Below, in pieces: positions 1 through 64,000 of a DNA stretch of 64,000 nucleotides (within the stretch, counting starts at the first letter, position 1; each line of letters begins with the position of its first letter). The notes under the pieces are model-generated. The model saw nothing but the letters and a program-made list of their open reading frames with translations. It did not search any database and was not told the DNA's origin. The stretch lies in the NCBI GenBank assembly GCA_007922195.1, contig ML681964.1, positions 8,182,213 through 8,246,212 on the forward strand. The letters run 5' to 3'. The position numbers were made by a program, and so were the translations under genes. The stretch is from Podocnemis expansa. Its lineage: Eukaryota > Chordata > Testudines > Podocnemididae.

Positions 1-1249
1 GATTTACCAAGGGTAAATCATGCCTGACCAACCTCATCGCCTTCTATCATGAGATGACTGGATTTGTGGATGCGGGAAGAGCCGTTGATGTGATATACCT
101 TGACTTTAGCAAGGCTTTTGATACGGTTTCCCACAGCATTCTCATTGGCAAATTAAGGAAGTATGGGTTAGATGCGTGGACTGTAAGGTGGATAGAAAAC
201 TGGCTAGAACAACGGTTTCAGCGTGTAGGAATCAATGGCTCCATGTCAAGTTGGCAGGCAGTAACAAGTGGTGTGCCCCAGGGGTCGGTCCTGGGGCCAG
301 TTCTGTTCAATGTTTTCATTAATGATCTGGATGATGGGATAGATTGCACACTTAGTAAGTTTGCAGATGATACCAAACTGGGGGGAACAGTAGACACCCT
401 AGAGGGCAGAGACAGGATTCAGGGAGACCTAGACAAACTGGAGCAGTGGGCCAAGAGGAATCTCATGAGGTTCAACAAGGATAAGTGTAAAATCCTGCAC
501 TTGGGACGAAAAAACCCCATGTACTGCTACAGGCTGGGGAGTGAGCAGTTAAATATCAGGGCTGGAGAAAAGGACCTGGGAGTCATGGTGGATGGGAAGC
601 TAGATATGAGTCAGCAGTGTGCTCTTGCTGCCAAAAAGGCCAATGGCATACTGGGCTGCATCAGAAGAAGTGTTACCAGCAGATCGAGGGATGTGATCAT
701 TCCCCTCTATTCTGCACTAGTGAGGCCACATCTGGAATACTGTGTCCAGTTTTGGGCTCCCCACTACAAAAAGGACATGGACAAATTAGAGAGAGTCCAG
801 AGGAGGGCAACCGAAATGATCAAAGGGCTGGAGCACAAGCCCTATGAAGAAAGACTGAAGGAACTAGGCTTATTTAGCTTGCAGAAGAGAAGACTGAGGG
901 GGGATTTGATAGCAACCTTCAACTACTTGAAGGGTTGCTCCAAGGAGGAGGGAGCTCGACTGTTCTCGGTAGTAACAGAGGGCAGAACGAGAAGCAATGG
1001 CTTCAAGTTACAGCTGGGGCGGTCCAGGCTGGATATTAGGAAAAACTTCCTTACTAGGCGAGTGGTGAAGCATTGGAGTAAGTTGCCTAGGGAGGTGGTG
1101 GAATCTCCATCTCTGGAGGTGTTCAAGTCCCAGCTGGACAAAACACTGACTGGGATGATCTAATGGGAGTGGTCCTGCTTTTTTTGGCAGGGGGTTGGAC
1201 TAGATGACCTCGTGGGGTCCCTTCCAACCCTATGATTCTATGATTCTAA
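1..1249 (+). mobile_element. CR1 LINE, 3' part with intact 3' terminus
   Basis: The element contains the open frame ending at 1163 and a short 3' UTR. It finishes with the CR1 hallmark: GGTTGGACTAGATGACCT near 1194, then CCAACCCTATGATTC and a terminal repeat of the ATTCTATG type at 1231-1249. It has no poly(A), as expected of CR1. It abuts older CR1 sequence, so it appears to have inserted into or beside that copy. The left end is cut by the window. Confidence 0.95.
3..1163 (+). CDS. CR1 LINE ORF2, C-terminal half of reverse transcriptase (open, 5' end outside window)
   Basis: This is the reverse transcriptase of a CR1 non-LTR retrotransposon, which copies CR1 RNA at a nicked target. The frame is open from base 3, ahead of the first ATG at 54, so the true start lies left of the window. 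The first residues read [11 protein letters not shown]. They are followed by the palm motifs [27 protein letters not shown] and the catalytic FADDTKLGG, then the thumb and C-terminal region with LEYCVQFW and ERVQRRA. The frame ends at TAA 1161-1163, and the 3' UTR follows directly. No stop or frameshift is visible, unlike every other CR1 copy here. It is probably a young copy, although activity depends on the unseen 5' part. CR1 assignment is near certain. Confidence 0.95.
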
Positions 1250-2115
1250 ATCAATCTCTGTACCAAAAGACTGAAAGATTGAGAACGTAATGCTAATTTT
1301 TAAAAAGGGTTCCAGAGAATATCCTAGCAAATATAGTCCAATGAGCCTAACTACAATGCAATGAACGTGGTAGAAACAATAGTAAAATACAGGGGCGTCG
1401 CTGGGTGGGGGACAGATCCGGGGCACTGGCCCAAGCCCTGCCTCCAGCATGTAGTCCACGCCCCCCGGGCCAGGGACAGGGCCAGGCGCTGCTGTGCCGC
1501 CACTGGCGGCTAGGTCCCACATCCCCGGCTGGGGACAGGGCCGCCAGAGGCCAGGCCCTGGATGGGGATGGGGCCGCCGCGGCAGGACCCCGGATCCCCG
1601 GCCGGGAACGGGGCCTCCGTGGCCACAGGCAGCCGGGCTCCAGATCCCTGGCTGGGGACGCGGCTGCGGGCAGCCGGGCCCCAGATCCCTGGCTAGTGAT
1701 GTGGCTGCGGGTGGACGGGGCCGCCGTGGCTGCTGGCGGCTGCGCTCTGGATATCTGGGCCGATTGGGCCGGAGATCCAGGGCTCTGGCGCTGAGGTTCA
1801 GGGCACGTGCCCCGGAGTGCCCAGTGCCAGCAACGCCCTTGGTAAAAGGTAGAATTATCATACACACAGAAAAACACTATTTGTTGGGAATCAACATGTC
1901 TTTTGAATTGGGGGGGGGGGGTCATGCTGCCTCAAACTCTCTTAATTCTTGGAATTATTCAACAAGCAAATGGATAAAGGTGATTCATTCAATAAAATTC
2001 ACTAGGATTTTCCGAAAGCCTTAACAAGATCTCTTGCCCATGGCTCTTAAACGAAGGTAGTAATAAGCAGTTTTGACAATGTAGAGAGGTAAATAGGGTG
2101 GTTCCCATCAATTAT
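1250..2115 (+). mobile_element. Old decayed CR1 LINE fragment, split by a hAT-like element
   Basis: Translated with gaps, 1280-1350 reads like the CR1 RT start (ENVMLIFKKGSR followed by a PMSLT-like string). The sequence resumes after the insertion at 1842 with IIRHT, an SCLTNL-like region near 1920 and a degraded LDFSKAF equivalent near 2000. It ends near 2115 at a VNSGVPQGS-like remnant. There are many stops and frameshifts, so it is much older than the CR1 to its left. The two halves join in sense across the transposon at 1390-1841, which supports a single original copy. Confidence 0.7.
1390..1841. mobile_element. Non-autonomous hAT-like DNA transposon (452 bp, GC-rich) inside old CR1
   Basis: The left end CAGGGGCGTCGCTGG and the complement of the right end CAAGGGCGTTGCTGG form terminal inverted repeats. 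The flanks GTAAAATA (1382-1389) and GTAAAAGG (1842-1849) match at 6 of 8 bases, as expected of a decayed 8-bp hAT target duplication. The interior is GC-rich and carries no transposase; the apparent frames across it on both strands are low-complexity Pro/Gly/Arg strings. A related copy in the other orientation lies at 49759-50073. Confidence 0.75.
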
Positions 2116-2139
2116 CTGTCACTAAAATGAAAATAAGGC

Positions 2140-2362
2140 TTCTTTCTTACTTCCAGCCACTCTCCATTTTGTCTGTATAGTTTATTTAGATTCTTTCCTG
2201 TACACACTAGCCCTTGTCTTAATGACTTCATTAGGACTTCATTCATCTGATAAAGTGGGTTAGAGTCCACAGAAGCTTATGCCCAAAGAGATCCTTTAGG
2301 TTTTAAAGTGCCACAGGATTCTCATTGTTTTTGCTGTACACAGACTAACATGAATATCTTTC
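2140..2362 (+). mobile_element. Penelope-like element 3' tail (orphan)
   Basis: This matches the 3' end of the PLE at 17060-17215: a degraded CATCTGATAAAGTGGG, then AGAAGCTTATGCCCAAAG, GTGCCACAGGATTCTCA and ACACAGACTAACA. No coding part remains. The hammerhead-like core is broken (CTGATAA, and GAAA is shifted to AGAA). It lies directly after the old CR1. Confidence 0.75.
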
Positions 2363-5300
2363 TGGAAATTTTTGTTAGGACTATTTGCCTGCTTAATGTT
2401 AAGCATCTGGGTAACTATGGAACCAGCATCTTGGGTTGTAAACTACATGGCCCAGAGTCTATCTCTGTATTTCTACAGTACTGGGCACAATAGGTTCCTG
2501 ACCTTGCTTGGAGCTTCTAAGCACTACTGTAATAAAACCAATGAATTATATAGATAATGAAAGCTTCTTTATGATTTATATCCTGGCAATGTCAGGTTAA
2601 ATCAACTTTGCATTAACTGCTGTGTATATCTTTGATGAGAAATTGCCAGATTATTTAAAACTGATTCTGATCCTGCAGATGTTGAATGATCATTGTAAGT
2701 GATAAGTATTGTCACCTACTGGGGGATTCAGGCCAGGTAACATCATTCATTTGACTAAATAATATTCTTGATAAATAGTCCTGATTCCACTATATACCTT
2801 TTATTATTGCTTTTCATTTGCTGGTTTGCACAGATGGCTGTTGAACACTTGTATGAGAGGACAGAAAAACATCCATTTTAAGTTATTGGGATGCAGTCCA
2901 TACAGTAAATGCTTGGTTAGAGTTACATTTTTTTCCTCCATGAATCATTAAATAGTTTAATAATCTAATGATTTCTCAATAGAATGATAAGTTCCCCCCT
3001 AAGTTTGATATACAGCTCTGTACAATCCATTAACATAAATTGACTTTCAATAAACCTAAGCAGTTGAGTCCCTATGGGGACTGCAGAAGCAGAATATTTT
3101 CTGTTGTAACTTTGTGCCACACAGTCAGATAATCTACTTTGATTGCAAGTATTACTCACTCTATTTGCATTTAGTGGTATGTCATTTGCAAATCAAGCCC
3201 GCTGTGGTCATGGAGTTTTCTGTTCTGATATTGTTATTGAATTTCCTTGTACTAGTTCCGTTTTCTGGTTTATTTCTGGCATATTTTTATTGATTATGCA
3301 AACTTAGTTCCAGCCAGAAAATTCAGCGCTACCCAGCAGTGCTCAGACTGATTCCTAGAGAAGGCTTGCAGTGTCTGATGAGAAAGGAAGTGAAGCAAAA
3401 TAAACCGCATGCATGGGTACTCTACATATACTATAAATGGAATGAGGGGTGTATACAACACTGTGTCTATATATTTATTTCTCTCATTATTTTATTAATA
3501 CACGCTAACATTAATTCAGAATTCAATCTCCGTGGCTTCTGTTTGGATAATTTTCTGCTTTTATCCTAAACGGAAAATATTTATGCTGTGGATAATGCCA
3601 TAATAGGCATTCAGATACCCCGGTGATGGGCACAGTGTAAGATCCTAGGCAGATTGTGAGATATGTATAATTGCTTATATACAGAACAAAATACATTCTG
3701 AGATACTCATGTGACACATAAACGTTCCCACTGGGTGATGTTCACCAGAATGAGATGCAAATAAAAAAAGGTTAATAAAGTGGGCTCAGGAAAGACTTAG
3801 TTCCATCAAAGTAATGAGTTGGAGTGGAGCAGAAAGCACTTCAAGGTGATGTGACTTAATCTGAGACATCCGTTCTCTTAAGCATGTATCAGAGTGTATT
3901 CATTTACTGGTTTAAAGAACATGTTGAAGCAGAGGTTCTGAAGGTCTGCCTAAAGCAGCAAAATCATTGCCATTCTGTTCTTATAAAAATCATATTTGGA
4001 AACAATGAGTTGTAACGATATTCATGATCATTAATATGTATAATAATTACAGTTTTGATGCAATCTTTAAATACCTGACATGGAAAGTATTTGCTAAATA
4101 GTATCTGATGTGGATGCACAAAAGACTCATGGTTTAATTGTCCAGCATGAAATAAGCTTTGCTGTCTTTTAAGAACTAGAAACCACAGTACTAAAACAGT
4201 CCCACCTGAAGAACTAAGTGTCCTCAAGACCAGCAATTAATTTGTCCATAGCATAACACTTACAAACAAGTACCCAAATATTTCCTTAAAACACTTAAGG
4301 GAGGGATCTCAAATAATTTGCATCTGCTTTAGTCCTAAGGAGAAATTCTTTCCTAGAATTGGCTCCTTTGAGAACTCCTTTCCTAGAATGGGCTCATCCT
4401 GAACAAAGGAATCATTTATTTGTAATTAATTTGATTTTAAATATGTCAACTCTAAAAAAGAACAGTGACCCAGATTCTCAGCCATGCCAAATATTTGTTG
4501 CATGCTGCTGGTGGAGAGCTGTTTATTTTCTAGTACTTTTGTCCCATACAGTTAGAGCATGCTTAGGGCTCCTCTAAAATATGTTGTCTGTCTATGTGCC
4601 TTAAGGCATGGATGTGAGCCAGAGGTAGTGAGCTGCAGCAACATTTCAACCAGATGTCCCATGCCTGTGGCTATGAGTGGAGTTGTAGAGAAGGCTGTAA
4701 TGTCAGCTAAGCACTCATGCTTGAAAAGGAATTCTGACCTCCACAGAGTTGTTGGCCACAGTCTACCGCAAAGGAGCCAACAGGTATAGAGGAAAATCAC
4801 AACTTTGTGCAAGACCAGAGAAGATGGTGAAGGGATGTAAGAAAATGGATTGTTCTCTCAGTCACAGAAATTAGCAACTGAGAAATAGAAATGACTTTCT
4901 GTTCACATCCAGGCTTCTTTATTGATTTTTCTTTTTTTAATGTGATTTTTTTTATATATGAATGTGCTGTGTATCTCTTATCAGCTGGATGCAGCTTTGG
5001 TTGCTTTGGCACTTTATGATGTTCTTGACATCATTCATAGAGGTGTTGAGTTAAAGCTAAACAGTTTTCTTCACCTAAATAAAAATGTGACAATCTTAGA
5101 GCTGAATTTAAGACCTAGTATCACATCTTCAGAAGTATTTTGGAACTCTTCTTTTAACAAGTGACTAAGGTGAGCTCATATCCAATGGTTACTATTAATA
5201 TAGAAGTAAATAGTCCACAGGTAAATGGGTTCTTTCTAACTGCTATCAGACATGTAGAAGCTGATAGCATATATGAAAAGGCCAGATTCATTGATTTTGG

Positions 5301-6141
5301 TGCAGGAGAATGTAAACACTCTCTCCTTGTGGCAGTTATTCTTTCTGCACCTGTGAAACAGAGGGCAAGTTGAATTATCCATTATAGGAGGCTTTTCACC
5401 TTCCTCTATTGCATCTGGTCTGAATCATCAGTGAAGACAGTGCACTGGACTTAATGGACACAGGTCTAACCAGTTCTCAACATTATGCTGTTGCGTTGAA
5501 CTTGCTGCTGGGAAAGTTGCAGTTGTTTGAGCATATGGCTGGAGTTCATTGCTCCTCTGAGAAGAGACTGCTGAAATATATTCTGAATTAGCACATTTCC
5601 TGATTGGCCTGGCCTTGCTACTTGTGTAGGAGATTGTGTAGGGCTGCTACTGATCTGGTGTAGGGGAATTTCTGACCATTATCCACAACTGCAACTTTCC
5701 ACCTTTGGGAGTTCTCCTGGGGCCCTCTTCTAAGGCACACACATTTTCCTTCTTCAGCTTACCATGCTCCTATTATCTCCTCCTGACAACAACTCTGAAT
5801 GGAGGCAGCATCTCACACCCACTGCTGATAGCAGTTGAGAGAGAGGTGGTCTGTTTGCTCCTTTTCTATACTCTTCATGAACTTTTACATTCCACAAAAC
5901 ACACGACCTAGAATATGTGCTTTTTGAAGTAATGGGGCTCAGTGCACAGTAAGGAGGAAGCCAACAGACCTGACCTGGTAAACACCAGCACCATGTCGTC
6001 TTTCAAAGGATTCAGGGTGAATGGGTGCAGTGTGTTTGTGGGAGAAGTGGAGAACAGGGGAGTTAACAGTATGTTGGCTTCCTGGTTGGGGAGAGAGCAA
6101 GGTCTCGGGGAGAGACCAATTAGAAATGTCTCAAGGAACAA
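2363..6141. other. AT-rich stretch without recognised genes
   Basis: I see no coding signal, RNA gene or classified repeat here. Reading frames are short (90 codons or fewer) and have no recognisable motif. A modestly GC-richer patch at 4560-4815 has overlapping frames on both strands, but I recognise nothing in it. Confidence 0.5.
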
Positions 6142-6289
6142 AAAAAACGAGAGTCCTCTGGTACCTTAAAGACTAACAAATGTCTTTGGGCATAAGCTTT
6201 CATGGGTTCCCACCCACTTAACCACCCATGAAAGCTTATGCCCAAAGACATTTGTTAGTCTTTAAGGTGACATGGGACTCTCGTTTTTT
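6142..6289. repeat. Palindrome of two inverted PLE tails
   Basis: The left arm 6142-6206 is the reverse complement of the right arm 6224-6289, apart from a few mismatches and a small gap, with a spacer of about 17 bases. Each arm carries the PLE tail words CATGAAAGCTTATGCCCAAA, TTTGTTAGTCTTTAAGGT and GGGACTCTCGTTTTTT. The CTGATGA part of the ribozyme core is absent from both arms. The structure would fold into a nearly perfect hairpin. Confidence 0.85.
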
Positions 6290-9070
6290 CTCTACGCTGA
6301 TTGACACAGGAACCCTTCTGGGACTTCTCAAGGAATAGCTTCTATAGGAAGATGATAATAGCTTTTAGGCTTGTGACTGAAGGAGGAGGAAACATAAGAA
6401 GGAAGAAAAGAACAGTAAACCAGCTAGGTGTGTCCTTCTTTAATAAAACTTTTCCAGTTCAACTGATTTGCCCCAGCTCAGAATAACTATGTAACTGCTA
6501 CTACAAACCTGAGGCTACAGGAGCTTCTTTCCCTGGCTTTTCCAAAGGTTGATGAATTTTTGTCCACATAACAGCATAAATCTGCCAAAGCTCTCTCTTT
6601 TGCGGGAAGAAAGTCATGTCTACTCCCTAATGAGCTTGATGAACACTGTTCGTTGAAAAATTTTCATTATTTGCTTTTTGGCTTGAAATTAGGTTACTGA
6701 CCTGCACAAAAACAGGGATTAGATACTTGAAGAATTAGGAAGTAGTCTAATTTACTTTTAATGAGCTAATGAATCTTGATTGTGCTTTGGATAGGTTGTT
6801 GATTATTATTATTTTTTTTTTGGAAAAACATATACAATAATGACAATTTAAGAATTTACTCTTTAATTTTTACTATATGGCCACATCTTTCTCTAAAAGA
6901 TAGCAAGTAGTATAAAGAAATCTTGTCAACTCTTCTACAGAACTGTAGTATCTACAACAGTGAATAGACATCGATGTGCAAATTAAACAAATTAGTCATG
7001 TGTTAAAAAAGGCAATCAATAAACCTGGGAAATAACATGCCAGCATAAATTGTGGCATATAAAATTAAAAAAAAATGTTATTGTACACATGATAAATATG
7101 TTTCTAAATTATATTGTGCATTACAATGTATTGGGCAGTGAGGGTATTTTATTTAAATTTAGGGTCACTTTTATTTCTCTGCGCATGTGTTTGTATGACT
7201 TCCAATGACTGCCTGTTCTTTAGAAAATGAAATAACAAAAATCACTTCCTTCCCAGTCTGTAGGAGAAATAGCTTACTATGTATAGGTTTTTGCTTGGTT
7301 CATTGTATTAGTTTGTTCTTTTAGTTATGTTTCCATATGATTTTTTTGGGTGTGTCAAAGTGTAGAGTGATTGTTGTCTAAGAAATCAAAACTGTATTTA
7401 AATATGGGATCATTATTAGGCATTGCAGGAATGAATTCCATGGTCTAGGTTAGCTCTTCAATTGCAGCTAAGAAAGTGGTGTTTTGTATGTTTGTTTTTA
7501 TCTTGGAGTGACTCATGCCCATGTGCTATCCTGAAGTTAAAAAAAAAAAAATACAGTAAAGACAAGGCACTTTAGTTTTACCTGTGCTGACTTCACCTGG
7601 TTATCTCCAGGTAAAACTTGAGCACCCTTTCATCACTGTGGTTTTTCTCCTTTTCACCTTAGCTCATGCCCCAAGGAAAAAGAAAACCTTTTGGCAATGA
7701 AGAAAATGCCTTAGGAAAAGGAAGTTAGATGCTGAGTGGCAGTTTGTGAGGCCTCTAATGTCAAGTGCTGATAATTTATATAATGTCAGCAAGATGATTG
7801 CATGTTCTAAAGTGAGTGATAGATTCTCCTCTTCTGAAGAGGTGTTGGCAATCTCTCTGGCACCTCAAGTTGCTTGTATTCTCTTTTACCATCCATATAA
7901 ACAAAGTGATGATGGGCCTTCTAATTTGTCAAGTTTAGCCAGGCTGCAGGAGGACTAGCTTTGTACGGGACAGCCAGAGGGCAAACTGCAAGCAAAAAGA
8001 ATCAGAGTTGAAGGACTGTACAGTTAAAAACAATCCCACTCACTCTACTTTTGATTTACTTCAGCTTGGTATGGAAACTTCATCTGTACTTTTGAATTGC
8101 CAGTGATGCTAAGTCATTTTTTCTTATAGTTAGAGTTAATTTTGTACTCGATTGATTTCTCTGAATCATTACCCTTCACTGATAGTTGCCATTGCCACAT
8201 TTGTGTTCATGTTAATTATAGGATACATCAAGAGATTTACTTCTGTCTCAATTCCTGCTGACGGTCACATTTCACCATGTAAATAGAACAATTAAAAATT
8301 CACAGAGAGGCATAACTGAATAATGTACATGTAGCAATGGTTTACACAACTAAAAGTGTTATGTTGCCTAGAGCGTAAATGTCTTCTATCTTGCCTCTAA
8401 AATAGTCTTGTAGGTTAAGTATTTAGTATAGTATTATTTATCTGTTTTCACGATGTGACTCTGCTAATCTCTTACTCTATGCTAGCCACTCTGCTTTTAT
8501 AAGACTTAATTTTGCTCTTGGGTGAGTTGATGTGAAATCCGCTTAGCATGTCAGCTGCCATATAATTGCCTGACTATTAACTCAAGGTCCATCAAGGACC
8601 AGAACAGGTTTCAGTTGGAGGTGAGGAATACAAAATTTACCTGTGCTAACAGGAAGGGAGTTTAGATGGCATTGCTGTCACTGGATCCAAACTTTCTTAC
8701 AGTTAAATGATCCCCAAAGGATCTCAGAGATTGTTCCTGACCTAAATGTTATACTGCTTAGATTGTCTTTGTAAATGCCAAATGTCATCTTGTGTCTGGA
8801 CGGATTTGATTTGTAATTAAAACTGGTTGGAAAATTCTGAAAATTTCAAAATCCAAGTGAAAACTGGAAAGACAGAAATGCTCAAAACTAGTTTCCATTT
8901 TTGAATGAAGTATATTAATATTTGTTGACCAGGTCAAAATACACACACACATAATTTGCTTATATTTTTCAACACTCAGGTTTATGATTTAAAAAAAAAA
9001 CTCGAATAACTTTGCATTATTATTTAGTTGTTTTGTGATAGTGTCGTGGACCTCATGAGTGAGGTGCCAC
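6290..9070. other. AT-rich stretch without recognised genes
   Basis: Nothing is recognisable as a gene or classified repeat. There are only short homopolymer runs (poly-T near 6810, poly-A near 7540 and 8990) and a small CA run near 8941. Confidence 0.5.
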
Positions 9071-9073
9071 ATA

Positions 9074-9424
9074 GGCTGTGTTTGCACAGCACTCTTATTT
9101 CGAAACAACAGAGGTTGTTTCGAAATAAGAAATACCCTGTTCACACGACACACAGTAGTTTCGAAACAACGGCGTTGTTTCGAAACAACTTAAACCCCAT
9201 GTGGGGACAAAACAATGCCATCCGAACATGTTGTTTCGAAACAACAGTGACTTGTTTCAAAATAACTGTTGCCTGAAACTGCTATTTCACTTTCAGCTTT
9301 TTTCCTTAATTTGAATTAACAAACTGTTAATTCGAATTAAGTTATTTCGAAATAAGGCATTATTTCGATAGAAGTTGCTTCGACACAACTTGTATCAAAA
9401 TAATGCCTGTGTGTAAACACAGCC
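9074..9424. mobile_element. MITE with 28-base inverted ends and repeated TTTCGAAA palindromes
   Basis: The ends GGCTGTGTTTGCACA and (complement of the right end) GGCTGTGTTTACACA are inverted repeats that continue into TTATTTYG. Both flanks carry ATA (9071-9073 and 9425-9427), a possible 3-bp target duplication. Inside, GTTGTTTCGAAACAAC occurs at several positions together with TTATTTCGAAATAA and TTAATTCGAATTAA. It has no coding capacity; the apparent 82-residue frame at 9028 is chance. The 3-bp duplication hints at a Harbinger-type element, but the family is not settled. Confidence 0.75.
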
Positions 9425-9427
9425 ATA

Positions 9428-12400
9428 TAGACACAAACATAAGTGAATAGTTTTCTGCCACAGAATGTGTACAATTTAATTCTAAGTCTTGACCATAACG
9501 TGTAACAAACAATATGCACAACTGGGGAGATAGAAGGTGGGTAGTAAGAAGTTATGGTTTCAGAGGCTAGTTCTGTATTTAACTTAAGCCATTTTTAAAG
9601 GAACATGCCTGTATTTAGTCAAATTCAGCAGAGCATGTAAGCAGAGACTTAAAGTTAAGCATGTGGTTAAATGCTTTGCTGAGTATGGATGGAGGGCACT
9701 GAAATCTCTTCTATTTCAGTGTATAGGTCTTAAGTACATTAAACATGTGCTTGAGCATATTGCTGAATTCAAACCCAGTCTGCGTGCTTGTGAATTTTAA
9801 GGTGAGAGTCCTCATGGACTAGTGCTAGATAAGCTACTAACAAGTTCTTTTCCCTCTCTCTTACATGGCAATGCACCTTATTCCTGATCTCTGCTCAAGT
9901 ATCTCTACTATGACAATGACACAGAGACTGTCTTGAGAACAAATTACTAGTTGTGCCAGAATGATGCCTAGGTCTGACTGTAACTGGAAACTAGATTTTG
10001 TTTAGGGCTGTATTTCATTCATGTGTTTATAGCCCTTTCCACCACTTTTCTGGGGAAGTAATTACTGATGCTAAATAATAGATCAATATATGAATGAACA
10101 TCAGCAGGGAGAAAAGACTGTCTTTCTGCCTGCAGGAAAAATTGCATAAAGGTACAGGGCTATTGTCCATTAGGTTTTGCAGGTCTCTCTCCCACCCAAA
10201 CACACACAGATATATAACCTCGATCTCCTTTAATGGTGAGAGTCTCATTCCTGAGGTGTAGTTTCGGTCTGCCTGAATGGAGTTCCAGCCATATGGCCTT
10301 ACCTGAATAGGATAATTCCCAGAGGATGTTGAATCTTTTGTTTCAAGGGGGACACTGGGGCAAGCCACAACTTCAGAGAATTATACTTGGGTTGAGAAAA
10401 TGAGCCTCTCATAATGTTGTTTTATGTAAGAGGATGAAGAACCTTGATCTCTGAAATCTTCAGGGACAGTTTTGGGCTACATGTAATTGGAAAGCTAAAG
10501 ACAAGAACTTGCCCTTAAGAAAATGGCTTATTAATATTCATGTTTGAGTTATGGAGCAAGAAAACCAAAAATTTGAATATTTTCCTTCATTTATAACTTT
10601 TCTTATTCAACCAAATTTATTTCTTATTTAGGGCAAACTTGAGTTTATACCTCTAGGGCAATTAGCACAGTGTTATGTCAACTTTTTCTGCAAGTACATT
10701 TTTGACATTGAGTAATTTGCATGCTACTTTCAGTTCCAGTATGTCACACACTGTTGGTGCTCTACTAGATAATGGTTAATTTTAGTTTTATTTTTCCTTC
10801 CTCGATTCAGGCATGTGTGTTTAAAATAGGGCAAACCACACTGGATGTAATAAAATACTAGTTAATCTGACAAGCCTAAACTGTGGTTCAGCTAATGTTT
10901 TTTTCCATCACATTTACATGATAAAATGTTTGGGTAAGTGTCCATTTTTAAAAGATGATTATCTACACTGAACCAAATCTACTGACATTCTGCAGTTGCA
11001 CAGCTGTGAATATATTTGCTGTGTTGGGAACAATGGCATTTAAACTTGGGGGCAATTTAGAAAATCAGCTGTTTATTAAAAGCTCATGAGCAGGAAAAAA
11101 AATGGTCTGAGCTTCCACACAGCTACATAACCCTACTGTCCTGTAGGCTATTGAGTGAAATACTACACAAGATACACAATGTATTTGCTCAGAACAAGCT
11201 CCTAGTGGTCGTTCATATCCTGTTGGCATGATGGTTTCTCTAGGACCATATGAAAGCTATTTTTTTAAAAATAACCCTTTTATACTCAGTGATTAATTTG
11301 GTTTGTAAACCTCTGGGCATTCCAGCTATAGTAGTTCTTCTTAATTTACTGAAAATTGTGTTCATTTCAAAATTTCAGTTATCTTTGAAGTTGATGCAAT
11401 ACTTGTAAGCTACAATCAGAATGATAGTTTTAAGGGAATGTTTATAATGTGTTTTGGTACAATTTTAGATACATGTTGTGATTGCCTTAGAGTGGTAGAA
11501 AATCTGAGGAGGAGACAGTTTAATGCATCATTACTATACTCTTAACTGGTTCAGTTTTAGCTTGATTTTCACCCCCACCTCCATATATAGATGCGGTGTA
11601 TTACAGTAAAAGGTGACTACTAAAGGGGTGAATACATCTATCTCTATTTCTTTCACAGCATTTGCAAAGCAGGTATTTTCATGGGGTATGACTAATTTTT
11701 GTGCTTTACATGTCTATATTATATAGTAAACCTAATATGCTCACTGACTCAAACCAGACATGCAATGTAAACAATACATTGTCTCTGCAAACCATGCTGA
11801 TAGCTCTGAGTGCTTTGCATTATTTATTTGAAAACGTCTGTTTCTTAAATACTGATTTTGACTTTTGTTTAAAAGTGTTAGGAGTCTTCCAGTTGAAATG
11901 CATTTAGAGAAAAGGGAGAACTGCTTACTATAAATTTAAAGCGCCACAATAGAAAATGGTGTCAGTAGGGATGATAGTGAATCAAGTTCTCTGCAGAAAA
12001 GGTAATTGAATCTTCCTAACGAATGGTTGTATCACTCTCTGAATTTCGTTTCCTTTCTCTCACCTCTACCATTTGTATACTGAACATGTAATTCGATTAT
12101 TTCATCCGGAGCAGAATAAGCTACCCAAAAGTGAATATTTATTATTTCAAGTAGCTGGTTCTCTACTCCCAGTAAAATGATTTTGAAATTTACCTAGTAA
12201 CGTGAACATAGAATAATTATGTATTTATTGTGTTAACTAGTAATGGCCCAAGGGAATGCAGTTTGAATCTGGATTCTAAATACCTCAGTTTTGGGGGTTA
12301 TCAGTCCCAGCATTTGCTATAGACATATCTAGTATTAAAGTTTCCTGTTGTTGTTGTTGTTGTTGTTGTTTGTATTAGAGTAATGTCAAGGAACCCCAGT

Positions 12401-14935
12401 CAAGGACCAGGACCTAACTGTGCTGTGCAAACAAAATAAAAAGATGGTCCCTGCTCCAAGAAGCATATAAGCTATGTAATTCAGGCCAGACCCTTCCCAG
12501 GATGTCCAGAGCCATAAGGTTGAATGCAGATCCATGGTAGGCATTGAGGTGCTATTGATTTAAGATTTCCTTTTACTCTGTTGAGGGAGTTTGGACAAGT
12601 AATTCCCATAGTTAACATTTTAAGGTGACAATCCTTCTATATCTCTATATTAGACCATACTTCATAGTAATAGAAATGAAGAATGGGCTCCTTAAAGCAG
12701 GACCAATTAAATTTCATAGCTTCCAGCGGAAATTAAATTTGTGTTTTGTTCCCAAAATACCTTGTCATCTTGAGTTAATTGAAATCTCATGAGAAACAAG
12801 ACTGACCAAGGCCCGACACTGAAACCTTTATTCCTGTTAATACATCACAATGAGTTTTCTGTATTTCAGTGTGTCCATTTGAGAAGAGGGGACCAATTAT
12901 GCTGTTAGCTCCATATAGATGGATGTCTGCAGAACCCATGGTGGAATGGAGACCTTAAGTACTGCAAGAGTTAGGGAAGCAGAATTTTCTCCTAGGGAGA
13001 ATTTTTCTCATGAATTTTGAGTCAGCTAAATTGAGAATAATGACAGTGATTTAATTTAATATTAGAAAAGGACCATTTTCATTAGAGCAGGTCAGATCAT
13101 TGTTCTCCCTTTGTGATCATTTTAATGACAATGCAAAAACTTATCCATTTTTATTTAAATTTTCTTTGGAAAAATTAGAGCACCTGAAATAAAGCTCCCA
13201 TGAGGTACTGTAGTGGCATTTTATAATTGAAGAATTTATTTCCCTCCATCCTCCCAGCCATCCATTCCGTTTATTTGTTGTTTCTTTTTACAGAAACTGG
13301 ATACATTGTTTAAAAATTAGTTGTATAGTCTAAAATCCAATTTTCCATTAAGAAAAACCCAGTGACAGTGGAAAATTGTCAATCAGCCCTAAATAACTTT
13401 ACTGTTATATCAGTCCCAAGATCAAATATGAAGATGAATATTGTATATTGTCACAACAATATAAATCTTTGAAACATTTTCATGGTTTGCTATATAGATC
13501 TACCAACTCTAATACCACAAATAAAAATCACTTAAAGATGTCCTATTTAAGTGAAACTTTAAGTAGAGAAAAATTCTACCCACTCTCTTGTTATATAAGC
13601 AACACAAAGCAAATTGTTTGATTAGATGCATACAATATTTCAGAAAATAAGTCATTTTAAAAAGTGTCTAAGTCAGTACCTTGAAATTTATATCAGTGAT
13701 AGCCAGAGGCCATGAAAAGCATAGCATAACTTCCTCATGTTTCAGTACAAGTTGCATTCCTTTAAATATTTTTATTAAAATTCCAGTTAAAATTTGTTGA
13801 TAAATCAGGAACTTCATTCTTATCAATTTTCTAAAGTAGTCATAAAAAATGAAATGACAGAAATGGTGTCTGATCCAAATAATTTCAACACGCATTTATG
13901 TTGTAACGAAGTGAGAATATTCTGAAATATTTTTATGAATCCTCTGGGCAGCTTAGTTCACCTACATTTTGCATCACTACCTACTGCTATGGGGCAAGGA
14001 CTAAGTTTGTTCCCTGTTCGGGCTAAGAGACATGGGAGTGAGTGTGGCTTAGGTTTCTGAGACTGAATGGGTCATTAAAAAGGACTGGCCAAGGCTGACC
14101 ACTTATCATTGGAAAGCCAAGAAGAGAATGGAAAACCTAGTAATCAGGACAATGAAAGATAGCAACCTATGGCCCAGAGGAAGATAGATTTCCTCCCACC
14201 TCTCAGTTAAGAAGCTGAATAAATAGCCCAGCTTGAGAACAAAAGTGTGTGTGAGGGAAATGATGAGGTGGGTGAAGGATGGTTTGTAAAAGGAGTCTGA
14301 TCCCTCACATGGGAACTAAGGTGGTGAAAGAATGAGACACAGCCTGAGTATGGCATTCATTACAGCTTGGCTGGGGTTCCAAGCTAACCAGGATGGACTT
14401 TGCATGAACCTTCATTTCTCTGTGTTAAGCTAATACTTTCAGATTCTTTATGTCAGAAGACTAATAACTGTTTATGTTGTTTTGAAAAGGCTGCCTGTGA
14501 CACTGTAAATACTCACTGAGAGCATAACCTGGAATTGCTGCCATATGGGCCTACCACATGAGTCTGGCTGGGCTGGATTTTCAGCAGGGAGCCATGGAAT
14601 GAGACACCAGAAGCACATTATACATGGAGGCCATGGGCCTACTCTTGTAGAGTTGTGTGGGTCCTTGGAGCTCACCCACTAGAGTGGTCACTCTTGGGAG
14701 ACTTGTTATAAGCTGGGGTAAACCAGATCCTGTGACCCCATGACACAATGTCAATTTAGAAAAAAATACTGTAGTTTTGAGCAACATACAGTAACAATTT
14801 GTCTCCCAGGACACCAACTAAAAAAGGGCAAGGGTTTTCCTATGTTTACAAAGTTGATGACAATTTATTTCTTGATTGACAGAACAAAAGAGGTAAATGT
14901 AAAGCATTAGTTCCACTTTCTTCAATGGAGTGTTT
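9428..14935. other. AT-rich stretch without recognised genes; one (GTT)n microsatellite
   Basis: No frame here resembles a known protein, and I see no classified transposon. The only distinctive element is the GTT microsatellite listed separately. Confidence 0.5.
12344..12370. repeat. (GTT)n microsatellite
   Basis: About nine uninterrupted GTT units. Confidence 0.9.
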
Positions 14936-15391
14936 TAAAAGCAACGAGAGTCCTATGGCACCTTCTAGACTAACAGATTTCTTCAAGCATAAGCTTTCAT
15001 GGGCTACAAGCCACTTTGTCAGATGCATGAAGTGGAAACTACAGTAGAGAGGTATATATACGTGTGCCAGAATGGAGGAGGACAAGTGTTAGCAAAGGCA
15101 GTTCAGAGAGCAGATGGGGCCCATTCACACCAGTAGATCAAAGGGAGAGAATGTGTGAACAGATGAATCACTTTTTGTAATGTACTAACCATTCAAAGTC
15201 TCTATTCAGACCCACCTTGATGGTGTCAAACTTGCAGATGAGCTCCAATTCTGCAGTTTCACACTGAGCTCTGTTTTTGAAGGTTTTTTTTTGTTTTGTT
15301 TTGTTTTTTTTTAAGTATGGCAACTTTCAAGTCTGCCACTGAGTGTCCATGGAGATTGAAGAGTTTTCCTAAGTGTTTTCCTATTCTACCC
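14936..15391 (-). repeat. Left inverted arm of the PLE
   Basis: This is the reverse complement of 16770-17196. Examples are AAGCATAAGCTTTCATGGGC at 14985-15004 and ATGGCAACTTTCAAGTCTGC at 15318-15337. The identity looks high. A T-rich insertion (TTTTGTTTTGTTTTG) near 15288-15312 interrupts it, opposite the short CAAAAAAG stretch in the right arm. Confidence 0.9.
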
Positions 15392-15393
15392 AA

Positions 15394-16114
15394 TATCCAT
15401 AAACCCGGGGATCCTGGATGCCCCATCATCCTAGGCATTGGCATTCTCACAGCAGGATTGTCTGGCTATGTGGATTCGCTCCTCAGGCCCTCTGCCACCA
15501 GCTCTCCCAATTATCTCTGTGACACAACTGACTTCCTGAAAAAACTACAATTATTTGGTAGTCTCCCAGAAAACACCATCCTAGCCACTATGGATGTAGA
15601 AGCCCTCTACACCAACATTCCTCACAAAGGTGGACTACAAGCCATTAGGAACAGTTTCCCAGATGATAACACAGCCCACCTTGTAACTGAAGTTTGTGAC
15701 TTTGTCCTGACCCACAACTACTTCAGATTTGGGGATGATCTATACCTCCAAATCAACAGCACAGCTATGGGCACCCACATAGCCCCACAGTACGCCAACA
15801 TCTTTATGGCTGACCTAGAACATTGCTTCCTTGCATCTCTTCCACTATTGCATCTCCTTTACCTGCACTACATTGATGACATTTTCATGATCTGGACCCA
15901 CAGGAAAGAGACCTTGAAAGAATTCCACCAAGACTTCAACAATTTTCACCCCACCATCAACCTCAGCCTGGACCAGTCCACACAAGAAATCCACTTCTTG
16001 GACACTACCGTACATATAAGAGATGGACACATTAACACTACCTTATACCACAAACCAACTGACTGCAATGCATACCTACATGCCTCCAGCTTCCACCCGG
16101 GACACATTACATGA
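15394..16114 (+). pseudogene. PLE reverse transcriptase domain (N-terminally truncated)
   Basis: This is the RT of a Penelope-like element, a class related to telomerase. The reading starts abruptly at PNIHKPGDPG after the inverted arm. It continues through LTAGLSGYVDSLLRP, motif A (TMDVEALYTNIP) and AMGTHIAPQYANIFMADLE, with the catalytic YIDDIFMIW near 15871. The thumb region HFLDTTVHI and LYHKPTD follows, and a TGA closes the frame at 16112-16114. Beyond the stop the same reading continues in pieces towards the endonuclease. The catalytic aspartates are present, but the N-terminal third is missing, so it cannot be a working protein. The apparent start inside the T-rich tract is not real. 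Confidence 0.92.
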
Positions 16115-16599
16115 TCCATCTTCTACAGCCAAGCTTTAAGGTACGACCAGATCTGCTCCGATCCTTCAGACAGAGACAAACACCTACAAGATCTCTACCA
16201 GGCATTCCTGTAATTACGGTACCCAGCTGGTGAAGTGAAAAAACAAATTGACAGAGCCAGATGGGTACCCAGGAGCTGCCTACCAGAGGACCAAACTGAC
16301 AGAGAAAACGACAGAACACCTCTGGGTCATCAGCTACAGTACCCAACTTAAATCTCTCCAACACATCATCAAAGATCTACAACCTATCCTCAAAGATGAT
16401 CCCACACTCCCTCAAGCCTTGGGAGGCAGGCCTGTCCTTGCTTACAGATAGCCTCCCAACCCTGAAGCAAATACTCACCAGCAACTGAACACCATACAAC
16501 AGGAACACCAGTGCTGGAACATATCCTTGCAACGAAGCCCATTGCCAATTCTGCTCACACATTGACTCCGAGGATACCATCATGGGGCCCCAACCATAT

Positions 16600-16954
16600 C
16601 AGCCACACCATCAGGGGTTCATTCACCTGGACATCCACTAATGTGGTATAAGCTATCATGTGCCAACAGTGCCCCTCTGCCATGTATATTGGGCAAACTG
16701 GACTGTCCTTGCGTAAAAGGATAAATGGACACAAATCAGACATCAAAAATGGCAGCATCCATAAACCAATAGGAAAACACTTCAACCTCTATGGACACTC
16801 AGTGGCAGACTTGAAAATTGCCATACGTCAAAAAAGAAACTTCAAAAACAGAGTTCAGCGTGAAACTGCAGAGTTGGAGCTCATCTGCAGGTTTGACACC
16901 ATCAGGTTGGGTCTGAATAGAGACTTTGAATGGTTAGCACATTACAAAAAATGA
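16600..16954 (+). pseudogene. PLE GIY-YIG endonuclease domain
   Basis: This is the C-terminal endonuclease of the PLE, which nicks target DNA. It shows IRGSFTW, then a broken VV(stop)AIMCQQCP with TAA at 16649-16651 where the first tyrosine-bearing motif should be. Next come MYIGQTGLSLRKRINGHKSD, IHKPIGKHFNLYGHS and a C-terminal RFDTIRLGLNRDFEWL, ending at 16954. Cysteines before YIG (CQQC) match the linker typical of this family. It belongs with the RT at 15394; the region between them (16115-16600) is coding remnant with several stops. The last third is duplicated in inverted form in the left arm. Confidence 0.9.
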
Positions 16955-17220
16955 TTCATCTGTTCACACATTCTCTCCCTTTGATCTACTGGTGTGAATG
17001 GGCCCCATCTGCTCTCTGAACTGCCTTTGCTAACACTTGCCCTCCTCCATTCTGGCACGTGTATATTTACCTCTTTACTGTAGTTTCCACTTCATGCATC
17101 TGACAAAGTGGGTTGTATCGCATGAAAGCTTATGCTCAAAGAAATCTGTTAGTCTAGAAGGTGCCACAGGACTCTCACTGCTTTTGCTATACACAGACTA
17201 ACACGGCTACTCCTCTGGAA

Positions 17221-18208
17221 AATGGTGTGTTTTTTGTTTTTACCACTTGATTTCTAAATAAAGTTAAATTGAAATCATATAGAATAGTCAAAATGCACCT
17301 CTGATAATATCAGGACACTGTTTTCATTTGTGATTGATTGAATTATTGTTGAATAGGATTTTGTATTGTTGGAAATTGCTTGGTTAAATGAGGACATGCA
17401 GTTGGAAAATTGGAGAATTTTTGGATGAGAACATGTGAGTGAATGGGATTAGATGTTAGGGGACTATTTCTATTTATAGTGGTCTAATTGTTATAGATGG
17501 CTCTCATAGACAGCTGTAGAGATCCTTATTGAACCCAGATGCAACTGGTTTAATGGGCAATTTTAAGATGATGAAGGGGGTTAAATAATACATCCAATGC
17601 TTCAAGACATAGAGAACCCATGGGTATTTGTGAAGGCTTTGGTCCCTGTTGTGAGCAATAAGAGATTAAAGAGCTTAAATTTGATAAAGCATCTTGCATT
17701 GAGTCTTAAAGATGAATTGCAATGTGATGTCATTGGCTGATAAGATTATCAATCTCCATAATGTGACTACCAAATAAGGTTCTTGATTTTTGCATGCACA
17801 GCCTAGACCAGACCAAATTATGTCATAAGATCAGTGAACTTCAGGAAAGTTAATTCTGCTCATGCTAATGGCATTTTGCATTTGACATAGGGAATAACTA
17901 AATAGAAAAGTGGGTTTTTTAAATGAGTTAGCTTTGCATAGGTTGAGAGTAAAAAAGGGCAGACTGCTCTGCTACAGTTTAATATTTTCGGAGTGAGATA
18001 ATGAAAAACATATTAAACCCCGTATTGGGATTCCTATTCTGGGTGACTTGGAATATCCATGTAGTCATTACTCTTATGATGTCCATGAGAGTCCAAAACA
18101 ATTTTTGGCTATCACATCAAGCTGGATTTATTTCAAAACTGTCTCATCTTGGATTCAAGATTGAGGTGATGAATATATCTTGGTCACTGTTCATGGATTC
18201 ATGATTAT
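17221..18208. other. AT-rich stretch without recognised features
   Basis: No gene, RNA or classified repeat is visible to me. Confidence 0.5.
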
Positions 18209-18478
18209 GAGGGCTGGTTTACACTGTTGGTGGTGGCTGGCATTACATAGGTTGCATATCTCTCAAAAATATACTTGTGTTGACTTACGACAGCATCTGC
18301 ACAGTACTGCATTGACAGGAATCATCCACCCATTGATGCAACCTTTTTCCTTTCAGGGAGATGGACTAATGGTGTTGATTGGAGAGCCCCATCTTCTATT
18401 CATTGAGCAGGTCTACATAACCTGATCATTTAATCCTGCTTCATTGATTGCTGCAGTGTCTGCAATGTAGACATAATG
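18209..18478. mobile_element. Probable MITE, 'GGGCTGGTTTACACT' family
   Basis: The left end GGGCTGGTTTACACTG and the complement of the right end TTATGTCTACATTG are similar inverted termini. The interior keeps hairpin remnants but has no coding capacity. The family resembles the elements at 44924-45145 and 45622-46255. I could not fix a target duplication. Confidence 0.5.
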
Positions 18479-19929
18479 TGAGAGGAGTGGTCCATGAAAC
18501 CATGGCTTAGTGCATTTTTTTGACCAAATGTGGTGTTTTCTTCCCTCTGTCCTCCACGGCGGCGATTGGGGTAGGGGAGTTCCATGATGCTTAAACAGTT
18601 TGCAAGTCAATGTGGTCAAATTGTGTTGGTATATGCCTCTCAGGTCCTCACCTCCAAAAAGCAAAGCAAAAATAAAAAAAAAATGTTTTATTTCAATATT
18701 TTCAAAAAAAGTTTGTTTTCCATTTGAAATTATTTTATCTTGAAATATCCTTTAATTTTACTAAAGTTAAGTAAAATGTTAAAAATGCTGAAATAATTTT
18801 GATTTATTTTTTCTCTATTCAAAATGGCCTGCAAAGCAAACAATACATTATTTGCATAGGTCCATGAAACAGTCAGTGAAGGTGGGGGGGTGGGAACCCT
18901 GAGAATCCCTAGTTTTACTGGACTCAAGTCTGTTCAAACTCTCAAGCCTGCTGTGCTGCAAATTTAGTTTGATTATAAAATAATGGGAGGTGTGAGGTAT
19001 TGCAGAAGGTATAGGTCACTTTGGGGGTAACAATTTTATTGAATTCTTTAATTAGATTTATGGTTGCAAATCCCTTGGGATTAATTTGTGAATTATTTTG
19101 GTTTTTTAAATTAGTTTTCTGCACATGGGCTAAGAGATGCTTAATGAGATCATTTTATAAACTTAAAAAAATATACACACCCACAAAATAAATATAGACA
19201 CACACATGCTTAATCACAGAATGTTGACCCGTGTATTGCTCAATTTTTTAAATGTATTTATTAATAAACTTAAAATCTGCATAAATGGCCTTATTCTGTT
19301 CCCAATGAGATGAGTGGGAGATTTCCTGTAGCTTCTTAGTGGAAGCAAGCTCAGGTGCATATTGTGAATTTGTGTCTCTTCAAGTATTATTTATTTTAAA
19401 AAAAAAAAATTTAGCTCACCTCAGAAACAAAAGTAGTTCTCTTTGGTGCACTATTACAAGGTAACTATCCTAATAGCTAATAGATTGATTCACAGTAACA
19501 AGAATAACAAGTTTCTTATGTTTCAGATGTCACATGCCTAATATACTCAAACTTTGGTTCTATATGTTAAAATAGTTCCACAGATACTCACTGGTGCTGG
19601 TATTAGGTCATGAGAAGAAAAGTGAAGAAGTTGAGTCGAAATTCTCAACAAGCTTTTTTTTTTCACAATTCATACAATTATCCTTCAAAATGCAATTAAG
19701 TATTGCGGTCATGGAGCACATTGAATATCCTGTTATTAAATGATCTGCGTAAACATATTAAGCATTTGAATGAAATCCTAATCTGAGAAGTTATGAAAAG
19801 TTCCAGAGTTCTCCCTCCACCCTCTGGAGAAAAAAAAAAAAAAAAAAGCCTGAACTCCATACATTATTTTATCTAGATACTGGAGAAAGACACATTTAAA
19901 ACTGCATAACAGCATCTTTAGTCCTAATA
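18479..19929. other. AT-rich stretch without recognised genes
   Basis: Nothing is identifiable. There are short A and T runs and a poly-A tract of about 17 bases near 19830. Confidence 0.5.
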
Positions 19930-20358
19930 CAAAGGAAAATAAGTAGTCTTTGTGCAATTTATGGCTCTGGAGCCTCATGCAGCTCTTTGGCTGCCTCCTT
20001 GTGGCTCTGAGGTCCTGGTTCCAGGCCTGCCACCCCACCAGTAAGGGACCTATGGACAACGCACCCCTGGCTCCAGACCCTCCCCCACCACTGAGGGATC
20101 CTGCAGACAGTCCTCTCCAGGCTCTGTCCCCTACCCCAGCACCTAGGGGACCCTGCAGGTGGCCCATGCTAGACCCCCCCAACCACTGGAAACCCTTCAG
20201 GGGGCACACTCCTTCTTCAGTGCTTCCCCCTACGAGGGTACCCTGGCCCAGTTCCCTCCCACCCCCTACCAGGTGGTTACACCAATTTTATCTCTCAAAA
20301 CACTTGGTTATTGAAGGAATTTTTAAAAATGGCTCATCTTTTGGGTTGCCAACCCCTG
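19930..20358. mobile_element. Probable non-autonomous hAT element (GC-rich interior)
   Basis: The right end GGGTTGCCAACCCCTG has the common hAT terminus CAGGGGTTGGCAACCC on the other strand. The interior starts with GTGCAATTTATGGCTC and ends with AATGGCTCATC, a subterminal inverted pair. Flanks TCCTAATA (19922-19929) and GCTTAATA (20359-20366) match at 6 of 8 bases. The left terminus is poorly conserved, so that boundary is tentative. The 143-codon frames on both strands are Pro/Gly-rich shadows and not genes. Confidence 0.5.
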
Positions 20359-20399
20359 GCTTAATATATAAAACAGACTAGACATTAAACCATGAATAG

Positions 20400-20838
20400 G
20401 GTTTGGATAGAGGACTGGACCACATGATTTATGAGGGAGGGCTGAGAGAACCAGGCTTGTTTAGTTTGCAGAAGACAAGAGTGAGGAGGGATTTTGATAG
20501 CAGCCTTTCACTACTTGAAAGGGGGTTCCAGGGAGGATGGACTAGGCTGTTTTCACTGGTGTCAGATGAAAGAACTAGGAACAATGCTCTGAAGTTGCAG
20601 TGGGGGAGATCTATGTTGGATATTATAGTGAAAAAGTGTTTCAGTATGCAGGTGGTGAAGCACTAGAATGAGTTACTGAGGGAGGTGGTGAAATCTCCAT
20701 TCTTAGAGATTTTATAAAGCAACTTGATGAAGTCCTGGCTGGGATGAGTTAGTTGGTGGTCGTCCTGCATTGAGCAGGAAACTGGGCTGGATGATGTCCT
20801 GAGATCCTTTCCAGCCCTAATCATGTGTGATTGTATGA
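20400..20838 (+). mobile_element. CR1 LINE 3' fragment, decayed
   Basis: Readable CR1 C-terminal RT words appear (LREPGLFSLQKTRVRRDF near 20440, then VVKH at the equivalent of the first copy's C-terminus). The CR1 3' UTR follows, with GGCTGGATGATGTCCTGAGA near 20786 and CCAGCCCTAATCATGTGTG. The terminal ATTCTATG repeat is eroded to ATTGTATGAT. Several frameshifts are present. Confidence 0.85.
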
Positions 20839-21079
20839 TACCTCTCAGAAATCTACCTATTGGTCTAAAAATAATGTGTAGTGACATTTTTTAAATGTGC
20901 ACTGAACTTTGAGCACTATTGCATCAGTGAAAAAAAATATCGATCCACTGAATATTAAACCAGTACCATTAGTTTCCAGTGCCACTGCCCGGAAACTAGG
21001 ATATTTTTCTCTATAAAGGTCTGTAGTGTAGCTGACCCTAATAAGATCTCAGAGGAATAAGAGATGGTAGATAGCCAGC

Positions 21080-21480
21080 GCTGAATGCACAGCTATCTTC
21101 CGTCCTCCTCTGGCCAGCACTGTGCTGCACCAGGTCTGTTGTTTTACCTGCTCCCAGTCCTGTACCATGTTGCAGCTGCACTGCCCCCATCTCCCAGTGC
21201 TGTGCCGTGCTGCTCTGGGCTTGGGGCTTGGATTGGGACTGCGCTGTCCCCTCTGTGCTGGTGCTGCATCATGCTGCTGTAGGGGCTGCTTCCATCACTC
21301 ATCTCCTCCCCACTGGTGCTGTGCCTGGTGTTGTAGTGCCCCCTTCTGCCCTGCAACCACTCTATGACCCTGCTGATTCTCCACGCCCACCCACTCCCAG
21401 CCCCCTTAGCTCTCCTCCCTCCACTCTGACCCCAAGCTGGCCCTCTGCAACGCTGACTGGCCCACCTGCAAATTTTATTT
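21080..21480. repeat. C/T-rich, CTGC-rich tract of unknown origin
   Basis: Repeated short words such as TGCTGCA, CAGTCCTGTACC and CCTCTGTGCTGG give a loosely tandem, GC-rich block. It ends where recognisable PLE sequence starts. Overlapping frames of up to 118 codons on both strands are compositional and show no domain. Confidence 0.4.
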
Positions 21481-22311
21481 CCCTCTCCTATACAAGACAA
21501 TCCTCCACTCTCTCTAACTTTGGGAGGTAGATCACCCTTCGTTTACAGACAGCTCCCCAACCTTAAGCAAATACTCACCAGCAGCTACACACTCTGCAAC
21601 AGAAACACTAAATCACACCTATCCCTTCAACAAAGCCTGTTGCCAACTCTGCTTGCATATCTACTCAAGCGACACCATCATAGGACCTATTCAAGTCAGC
21701 CGCTCCATCAGGGGCTCATTCACCTGCCCATCTTCCCCTGTGAGCCATTGTGAGCCAGCAATGCCATGTGCTTTGTACATTGGCCAAACTGGACTGTCTG
21801 TGCAAAAGAATAAATGGGCACAATTTATTGACATCAAGGATGGTAACATTCTAAAACCAACAGGGGAACACTTCAGCCTCCCCAGACATTCTGTAAAAGA
21901 CATGACCATAATAGTGCTTCAGTAGAAAAACTTTAAAAACAGGGTCCAATACGAAATGGTGGAACTGGAATCCATATACAAACAATATCAAACTAGGTTT
22001 GAATAGGGACCTAGAATGGCTAACTTGTTACCAAAAGTGACTCACATTTTTGCAGCCTCATCTATTGTTCCACACTGTTGGAATCAAAACAACTTGCTTG
22101 ATTTGCTGAAAAAGTCTGAACTGACCTTGTGATGTAGACTCTGCATTTATATATTCATGTATATACTGTAATTTCCATTTCATGCATCTGAGAAAGTGGG
22201 ATTTTCTCCCATGAAAGCATGTGATAGATAAATTTGTTAGTCTTTAAAAGTGCCACAGGACTCCCTGTTTGTTTTGCTGAAGTAGACTAACCCAGCTACC
22301 CCTCTAAAACT
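21480..22311 (+). mobile_element. Second Penelope-like element, 3' part
   Basis: This contains a GIY-YIG endonuclease remnant and a complete 3' tail ending in AGACTAACCCAGCTACC near 22300. It is more diverged than the copy at 14936 and lacks a left inverted arm. Its tail has CTGAGAA instead of CTGATGA, so the ribozyme core is broken. Confidence 0.88.
21650..22038 (+). pseudogene. PLE GIY-YIG endonuclease remnant
   Basis: The reading SIRGSFTC, ALYIGQTGLSVQKNKWAQF and DIKDGNILKPTGEHFSLPRHS parallels the endonuclease at 16600-16954. A TAG near 21923 interrupts it. After that the matching C-terminal region (a degraded IKLGLNRDLEWL) runs to about 22035. The YIG motif is kept. It is a dead copy of the same protein family. 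Confidence 0.88.
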
Positions 22312-24449
22312 TGTAGCCTGTGTGTGGTTACTTTATGGAAAAAACATCATATGTGCATTGAGTATGGGAAAAGTCCCACATTTCTGATTTAAAATTACTG
22401 CAACTTCTAAAAGGCCAATTTCTAATCCCCTTGTTCATGTTGAATAGTTATATGAAATCCATAGGACTAATTGCAGAGCAATGTTACTAGCCCCATTGTA
22501 AATTTCTATGTTGTGTGAGTAAGGTGGCAAAATCTATTACAAAACAGTTCAATAGTTTTCAGTGACAATTTTTAGCTTTCAGTGCTCTCCAGAGTCTGTA
22601 CTTGGAGAAAACATATCCTGAATGGCTGAGATGTAGTGGTTTGAATCACAAACAGTAACTATGCTATGCTCATCCTTGTGGGAGTCCAGTACACTCTCCT
22701 TTATACTCTTACCTGCAAACATTTCAGGTGGTTAAAGCAGGACTTAGAACCTTTGAGTTTGGCTTATGCACTTCGCCATGGATTGAGACAGAGGACAGAT
22801 GGGCTGCAATAGATTGGCACTGTGGCTGTATGGGTCTCTCAGATTAGGCCAATCCATTTCTCCACTGAGCGGTGGGCAGGTCAAACGTAAGTGGTGCTGC
22901 AGTGCCATGGCACAATGCCATGCAGTTGGGGATGTAGGCAAACTGCCCTTCAACTAGAAGTGGGGATTTGGGGGGGGGGGGGGACTAGGAGAGTCCTGAA
23001 AAACCTGGGACCACTGGGGTTAGAATACTCTTTGATTCTGATTTCATACATTTCTGTTTTCTTTTACATTCACCACATAAGTTGCAACATTGGCTATTGT
23101 TATGTACTCATAAGTAGAATATCTGCTTTTAAAGGTGAGGGATTTCAATGTTCAGTAGGCTGGATTGAGTCTCATGTGATGTGGATTTTGGCCCTGAGTC
23201 TGAAAGATACTTGAGCAGCAGATTCAATAATATTACTACTTGGAGGCTCTCCTTTTCTCTTTGCTTTTCTTTCTCTCCCTCACAGGGATGTTATGTAGAT
23301 AAATTCCTTAAGAGTTTTAAGGCACAGATGCAATGTTGATTGGGTCCATATCACTTCAGACAAGATTGCTCCTCAAAACATATTTCTCCTAGCGATCAAA
23401 ATATTTATTATAAATCAAATGCTCTAAATGCTTAGCTAGGACCTGTACTGTGAATATGTGTTAAGAGTCATCACACTTTTCTTTAAATGAAAAGAATAAA
23501 CACAAAACCAGGCTAAAATCTTTGCATGTTGTGAATCCATGTCTAATGGCACATTAAATTTCATTTACATTTGACTATTGATCTTAAGTACTAGTTTTTA
23601 AAATATAACCAAGTAAACAAACCTTCAGGAAAGAAAGACATGAGACTTTTCTGATCATGAAAATCAGCAGCACATAGCCAGATTCCTTGTGATAGAGAGA
23701 AATATATTTCAGTAATGTGCTTAAAAGGCAACTATTAGTTTTATTTTTTTTTTAGCTAAGCTACTAAAATAATAATCATACATAAAGGAGTACTTCACAC
23801 AAGCTCAGGAAATTATATTCAGAGATTTAGCTGGGGAATTTGGTTCTGGTTTGAAAGATAACGTTCATTTATACATACAAAAATATTTAGTTCATTAGCA
23901 TACTACTATTCTGCAGACACTGAAAAGCCTTAAAGCCCAAAAAATTACTTAGATGTAACTTGGTTTTATGAATTACCATGCACTAAAGATATAAATGGTC
24001 TTATTATTCTGTCACATCTAGTGTTGTACTGTTCCAGAATGTAGCAGTTGAACAATAGGAGGCATTCTAAAATTGCTTTTATCACGAGTGTACCGGCATA
24101 GCTTGATTCTGAGATAATATATTGACTGTAAGTGGATATGTGATTTTAAGACACTTGGCAAAAGTGCAAAACTTTGGATTAAAGCCTTTTGAATGCTTCC
24201 AACTTGTAATTATTGTGTTCCATGAACTGAAGCTTTTATGTGTTTTATAATGAAAATAACTATGAACAAAATAAAAATAATCTAGCCATTTTGAGTGAAT
24301 GAGGAAACTGGACAGACCAAAAAGTGCTAGCATCTTGCTGTAATCACTCAGAGTCTAATTTTTTCAGTTGCTTGAATCAGTCTATAAAAAAAATTACATA
24401 GAAAAGTTTTCCAGATGAGGTGACCTTAAGGGAAGACCCTGGGGGGGGG
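22312..24449. other. AT-rich stretch without recognised genes
   Basis: Nothing is recognised. There is a G run of about 13 bases at 22971-22983 and another at 24441-24450, just before the inverted duplication. Confidence 0.5.
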
Positions 24450-24759
24450 GTACTTCACATTGGTAGGACTTCTTGTACTAGGAATTTTAAAACACTTGAA
24501 TGAGTATTTTTGCAAAAGGTTGGATGGCCAGTGTAGAGGGTGCAACATCATGAGCACATGGAAGTGGGATCTTCTCCCACGAAAGCTCATGCAAAAAATA
24601 AAGTGCCACACAACTGCTTGTTGGTTTTTTACTAGACTAGACTAACACGGCTATGCCTTTTGAAATTGACAGTTATCCTGGCCATCCAACCTTTCACAAA
24701 CAAATATACTCAAGTGTTTTAAAATTCCTCATAAAAGAAGCCCTACCAATGTGAAGAAC
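24450..24759. repeat. Inverted duplication (about 83-base arms) around a PLE tail
   Basis: The left arm 24450-24533 and right arm 24677-24759 are reverse complements with small indels. Shared words include TTCACATTGGTAGG, GGAATTTTAAAACACTTGA and GGTTGGATGGCCAG. Between them lies a PLE tail (24540-24660). The arms do not match the other PLE tails in this window. Confidence 0.85.
24540..24660 (+). mobile_element. Penelope-like element 3' tail (orphan)
   Basis: AAGTGGGATCTTCTCCCACG, then AAAGCTCATGC, AAGTGCCACACAACTG and AGACTAACACGGCTATGCC are PLE tail words. The stem II and GAAA parts of the hammerhead-like core are intact, but CTGATGA is missing. Confidence 0.8.
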
Positions 24760-26192
24760 TTTTTTTTCCCCTTTTTAGTACATTTTTTTAAGGTTATCTT
24801 ATCTGCAAAACTTCTTTCTTATATTTTTTGAAGACCAAAAAGTGAGGAGGCATTGCCAGGAATGGTGCTTGTCATTGGAACCTATGAACAAAACCTATGG
24901 ACAGCACTTGCCATTGAAACCTATGACTGTTATGCTATCTGCTGGAGAAAGGTGAGAAAACACAGGGAGTACAGACAGAGGCAAAATAATATAAAGGTTG
25001 CCTAAATAAGGAGAAATGCCACTGAAATCAGGGGTTTAAAGGTGATGTAGAACTGGCATAAAAGAGAGAAGAGTTTGTCTCATTATCATTTACCTTTATA
25101 AAGCAGCAGGTAAGACCTTAACTGGGTAACTTCAGCAGACATCAGTTGGAGTCATGTGGCTAAAAGATGTGTAGCACTTTAAAAATTACCCTAAGAGTTG
25201 AAATTTCTCTCCTCTCTCAAGCACACTTTTTAGAAACTGATATTTATCAAAGTGCCTGTGATTAATATCAGCAATAGCATTCCACATTGTTTCTGACTCT
25301 ATAAGGAAATAGTTTAATTCAGTTCAGATTACGCATGAACAAATCTACTATCAACTTGCATTTTGGATTCAGGTTTTCTTGCTGCTCAAAGCTTTATTTT
25401 AATTGTTGTGAGCACCTCAGACAGAATATAGAAATTTGGGATACACAATTATGAAAGCAATTTCCACTGTCTGGAAAATAGGCCTGAGGGTTGTAATGTG
25501 GACATTTGCAATAGCAGTGATACTGCCCCCCTTTAGTGACTGATTTTTCTAAGAATTCATTTTTAACTTTTAATACTGGCAAAAATGTGACTCTTAAGAA
25601 ATGTTCACTGTTAATACACATACGGTGTTAAATGATAAAGCTCTTATAGCAGAGTGATAAGCACCTGTATGAAAGAACTTGATTGCCAGCTGAATTAGTC
25701 TGGCACTGCTGATAACTCCATAGTGAGGTCTGTAATGTCTGCAAGGAAGAAAAAAAGTATATACCATGAGACTTGCCTACAGACTGTATATTTAGTCTTT
25801 GCATATCATGTGCATGTCAGTCAAGTCATTTTGGAAATGGCTTAACTTCCCAAAGATACAGCATATGGCTCTGAATGATTTCTTGAAATAAATGTCCCCC
25901 AAATCCTCCATTCAGCAGGGAAAAAAATAATACTTCTTGTGGTAAATCTTTAAAGCTGGGATTTTAGAAGTAGCCTGAGTTAGGAGCCCAAATCCCAGTT
26001 GTTACCAAAACACTCTTGAAAATCTCAGCCTAAAGAAATGAAGCATATTTATAACAATGTAATGTAATGTGCTTAGATATTAGGAAAGGGTCTATGGACT
26101 AGATCCTCTGGTGCACTATAGCCCTTTTGTGCTACATCTGGTCCTAAAGTCATTTTAACAAGTCTTGTATGCATCACCCCAATATGTGGCAA
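24760..26192. other. AT-rich stretch without recognised features
   Basis: I see no gene or classified repeat. Confidence 0.5.
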
Positions 26193-26393
26193 AGGGGTAG
26201 CCATGTTAGTCTAGTTCAGCAAAACAAACAAGGAGTCCTGTGGTACTTTTAAAGACTAAAAAATGTATTTATTGCATGAGCTTTCGTGGGAGAATATCCC
26301 ACTTTGTCAGACACTTTGAAGATGGGGGAATTTTATCCCACAAAAGCTCATGCAATAAATTTGTCAGTCTTAAAGTGCCACGGGACTCCTTGG
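26193..26393. repeat. Palindrome of two inverted PLE tails
   Basis: The left part is a minus-strand PLE tail (complement of the AGACTAACATGGCTACCCC end at 26193-26215, then GGAGTCCTGTGG). The right part from about 26331 is a plus-strand tail (TTTATCCCACAAAAGCTCAT, then GTGCCACGGGACTCCTTG). Arms 26229-26295 and 26331-26393 pair with each other. The left arm is longer and includes a degraded core reading CTGACAA on the minus strand. Confidence 0.85.
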
Positions 26394-28734
26394 TGAGATT
26401 CTGATGCCATAAAGTCAGCAAAGGGTCTCTTATTCCCCTCCCAGCTGTGCTCCTGTTACAAGGGAATGAGTATGACCTGGATGTCCTACACTATTTTGAA
26501 CCCCGGCTAATACTTCTGGGTACTCGTGCTTGAATATCTGGCATGAAGTAGGGTGGCCCTGAAGCTGCTCTAATATGGCAAGGGGCACCAGTTCACAAAG
26601 GTAGCAGCAGGCTCCATGGAGTGCAAAAATAACTTTTGAATCCAGCTTGTGCTCTTTGCAGATCAGTTCATAATCTGGCTGTGTACACTTTGAAAGTGAG
26701 AGAGCTAAAATAATGGGATTAGAATTAGATGGTTTGAAGATGGTTTAGAAGAGGGGATTCAGTAAATCGTATTTGTAAGGATTTGATGTCCGGTTTTGAA
26801 GACATGAGTCCGTGTTTATATTCTATATAAAATTCATAAACTGACAATGTACTCAGGCATAAAAACATGGGTCAAAGATAAGTGATCACACACCTATATG
26901 AAAAACAGAAACATGGGGACAAATGTATTCCTTTTTATGGCCACATCTGTTATTTTCACTAGCTTATTCTGTCTGCTGAATTTTCATTAAACCTTGTTTA
27001 AGAATGTAGGAGATAGCTGATGGGTATTAGGCATCAAATGAGTCTGTCAAAGAGCTGACAGTTGATAAGGTGTTTCAACCAGTGGCATAGCAAATCTCTG
27101 TACACAAACTTCACAATCAATATTATTATTAATCTTACAGTTTCTGCTAGTTTAAAATGAACATCCTTCCAGGGACAACATTCAGCCTAGTGGCATTCAG
27201 TAAAGTAGCAAACACTGCTTTACATTTGGAGACGGGATTTAAATTAAATGTGGGAAGATTTAAACTGAATTAGTAGATTTTAAATGCAGCAACCATATAC
27301 CTGAGTCTCAGTAATGCATGGTGATGTGTATATGAGTCATTCTTTCTTGCTGGGATTCTTGCCTCAGACAGAGGAATAGGGCAGAGCAGATAAGCATCAA
27401 CAGCAGCAAAGTCAAAGTCCTAGCTCCAACAATTTCTGAGGAGGAGGAAAATAAAACAAAGAAAGTGAACTTAGGCCACTTCTCTGTTCGATATAACAGT
27501 TGTTAAGAGGGCAAATTCACTCAGTTGATCCCAGACATTTAGGTTTTACCTTTATTTTTTAGGTGGACATATAATAAAAAAAGCATGCAAATAAAAGAAT
27601 AGTTGTTGACCTGACATGAAAAGAAGGCATGTACCATTCCAGAATGATTTGTGTTATTAAGCAGAGTTTGAGGGTAGAAGTCTGCTGCTTTGCAATGTGT
27701 CATTTTAAAGGAATAGAGCAGAAATTTAAGATTTTTTTGTTAACAGTGTTCTTCCCCATTGTGACACACTGCACTCGCCCATGATCAATCTTATAGTGTA
27801 ACTGTGTATTGGTTAGTGCAAATATCATGTGAAATGTTTTTGGAATGCTCATGATGTACTAAATGCTAGTGTTTTATGTTTGTTGCAATGTCATGTGAAT
27901 GACTGTGGGGCCTCAGTATGGGATAACGCCAAAGATGTGTCTCAAGGCTTAAAAGAAATACAAGGAAGGATCTCTGAACAGCGGGTCAGTTTATACCTCA
28001 TTAAGGCTTGTCTGAAACAAGCCCAGCTTGGCATTTCAGGAGCAAAGTTCTAGCCTATATGTCAGCAAAGGACCTCACTCACTCAGGACAGGGTGGGAAC
28101 CATACATATACAGACATTGTTGGTTACCTAATCCTGAAGGCGGGAGGGGGGCAAAACTGCAGAGTGGAGAAGGAACATTTTTGAAACGGGAAATATTTTG
28201 CTATTCTTTCTGTGTTCCTTCCACCTACATGTACAAACACCACCAGTGAAGTGCTGATCCAAGGGGAGAGCCTGGCTGGAAGGGAATCCAGCCAGCCTGT
28301 GGTGAGAATCACCTGAGTTTGTAAGGATGATGAAAGTGTTAAGCTTAGTTTAGAGTGTGTTTGGCTTTTTTAAAAATTTTGACTAGACTCGCTTTTCTTC
28401 TGACTTATCATGACTTAAACAAATTTATTAAATTATAGAAGGGTTTATCTTGCAGTGCATTTGGTTTAAGCTGTCCCAGAGACTCCATTTAGCGTGACAA
28501 AGCTGGTGTATATCTATTTCTTTGTTAAAGCAATACGCATATGAGCTTACTGTCCAGTGGGCAGCATTGAAGATAGCAGTATGGAGGGTCTTAGAGTTGC
28601 ATCGGAGACTGGGGCTGTTCGCTGAGGTCATACCATTGCATGTTATGATAGGCGGCTAGCTAGAGGCACTCATTCTGTTTGAGATGCAGCTTGCTTGATG
28701 TGGCTGTAGGAGAGCTGCCCAAGAGTGAGATTGA
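26394..28734. other. Stretch without recognised genes; possible unclassified repeat near 27900-28330
   Basis: I identify no coding region. The block 27900-28330 is less AT-rich than its surroundings and looks like an interspersed repeat or LTR remnant, but I cannot classify it. The rest is AT-rich and featureless. Confidence 0.4.
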
Positions 28735-28898
28735 AGTGGTTTTCAAATATTTGTCCTTAGGACCCAGTTGAGAAAAATCATTTATGCCCGAGACCCTACA
28801 GTTACATCTCTGAGCAATGCATTCCAGTCTTTTGCTGGCAGAAGCAGGGGGCACTGTGATCCAGTACTGTGTCCTGACCCTACATTTGAAAACCACTG
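28735..28898. mobile_element. Short hAT-like element, copy A
   Basis: The left end AAGTGGTTTTCAAAT and the complement of the right end CAGTGGTTTTCAAATG are inverted and of the common CAGTGGTTCTCAAA hAT type. The interior words AGGACCCAGTTGA, TTTATGCC, CAATGCATTCC and GTCCTGACCC recur in order in copy B about 970 bases downstream. I found no convincing 8-bp duplication. Confidence 0.6.
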
Positions 28899-29693
28899 GA
28901 TTAGTGTGACAGTGATTCTTTAGTCTAGACTGTGTGAGGGGAACATCACATCTATTCATCATGACGGAAATAGAAGGTTCCAATAGGGGATACAAGTATA
29001 ACAAACCTGGTGTTCAGAGGTTGTCTCTGGTGCTTATTTTTCTTTAAAAAAAATTATTTTTGTTTTCACTGTCTCTTCCAAAATGGCCTTTAATATTTTT
29101 TTCAGGGCTGAATCCTGCTGGCAAGAGGATATGTGGATTGATTTCTCCAGCTGTCTGTGGAGTTCTGCATAAGAGTAGTACACAGAGATAGTAATCCAAA
29201 TCTTTCTCATCCTTGCACATAAAGGGTGTTCAATAAGCAAATAAAATTGTGACACAGACTAGCCCAAACATATCCCTTCCCTGGAGTTTGGCCTTTTGAT
29301 AACTCAGATAGCCCCTCCCCAAAGGTGTAGCTTAAACCTTGTCCCTGGTGCTTGCTAAGTGGCATCACTCCTTGCATGATTATGATCCTGAGTTCTTTGT
29401 TGTGAGGCCTGCTGTCTCTTGGGAAAATAACTGAAACTACTGCACTGAACAAGGAGCATGACCCAATATACAAGAAATGAAATACGATAAAAATAATCAC
29501 AAAATGTAATACTACTTACCAAAGAGAGAGGCTCCAGCAAGAGAAAAGGCAGAAAGGCATAGCAGCCCCTCTCTGCCAGAGATTTTCATTATGGAGAAGA
29601 AAGGCTCTAGAGGATGGAAGGCAGTGGGACAGTATTCTCCTAAAAATAGAGTGCAGTGCAGATGTGGGAGTTGCATCTTTGGGGTGCAGAGAA
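28899..29693. other. Stretch without recognised genes
   Basis: There are minus-strand frames of 97 and 61 codons at 29207-29540, with a donor-like GGTAAG on the minus strand near 29515. I recognise no protein, and one donor-like hexamer is weak evidence. Otherwise nothing is identified. Confidence 0.4.
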
Positions 29694-29870
29694 CTTTGTG
29701 TTCAAGCTTTATTTCTCAGGACCCAGTTGAAAAAAATAATTTATGCCAAGGACCCAACAATTACATCTTTGAACAATGCATTCCCATCTTGCAACAGGGG
29801 GCACGATGACCCATTACCAGAGGATCTGTGACCTGGTGCTGGGTCCTGACCCATGGTTTGAAAACCACCA
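29694..29870. mobile_element. Short hAT-like element, copy B, abutting the DIRS element
   Basis: This shares interior words with copy A in the same orientation (CAGGACCCAGTTGA, ATTTATGCC, CAATGCATTCCC, GGTCCTGACCC). It ends in TTTGAAAACCACCA at 29870, where the DIRS left terminus begins. The left end is degraded. Confidence 0.55.
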
Positions 29871-29914
29871 TTCTTCTTTGAGCAGCTGCTCACATGCATT
29901 CCCCTTAGGTGCGC
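29871..29914 (+). repeat. DIRS left terminal inverted repeat
   Basis: TTCTTCTTTGAGCAGCTGCT and the following CACATGCATTCCCCTTAG are complementary to the first half of the internal complementary region (35070-35105). They are also complementary, with mismatches, to the right end (35342-35380). An A-rich leader follows at 29915-29955. Confidence 0.88.
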
Positions 29915-29963
29915 AAAAACAAAAAAAAATCTTTAAAAAAACAACAAAAAACAAGGATCGGGG

Positions 29964-32020
29964 TTGCCTCGCTTGCCCGGCTTCAAGCCGTGCACGGCCT
30001 GTGGTAGGGTGTTCTCCGCGAGTGACCCCCACAACCAATGCCTGTGGTGCCTAGGGGAGGCACACTGTGTGGACAAGTGTAAGCTCTGCAGAGCCTTTAA
30101 ACCACACACTAAAAAGGAGCGAGACGCGAGGCTGAAAGCCCTGCTTATGGAAGTCACGCTAGCCCCGGCTCCGGACTCCGAGAAAGTGCCCCAAGGGGGG
30201 ACCCCTGTCGCGCGCCTAGACCAGCCGGCACCAGCGGCACCGTCACCGCAGGCAGAAGCCTATGTGGGTCGGGATCGTAGCAGCCCGGAGCAGGTGGACT
30301 CTCCCTTGACTCCAGGTAGCCTGAGAGCAGAGCCAGTGCCCACTCCCTCTATACCAGAGGCTTACGAGGTGGTACGGGCACTGGTGGCCTTGCCCTTACT
30401 CCAGCCCCCACCGGAGACACGACCCTGGCTACTTTGTTTGGGGAATCTGCCTCTGCTCTCCGCTGAGTGGGACCGCCTGCAGGCGGAACATGTGGCCGCT
30501 CCCCCCCCGGAACCATCCGCACAGCGCGGGCAGCGACATAGGTGCTCGGTGTGCGAGGGCCACCCAGGGGCTGGGTCTAGCCCATAGTCCTCATCATCGG
30601 GGCATGCCCCGCAGCGGGGCAGATCATCAGGGCAGCACCGGAGCTCACCCGGAGGGAGGAAAAGGCGATGGATACCCTCTTTTCCCTCGTCATCATCATC
30701 ATCCTCGGCCCTTCGGCACCGCAGAAGGCGGCAAAAAGGGGCCCAGTACTGATGCCAGGCCCGTTCTCCAGCTTGGCAAAGGGACCGCCAGCATTTCCCA
30801 TGGGGACCCCACTCGGGACAGGAGTCCCTTTCGCTTGCCCAGCCCGGGTATGAGGGGCGCTCTGCCTGGTCAGAAAAAGATGTGTGGTCGTATGGGCATG
30901 GGGCTTCACCCTCTCTGTCATCTCTCTCACCAGGTCACCCAGGACCTGCGCCTTCAGCCCAGGGCAGGCGGGGTTGGGATGACCCTCCCGCTGTGCAACC
31001 CTATTTGCCTAGCCAGCAGTCGGTGTGTAAGGGTGAACTGGTGCCAACGAACTGGTGCCGCGGGAGTCAGCCACACCCACTGACAATTTTAGAGCGCATC
31101 AAGACCTCCTGCGTAGACTAGCATCAAATCTCGGTCTGCAGGCGGACGAGGTGAAAGACAATTCGGACTCACTCTTTAACGTCTTGTCCTCCTCGGGGAC
31201 TCCACGGTTGGCCTTGCCACTGCATGAAGGGGTTCAAAAGATCGTGAATGCAGTGTGGCAGACGCCATTGTCAACGGCAGCCACCCATAAGGGTGCAGAA
31301 AAGAAATACTATGTCCCAGCTTCCCCCTTCCAATATTTATACTCCCACCCAGATCCCTCCTCCCTGGTGGTTGAGGCGGCCAACCAGAGGGAATGCCAGG
31401 GCCAACCAGCGGTGACACCACGAAATAAGGATGCCAAAGCGCTTGATGCGTTGGGTAAAAAACTTTATTCAACAGCCACGATGCAGCTCAGGATTGCAAA
31501 CCACGAAGCCCCGCTGGGGCGGTATAATTTTAACCTATGGGGCTCCCTGGCATGCTTTTCAGACTCTATGCCTCCTGACACACGCTCTGATTTCAACACT
31601 ATTCTAGAGCAAGGGTCGCTGGTGACGAAGGCGACATTGCAGACCACCTGGGATGCTGCCGACTCGGCGGGATGCGCAGTTGCCTCAGCTGTATGCCTAC
31701 GCTGGGCAGCCTGGCTCCAGGTTTCGGGGCTTCCCCCACTGGTGCAGCAATCAATCCAGGACATCCCATTCGAGGGGCCCTCATTGTTTTCCGAGAAGAC
31801 AGATACAAAGTTACACATGCTAAAGGACTCTCGCGTGATGCTGTGGTCCCTGGGCCTTTATTCATCACAGGAGCACCGTCGCCAACTCAGACAACAGTCG
31901 TGGGGCCAGCTCTTCCAACCACATCAGCCCTTCCGCCTCCACTCCAGACCCAGGGACAGAGAGACGTCGAGAGCTGCTAGGGCCGGCCGACCCAGCTCCC
32001 TCTCCAGAGTTGCACGATAG
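29964..32020 (+). pseudogene. DIRS gag-like protein (two stops, one frameshift)
   Basis: The nucleic-acid-binding structural protein of the DIRS element. The first block has a cysteine-rich segment (CTACGRVF, then CLWCLGEAHC and CKLCRAF), likely zinc-binding. A Pro/Ser-rich stretch follows, then a basic Ser/Arg region. In that frame stops occur at 30585-30587 (TAG, possibly from CAG) and 30750-30752 (TGA). The reading moves to another frame between 31055 and 31121. It then continues as the conserved C-terminal half: LGLQADEVKDNSDSLFNVLS, ALPLHEGVQKIVNAVWQTP, RYNFNLWGSL and LHMLKDSRVMLWSLGLY, to a stop at 32018-32020. No ATG is evident at the start (first codon considered is TTG at 29964), so the true start is uncertain. 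Confidence 0.88.
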
Positions 32021-34000
32021 ACTAAGCGCCCTCCTGGCAGCCAGTGGAGGCATTTTTGACATAAGGCCTGAGGACGGCGGCCCACTCCACCCGGCCCGGT
32101 CCTCCCCAGTTCCGTCCTTTCACGACCAGCTCTCCTCCTTCTTCCGCGAATGGGTCTCGATCACAACGACCAATGGGTGCTGCGAACCCTTCTGCACGGC
32201 TATGCCCTGCAGTTCTGTGCAAAGGTCTGCAGATGCCCCTCTGCCCCCCAGTCCCTCCCTTGGGACCCAGGGCACGAGCAGCTCCTCAGCGGTGGGGAAG
32301 GTGAGGAAGCTCCTGAGGCTCAGTGCCGTAGAACCAGCCCCGAAGGGGCAGAGAGGGGAAGGATTTTACTCCCGCTATTTTCTCATCCCCAAAGCAAAGG
32401 GAGGTCTCTGACCCATCTTGGACTTTTGAGGCCTAAACAGGTTCCTCAAGAAGCTAAAGTTCTGGATGGTCACCCTTAACCACATTATCCCATCAGTAGA
32501 TCCCGGGCATTGGTTTGCCGCCCTCGACTTGCAGGATGCCTACTTCCATATTTCGATCATTCCCAGTCACAGGAAGTTCCTGAGATTTGTCGGGGCACCA
32601 GACATTTCCAGTTCACAGTCCTTCTGTTCAGATTGGAATTGGCCCCAAAGGTTTTCACAAAATGCATGGCGGTGGTGGCAGCCACCCTGCAAAGGAGAGG
32701 GGTCCAGATCTTTCCTTACCTGGATGACTGGCTTCTCAGAGGAAGGACGGAAGGCCACTTATGGGCAGCCATCCGCACAACCCGCGCTTTGTGCAACCGC
32801 CTGGGCCTGCAAATTAATGAGCAAAAGTCAGTCTTGTCTCCCACTCAAAGGATAGAGTTTATCGGGGCATCCCTGGATTCAGTCCAGGCCAAGGCCTTCC
32901 TGCCGCCAGCCAGGTTCAAGGCCATAGCCGACACCATTGCCGCACTCAAAAGGGACCTCACCACTACAGCCAGCAAATGCATGAGACTTCTCAGCCACAT
33001 GGCGGCAGCCACGCCCATAGTCCACCTTGCTCACCACCATCTTCGCCCCCTGCAGTTGTGGCTCTGGTCGGCTTTTCGTTCCAGCAGGCATCATTGGGAC
33101 AAGGTGGTATGGGTCCCGAGGCAGGTTTTGCGTCAGTTGGCGTGGTGGAGGAGCCCGGGAAAGGCAATGGAAGGGATCCCCTTTGACTTGATAACCCCCT
33201 CAGTATCGCTGATGTCGGACGCTTCCGATGTAGGGTGGGGGGCCCACCTGAGTTCCGGCCCCAGCACCCAGGGGACCTGGGAGCTGAGGGAGGTCTCCCT
33301 CCACATCAGTGTGAAAGAGCTGTGGGCAATAAGGCTCACCTGCACGGTCTTCAAGGACCATCTGCATGGCAGATTCGTTCACGTCCTCCTTGAGAACGTA
33401 ACTGCCATGCACTATGTGAACCAACAAGGGGCCGCACGCTCCTCAGACTTATGTCGGGAAGCGACCCGCCTGTGGGATTTGGTGATAAGGTGCAGTTTCC
33501 ACTTAGTGGCCTCTCACCGCCTGAGAGCAAGGAACAGCCAAGCGGATCGCCTGAGCAGGTACTTCTGTTCACAACACGAGTGGTCTCTTCACCCCACAGT
33601 GGTGCAATCCATCTTCCATGACTGGGGTCATCCCCGATTGGATTTTTTCACAACTTGCGAGAAAAGGAAGTGCCAGCTGTTCTCTTCCCACAAAGGCATG
33701 GAGAGGGGCTCCCTACCGGACGCGCTCCTGCTCGACTGGTCGAGCGGCCTCCTCTACGCCATCCCCCCGTTTCCACTTCTGCACAAAGTCCTCCTAAAGG
33801 TGAAGAGGGACAAGGTGAAGGTCATCCTCATCGCCCCAGCATGGCCTCGCCAGCATTGGTTTCACCTCTTGCTTGAACTGTCGGTAGCCCTGCCACGGGA
33901 GCTCCCACTCAGGCCCGACCTGCTGTCACAGGATAAGGGGCGCTTCTTCCACCCGAATCTGGCCTCACTCCACCTGATCACCTGGAAGCTCCATGGTTGA
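32010..34000 (+). pseudogene. DIRS reverse transcriptase / RNase H (two stops, one frameshift)
   Basis: The replication enzyme of the element. The N-terminal part reads YSRYFLIPKAKGGL, meets TGA at 32409 and TGA at 32427 (both plausible CGA to TGA changes), and continues through FAALDLQDAYFHISI (RT motif A). Near 32600 the frame shifts. The rest is open to 34000: APKVFTKCMAVVAATLQRRG, the catalytic YLDDWL at 32717-32734, then RNase H with SDASDVGWGAHL near 33215, VKELWAI, an altered LENVTAMHY where an aspartate is usual, and NSQADRLSR. The C-terminal part with LYAIPPFPLLHKVL and APAWPRQHWF corresponds to the region some authors assign to a Dam-like methyltransferase in DIRS elements; that assignment is inference. 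Confidence 0.92.
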
Positions 34001-35033
34001 CTGCAGAGGAACTGGCCTGCTCAGAAGACATGAGACGCATCCTCTTGGGTAGCCAGAAGCGATCCACATGGCATACCTGTGAGGCAAAGTGGAAGAGGTT
34101 TGTGAACTGGACCAAGGCCAAACGGGCGGATCCGCTGGGGCACCCATCCAGGTAATTCTGGACTACCTATGTTCCCTGAGCCATCAGGGCCTGACCTCAT
34201 CCTCCTTGAGGGTCCACCTAGCGGCCATCTCCGCTTTCCACCAGCCCTTAGAGGGAGGCCAAGTCTTCTCACACCCGATGGCTGTATGCTTCCTCAGAGG
34301 ACTGGACAGAGTGCTTCCAAGATCACGAGCCCCTACCCCCCAGTGGGACCTCTACCTGGTCCTCCACATACTCTCTGGCCTACCCTTCGAACCCATGGCC
34401 AAGTGCCCTCTCACCGTCCTTTCGCAGAAGGTAGCCTTCCTGGTGGCCATCACGTCAGGCAGGAGGGTGTGGGAACTCAGGGCCCTCTTATCTGAACTGC
34501 CGTACACAGTGTTCTTCAGGTATAAGGTGCGCCTTTGGCCTCATCCGGCCTTCCTCCTGAAGGTGGTGTCAGCCTTCCACTTAAACCAGGACATTTTTCT
34601 GCCCATGTTCTTTCCCAAACCACGTGCCTCAGAGGAACAGAGGCAATGGCACTCCCTGGACGTTCGTAGGGCCTTGGCCTTTTACACTGAAAGAACGACG
34701 TCCTTCTGCAAATCAACGCTGTTGTTTGTAGCCACAGCAGAAAGGCTCAAGGGCAACCCGGTGACGTCGCAGACGATCTCGTCCTGGATTGTCGCCTGCA
34801 TAAGGGAATGCTACAGAATCGCCGGGACCCCGTTCCCTGAGCCTGTTAAGGCGCACTCGACTAGAGCTCAAGCAGCATCAGCAGCTTTCTTAGCCCGTAT
34901 TCCCATCCAGGAGATTTGCCGGGCAGCAACTTGGGCTTCGGTCCACACTTTCACCTCCCACTATGCCCTGGTGCAACAAGTGAGAGGTGACGTGGCGTTT
35001 GGCAAAGCCGTCCTCCACACCAGCAGCTTGTAA
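33994..35033 (+). pseudogene. DIRS tyrosine recombinase (one frameshift near its N-terminus)
   Basis: This enzyme inserts the circular DIRS DNA by site-specific recombination in place of an integrase. The N-terminal part reads TAEELACSEDMRRILLGSQK and WHTCEAKWKRFVNW from 33997 in one frame. A frameshift between about 34127 and 34150 leads into IQVILDYLCSLSHQGLTSSS, open to the stop at 35033. Candidate catalytic residues are all present: arginine in TSGRRVWELRA (34461 or 34464), His and Arg in KAHSTRAQA (34854 and 34863), and the nucleophile Tyr in FTSHYAL (34962). The apparent GTG start at 34089 is not real. The main domain is one of the least damaged frames of the element. Confidence 0.92.
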
Positions 35034-35069
35034 CTCCTCCCGCCATCCAAGGTAAGGCTCGCTATTCTC

Positions 35070-35167
35070 CTAAGGGGAATGCATGTGAGCAGCTGCTCCA
35101 AGAAGAAAAAGGACAGTTACTTACCTGTAACTTCTGTTCTTCAAGATGCGCTGCTCACATCCATTCC
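35070..35167. repeat. DIRS internal complementary region
   Basis: The first half, 35070-35105, is the complement of the left terminus (29873-29907) with one or two mismatches. The second half, 35113-35167, is the complement of the right terminus (35354-35408), about 50 of 55 bases. In DIRS replication this region is thought to template the joined ends of the circle. It lies just after the recombinase stop, as usual. Confidence 0.9.
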
Positions 35168-35341
35168 ACACCCGCCCCCTTCCCCGCTTCGGAGTTACCG
35201 GAAAGAAGGGACTGAGGGAAGAGGTGGAGCAGCAGCGGCTAGGAATGGGCGGTCGCTGGCCGCGCTAGGGGACGCCGCTGCTGCCCCTGGGAGGTCAGAC
35301 TAAGGGCAAAAGCTTTCCGGCAGCTAGGCGCATCGGCGCAT

Positions 35342-35415
35342 GCGCACCTAAGGGGAATGGATGTGAGCAGCGCATCTCAAAGACCAGAAGTTACAGGTAA
35401 GTAACTGTGTTTTTT
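35342..35415 (+). repeat. DIRS right terminal inverted repeat
   Basis: GCGCACCTAAGGGGAATGGA pairs with the left terminus. The segment 35354-35408 also forms a 55-base inverted repeat with the internal region 35113-35167, spaced 186 bases apart. It contains CAGGTAAGTAA at 35394-35404, which resembles a splice donor. Confidence 0.88.
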
Positions 35416-36436
35416 GTAGGGCATATTGCCTGGAGGATTCAGGCACGCAGAGCAGTCTACTCACCTAAGCTGTGTCTCACTGTCTTAGCTGCTATTTATA
35501 CCTTTGCTATACAGGTGTGTAGTGTCTATGCACAGCCATAAGTGGCTTAAGGGACTGAACAGTCCTAGCTTCTCGCTGGTGCTGAAATGGTCTATCTCAG
35601 TTATCCCTTTGGCAGACTTGTGCAGGAGCTTCCAGTCTGTTCTCTCCATGCCCCAGAGTCTAAGAATCAAGACAATTGGTCTCAGTGTCACATGGTTTCA
35701 GTCCTGCATCCAGGAGATGATATACTTCAAAGGAGGTTACACTTTTTTTTTCCTCAAGGACTTTCTCTTGCTCCATAGACACACTGCAGAGTTACCCTTT
35801 TATATCCTTGTTGGAGCTAACTAGATTCTGCAGGAGTGTAGCATCTGCTCCAGCAGGGGAGATTTATATTCTGTTAAGGTCTCCAGAACCAGCCACCCTG
35901 TTGTTGGTTTCCCTGTCCAGCTACATAGGTAGCAGCAAAAAATAAGGAAGGTTAAGATTTCTGACTTTAATTATTCTCCAATCCAAATTTACATAGTGTT
36001 TTATTAACATTATCAGATATAAAATTTATGGGATCATTTTGCACTATTAAACCAGAGACACCTCAGATAAACTATCTAATGTTCCATGCTGGATCCCCAC
36101 ACATGTTATTTTCAAAATTTGTGATCTATTCCACAGAATTCAAAGATTAGATAAACTGTTTGCTGGACTGTGCATACAGAGGATCATAGATACCTCTTAC
36201 CTTTTTAACTTGCAGAGAACTAGCCTGAATGATTGTTTCCTTTAAATTAGCTGAAAGATGTGAGAAGTGGGATTATCACTCTCCTAAATTACAAATGCTT
36301 TGTAAAAGTACTGAAATCCCAAATGCACACCAAGTTCTTAAGTGTCAATATTTGCAATGAGATCTTTACATACGCACACTGTATGTGTTCACTCATCTTT
36401 ATAATAGCTCTACATATAAGGACACTGCTGCATGTC
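35416..36436. other. Stretch without recognised genes
   Basis: I recognise no gene or classified repeat between the DIRS element and the next hAT element. Short frames on both strands at 35485-35824 look like chance. Confidence 0.5.
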
Positions 36437-36444
36437 ATCTAAGA

Positions 36445-36945
36445 TACTGGTCTCCAGCCTGTGGCCTGGGGGCCAAAAGTGGCCTTCAGAGACTTTCAAA
36501 GTGGCTCTCGACTCCCTTTCTGCTGGCTGGAGAAGGTAGCTGCTGCTTAAGGACCCAAACAAGTCTGTTTCAATGGGGCTAAAAGACCAGTGCAGGCTTC
36601 TTGCTGCAGTCAAAAGGGTGGGAGATCAGTGCTTCCCTCTTCTGGCTCCAGCAGAGAGCAAAGAGCTCTGCTTAGGTGCTGGGGTCCCTACTACAGCCAG
36701 TGGGAGGGATGCACTGAGTTCTCATCCCTCTGGCTGCAGAAGGGTGTCACTACCTAGGGATCCAGGTGAAGCACACAGGACTACAGGATGCATGTGGTTT
36801 CCCTGCTGCAGCGAGGGAGATGAGAGATCACCAGTGAGTAAGCCTCTATCTGGCTACACTGGGGCCTGTGGCAGAGACCAGTGAACTTTCAGGGCTGTAA
36901 AAATTACATCTGTGGCCCTTGAGCCAAAAAAGTTGGGAACTTTTG
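36445..36945. mobile_element. Non-autonomous hAT element (501 bp)
   Basis: The left end reads TACTGGTCTCCAGCCTGTGG, and the complement of the right end reads CAAAAGTTCCCAACTTTTTT. Flanks ATCTAAGA (36437-36444) and ATCTAATA (36946-36953) match at 7 of 8 bases. Subterminal GGCC-rich words (CTGTGGCCTGGGGGCC, TCTGTGGCCCTTGAGCC) are inverted. It has no coding capacity. Confidence 0.75.
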
Positions 36946-36953
36946 ATCTAATA

Positions 36954-38957
36954 GCTGGAATAGCTTTTGTTGCTGCCCTCTACTTCAAACACTGAAAATA
37001 TAATAGGATCCAAAACTGTGCTAAAAATGATCTTTTCAGCCAATCTGGTATCTACTTTTGAAGACCTGTTTGTGCCAGAGCAGATGTCGTGTGCAGCTAT
37101 ATGTTTTTTCCAGCATGAGAATATTTAAGTGAACAAAATTTCCCCATGGTGCAGCTCAAATAATTTTTCACTTCCATTTATTTGAGAGCCACAGTGCTTG
37201 AAGATCTGATCTGGGGGGTGGGGGTGGAGATTTTGCCACAGGTACTGAGGTAAAGCAGGTTTATTATCTTAAACATAAACAAAAATGTAGCTGTGGTATT
37301 AATAGGAAACTGTTACATAGAGATTTATTAATGCATCTATGCATCAGAATTGTGTATATATATATATATATATATATATGTAGTCTTTTCATGTCAGTTA
37401 TTTTGCATAGGTTCACAGTAAGTTTATGAACCAGTTGACCACAGATTTTCCATGCCAGAGCAGCAGATTTATTCATTTTGCTAATATCAAGCTGTGCTGT
37501 GAGACTTTTCACATACTGTCCTGGCTTCCCAGAATTTAGGAACTATAAATGATGTGGAAATATCCATGTATTTCTTTTTTTAAATCTATGAATATTTCAC
37601 ATATAGTGTTTCCTCCCAGTCCCATAATCAAAATTGATCTACAGTGCATTTCAAGAGCTGTACTTAAGTGCAGGTGGAGGCAAGCTTTGCTTGATTGACT
37701 GTGAAATGCTTCAACATTTAGATAAATGAGAGATAAATACGTGAGACAAATATGAAAGAAAAAATCCTTTGATTGTTTCTGAATCAGAATGTAGCAACCA
37801 CCATCACCAGACTGTGTGAGTTCGGGATGTGTCGAGTAGGGAGGAAGAGGAAAAAGAATGTTCCATAAACAGGCTACCTTAAAAATAAATATTGAATGAA
37901 TAACAAAAGGAAAAAAAAAACCACTTTGTGTAAGACTAAGTAACTTAGATTTAACATACATGTAGAAGGCAAAACAAATTCTAAATGCAAGTAAGATTCT
38001 ACTTAATTTTATTTTTATCATGAGATATTTGAATGGAGATGTGGTTGCATTATTCAAAGAGATGTAGTAAACCACAATAACCAGAGGAAAAATAGTCTTG
38101 CCTTTGAACCAGCATCCTATCTATCATACTGGCATGAAACAAAGCAATGATGCCACTGTAAATTCACATTGTTTTTATTCTCTGACATTTTATCTTGCTT
38201 CCTTTGGAATTCAGTTTTCCATTATTATTTTTTTTTAGCTTAAACTATCTGTAAGAATGTGCTCCCATTCAGTATTTATGGAAAATAAATGCACTACAGT
38301 GAGTTGAAAATGGGTTCCCGACAAAGATCAATAAATGCTGTATACAGCAGAGTGAAGTTATCAAAATGCAAATATATTAAATAAAACAGAATTTAAAATT
38401 ACCAAGATAAACTATTCCCTCCAAGCATACTGGTAGAGATATTTTCTAGTTTACATAATGTAATTAAATTCAAGCTTGAAGAATTCAAATTCGTCCCAAA
38501 GATGTTATTGGCAACATGATTTAACATGGTGATAAGGATGAAAATGTAGCATGTTTGAAAGCCACAAGAGTATTATAAAATTATGTTTGAAAGCTGACAA
38601 CAATTGTTTGCAAGCATACTTAAGAAAGGCTGCTCACTAGTGGCATTATGAAAATAAAACACATTTTGTTATTAGTCACCTCACAGAGACAGTTTGGGTC
38701 AAATTCATCCCTGAAGTGACTTCACTGGGCTCACTGGATTATACCAGGGATAGATCTGACTTGTTTTGTCATGCAGAAGACAAATAAATGCAAATGTAGT
38801 GGACAGTAAAGAAAATATGGATCAATGTAGTCTTAGAACATAAGGCCTTTTGCTTATCATCTTGCTGTAAGAGTGGCGCAGGTGTTACACAATCTGCTTT
38901 GTTACACAGTTAGTTTTTGTTCTTTATGTGTTAAGAGTCAGTACTATTTGAATCCAG
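36954..38957. other. AT-rich stretch without recognised genes; one (TA)n microsatellite
   Basis: The minus-strand frame of 179 codons at 37536-38075 is the longest outside repeats. It resembles no protein I know and is probably chance in AT-rich DNA. Confidence 0.5.
37353..37379. repeat. (TA)n microsatellite
   Basis: About thirteen TA units. Confidence 0.9.
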
Positions 38958-39016
38958 GTCTAATAGTTAGGGGTTGGAAGTTCTAATCCTGGCTCTTCCA
39001 CTGAATTTTCTGAATG
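38958..39016 (+). repeat. MIR-like tRNA-derived SINE fragment
   Basis: AGGTCTAATAGTTAGGGGTT followed by GTTCTAATCCTGGCTCTTCC resembles the A-box to B-box part of a MIR-type SINE. It breaks off at the hAT element at 39025, which may have inserted into it. It is short and diverged. Confidence 0.45.
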
Positions 39017-39024
39017 CTGTAGAA

Positions 39025-39233
39025 CAGGAGTCTCAAACTCATATCACCATGAGGGCTGCATGAGAACTAGTGCATGGCTGCATGAGGATGAGTACATTAG
39101 CCCGACGGCCGCACCATTGAAACCTTTTCGTACAATGATATTGCAAATATCAGTAATGACAATGTCATTGCGGGCTGCAGGAAATAGCTGTAGGGGCGCA
39201 TGTGGCCTGCGGACCGCGTGTTTGAGACCCCTG
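39025..39233. mobile_element. Non-autonomous hAT element (209 bp) with perfect 8-bp duplication
   Basis: The left end CAGGAGTCTCAAACTC and the complement of the right end CAGGGGTCTCAAACACG are inverted termini. CTGTAGAA occurs exactly at 39017-39024 and 39234-39241. The interior is CpG-containing (CGACGGCCGCACC, GCGGACCGCG) and non-coding. Confidence 0.95.
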
Positions 39234-39241
39234 CTGTAGAA

Positions 39242-42200
39242 TCTAAATACTCTAGAATCTTCAGTTAATCAAATTCGGAGATAACCCATAACTCTTGATA
39301 GTGCGTGTGTGTCTGAGGAGGCCACAATTTAAAGGTTTGAACTATGGGTGAGGAAGGGGTGGGGCTCAGAAGGCTTTCTCATGTCACCCCTTTGGCAAAG
39401 TTGTGCTGCTAGCATGGTCTTGCTTCCTTGCTCTGACCACCACCTTGCAGGGCACAGTGGGAGCATTAGATGCTGGTGCCTTTCCTGGATATATCCTTCT
39501 CATTTGCACTCAGCCCAGCTCCCACCCTGAGAGAAGTTGGGGGGCTGGAGAGGACTTTAACCCACTGTGCCACCTCATGTGTTGCCTCTGCCTACCTACC
39601 TTTGCCTTAATATTTGGTCGTCCTTATGGGCACTTGTAGTTGGCCATTCAACCTGAGATTCACGTCCCAAAAGCCCGGCTTTTCTAAAGGTTGGCCTACC
39701 ATCTGTAACTTATATTGCACACTCATAGGAATCAAACAAGACTGAAATAATTATGCCAGTGTTTCAAATGCTTGAGATTTTCCCCAGTAAAATACATGGC
39801 ACCAATGAGCCCTTTAGGGGAAATCAGATTACAGTGTTGTTAGATGGAGTTTGGTTCTTCAGTTAGGTGCACAGCAAATGGTGCTAGTGCTCATGCTCCA
39901 AATGGACCACATAGCACATGTGCAGGGAAGTTGAGGTGACTGAAAACTAGCCATGACTCTCAGGAACTAAAGGGCTTGCAGGAGGAGTGGGCACTGTGAG
40001 TTCTGATCCAATCTGGGCGGAAATCTGCAATACAGAAAGAAATCAAGTTGCTCCTGTCTGTCTCTGGTAAAGGGAGCTTCTGAGTGGGTTGCTTTTTTTG
40101 GTGATGCAGGCATGGGTCACTTGGGGGAAAGAGAGACACCAATCTTCTCTCACATGTTTAGCTTTCCTGTAACAACCAAATAATACAACTGACAAGTTCT
40201 TGGAACACTGAACATGTCTGATATTTCTCACACTAGCCCTTTACCAGCTACATATTGCAAAAGTTTCAAACAACCACCATTATCCACTTTCTGCTGTAAC
40301 AATGTATGTCTGCACAATGGTATAGGAACATGATTCCACCTTGAGGAGACATAGCCTGCCAGGATTGATTGAGCTGGTCCACTACAAGTAGTGTGTAGAT
40401 TTTGATAGTGGGAGGGGCCAGCTGCCTTCTGGGTTTTTACAAGTTTGAGTTCTGCAGAACCTGACATTCTGGAAGGGTACAAGATACCACTGAGCAGCCT
40501 TCACTATGTATAAATGAAGGGTTTCCTCTCCCCCCTTTTCTACCATAGATATTAAATATTCTATAGGCTTCTGATTGTCCTTTTGATCCTGTAGGATTAT
40601 GGGTGTCCTCAACTCTTTAGTTAATTGGGAGTTGAATATGTAACACTAGACTAGAGGCTCCTCATCTCCTGGAAGGAGGTTTATTGCACCTTACAGTATC
40701 TCATTTTACAGACTTCCAATTTTTTTGTTCTTTATGAACCTTTTGCTTGTTCTGTTGGCAGGAGTTTATAATCATAACCAGAATCAATCAAAGGGAGGAA
40801 CAATTTGAATCTTCCTGTAGTGTTTTCTATTGGAACTGTTTTAAAACATCACATTTGTCCCTTTTTGAATTAATTCACAGATTTCATAAAATCTTGAATC
40901 CCCCAGTGAGAGCCATACAATATTTCTGTTTGATATAATTTGGCCAGTCTTTGCTTGTTTGTCTTTTGGAAAGATTTATTTGTGGCTAGTTATGCTTCCT
41001 CAGAATTTTTCTCTTGATGACTCGAGCAGCATGTATCCATCAACTCTCAATGATGGGTGATATATACATTTTTGTACAATTCCTTTTGTTTCAACATACT
41101 TTATTTGTTGTGTTGCACATCTGCCTTTCCAAAACTTCCATAAACATACATTTTATAAATTGATCCTTTAATAATATTTTGAAGGAAAAACTGTTCAGTG
41201 TCTTGCACTACAACCCCTTTCTTCTCAAAGTAATGGGCCTATTTGGTACATTAGTCTTAACTTTCGGTACCCATTTCTATTTCTGCCATTTAGAGAAATC
41301 ACTTTAGCAGGCTTGAATGCCTTTGAGTCACAGACCTGAGATCAAAGACTAATCCATTAGTTGCCTTTCAGAACTGTCCTCGCCTGAGAGAGACTCACAG
41401 AAAGTTGAAAGGTAACCTTGGCAAAAATGTTTTGACCTCAGTAAAACTAATTCAGAAAGTATGTAGTATGCCCAGTCGTGGAATGAGACCACTTATTCAT
41501 TGGTTATTTAATGGGTCAGACTTGCAGAATAATAGCATGATAAATTATATAAGCAATTGTGTCTTTATTCTTGTTTGTTTTGTGTATTGCTCTATAGTGG
41601 TTTGGGTAATTTTTTCCCTGGAAGAACTGAAAAGAGTCACTTTTGTTGATGATTTGAGATAATATCGTGTGCTTTTAACTTAGCTGCTGTTTTTTTTTAA
41701 ATGATTAAAACCATTTTGTTTTCTGTTTTTAAATTAAAAATACTAAACTGAGTCCTCACTGTGCTGTGGGCTATGTCTCCTCTATTCTCTCACGTCTGCC
41801 CAGGAACGGTGGCAGTGCTCTCTTTCTTCATCTTGGAGGTAGCAGAAATGAGATGAGGGAAGACACAAGCTACATGAGATGTAGAGGCATGCTGCCTCGG
41901 TGTGGATTGCTGTGTCTAGCACCACTGCCCTCTAGATTACAGAAGCTTCATTTGCATGCTCTTGCTCACCCAGCCACTACACGACAATCTGCTGGTGTTG
42001 GGACAGTTGTACTTTAAACCCCGAAGTCCTGACCTCCAGGACATGGAATGGAAGGTGAAACCCCATATGAGAGTTTGCCAGTTTGCTATACTGCAAAAAT
42101 CCTCTCCAAACTTCAGAACTGCAGTTCAGCCTAGCCCCTGGTATGGGAGAAATCCAGTATAGCAGTTTAATATATGAAGAATGCAACCCACAAATGGTTC

Positions 42201-44300
42201 TTGCTTTACAGCAAACTGTAGCAACCTGCAGCTCCTATAGGCAAGAGCCTGTCACCTGGACCAGCACTACCATCCAGTACCAACAGTGGTAGGTGGGAAG
42301 GGTAAAAACAAAGAAGCAACTTTCTCTTCAGCACAGGCTGAAGACAAAATGGGAGTGAAAAGGAGAAGCAGAGGAGCATGGGGAACGTCCCCCTAGTTGA
42401 GATTTTATCCACCCTAGCCATCTAAGGTTGACTTTGCTACTCTTGGCCTTGTCAAAGCTGCACCCTCCTAAATGAGCTGAGTGCTTGCTCAAATTTGTTC
42501 ATTTGTAGTAAATATTATATATATTAGAGTGAATCCAAACAAGATTTTCTCTCTTTCATGTGCACATGCACACAAACACCCAAAATCTTGTTTGGATTGA
42601 CTCCAATGGAATATTTCATAGCAAGACAGAGACTTTTTTGAAAAAAGAAATGTACCAAGGATATAGGAGAGTTCAAATAGAACCCATGTTTCAATCTCAG
42701 CTACAGAATTTGCTCTTGGCAAATGTAAGAAGTAAGGTTCATTTTAGGCATTCAACCAGTGCTTTTTTTGTGAAATGGTTACAATGAAACTGTTGCTCCA
42801 GATTTATAGTAAGGCATATGTACTTAACAAAAGAGAATAAATAATGATAATATCAGTTTTAACTCTTGTTTATCAATGAACTTGTTTTGATAGAACAAAA
42901 ATTATCCTGGCTCATTATTGCCTAAACTTGATATTCAGTTCTTGCATTTATGGAACTGGAAAGTTTTTATAGCTCTATTTATGCTTCAGATTTATTTGCA
43001 CTTTCACATATGTCATACGGTTATGAAACTAGGCTTATTGTTCAAAAAATAACTTATTTTGGTTATTCTTTATGTATTTTAATAAATGGAGAGCATTTAT
43101 ATTTCACTATACAGTGGATTTAATTCTGATCTCTTTTAGTGGTTAATCCAAAATAACTTTATTGAGTTTGGTAACTTAGCTAATTTTGTCTACAAAAGAT
43201 CTTTCAGACAGAATTAAAATTTAATTTCTTGTATGTTGTTGTAATCAACGTTCATCATTATAGAACCTACTATATATGAAGTACTTTGATATATGAAGAT
43301 TGGATCAAACTTGCCCTTAAAGTCAATGGTAATTGAAGGAAAATGAAAATAAGACATGGCTTAGTTAATTTCAATGTGTAGGCAACTACTTTTAGTAAAT
43401 AATTATTCAGTGAAATCCTTTGGGGGAGTGTGTTCAAGGAAGGGTGAGATAGATAAGAAAAGAATTCTAACACAAAAAGGAGCAACAATTTAAAAACAAG
43501 ATATATTTTTCTTTGGTGGGATGCTATAAACTTTTGGATAAAATGATTATGCTGGATTTCTGTCTCCTATGACATTTTCTGTGCAGCCTTTCCATTTAGT
43601 GATTCCGTTTTCTATTACTCAAAGCTTAATTGGTAAATCAGTGTAGTACACGCATGAGCTAGAAGTCACTTTAACATTGCAGTGAATTCTGCATAAGATT
43701 TGGAAAAAGAATTCTCTTAAAACTGACTTTTCTCGCAAAATATGAGAAACAAGACTTTATGCAAATGAAGTTCAGAGGAGATGCGAAGGTGACAAGGCAG
43801 AGAGTTGTAGGATACTGTTATTTATCACCCAACAACTAGTGTGATACTCCATGTCATGGGTTGGAATGGCGGCCAAGATCCAGGATCCATGTAAATGAGG
43901 ACTCTGGTATTTCACCGGAGTTCTACCTTCAACTCCACCTTTGATTTTTGTTTGTCCAAAGTCTAAAGTAGTTGAATACGAACCCCCATACTCCCCCACA
44001 CCTTCTGTCATGGTGCTCCACCCCCCAGCCGTTCTGCAGTTTAGCTTTGCTATAGAACTAAAGTGGTTCAAAGAACTTAATACAGATCCTTGGAACTGAA
44101 ATGAGATCCACCATGAGCTGGTCAAAAGTTTTCAGGCAACTAGTTTATTTGTCCAAGAACTCAGACTCTGGGGTCAGCCAAAAATATTTGCAAATTTGAC
44201 AGGACTTTGGTGATGAACAGTTTTGAACAAAGCTGCCCCCCCCCAAAAAAAAAAGACAGGGAGGGTTACGTGTCATTCACAAAACAATTCTTTCCTTATA
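39242..44300. other. AT-rich stretch without recognised genes
   Basis: No frame resembles a known protein and I see no classified transposon. A perfect-looking 22-base inverted repeat at 42527-42603 is listed separately. The rest is featureless to me. Confidence 0.5.
42527..42603. repeat. 22-base inverted repeat with 33-base loop
   Basis: GAGTGAATCCAAACAAGATT(TT) at 42527-42548 is complementary to 42582-42603 with one mismatch. It does not match any transposon terminus I recognise. Confidence 0.85.
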
Positions 44301-44307
44301 CTCCATA

Positions 44308-44480
44308 GTGCAGAGATTAGGACACTCATGTGGGAGAAGAGAAGGATTCAAATCCCTGTTCCAATGATTATTTAAGTACAGTATTTTTGCAAAGCAGAAC
44401 AGAACAGGAGAGATTGAGAATCTCTTCTAGGTGATAGTCCCTTGGGAAAGGGAGACCTGGATTCAAGTCCTTGCCATAGA
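44308..44480 (+). repeat. tRNA-like SINE, two head units
   Basis: GCAGAGATTAGGACACTC followed by GATTCAAATCCC resembles a tRNA A box to B box. A second unit at 44433-44478 has GTGATAGTCCC and GGATTCAAGTCC. Similar words occur at 59702-60000. There is no intact tRNA fold. Confidence 0.45.
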
Positions 44481-44923
44481 ATGGGAGTTTAAAACCGTGG
44501 CTCCCATGTGCCAGCTGTGCTCACAAGCCTGTTGGGTTTATTGTGCATGTGTGCATACGCACAGTTGCCACTGAAATATTTTTGTAACTCTAGCCCTTTG
44601 TTTCCTTTGCTTAAAAAAAAAAATCAAATGTCTGCTGAAATGAAATGTTTCTTTCATCTGAAACAAATTTTTGTTCACTTTTTCAATTGGCTAAAAATTC
44701 CAAAATCACCTTCAAAATCCATATTTAGTCACTTAAAAGTGATCTGATATTTGCAAATCATTCAGAAAAGTAAGCCATTTGAACACTGAAAATAAGTACA
44801 GTGGCCTACATGTAGACGCCTGTGTTTGAGAATTGTGTATTTTTGCCCTAACGTATTTGAGAAGTGTTATATTTAAGCTTTATTTGTAAAGTTTATGTGA
44901 GAGAGAGCTTGAATCTGAGATAC

Positions 44924-45145
44924 AGCCCTAATCTACACTACAAACTTATATCGATATAATTACATCACTCGGGTGTAACTCCTGGTGTAGAGTGTGATGG
45001 TGTTGGGAGGGCTTCTCTCGTCAATATAGTTTCCACGTCTCAGGGAGGTGGAGTGCCTAAAAGAAGCTCTCCCATTGGTGCAGACAGTATCTTCAGTAAG
45101 TGCTAAACTGCTGCACCAGTGCATTACTGTAAGTGTAAACGGGCT
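44924..45145. mobile_element. Probable MITE (222 bp)
   Basis: The left end AGCCCTAATCTACACTACA and the complement of the right end GAGCCCGTTTACACTTACAG are inverted. The interior has TATATCGATATAA and GGGAGGTGGAGTGCCTAAAA words and hairpin remnants, but no coding capacity. The family seems shared with 18209-18478 and 45622-46255. Confidence 0.6.
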
Positions 45146-45621
45146 CACTGTCTTTTCATTGAGTCATGAGAAGCAGAGAGAATTACTTTACAAGTTGACA
45201 TGTAGCATGGCATTTTCAGACCTCGTAATTAAATTCGGAGATACAGCAGATCAAAAGGGAATTGTGCAAAAATCAGGTGCTGATACAGACCAGAGTTTTT
45301 CTGTGTAAATGTCTTTCTGAATTAGAATGACAAGAAGCTCTGTTAATAAGATCAAAAGGTGAGAACAGAGATGAATCCTTCTTTTAAAGCTAATTATTGT
45401 AAATCAGATGTGAATGTGTTGAATGTTGTTGGCAGTGTTAGAAAATCAATGTCTTTATTCTTTTTCTATGGGAAAAATACTGGGATAGTCCTTATTTAAA
45501 AGTAATCAATTGCTTGGGTGGTTTTAAAATATATTTTTCTCATAAACATTAAATTACAGCAACCATTTTGTGCTTTAACCACATTTTATGTGAAAAAGAA
45601 GTATGCTGCATCTATTTGAGA

Positions 45622-46255
45622 AGGTCTGCATGGACCTGCTCAGTCAATCAGAGAGCACTTTCTGGTCAACTGAATTAATGCACCTCCTTGAAAGGAGGAA
45701 GGCTGCATTGATGGAAAGGTGTTTCCCATCGACGCAGTGTGATGGAAACATGATGCTACATGAATGCAAGTACGTCAACAGGCAGGGCCAGCCAAAGGTT
45801 TTTTGGTGCCCTAGGTGCCAGTAATTTTGGCACTCCCTTGGTGGTGGCCTGGGGGAGGTGTGGGGCCTGGGTCAATCAACCTGTGCCTCCCCGCCTGACC
45901 CTCTTCCTGTTGTTCCCTGCCCTGGGGGTGGGGCAAGCGAGTGCAGAACAGAAGCTGGTTTCATGCTTCTGTCCCCTCCTCCCCGCTGCCTTCAGCTCCA
46001 TGCTGAAAGCAGCAGGGAGGTAGTGGGGGGACAGCGCAGCCGTGAGGAGCAGCAGTGTGGGCCCTGCATTGCCCTGCTCATGGCAGGACAGTGCTGGGCC
46101 CATGGATCAGTGCTTCACACACTCTACTGTTTGGTGTCCTAGGCGACCGCTTAGGTCACCTTTATGGGAGGACCAACCCTGTCAACAGGAGATACACAAG
46201 GTACATTGCTTGCATATCTTCTGCTGAACAGTGCTGTCAGTGTACACCAGCCCTT
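45622..46255. mobile_element. Probable MITE interrupted by a hAT element
   Basis: The right end, read on the minus strand, is AGGGCTGGTGTACACTGACA, typical of the GGGCTGGTCTACACT group. The left end AAGGTCTGCATGGACCTGC is a weaker match. An internal hairpin-like GGAAAGGTGTTTCCCATCGA is present. The hAT element at 45783-46181 splits it. Its own duplication was not found. Confidence 0.45.
45783..46181. mobile_element. Non-autonomous hAT element (399 bp) with perfect 8-bp duplication
   Basis: The left end is CAGGGCCAGCC and the complement of the right end is CAGGGTTGGTCC. The subterminal TGCCCTAGGTGCC and TGTCCTAGGCGACCGCTTAG are inverted. TCAACAGG occurs exactly at 45775-45782 and 46182-46189. 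The interior is GC-rich and non-coding; frames of up to 94 codons across it are artefacts. Confidence 0.95.
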
Positions 46256-47225
46256 ATTTACTGTAGGATGTGTCATTGGCTGCCAAATGCTTACAGACTT
46301 CCCTCTATAGATTAAGGAACCAGTTCCTCAGCAGGGATGCAAAACTAAGGTCATTGGGGTCATTAAATAACCCATGGAAATTTTGCAGCTGTAGAGGTGC
46401 TATTAACATAAGTTTTCTCTACAGACAAAATTTGATGATAATTATGTTCAACCACCATAAATTCCAGCTTTGGTTTCAGTGGAAGATATTCATCCCTCTT
46501 TGCTCTAAATAGTTGTGTAATGGTGCTATGCAGTATCACTTGGTGCCCTGTTCATCCCAAAGGTGGTTGGACTTCACTGGATGTGATGATTCAATAGTGA
46601 ATCCAATTTCTGAAGCCTTCTGAGGTGTAGGGTATAAATCTAAGTTATTGGCATTTCTACATACCAACACATTTTTTTTTTTTTTTGCACAGTGTTGTGG
46701 TGCTCCCAAGTATAAATGTACAAGGTATGAATTTAGGGGTCAAATTCAGAGCTAATGTTAATAAGTCAGTGTAAGTTAGTTTAAAATAGCTGAAAGAGTA
46801 GACAGTACTTTATTATATCCCATCCTTCCATCTATTCTGTATGTAACTTACAGAGGTGTTATTACTTACTGCTGTGTAACTTGTCATATGTTTTATTGTC
46901 ACCTGAATTTTGCCTTCAATAAGACACGACACTTCATCAGTTGAATTTGTGCACGTATTTTCCAAGGAATTGAAGAGAGAGTTTGTAGTCTCCTCATTTT
47001 CTTTGCTGGCATTTTGTTGCATTTTTGGGCCCCAATCTAATTCTCATTTGTACCAACAGAAAACGTCTCATTAACTTCAGTGGGCATTGGCTCTGGTTCA
47101 TTCTTGTAACACTTTCCAGTTTAGAATTACAGATGTAGAAATTAAATTTTATATTGGGAAATGGAGTTTACTATCAGCTTTGAATTCTAGACCTTGGTAT
47201 GATAGATAAATGTAAATTAATCCAT
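46256..47225. other. AT-rich stretch without recognised features
   Basis: There is a T run near 46673-46686. Otherwise nothing is recognised. Confidence 0.5.
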
Positions 47226-47984
47226 GGTGTGGCAGCCTAGGGACCAGTGATCATAACCTAATTACATTCAATGTGGGGGAAGAGGACCATTCTCAGCAGT
47301 ATATACTCGGTGCTTCAAAAGGGCTTCTCAAATCTGAGAATTATTAATGAAGTTATTCAGAAGAAAATTTAGACAGAAAAAATAATAATGAATATTGGGA
47401 ATTATTCTACAAGAGTTTACTTAATAGTCAAAATACCACAACTGAACAATCAACAGAGAGACTAACATCTTGGTTCAGTGGCAAAAATGAAGATTGCAGT
47501 TAGAAATAAGAGGGCAACATACTGTATAACAAATTTTAAAAAAAGAGGAAAAATCAGTATAATTTAGAAGTTACAAGGCATATAAATTTGCTAAGGAAAG
47601 CTAAAGGTATCTAGGGAGACTCCATGGTTGACAATAAGTAATTTTTAAAAGTATAATTAGGAACAAAAGAAATTCTGGCAATGACATAAGCCTATTACTA
47701 GATGGAGATGGTGTAAAACTGTCAATGACACTGAAAAGGCACAAGTATTCAATAAATATTACAGTTCTATATATGGAAAGTGGCTAGATGGTGTACTACT
47801 GTGCAAATAACACATGGATGAATAAGTAGTTTCTAGTCCATTAATTGAGTAGTATATTAACAGCTACTGTGGAGACCCATTTTTACATCAATAGGCCCAG
47901 ATAACTTGCCCCTAGAGTTATGAAAGAGTTGACTGTCAGATATAACAGCAGAGATAAAAGAGAGACAAGTGAAAATTTGGGGGG
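47226..47984 (+). mobile_element. Very decayed CR1-like LINE fragment
   Basis: GACCAGTGATCATAACCTAA near 47245 reads TSDHNLITFNV, the last catalytic motif of the CR1 endonuclease. Further on, INRP(D)NLAPRVMKEL near 47893 matches the start of the RT. Everything between is full of stops. It is older than the next copy. Confidence 0.65.
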
Positions 47985-50570
47985 TGGTAATCAAATCAGT
48001 ATCTTAAGTGTCTGCATGCTAATATGAGAAGTTTGGGGAATAAGCAGGAGGAATAGGACATGCTAGTATCTAAACACAACTATGACATAGCTGACATCAC
48101 AGACACTTGGTGGGATAATGCATGTGACTGGAATATTAACATAGCGAAGTACTGTTTGCTTAGGAAGGATAGGCAGGGAAAAAGGGGAGGCAGTGTTGCT
48201 GTGTATATTAAAAAATTATATACTTGGACGGAGGTTGAGATGGAAATAGGAGACAGACATGTTGAAAGTCTCTTGGTTAAGATAAAAGGAGTAAAAATCA
48301 AGGGTGAGATAAGGGTAGGGGTCTACTACATGCCACCTAACCAGGAAGAAGAGGTGGATGGAAGCTTCTTTTCAACAATTAACAAACTCATCCAAAGAAC
48401 AGGACTTGGTAGTGATGGGGGACTTCAACTACCCAGACATCTGTTTGAAAAATAACACAGCAAGGAACAGATTATCCAACATGTTCTTGGAATGTATTGG
48501 AGACTTTTTTTCTTTTTAAAGGTGGTGAAAGGTACTGGAAGAGAGGCCATTCTCAATTTGATTTTGACAGAGAACTGGTTAAGAATTTGAAAGTGGAAGG
48601 TAACTTAGGTGAAAGTGATCATGAAATGGTAGAATTCATGATTCTAAGGAATGGTAGGAGAGAGAAGACCAAAATAAAGACAGTAGATCTTAAGAAGGCA
48701 GACTTCAGCACACTCAGGGAGTTGATAAGTAGGATCCCATGTTAAGCATGTCTAAGACGAAAAACAGTTGAAGACAGTTGACAGTTTTTCAAGGAGACTT
48801 TAGGGGCACAAGAACAAACCATTCCACTATGTTGGAATGATAGGAAGTATGGTAAGAGACCACCCTGGCTTAAATAGGAAATTTTCAATAATCTAAAAAT
48901 AAGGAAAGAGTCCTATAAAAAGCGGAAACTAAGTCAAATTACAAAGGATGACTATAAACAAAAAACACATAATTATGTAGGGGAAACGTCAGAAAGTCCA
49001 AAGCACACTAAAATAAATTAGCTTAAAGCATAAAGGATAACAAGAAAATATTTTTCAAATACGTTAGAAACAAGATGATGATGAAGGACAGCATAGGACC
49101 GTTACTCAACAAAGATGGAAAAATAATAAAAGAAAATGTGGAAGTGCAAGAGGAACTAAATGATTCTTTGTTTTGGTCTTCACTGAGAAGGTTAGTGACG
49201 CCTGATGTGGGGAAGGGGGGGCATAAAAAGAGAGAGGATCAGAAGCTAAAATAGGGAAAGAACAAGTTAAAATTTCTTAGAAAAGCTAGATGTCTTCAAG
49301 TCACCTGATGATATGCACTCTAGAATTCTCAAGGAGCTGACTCAGGAGATATGTGAGCCATTGGTTATTATCTTTGAAAAATCATGGAAGGCTGGAGAGA
49401 TCACAGTAGACTGGAAAAGAGAAAATATAATGCCCATTTATAAAGAGGAAAATAAGGACAATGCAGGGAATTACCAGTTTGCTTAACCTCTGTACAAGGA
49501 AAAACAATGGAACAAATAATTGAGGAAGCAATTAGCAAATATCTAGAAGAGAATAAGGTATTAAATGAGAGTCAGCATGGATTTGTCTAGAAAAAAATCA
49601 TATAAAACCAACCTGATGGCTTTCTATGATGGGATGACAAGCCTTGTGGATAGAGGAGACATGGTAGATGTCTTAAATCTAGATTTTAGTAAGGCTTTTG
49701 ATATAGTTTTGCATCACCTGCTCATTAACAAACTAGGGAAGTACAATCTAGATGGAGCCGGGGCATTGCTGGCACCTGACACATGGGGCACATGCCCTGA
49801 GTCCCATTACCAGTGCTCCAAGTGCCCGGTGTAGCCCCTGCCTCCCATAGCCCCATCCCCATCCGGAAATCTGGGGCTGGGCTGCCCGCAGCAGCGCCTG
49901 CCATTTTTGGCCCTGTCCCAGGCCAGGCTGCCTGCAGCAGTGCCTGCCACTCCTGGTCCTGTCCCCGGTCAGGGATGCAATGGTAGGCTGGCAGGGACAG
50001 GAGCCCGAGGCTGGATTGGGGCTGGGCACAGAATTGGGGCAGGGGAGCAGGGCCTGGGGCAGCGACCTTCCTGGTTGGAGCTACCATCAACTTGGTGCAA
50101 TATCAGTTGGATAACAACTCCTAGAAAGTAGTTATAAGCAGCTCACAGTCATGCTGGAAGGGCATAATTAGCAGAATACCATAGGTATTGGTTCTGGACC
50201 TGGTTCTGTTCAACATTTTCATCAGTGATTTAGATGATGGCATAAAGAGAACACTTATGAAGTTTATGCATGATATGAGGCTGGGAGAGGTTGCAGGTGC
50301 CTGGAGGATAGGTTCACAATTCAAAATGATTTGGACAAACTGGTGAAATGATCTAAATCAAACAGAATAAAATTCAATAAAGACTAGTGCAAAGTATTCC
50401 ACTTAGGAAAAAACAAGCCATTGCACATATATAAAATGGTCAATGACTGCCTAGGAAGGAGTACTGTGGAAAGGGATCTGGGTGTCATAGTTGACCACAA
50501 GCTAAATACGAGTCAACAGTGAACAGTGTTGCAAAAAAAGTTGTAAGAAAAAGATGAGAAGAGTGGAGTA
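47985..50570 (+). pseudogene. Decayed CR1 ORF2 (endonuclease plus reverse transcriptase), split by a hAT element
   Basis: This is almost a whole CR1 ORF2 in broken frames. The endonuclease begins with NMRSLGNKQEE, then DIADITDTWWDN, GKRGGSVAVYIKK and [11 protein letters not shown], shifts frame at [11 protein letters not shown] near 48413, and ends with LGESDHEMVEFMILRNGRR near 48610. The linker follows, then the RT: FEKSWKAGEI near 49374, DLDFSKAF-like [17 protein letters not shown] at 49675-49730, and after the insertion LFNIFISDLDDGI near 50206 and RDLGVIVDHKLN near 50475. A catalytic FADD equivalent reads FMHDM. It stops before the thumb, next to a PLE tail. Confidence 0.85.
49759..50073. 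mobile_element. Non-autonomous hAT-like element (about 315 bp) inside CR1 RT
   Basis: The left end CGGGGCATTGCTGGCACC matches the complement of the right end of the element at 1390-1841; the right end AGCGACCTTCCTG matches the complement of that element's left end. Flanks GATGGAGC (49751-49758) and GTTGGAGC (50074-50081) agree at 7 of 8 bases. The CR1 reading resumes after it. It is GC-rich and non-coding. Confidence 0.78.
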
Positions 50571-50586
50571 TACTCCAGTTGAGGCC

Positions 50587-50695
50587 TAATCATCTTCAAG
50601 CATCTGATGAAGTGGGATTCTCTCCCACAAAAGCTTGTGTGATAAATAAATTGGTTAGTCTTAAAAAGTGCCACCAGAATCCTTTGTTGTTTCAA
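50587..50695 (+). mobile_element. Penelope-like element 3' tail with hammerhead-like core
   Basis: CATCTTCAAGCATCTGATGA is followed by AGTGGGATTCTCTCCCAC, AAAAGCTTGTGTGATAAATA and GTGCCACCAGAATCC. CTGATGA (50604-50610) and a 5-bp stem (GTGGG/CCCAC) are intact. The G of the GAAA motif is A at 50629. There is no coding part. Confidence 0.85.
50600..50640 (+). ncRNA. Hammerhead ribozyme-like motif (minimal type I, probably inactive here)
   Basis: GCAT, CTGATGA, stem GTGGG-loop-CCCAC, AAAA (GAAA expected), GCTT, GTGT. The last four bases can pair with GCAT, using two G-U pairs. AGCT would be a self-complementary stem III that only forms between two molecules. The G12 change should abolish cleavage. 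Confidence 0.6.
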
Positions 50696-51640
50696 TGAAT
50701 TGTTGCTGAAGAGCCTCCTGGCTAGCATGATTTTAAGTGCCTTGACGTTAAATCTATCCCAAATTCCTTTTGGTGGTGTATAGTACAAGTTGCATCTTAA
50801 TGACTAATCTGACTAAACACTGGTCAATATAGCAGTCATCTGTACCTCTCATGGCTTGTGTAATGTGGACATCAGTATGATCATAGACTCAGATGATGAC
50901 AAAGTCAAGAAGATGCCAGTGTTTGGAATGTGGGTGACTGAAAGTGCTCTTATATTTGTCCCTCTGTCTAAAGAGCGTGTGTGTGATAAGCAAATAGTAT
51001 TCTATATATTTACAGAGGAGAAGAACACTGATAGATAGCTTTCCCCACTCCTTGTTCCCCAGTGGTGCTTTTCCAGAGTTCAGGATGTCCCCCAACTTTT
51101 TCATTGAAGTTAACGAGGATAATAAGCTTGGCTTCCTTGGCTGTATCAGTGAACACAACAAAACTGCTCATGTTGTCTTCATCATCATCTAGTGTGTCAG
51201 CATACACACTAATACTATTAAGCTTAAGATGCAGAGTCATGAGGTGTTCATTAATACCCATGGGGAGTTCTAAAAGCTGACTAGCAACCTTGTTCCTGAT
51301 GACAAAACCAATCTCATGAATATGCCTCACTTCAGATTGATTTCCTTTCTAAAAGAAGATATAGTAACGTCCATCTTCTTTCAACTGATCTTCCTCTGCC
51401 CAGCAGTTCTCATTTAGGGCAGCAATACTGATGTCTCATCTTGCAAGTTCTCGAGCTATTATGACAGCTCTTCTTTTAGGATAGTCACAGTTTGGGCGAT
51501 TCATGAGTGAGTGAACATTCCAAGTGGCAAACTTTATTACTTGGCTTCTTATGTTCTGACCATAAAACATGGCTATCCAGCGGGGGGGGGGGGGGTTAGA
51601 GGTGGAGAGACAGTCTTTGTCTGTCATCTTTTCTAGCCTC
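50695..51640 (-). pseudogene. LINE endonuclease (EEP family, CFDP2-like), minus strand
   Basis: Read from right to left, the sequence gives IKFATWNVHSLM near 51535, then YPKRRAVIIARELA, a broken segment near 51400, and GFVIRNKVASQLLELPMGIN near 51270. It continues with LIILVNFNEKVG near 51110, HPHSKHWHLLDFVII near 50905 and AMRGTDDCYIDQ near 50835. This order matches the endonuclease/exonuclease/phosphatase domain of non-LTR retrotransposons often annotated as craniofacial development protein 2-like. ATWN and NFN (normally DFN) correspond to active-site motifs, and HWHLLD to the final one. No RT domain is visible on the minus strand next to it. Which LINE clade it belongs to is open. Confidence 0.8.
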
Positions 51641-52189
51641 TTTCTTAATCAGGGTGTGAGCACAAGGAAACCTGAAAAGGCTCAGCAGTGGCCACAGCTA
51701 CCAAATTGTGCTTCTGTCTCACAAGTCCAAGTGAAAGATGACCAATGCATGTCGACTGTGTGCATGCAGATTTGTACCTAAGGACTTCTACAGATCACTG
51801 CTCCTGTCCCCAGGGATTAACGTAAGGGCAGAATGCACCAGAACGCAGTTTTGGGGCCTCCTAAAAATAGAACACCACCCTGGAATGCAGTGTTCCAGGC
51901 CCCCTAAAAATTGATACAGCCACCAGAATGCAGAGTTCCACTGTGTTCACCTTAAGGCCTGTTCCACCTTAAGCCCAGCCAGCAGAGAGCTGTGGCAGGC
52001 TGGGAGTTTGTAAATCTCCCGCTGACAGGGTGGGAGCAGCTTTTGGCTGGGAAGCAGCTCCCAGCCGGTCAGCCAGTGTGCAAACAGCCTTGGCAGAGCC
52101 CTGCGGTAGGGTTGGGTGAAGGGCTCTGGGGGGGGGGGCTGGCCTCTGAAATGGGGGAACAAGGAATGCTGCGGGGGGTTGTGTGGGGC
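51641..52189. other. GC-richer stretch, unclassified
   Basis: Repeated phrases such as CAGAATGCACCAGAACGCAG and CCACCAGAATGCAGAGTTCC suggest degenerate repeats. The segment 51960-52180 is G-rich. I recognise no gene. Confidence 0.4.
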
Positions 52190-52520
52190 AGGCTGTGTGT
52201 GTGTGTGTGTGTGTAGCTGGAGGTGTGTCCCTGGGTGTGTGTGTGTGTAGCAGGGGGTGGGTGGGAGTGGATGCGTAGCTGGGGGTGTGTACATGGGTGT
52301 GTGTGTGTCGCAGGGGTTGCATGGGAGTGGATGTGTGGGTATGGCTGGAGGTGGCTGTGTGGGTGGGGGTGGGTTTGTGAGTGTATCTAAGGGTGGGTGT
52401 GTAAGTGGGAGTGTATGTATAGCTGGGGTGGGTGGGGGTGTGAGTGTAGCTGGGTGTGTGTGTTGGTGGGGGTAGCTGGGGGTCTGTACCTGGATGTGTG
52501 TAGCTGGGAGGTGGGTGGAG
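52190..52520. repeat. G/T-rich minisatellite
   Basis: Imperfect units of the form TGTGTAGCTGGGGGTGTGT, or close variants, recur with TG runs and GTGGGTGTG words. All G is on the plus strand. The long minus-strand frame here (His/Thr/Pro-rich) is an artefact of the repeat. Confidence 0.85.
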
Positions 52521-52644
52521 TGAAGTGATAACCAATGTGTGTGGTACTCAGAAATGGTCGCAAATGCCTACCTGGGGCGGGGGGCAGGTAGTTGTGGGCC
52601 CAGACCTGTGTGAGGGTGGGCCTGGACCTGTGGGGGGGCCTGGA

Positions 52645-52787
52645 AATTTAGGAAGGTTCTGGGGCCCCTCAAATTATACTTTAACCCCTGAATAGCTGGG
52701 GTTGGTGAAGGGGACCCCCACTGGTGTGAGGGTTGCCCACCAATTTAGAAGGACTCTGGGGCGCCCCACATTGTACTTTAACCCCTG
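52645..52787. repeat. Direct repeat of a 46-base unit
   Basis: 52645-52690 and 52742-52787 both run from AATTTAG through CTCTGGGG or TTCTGGGG to ACTTTAACCCCTG, 97 bases apart and about 80% alike. A related ACTTTAAACCCC word lies near 42010. Confidence 0.7.
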
Positions 52788-55774
52788 CCTATCCCCACCA
52801 ACACTCATTCCTCACCAAAGGGCTTTGTTAGTGGGATATGTTAAGCAGAGGCTTATGAGTGAAATCTTTAAACATGGGGGAGTTAGTGGGCAGACAACAA
52901 CTTGATGAAATTTGTCAGGGAGGAGTCCTGGTCCTGGTGGCATGGAAGTTCAAGACAGTCTGAGTTCTCTATTCTGCTGCAGCCCTCATCTGCTTTCACG
53001 GCTGCAGAGCTCTGTGATTGAGGTCTTGAGAAGTTTGGATTGTACTTCGTCTAGACCTCACCTCAGAACTGTTCACCAAGGGTGATCCTACCAGGAGTAC
53101 AGAACTCCAGAGGACATAGTACTCAGAATCATTGGGACACACAAACCTCTCCACCACAAGGTAATGGTCTCAGGAGGGGAACCCAACTGGTATTTGTATG
53201 TGGGTGGCTCTTGTTACAAGGAAGGGGTGAGGCTATGATGTGGGGGCAATGGCTCTGAGATAGGGCCAGTGGATCTTTCTGAAAACATTCCATCAACATG
53301 AACTCTTAATAAGCCTTCCTGCCATCATTTATTTGCTTATGTGGTGACATCTCTAGCAAATTTTGATCAATAGACTTGATCAAAGAAGCTTCTGCATTAC
53401 GAATATTATTCACTCTGATTTATCCCGTTAACCCAAGCAAATACCTTAAGGGACAAAAGTTAACACGAATGGGCCCCTTAGTAGAGTAACATGCAGAACT
53501 AGTGCTGGAAACCTTGTGTTGGTTTTAGGTTATCTTGTTGGGGTTTTTTTTTTTGTTTTGTTTTAAGGCACTGTAAATAAACATCATTATCCATGAAAAA
53601 AGATGAAAAATATGATCTTTCATTTGAAATATATTTGTGTTCTGTCTGCAAACTAGTATCAGTATTAAATTTAAGCCACTTGGTTTCTATACATACCAGT
53701 AAATGCATATTGGTGTGATTCGTAATTCTTAAACCTTGTATTTGGAAAATCCCAGCTACTTACAAATAAGGTTTTCTTCAAATACTGTTGTTGAACTGAT
53801 AAAGTCTGTATGGCTAAGATTTGTAAAGGCTCTCCATATCAGAAGGTAAGTCTTTGTTTATCTCTAGAAAAAGCTTTTATAAGAGGTTCTGGATAGCCAT
53901 TTCCAATAGAGAATGGACCAGTTGATCAGATAGCAGCTAAACTAATGAAAAGCATCATGGAAGTGACAGGAAGATTAATTAAGTTCCTCCAGTTGTATTC
54001 ACGTGTGGCAGTATAGAGTTCCTTTGGGTACTGCTGCAGTTAAATGGTATTCATGGTGACAAATACTGCAGATTTCTAGAAGTGACACTTTTGAGTCAAG
54101 GATAAAAAACGCATTTGGTAGTTTTAACCAGGGGAAAAAGACCAGAACCAGAGACGAGCTACCATACTATTTAAACACACACATAAATACAACTCTCCCC
54201 TTTAATTTAACCTCAGGGGAATTACAAAATCTATATTATTTCTAGTAAAAATACCATATGTCTTAAACTATTCCAGATGGCTTCAAAGTAAAAACAAACC
54301 AAACTTGGTGTATTTGACTTCAGGCACAAAATCATGCACACTTCAAAATTACCATTGGATCTTTGCAAAATTGTGGCTTGCTTGTTCTTTCGGCACTGTT
54401 GCTGTTATAGCATAAATAAAAATAAAATGTCCATTACCCAAAAACCTAACTTGTGAAAATTTTACTCTGTTTACCTTGGAGAGATTTTATTTTGTTTTTT
54501 AAAGGGAAATGAATAGAGATTGTGTGATTTGTGCTACTGCTTCCATTTTGTTTTCAGATGCAGCACAATACATTTCTTTTGCCCAGAGTTGTCTGTACAA
54601 TAGATGAAATTTATTTTGAGAAAAATTGGAACCCTCTCAGGTGTATGAGATCTTTTAACCTTCTGTACTAGACATATAAACTGATAATGTTTTGTCACTG
54701 GTGTCTTTTGTTGCACATTATTACATGTGTACCAACAAAGGAGTCCTTGGATGTGCTTCTAGATTCCTTCTTCCCCTCCCTTCCAAAAAGTGCTTGTGGT
54801 AAGCCCCCTCAGAATGAAATTTCTCAAAGCTACCTAGTAAGAATCTTGTTATAAATCTATTATTGGTTCCTTCCTGAGATAATTCAAAACCAGAAGAGAG
54901 GTTTCCAGGAATCAGCAGGCACATTAATTTTATTAAATATTAATCAATGTTTGCAGTAGACATGTCTGCAAGTGGTTTTAATTTCCAACATGTGGGTAGC
55001 GTGTAAACCAGCACTAAAATGTGCATGAAAAGAGTGGGATCAAAGATAGAAAACAGGATGATAGAACGTATACCTTACTTAGGGCTTTGTTGTGGCTTTG
55101 GCCCTGAGCATGGGATGGCTTAGACATGGACCACTCTAGGAGAAATCCAGGGCAAAAGCTGTCTTCGGAAGGTACAGTTACCAGCCTGCTTCTCCTTCTT
55201 TTCAGGAAAGTAGTAAGATGCTGCTGATCAATACCTTTAGGAAATTATAACTCTTCTGTGGCAAGTTAGCTTGGGTTGTCTATTCCAGATGGTTGTCTGT
55301 TAGAAGGAAGGACCAACTGTTCACATCACCTGTCCCACTGGTTCTGCTTACTCATGAATGTCCAGATCCCTGGTCCCAGTAGTGCACCCATGGACATAAG
55401 GAAGGCTCTTGTACTCCTTTGTGGCCTAGCATGACTTTGTGCAGTACAGACCTAAATGATTGATTGTCCCAAACCATGAATCATTGAGGGTTAAAATTAC
55501 TGGGCCAAATCCTATTTTCCTTTATAGCCCTGGAATTCCATCTGGGATCAGAATTTGGCCTGTGTTTTTATTGGAGTTCTGGTACTTTTTGTAATTTTGG
55601 GGGGAATGACACAGGTCTAACAAAAGCAGAATTTGGCCCAAAGTGTGTGAAATTTGGGCTATGGAAGCCTGCCAGAAGAAAAAACCAGCTTCTTCCCCTG
55701 CATCTGCTCCATAACAGAAATGCAAAGGAAGTTGCTTAAGTAAAATCCCTAGATTCTCTTATGGGTGTCATAAC
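52788..55774. other. AT-rich stretch without recognised features
   Basis: No gene, RNA or classified repeat is visible apart from short T runs near 53540. Confidence 0.5.
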
Positions 55775-55975
55775 AAGACCAGCTTTGACTGTTCAGCAAA
55801 GCTAAAATCTACCTGACCCTATGACTTGCACTTCCCTGCATTTATTTTCCTCGCATTCTGTAAGTTCCTCATCTTCAAGCATCTGATGAAGTAGAATTTT
55901 CTCCAACGAAAGCTTACACAATAATAAATTGGTTAATCTTTAAAAGTGCTACAGGACCCCTTGTTTGTTATTTCT
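55775..55975 (+). mobile_element. Penelope-like element 3' tail with hammerhead-like core
   Basis: CTACCTGACCCTATGACTTG leads into TTCTGTAAGTTCCTCATCTT, then CAAGCATCTGATGAAGTAGA, CCAACGAAAGCTTACACA and GTGCTACAGGACCCCTTG. CTGATGA (55883-55889) and GAAA (55908-55911) are intact. Stem II is weakened and stem I is lost. Confidence 0.85.
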
Positions 55976-56364
55976 TGGTATAAATCACCTAGGCTAAATA
56001 GAGCTACAGTGATTTACACCAGGTGAGGATCTGGCCCAAGACACACAACAATTTGCAATGATACAGGCAGCATTACATGATAAGCAACTCTTCAGAATAA
56101 GGAGATGGCTTCTGGGCCTGTACCTAAGGTGGAAGTACTACTGCAGTGATCTGCCCTTTTAAATGTTTGGTTACTCTGTACTCATCTGGTGCAGAGCTTC
56201 ACTTTTCTTTTGTGGCCAGAACAATAAAGTCCTCTCCACAAATAGCTGTATTACTGCCAGTTTTCCCTAAGAACTGGGTGCATTGGTTCAGCTGTCAATC
56301 AAATGTGGCTATGGAAAAGGCTAATGTAGAATCCTAGGAGGTATCAGGCCAAGTATTTCTAGCA

Positions 56365-56454
56365 GAGACAGGGAAGAGTTAATACCATTATAGAAGACAC
56401 TACTGATCTCTCATCTAGAATACTCTGTGCAGTTCTTGTCTCCCATTCCAATGA
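56365..56454 (+). mobile_element. Left half of an older CR1 LINE split by a younger CR1
   Basis: ATCTCTCATCTAGAATACTC reads [15 protein letters not shown], the CR1 thumb region. The matching continuation starts at 58463 on the other side of the young CR1. Confidence 0.75.
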
Positions 56455-58375
56455 GCAGAAAGACCAGCAAATGTGGAAGGTGCCCAGTGTGGTTTAACAG
56501 AGAACTCTGCACTGAGCTAAAGCATAAAAAGAAAACTTACAGGAAGTGGAAGCTTGAACAGATGACTAAGGAGTTATATAGAGATATTGCTCAGGATTGC
56601 AAGGATAAAATCAGAAAGGCCACAGGACAATTAGAGTTGCGGCTAGCAAGGGATGTGAAGGATAACAGGAAGGGGTTCTACAAGTATGTCAATAACAAGA
56701 AGAGGATCAAGGATGGTGTAGGTCCCTTACTGAATGGGGCAGGTATCCTCGTGATGGAGGATGAGGAAAAAGCTGAAGTGCTCAATGCTTTTTTACTTCA
56801 GTTTTCACAGGCAGGGCCAACTCCCAGCCCACTATACTGGGTATGGCAGACTGGAGAGAAGAAAAGAGGCCCTTGGTGATGGAAGGTCAGGTTAGGGACT
56901 CCTTAAAGAAGCTGGATGTGCACAAGTCCATGGGGCTGGACAAACTGGACCCGAGGGTGCTGAAGGAGTTGGCCAAGGAGATAGCAGTACCAATGGCCAT
57001 TATCTTTGAAAACTCATGGTGAACGGGGGAGGTGCCGGAGGACTGGAAAAAAGCAAATATAGTACCTATCTTCAAGAAAGGCAAAAAGGAGGATCTGGGG
57101 ATTTACAGACCTGTCAACCTCACCTCAAACTCTGGAAAAATCATGGAACAGATTCTCAGAGAATCCATCCTGAAACACTTGGAGGAAAATAGAGAGATCA
57201 GGAACAGTCAGCATGGATTCACCAAGGGTAAATAGTGCCTGACCACCTTCTTTGCCTTCTATGATGAGACGACTGGATGTGTGGATGTGGGAAGAGCCAT
57301 TGACGTGATATACCTCAACTTTAGCAAGGCTTTTGATATGGTTTCCCACAGCATTCTCGTTGGCAAGTTAAGGAAGTATGGGTTGGATACGTGGACTGTA
57401 ATGTGGATAGAGAACTGGCTGGATCAATGGTTTCAGTGAATAGGAATCAATGGCTCCATGTTTAGTTGGCAACCGGTAATGAGTGGTGTGCCCCAGGGGT
57501 CGGTCCTGGGGCCAGTTCTGTTCAACATTTTCATTAATTATCTGGATTATGGGATAGATTGCACACTCAGTAAATTTGCAGATATCACCAAGCTGGGAGG
57601 ATCGGTAGACACGTTGGAGGGCAGGGACAGGATTCAGGGAGACCTAGACAAATTGGAGCAGTGGCCAATAGAAATCTCATGAGGTTCAATAAGGACAAGT
57701 GCAAAGTCATGCACTTAGGATGGAAAAACCCCATGTACTGCTACAGGCTGGGGAGCGATCAGCTAAGTAGCAGCAGTGTAGAAAAGGATCTGGGGGTCAT
57801 GGTGGATCGAAGCTGGATATGAGTCAACAATGTGCTCTTGCTGCCAGAAGGGCCGATGGCATACTGAGCTGCATCAGTAGAAGTGTTTGCCCGCAGGTGG
57901 AGGGATGTGATCGTTCCCCTCTATTTGGCACTGGTGAGGCTGCATCTGGAATACTGTGTCCAGTTTTGAGCTCCTCACTACAAAAAGGATGTGGACAAAT
58001 TAGAAAGAGTCCAGCGGAGGGCAATAAACATGATCAAGGGGCTGGAGCACAAGACCTATGAAGAAAGACTGAAGGATCTAGGATTATTTATCCTGCAGAA
58101 GAGAAAACTGAGGGGGGATTTGATAGCAATCTTCAGCTACTTGAAGGGATGCTCCAAGGAGCAGGGAGCTCGGCTCTTCTCAGTAGTAACAGAGGACAGA
58201 ACAAGGAGCAATGGTTTCAAGTTGCAGCTGAGGAAGCTCGAGGTTGGATATTAGGAAAAATTTTCTTACTAGGAGGGTGGTGAAGCATTGGAATGGGCTA
58301 TCAAGGGAAGTGGTGGAATCTCCATCTTTGGAGATATTTAAGGCTCAGTTAGAGAAAACCCTGGCTGGGATAATT
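56455..58375 (+). pseudogene. CR1 ORF2 reverse transcriptase, broken
   Basis: The linker reads RKWKLEQMTKELYRDIAQDC and RKGFYKYVNNKKRIKDGVGP, then shifts frame near 56810. The RT follows: MGLDKLDPRVLKELAKEI, a stop at 57020 (ENSW then TGA), [26 protein letters not shown] then TAG near 57234, and a YLNFSKAFD motif near 57311. Next are [20 protein letters not shown] and a mutated catalytic site reading FADITK instead of FADDTK. A further frameshift comes near 57665, and the C-terminal part ([20 protein letters not shown]) near 57995. The mutated catalytic Asp alone would inactivate it. Confidence 0.92.
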
Positions 58376-58457
58376 TAGTGAGAGTGGTCTTGCTATTTGT
58401 CGCAGGGGGGTTGGACTAGATGACCTCATGGGGTCCCTTCTAACCCTATGATTCTAA
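56455..58457 (+). mobile_element. CR1 LINE, 5'-truncated, nested in an older CR1
   Basis: The sequence begins in the endonuclease-RT linker (CPVWFNRELCTELKHKKKTY) and ends with the CR1 terminus GGTTGGACTAGATGACCTCA near 58409, then CTAACCCTATGATTCTA at 58441-58457. It is closely related to the copy at 1-1249 but more damaged. Confidence 0.93.
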
Positions 58458-59293
58458 ATATGAATTCAAATTGGAACTGGTACAGACAAGGGCTACTAGC
58501 ATGATACAAGGAATGGAAAACGTGCCTTATTAGAGAGACTCAAAGAGCTTGGCTTATTTAGCCTAAGTGAAAGAGACTGACGGGAGATATGATTGTTCTC
58601 TATAAATACATCAGAGGGATAACTGCCAAGGAAAGAGAGGAATTATTTAAGTTAAGCACTAATGTGGACACAAGAACAAATGACTGTAAACTGACCAACA
58701 ACAGGTTTAGACTCAAAATTTAAAAAAAAAAGTTTTAATCACCAGGGGAGTGAAGTTCTGGAACAGCTTTCCAAAAGGAGTAATGAGGACAAAAAAATCT
58801 AGCTGACTTCAAGACTGTGTTTGAAAAGTTGATGGAGTGGATGGTGATATGAGACTGCCTATGATGGAATGTGGCATATTAGTGAGTGCCAGTATAAAAA
58901 TCCCCACCTGCTGGAGATGGGATACCAAATGGTGAGTTACTATGGAGAGTTCTCCCCTAGGTATCTTCCTTGTGAATCGTAGCCACATTCTCAGGATCTA
59001 ACTGATCTCTGTATTTGGGGCCAGGAAGAAATTTTGTCTTAGTTCTGAGTGGAAGAGACCCTAGGGTGGGGGGGTTTACCTTCCTCTGCAGCTCGGGGCA
59101 CATCACTTGCAGGTTTAGACTAGTGTAAGTGGTGAATTCTCTGTAACTTAAGTCTTTAAATTATGATTTGAGGGTTTCAGTAACTCTGCCAATGATTAAG
59201 GATCTATTTCAGGAGGGGATGAGGTTCTGTGGTCTATGATGTGCAGGAGGTCAGACCTAGAAGATCACAGTGGTTCCTTCTAACCTTAAGTCT
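58458..59293 (+). mobile_element. Right half of the older CR1 LINE with its 3' end
   Basis: The reading resumes with LVQTRATSMIQGMENV, then RDSKSLAYLA and the C-terminal RT remnant. A long 3' UTR follows, ending in GGAGGTCAGACCTAGAAGAT and GTTCCTTCTAACCTTAAGTC near 59290, a CR1-type terminus of a different subfamily. It matches the segment left of 56455. Confidence 0.8.
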
Positions 59294-59701
59294 GTCCGTC
59301 TTCCACCTCCTTTCCTGTTGGGTCTCAATATAAGAGCTGTTTCTTCTTTGGTGTAGAGAGGATCCTCCTTTGGTCAATATAATCAGTGTAGTTTTGCCAA
59401 TGAAGACAGAAGCTAGATTTCAGACCTCTTGTGCCCCACAGTGCTTCAGAAATGTTTGAAGAAAGGGAGGACTTGGAAAACAGTAGTTTTGAAGGATTTA
59501 CCACTGGATTGATGCTAGAGCTGCACAGAATTATCTTGAGTAACTCTTTTGATGATCTGTGAGGATTCCTTCTACCTCCTCCAAAGATATGACCACTTCT
59601 TATCTGAAATACTTGGCCTGGACATCAGGGACCACATTTTTGGCTACAGGTGAAATCTATCTTCCTGTTTAAAGAGGAAATGAATGGGTTAGAATGAGAA
59701 T

Positions 59702-60000
59702 GACTTTATAGCCTGATGATTAGGGCACTCCGCAAAGTGGAAGACTGACCATCAAGTCTCTGGTCTGGTGAATATTTAATTCTTTATGCATAGTGGGACA
59801 GCTTTAACAGGAGAAATTGGAAGAAATCTTCACCAGAATATCCTATACTTCACTGTTTTGGACCTGTGTTTGCAAAATGGGAGATTGATTCAAATCCTTG
59901 CACCATAACAGGTAGAGAGGGGAAATTCAACCTGGGTTGTCCACATCTCATATGAGTGTTCAGTGCTCTAGCCACTAGGTAAAGGTTATAAGAGGGGTTT
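59702..60000. repeat. Inverted pair of tRNA-like SINE heads
   Basis: The plus-strand unit at 59710-59765 has AGCCTGATGATTAGGGCACT. The minus-strand unit at 59890-59985 reads CCTAGTGGCTAGAGCACTGA and CCAGGTTGAATTTCCCCT from right to left. Both resemble a tRNA A and B box. They face each other like a fold-back element. The same kind of unit occurs at 44308. Confidence 0.5.
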
Positions 60001-60703
60001 CCAATTACCACATCTTTTCCTTCTCCCTCTTTTTGAACCTCGTGCTCTGTTTGCTTTTGTGTCAAAAAGAGCTTGGAAACACAATGGAATGGTTCATTTT
60101 AAATCAAATGCAAACATTTTCTTTCACCCAAAATATTTTTATCAACTTTTCCATTTGCCTAATTTTTTTTTCAGAATTTTTGGGTTTGATTCAGGTAAAA
60201 TTGATTTTTTTCTCCCTACCCCTTCCCCCCACCCCCCTGACTTTTCTAGCACTGCTAAGGGGAAAAAAGTTACTCATTTAGCTTTAGCCATGACCCATAT
60301 ACACACATTTTTCCAGGCTTTCTTGTCAAAAAATGTGTGCCATAGCCATTCCCCTCTTTGTGTTTGCACTCAAATCTGTTGGCTTTTGTGGGGTTAGCAT
60401 GCAACCCAGGCATGTCTTGTACAGGGATATGGAGTTCTCTTGCATGCCTAGTATGTAGCCACCGAGTACAATAGAACCAAAGATATTCTACTGCATTATG
60501 AGCTTTCTTTGACTCGCTTGATAGTAGGATAATTTCACCCTAAGTGTTTGGACCTCATGAAAACTGGACTTAGTGTAGAGTGGAGCTTTTATGAATAAGA
60601 AGTAGAGCTCTAACTGAATTACATCTGTCATCTTCTTTTCAATGTAATGAAAGCATTTATCCCATTAGATCCCATTATAATGAGATAAACACTTCAGTGT
60701 ACT

Positions 60704-60733
60704 TTCCTTTATTTATTTATTTATTTATTTATA
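60704..60733. repeat. (TTTA)n microsatellite
   Basis: About seven TTTA units. Confidence 0.9.
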
Positions 60734-60834
60734 ATCTTGAGTGTGTTACTAGTGAAAAAGATGCCAGACTGGCAATATTAAAAACTAATGTCCTTTATAT
60801 ATGCTGTTTTCCCATGTTCAAATATAAGCAACTG

Positions 60835-61057
60835 CACTGATTTGCTGTAACAGTCTGACCTGATCCTGTGACTTACACATCACTACAGTTCTTCCCCCCT
60901 CACATTCTGTAAGTTCTCCATCTTCAAGCATCTGATGAAGTGAAATTTTCTCCCATGAAAGGTCAGACGATAAATAATTATTTTACTCTTTGAAAATACT
61001 ACAGGACTCCTTGTTTATTTTTTGCTGAACTAGACTGAGACAACTACTCCTTTGGAT
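60835..61057 (+). mobile_element. Penelope-like element 3' tail with hammerhead-like core
   Basis: CTGACCTGATCCTGTGACTT, ATTCTGTAAGTTCTCCATCT and TCAAGCATCTGATGAAGTGA are followed by TCTCCCATGAAAGG, CTACAGGACTCCTTG and the end word ACTAGACTGAGACAACTACTC. CTGATGA (60932-60938) and GAAA (60957-60960) are intact, but the sequence after GAAA no longer pairs as stem I. Confidence 0.85.
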
Positions 61058-64000
61058 ATTGTCCTTTACTGATCTACAAAACGCTTAGTGTGCACAGAGC
61101 CTGGACAGGATAGTTTTCACAGTGCTCCTAATGTGTATCAAATCTAACCTGAGTCATGACCTCTAGGGCAACAAGGTATTTCATTATCTGTCTTCTATCT
61201 TTCTTTGTGGAGGCTGCCAACAAAGATTCCACTTGTAACGGTGGCTATATTCACAGAGGGATCTGTCTACTGGGACCCAACTTAGGACCATCACATTTGT
61301 CACAGAGACAACAAACTAGCCATCAGCTGCTAAGACTTACCAACCTGGACAGGATCTAGAGAGCAAGAGGGGAAAGGTTCTAAACCATATTATAAATCTT
61401 TTCCATCACCCAGTTTCTCTCTCTCTTCCACTTCATTATTCATGGGCAGAAATAATAGTTTTAAAAAGCACTGAAGCACAATTTTAATTCTTTTGGTGCA
61501 TACCAACAATGTAAGATGTATATGGGGGAATGAAGCTTCATAAACTTCGCTGTAAATGTTTAACCTTTTAGGGGCTCAGCCAGCAAAGTGCCATCTACCC
61601 TTATATATTACTTTGAGGTCAGTGGGAATTTAGGGCACTTAGCACCCTTCTGGATTGTGCTTCTTGTGAGGAAAATGCATTAATAATGTATGTGTATCTT
61701 TTCCCACCTATTATGTAATTGACCATATCATGTCAGTGACTGCATTCTGCCCTTCCCCCCAAAGTATGTAAGATTTTAAAAGATTTTTTGCAAGCCAGGA
61801 TTAGATTAACCAGGTTACTAGCACATCCCAATGGGAGCTAGCTAAAGAAAAAATCTGTTTGTAGTACTCTTAGTCCTGATGTCACAGGCACAGCAAGGAC
61901 ATGACAAGGAGGAGTCAGATTACAGTAAGAATGGGCAGTGCAGCATGCAGCCAGAGTAAATGCTAAATCAGAGCGGGATTGTATCGGGGATAAGACTGCC
62001 TGCAAAGCACTCATCCTGAGGAGGCATACTGTTCACACATTGTTCCTATGCTGGGAAATTTCCACGCAATGTAGAATGAAAGAGCTCTGTTTTACATGTC
62101 AGCCCTTTGCGGGAGCCAATGCTGAACAGAGAGCGGTGGGATTCTGACTGCATGATTAATGAGAAACATCATGTATTTTGGTAAGTATTAATGATGCTGA
62201 TGTAATTCTGCTTCTGCTCACCTCTTATCAATAGGAATAATTTTTTAAAATTTTGAATACAAGAACATTTCGTGCTAGTGCACACCTAAAACTGACAACT
62301 AGAATGCCACATTGGTTGTGCAGCTCAAAAGGAACCCATTGTCTTAGAAAAGGATTCCGTTTGAATGTGTTATGGCTTAGTTTTAGCTGCTGAAAATAAA
62401 TATGAACTCACCCTCTAGTTCGTCTTAAATGAACTTGCGTTTTGTCTGCTGAGGGGGATGAGGAATTGTTGTGAAGCATGTGAAGTTGCAGACAAACTTA
62501 ATGTAATATAAGCTACAACTGCGTGGTTCATGATTTGCAGTCTCAGTAAATGTTAGGTTTTCATTCAGCTCTAAGAATTCTAAGGCTGAAAGGAGAAACA
62601 ATGCTTTATTTGCAATGGTATGTTTACCGAGTACTCTTCACTTTGCAGATCACAGCCATGGGGCTGGCTGCTAGCATACCATGAAATACACATTACTTTA
62701 AGCCTTTAGAGATCTCAGAGCTGTTAAACATTTGTGCAGAGTTTAGTTTTGTGGCTTGATAGAAAGATTCCTTAGATTCACAGCTGAGCTGGCTCCATAC
62801 CCTAAAAAACATGCTGGAGCTTGGTAGGGTGAGTAGATAGCGAGTGTGGAAAAAAATGTGATGGGATGGGGGGTAATAAGTCCTGATATGAGAAAAAGGC
62901 TTGAATATTGGGACTGTGCATATAAAATCAGGATATCTGGTCACTGTAGAGCTTGCATATATTTTAGTAACATAGTGCTGCAATACAATGGTGGGATATA
63001 GAATCATAATGTAACACTGCAGCTTGGTAATGGAAAATAGCAAATAAAATAAAAAATAAATTAAAGGATCCCCCCATCTTTATACTTTGAAGTCTTGTGC
63101 TACACTGTTGTTAAGATATTGCTGCACAATGTTTATTAATGAACAGAACTGGAGCATCTTTGGGACATTTAGCAGCTTTCTCTGTTTCATTAACTATTAA
63201 ATCAAGAGTTCACTGTATGCTTAAAGAAGTATTTCTTTGATATTATGATCGACTCCTATCATGTGAGTGTTACATCATATATATTAGTGTGTTTTAATGT
63301 AGCCATTATTTCCTTCTTTTCTTTATCATCCTTAGAAATTTAGGGGAGAAGTCCCCCAACTTACTTGCTAAAGCTGAAGTCCATCAGTTGCCTTGACTGC
63401 AACTGTGATTTTTCTGTAAAATTGTCATGTTAGAAAAGATGTTTTACTGGCAGAAACAGCCCCCCCTTTGAAGATTAATTTTCTCTAATGTGGCTTCAAA
63501 AGAGTGTGAATACATTACTTATGTACATTGGCTTTGCTGTTATTTATGCCAAAAACATTTAATTGTGAGTGAACTGGACAATTTTGATTGTCTCTTTATG
63601 ATTAAAAACAAGCTCACATTTATTTATTTATTTACTTACTTACTTAAAAAATATTACCGCAAGTGCTAGACCTTTTCTTTTTTGTAAGTTTTGCGATGAT
63701 TACCTGCTTAGATGTGGTAAGACACTCTTGTTGACTATAATCATAACGGGTAGAAGTACTGGTACAGATCAACTGTCCTATTTTAAATTAAAATCAATCT
63801 GCTGTTTTCAGGACTTTTTCATATATCTGTAACATGGATCAACCACTGTTTACTAATGTTTTGCCATTCCAAACTGGATGTACTGCTTAGTGTTTCACAT
63901 TGTAATTTGTTTAATTGTATGATTCAAGTTTTTAATAGGACAAACTGAGATGAGACTTGTTTTATAGGAAACCTCTCCTCCAAAGGTTCAGCTAAACTTG
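61058..64000. other. AT-rich stretch without recognised genes
   Basis: Nothing coding or classified is visible. A TTTA/CTTA microsatellite lies at 63617-63646. The 116-codon minus-strand frame at 62693-63043 has no recognisable domain. Confidence 0.5.

Follow-up and report, generated by a model that had tools for sequence, protein, structure and literature searches.

Minimal type I hammerhead ribozymes associated with Penelope-like elements (PLEs) were reportedly described by Cervera and De la Pena in 2014 and by Lunse et al. in 2017, and PLE hammerheads on their own are reported to be weak in vitro. That PLEs carry hammerheads is established in four papers (PMC6155905, PMC7229834, PMC6431247, PMC11167929), and one of them proposes that the hammerhead is an auxiliary means of preprocessing RNA templates (PMC6431247). 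For PAc, the Poseidon element of Anolis carolinensis, the published account states that cleavage of the RNA depends on addition of its protein, and that hammerhead mutants still insert in vitro (PMC11167929).

The turtle Podocnemis expansa carries the same known kind of motif in great abundance, and part of the copies are intact. The reading developed below, to which we would give a probability of roughly 0.8, is that repetitive tails in the window (the whole stretch of DNA that was analysed, 64 kb in length) may be the end segment of a turtle PLE with a decayed predicted hammerhead, that the sources of these tails would have been intact, that their insertion templates were mostly uncut, and that transcription of one subfamily, A, would start after a TATA box. 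No paper on a turtle Penelope hammerhead was found in the open-licence literature, which does not imply absence from print.

Penelope-like remnants and tails in the window

A PLE reverse transcriptase (RT) remnant is located at 15281..16114 on the plus strand (Pfam RVT_1, E 4e-9). Its homologs number 737 proteins at E<=1e-10, the best being an RT-domain protein of Chrysemys picta with 76% sequence identity. Among the best 120 of the 737, the source names are those of reverse-transcriptase-domain, uncharacterized or otherwise named proteins, the name Penelope being absent, and one RT homolog (P0102) bears both RT and GIY-YIG domains. A PLE GIY-YIG endonuclease (EN) remnant at 16652..16954 (plus strand) is recognized by its YIGQTG..LRKR motif, position and context, its match to Pfam PF01541 (E 0.0027) scoring 18.4 bits against a cut-off of 22.6. 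We take both remnants to be PLE-derived from their layout of RT and GIY-YIG and from their motifs. Directly 3′ of the endonuclease, at 17000..17228 (plus strand), lies a pLTR end of subfamily A that has TATATTTA and, at 17096, a tail that reads CTGACAA and keeps GAAAGCTTATGC; head-to-head to it, at 14937..15465 on the minus strand, is an inverted partner consisting of the EN C-terminus, a pLTR with TATATATA and a tail (CTGACAA; CATGAAAGCTTATGC). The inverted arms (14937-15293 and 16829-17185) are 94% identical over 357 nt, and the RT and GIY-YIG remnants lie between them. The tails had been predicted to be Penelope ends; tails of this kind do follow RT and GIY-YIG remnants, the RT has its nearest homologs among turtle proteins and, judged by this context, the tails represent the end segment of a Penelope-like retrotransposon of a turtle.

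A copy elsewhere in the genome (L159, 121-3473) has a 676-aa open RT-EN frame, within which the GIY-YIG match exceeds the Pfam cut-off, followed by a pLTR and tail. Its inverted arms are 99% identical over 1107 nt, with the same tail at both ends; we take it to be a young copy, though conversion between the arms could equally keep them alike. A12 replaces G12 in both arms, so at least one apparently recent source would have lacked G12. Genome-wide there are at least 149 PF01541 matches (150 of 5820 candidates were scored), several of them in close head-to-head pairs (e.g. C9:8005070-/8005740+ and C45:23914510-/23916323+), which suggests that the inverted layout may hold for longer PLE copies too. 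The partners in the window element and in L159 are inverted and 5′-truncated only; a direct pair of pLTRs was seen in neither.

The insert at 50587..50695 (plus strand) is an orphan tail of subfamily B, short and 5′-truncated, with a short-type 3′ end; upstream of ATCTTCAAGCATC is unrelated flank, and the insert ends near TTTGTTGTTT. It bears a hammerhead relic that reads, from 50600, GCAT CTGATGA A GTGGG ATTCTCT CCCAC AAAA GCTT GTGT. On the plus strand, its parts are the 5′ strand of stem I, GCAT (50600..50603); the core from C3 to A9, CTGATGA, with T at N7 (50604..50610); an extra A at 50611..50611 that separates A9 from stem II and is not in the consensus hammerhead; stem II, GTGGG-ATTCTCT-CCCAC (50612..50628); AAAA replacing GAAA (50629..50632), a loss of G12 that fits CpG decay of CACGAAA; AGCT, the self-complementary strand of stem III from A15.1 to U16.1 (50632..50635); and H17 (T) with the decayed 3′ strand of stem I, GTGT for ATGC (50636..50640). 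The CUGANGA core is thus present in this copy and GAAA is lost. Two further subfamily B tails with hammerhead relics, at 55879..55975 and 60928..61021 (both plus strand), have pLTR sequence running on upstream, share GCATCTGATGA and keep GAAA; their CTGATGA cores are at 55883-55889 and 60932-60938, respectively. Stem II, complete only at 50600 among these three tails, is broken at 55879 (GTAGA/CCAAC) and at 60928 (GTGAA/CCCAT); GAAA is followed by GCTTACAC at 55879 and by GGTCAGAC at 60928, where AGCT is damaged, and the pairing of GCAT with ATGC is absent from all three copies themselves. The tail layout first claimed for these three positions, GCAT-CTGATGA followed by RAAA and a GCTT-like box, is real at each of them, with stem II broken in two. 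It is common to nine other tails on both strands, some of them truncated, with differing lesions.

Tails were also located at 2243..2375 (plus strand, subfamily A; CTGATAA, GCTTATGC kept), at 6131..6300 (a head-to-head pair of subfamily A tails), and at 22184..22303 (plus strand; CTGAGAA), the last with a GIY-YIG-like remnant upstream in the frame 21518-21925, which has no Pfam match. The tail at 24560..24640 (plus strand) is subfamily C-like, with the loop ATCTTCT, and is truncated inside the core, GTGGG..CCCACGAAAGCTCATGC being kept and CTGA missing; on either side of it is an inverted repeat of 82 nt and 84% identity (24450-24531 and 24678-24759), which could be another element that received the tail. 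A head-to-head pair of subfamily B tails occupies 26193..26400, and its minus copy (26275) has lost G8 as its sole required core letter (CTGACAA). The tails with CTGACAA and CTGAGAA agree with the original prediction, as does the presence of GCTTATGC near 2275, 6234 and 17128 in diverged copies, displaced by no more than 4 nt from the predicted positions; CTGATAA tails were found too. It had also been claimed that each copy here is disabled, which holds in the window, where the full hammerhead arrangement is present on neither strand, but does not extend to the genome, intact cores being numerous outside. By itself, CTGATGA shows no enrichment in the window (12 observed, 12.4 expected), and a looser test (core, stem II and GAA) gives one match there, a non-tail sequence at 46940 (minus strand).

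Other repeats of the window include two copies of a LINE segment at 1-1194 and 57216-58409, 81-90% identical by piece, with a related piece near 49667; judged by a motif, these are presumably CR1-like. An AT-rich hairpin at 42518-42612 weakly resembles two microRNA families, on both strands, and is possibly, at a guess, a MITE. GT-rich degenerate repeats at 52169-52489 comprise seven 62-nt copies at irregular spacing.

Structure and decay of the hammerhead motif

As predicted from its letters, the motif is a PLE minimal type I hammerhead of the dimer type; it has one extra A before stem II. The full test consisted of CTGANGA, stem II, GAA, a self-complementary 4-mer, H and closure of stem I, an arrangement that appeared in 0 of 100,000 dinucleotide shuffles for each of two family units; the looser motif of core, stem II and GAA appeared 17 and 15 times per 100,000 shuffles of the two units. 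The full arrangement at the family level is not chance. Self-complementary AGCT is followed by T or C, giving U16.1 and H17 at the family level. In the 2.39-Gb genome (1487 contigs), CTGATGAAGTGGG...CCCACGAAAGCTTATGC, which comprises the intact core, stem II and the 3′ part (CTGATGA...GCTTATGC), has 297 exact copies, and GCATCTGANNAA...GAAAGCTTATGC, which carries the stem I pairing of GCAT with ATGC, has 3558 exact matches, some with broken cores; the reversed-pattern control was 0 in both cases. A minimal type I layout, a stem I of GCAT and ATGC, and a self-complementary AGCT, which confines stem III to pairs of copies, had all been proposed from the window; the shuffles, the intact-core copies and the stem I matches bear these proposals out, and intact cores at the family level, such as the 297 exact copies, lend support to the proposed descent from what would have been a ribozyme-bearing ancestor. 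No match to the hammerhead motif was found in viral contigs.

Subfamily C is distinguished by CTGAGGA and mostly C at H17. A 34-mer of this subfamily, spanning G5 to ATG with the C11.1-G12 CpG left open and with C3, U4 and outer stem I outside it, has 11,494 exact genome matches; at the 78 places listed with letters, all on one contig (C1), it reads CACGAAA in 62, CATGAAA in 9 and CACAAAA in 7. Subfamily C shows less CpG decay than A or B and so looks young. The differences among subfamilies fall on hammerhead-permitted sites, namely N7 (C, T or G), H17 (T or C), loop II and the sixth pair of stem II, which is U-G/C-G or A-U and differs in kind among them. The extra A after A9, a feature overlooked in the original prediction, is present in 60/60 subfamily A rows and 34/36 subfamily B rows.

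Stem II (GTGGG/CCCAC) folds in the units of all three subfamilies, and the minimum-energy structures of the A and B core units contain both stem I and stem II. The best fold of the A tail (81 nt) has GCAUCUGAC paired to downstream tail sequence and no stem I, and the C monomer prefers a competing hairpin in which UGAG is paired with CUCA. The modelled dimeric hammerhead has energies of -19.9, -19.7 and -19.7 kcal/mol for A, B and C, and the best duplex, at -31.6, -28.0 and -32.2 kcal/mol, is more stable; this is weak counter-evidence, because nearest-neighbour energies model a three-way junction poorly. An Rfam scan that had no positive control reported no hammerhead in the window, at gathering scores or at E<=5, and none in 11 loci with intact or near-intact cores or in L159. 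The covariance check is thus formally negative even for intact-core loci; it is not counted as a refutation, because the scan was uncontrolled and the motif has no loop on stem III, a feature that ordinary models look for.

Decay of the core was assessed in 60 subfamily A arms and 36 subfamily B arms, all reaching the core's 5′ edge. The letters from C3 to A6 are kept in 90-95% of A rows and 88-94% of B rows, and most remaining unit positions have the reference letter in 85-100% of rows; less conserved are G1 (78%), C2 (84%) and loop position 21 (65%) in A, and C2 (80%), A3 (66%) and C41 (61%) in B. CTGANGA and GAAA are jointly intact in 19/60 A arms and 8/36 B arms. The N7G8 step is TG in 24, CG in 15 and CA in 15 of the A arms, and TG in 15, CA in 11 and CG in 6 of the B arms; C11.1G12 is TG in 29, CA in 18 and CG in 9 of the former, and TG in 18, CA in 13 and CG in 3 of the latter. 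As reconstructed, the family's ancestral core was CTGACGA...CACGAAA, CpG decay of which would explain CTGATGA, CTGACAA, AAAA and ATGAAA. Changes of G8 to A and of G12 to A, two of the ten required core letters, make up 36/71 lesions in A and 26/50 in B, and at least one lesion of the CpG type is found in 31/41 broken A rows and 21/28 broken B rows. CpG decay as the cause of nearly all lesions was rejected: it accounts for about half in the sampled copies, the rest being other mutations. In the three tails at 50600, 55879 and 60928, A12 at 50600 is the only lesion clearly of the CpG kind; CTGAGAA, and the changes that these three tails have in stem II, stem I and AGCT, are mostly not. Since this is a single repeat family with decay after insertion, independent covariation is not expected from its copies.

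Ends and pairing of inserted copies

If the template were prepared by cleavage, inserts should begin at the cleavage site. To select subfamily A arms, we used an exact 28-mer located 3′ of the hammerhead, which has 3344 places in the genome; 100 of them were listed, all on contig C1, and 90 loci covering 96 of the 100 listed places yielded 96 distinct arms. Subfamily B arms were picked by a 29-mer (24,669 places), yielding 50 arms from 50 loci among 100 listed. In both subfamilies, selection relied solely on sequence 3′ of the cleavage site. The sample comes from a single contig of a single genome, and joins can shorten arms. The 5′ ends of the A arms lie upstream of the hammerhead in 18 cases (seven of them running through the whole reference), at its edge (-5 to +3) in 42, inside the core in 22, within 2 nt of the cleavage site in 5 and beyond it in 9. 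Those of the B arms lie upstream in 29 cases, at the edge in 7, inside in 7, at the site in 0 and beyond in 7, and one of 21 B partner arms, which are outside the 50, ends at the site. Arms that run through the cleavage site number 82/96 in A and 43/50 in B, together 125/146 (121 to 126 over three scorings), and no pile-up of copy ends within 2 nt of it was found in A (5/96; 3 and 3 of 96 under two other scorings) or in B (0/50). With 125 of 146 arms crossing the site and no more than 5 stopping there, the boundaries indicate that in the sampled arms of both subfamilies the inserted DNA was mostly copied from RNA uncut at the hammerhead site. The five A arms that end at the site are all in head-to-head pairs, and in at least two of them (L043 and L051) arm and partner have ATGC in common where they join; in our reading, microhomology can explain these ends.

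The 42 A arms that end at the edge (41 to 43 over three scorings) do so within 9 nt around the G of GCAT. The mode of this peak, ATGCATCTGA, with 15 arms, is the A of a CA step in the reference unit, where the peak lies approximately 32 bp downstream of TATATATA, a TATA box; in 11 long A copies this box is exact in five, one letter off in five and lost in one (L069). The peak comprises 10/32 unpaired arms and 32/64 paired arms; that it is a mere artefact of palindromic joining is disfavoured, as it is also found in the unpaired arms, though weaker. The A peak is probably a transcription start, which would place the hammerhead at the 5′ terminus of the RNA. It is not reproduced in subfamily B (7/50 at -5..+3), and the claim is limited to A because B is without both a good TATA box and a peak.

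An inverted partner lies upstream of 64/96 A arms by a loose test and 53/96 by a strict test. Long arms end near CTGGAAA and short arms near TTGTTTTT; the 53 strict rows consist of 43 long with short, 6 long with intermediate, 3 long-long and 1 short-intermediate. With a single threshold, the 45 distinct pairs (L019-L108) consist of 42 long-short, 2 long-long and 1 short-short, and 42/45 long-short was reached in none of 100,000 shuffles, suggesting that the two target strands make use of different RT start sites. This near-strict rule is an addition to the head-to-head structures known from rotifer PLEs. A flanking direct repeat of at least 6 bp (with slack of up to 4 nt) accompanies 9/45 distinct insertions; counted as script rows, the figure is 10/48, against a null mean of 0.575 and a maximum of 4 in 200 shuffles, an excess which indicates that some insertions have target-site duplications.

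Interpretation and comparison with described elements

In the preferred reading, the ancestral segment would consist of stem I (GCAU/AUGC), the core CUGANGA with its extra A, stem II (GUGGG/CCCAC), GAAA and a self-complementary AGCU for stem III, with predicted cleavage after H17 (U or C), and the full hammerhead would assemble only between two copies. Source elements would have had an intact core that inserted copies then lost, about half of the lesions being CpG decay, and in the sampled arms the inserted DNA was mostly made from RNA uncut at the hammerhead site. In subfamily A, the hammerhead would lie at the transcript's 5′ end, just past the TATA box. Short orphan inserts would be cDNA begun at an internal RT start and extended to the transcript 5′ end, and cDNA would often be made from both target strands, with the arms joined head-to-head. 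A more specific proposal, speculative and held with low confidence, is that the hammerhead at the very 5′ end of the transcript goes unused for template cutting and acts instead elsewhere in the life cycle, for example to remove a capped leader from RNAs uncommitted to insertion, and that insertion is a two-primer event that copies the leader twice, distal and proximal RT starts producing the long arm and the short arm.

It is possible, if on balance doubtful, that the stretch is conserved for another reason, such as a promoter and initiator, a start codon, or recognition by RT or another protein, and that the hammerhead is an inherited idle relic. The predominance of uncut templates, the adjacency of the TATA box and 5′ edge peak to the core in subfamily A, the loss of G12 from both arms of L159, and the insertion in vitro of Anolis PAc hammerhead mutants (PMC11167929) would all suit such a relic; the same source has PAc RNA cleaving once its protein is added, however, and in the turtle the subfamily differences sit at hammerhead-permitted sites and subfamily C retains G12 in 62/78 listed copies. 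It is very unlikely that production of the insertion template requires processing by hammerhead cleavage: such preprocessing has been proposed in general (PMC6431247), and 5/96 A arms and 1/21 B partner arms do end at the site, but 125/146 arms cross it, and the five A arms in question all belong to head-to-head pairs, with L043 and L051 explicable by ATGC microhomology. A chance resemblance to a hammerhead within a repeat family, with which the unremarkable frequency of CTGATGA alone and the silence of Rfam would be in keeping, is less credible still, given 0/100,000 shuffles for each unit and a motif class and position that match those of published PLE hammerheads. That the tails are microRNA-like hairpins may be dismissed, for the weak Rfam matches in its favour (MIR781, E 0.06, and MIR8675, E 0.1, at 6175-6255 and 26239-26381) score far under gathering (31.2 against 88 and 29.8 against 90.8) and sit on head-to-head inverted tails, which are long hairpins by themselves.

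If the tails are indeed decayed ends of a turtle PLE with a predicted hammerhead, one turtle genome holds, in its thousands of copies, a fossil record in which the 5′ end of an insert shows whether the RNA was cut, and the data bear on the in vivo role of PLE hammerheads. The near-strict rule of one long and one short arm and the counts of intact cores constrain models of PLE insertion; what a specialist would want to see repeated is the boundary record.

Relative to the consensus hammerhead core, the turtle motif has an additional A after A9, just ahead of stem II. A viroid hammerhead with an extra core nucleotide, that of chrysanthemum chlorotic mottle viroid with an extra A after A9, is said to have been described by De la Pena and Flores in 2001; it is like the turtle motif in this feature, the RNA itself being unrelated. 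With the PLE minimal type I hammerheads, as characterized in two papers (PMC6155905, PMC7229834), the turtle motif shares a minimal core without a looped helix III, a location in PLE terminal repeats and a dimer-type stem III; it differs from known PLE hammerheads in its turtle host, in its silence in Rfam and in source lineages that vary in N7 and H17. The Penelope element of Adineta vaga has TATA and Inr in its pLTR, head-to-head inverted repeats whose joins are palindromic, target-site duplications and an optional 31-bp 3′ tail on one inverted pLTR (PMC3846280). The turtle element has these features in common, whereas many turtle inserts are tiny and 42/45 pairs have one long and one short arm. 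The element PAc (PMC11167929) is likewise a reptile PLE with a hammerhead at the pLTR-ORF junction, an internal RT start downstream of the hammerhead, and cutting and extension of both target strands. Uncut RNA is the dominant substrate of PAc in vitro, whereas in the turtle the use of uncut RNA is suggested by genomic copies of two subfamilies; the turtle sequence, likened to PAc by description, differs further in the TATA-positioned start that one of its subfamilies appears to have.
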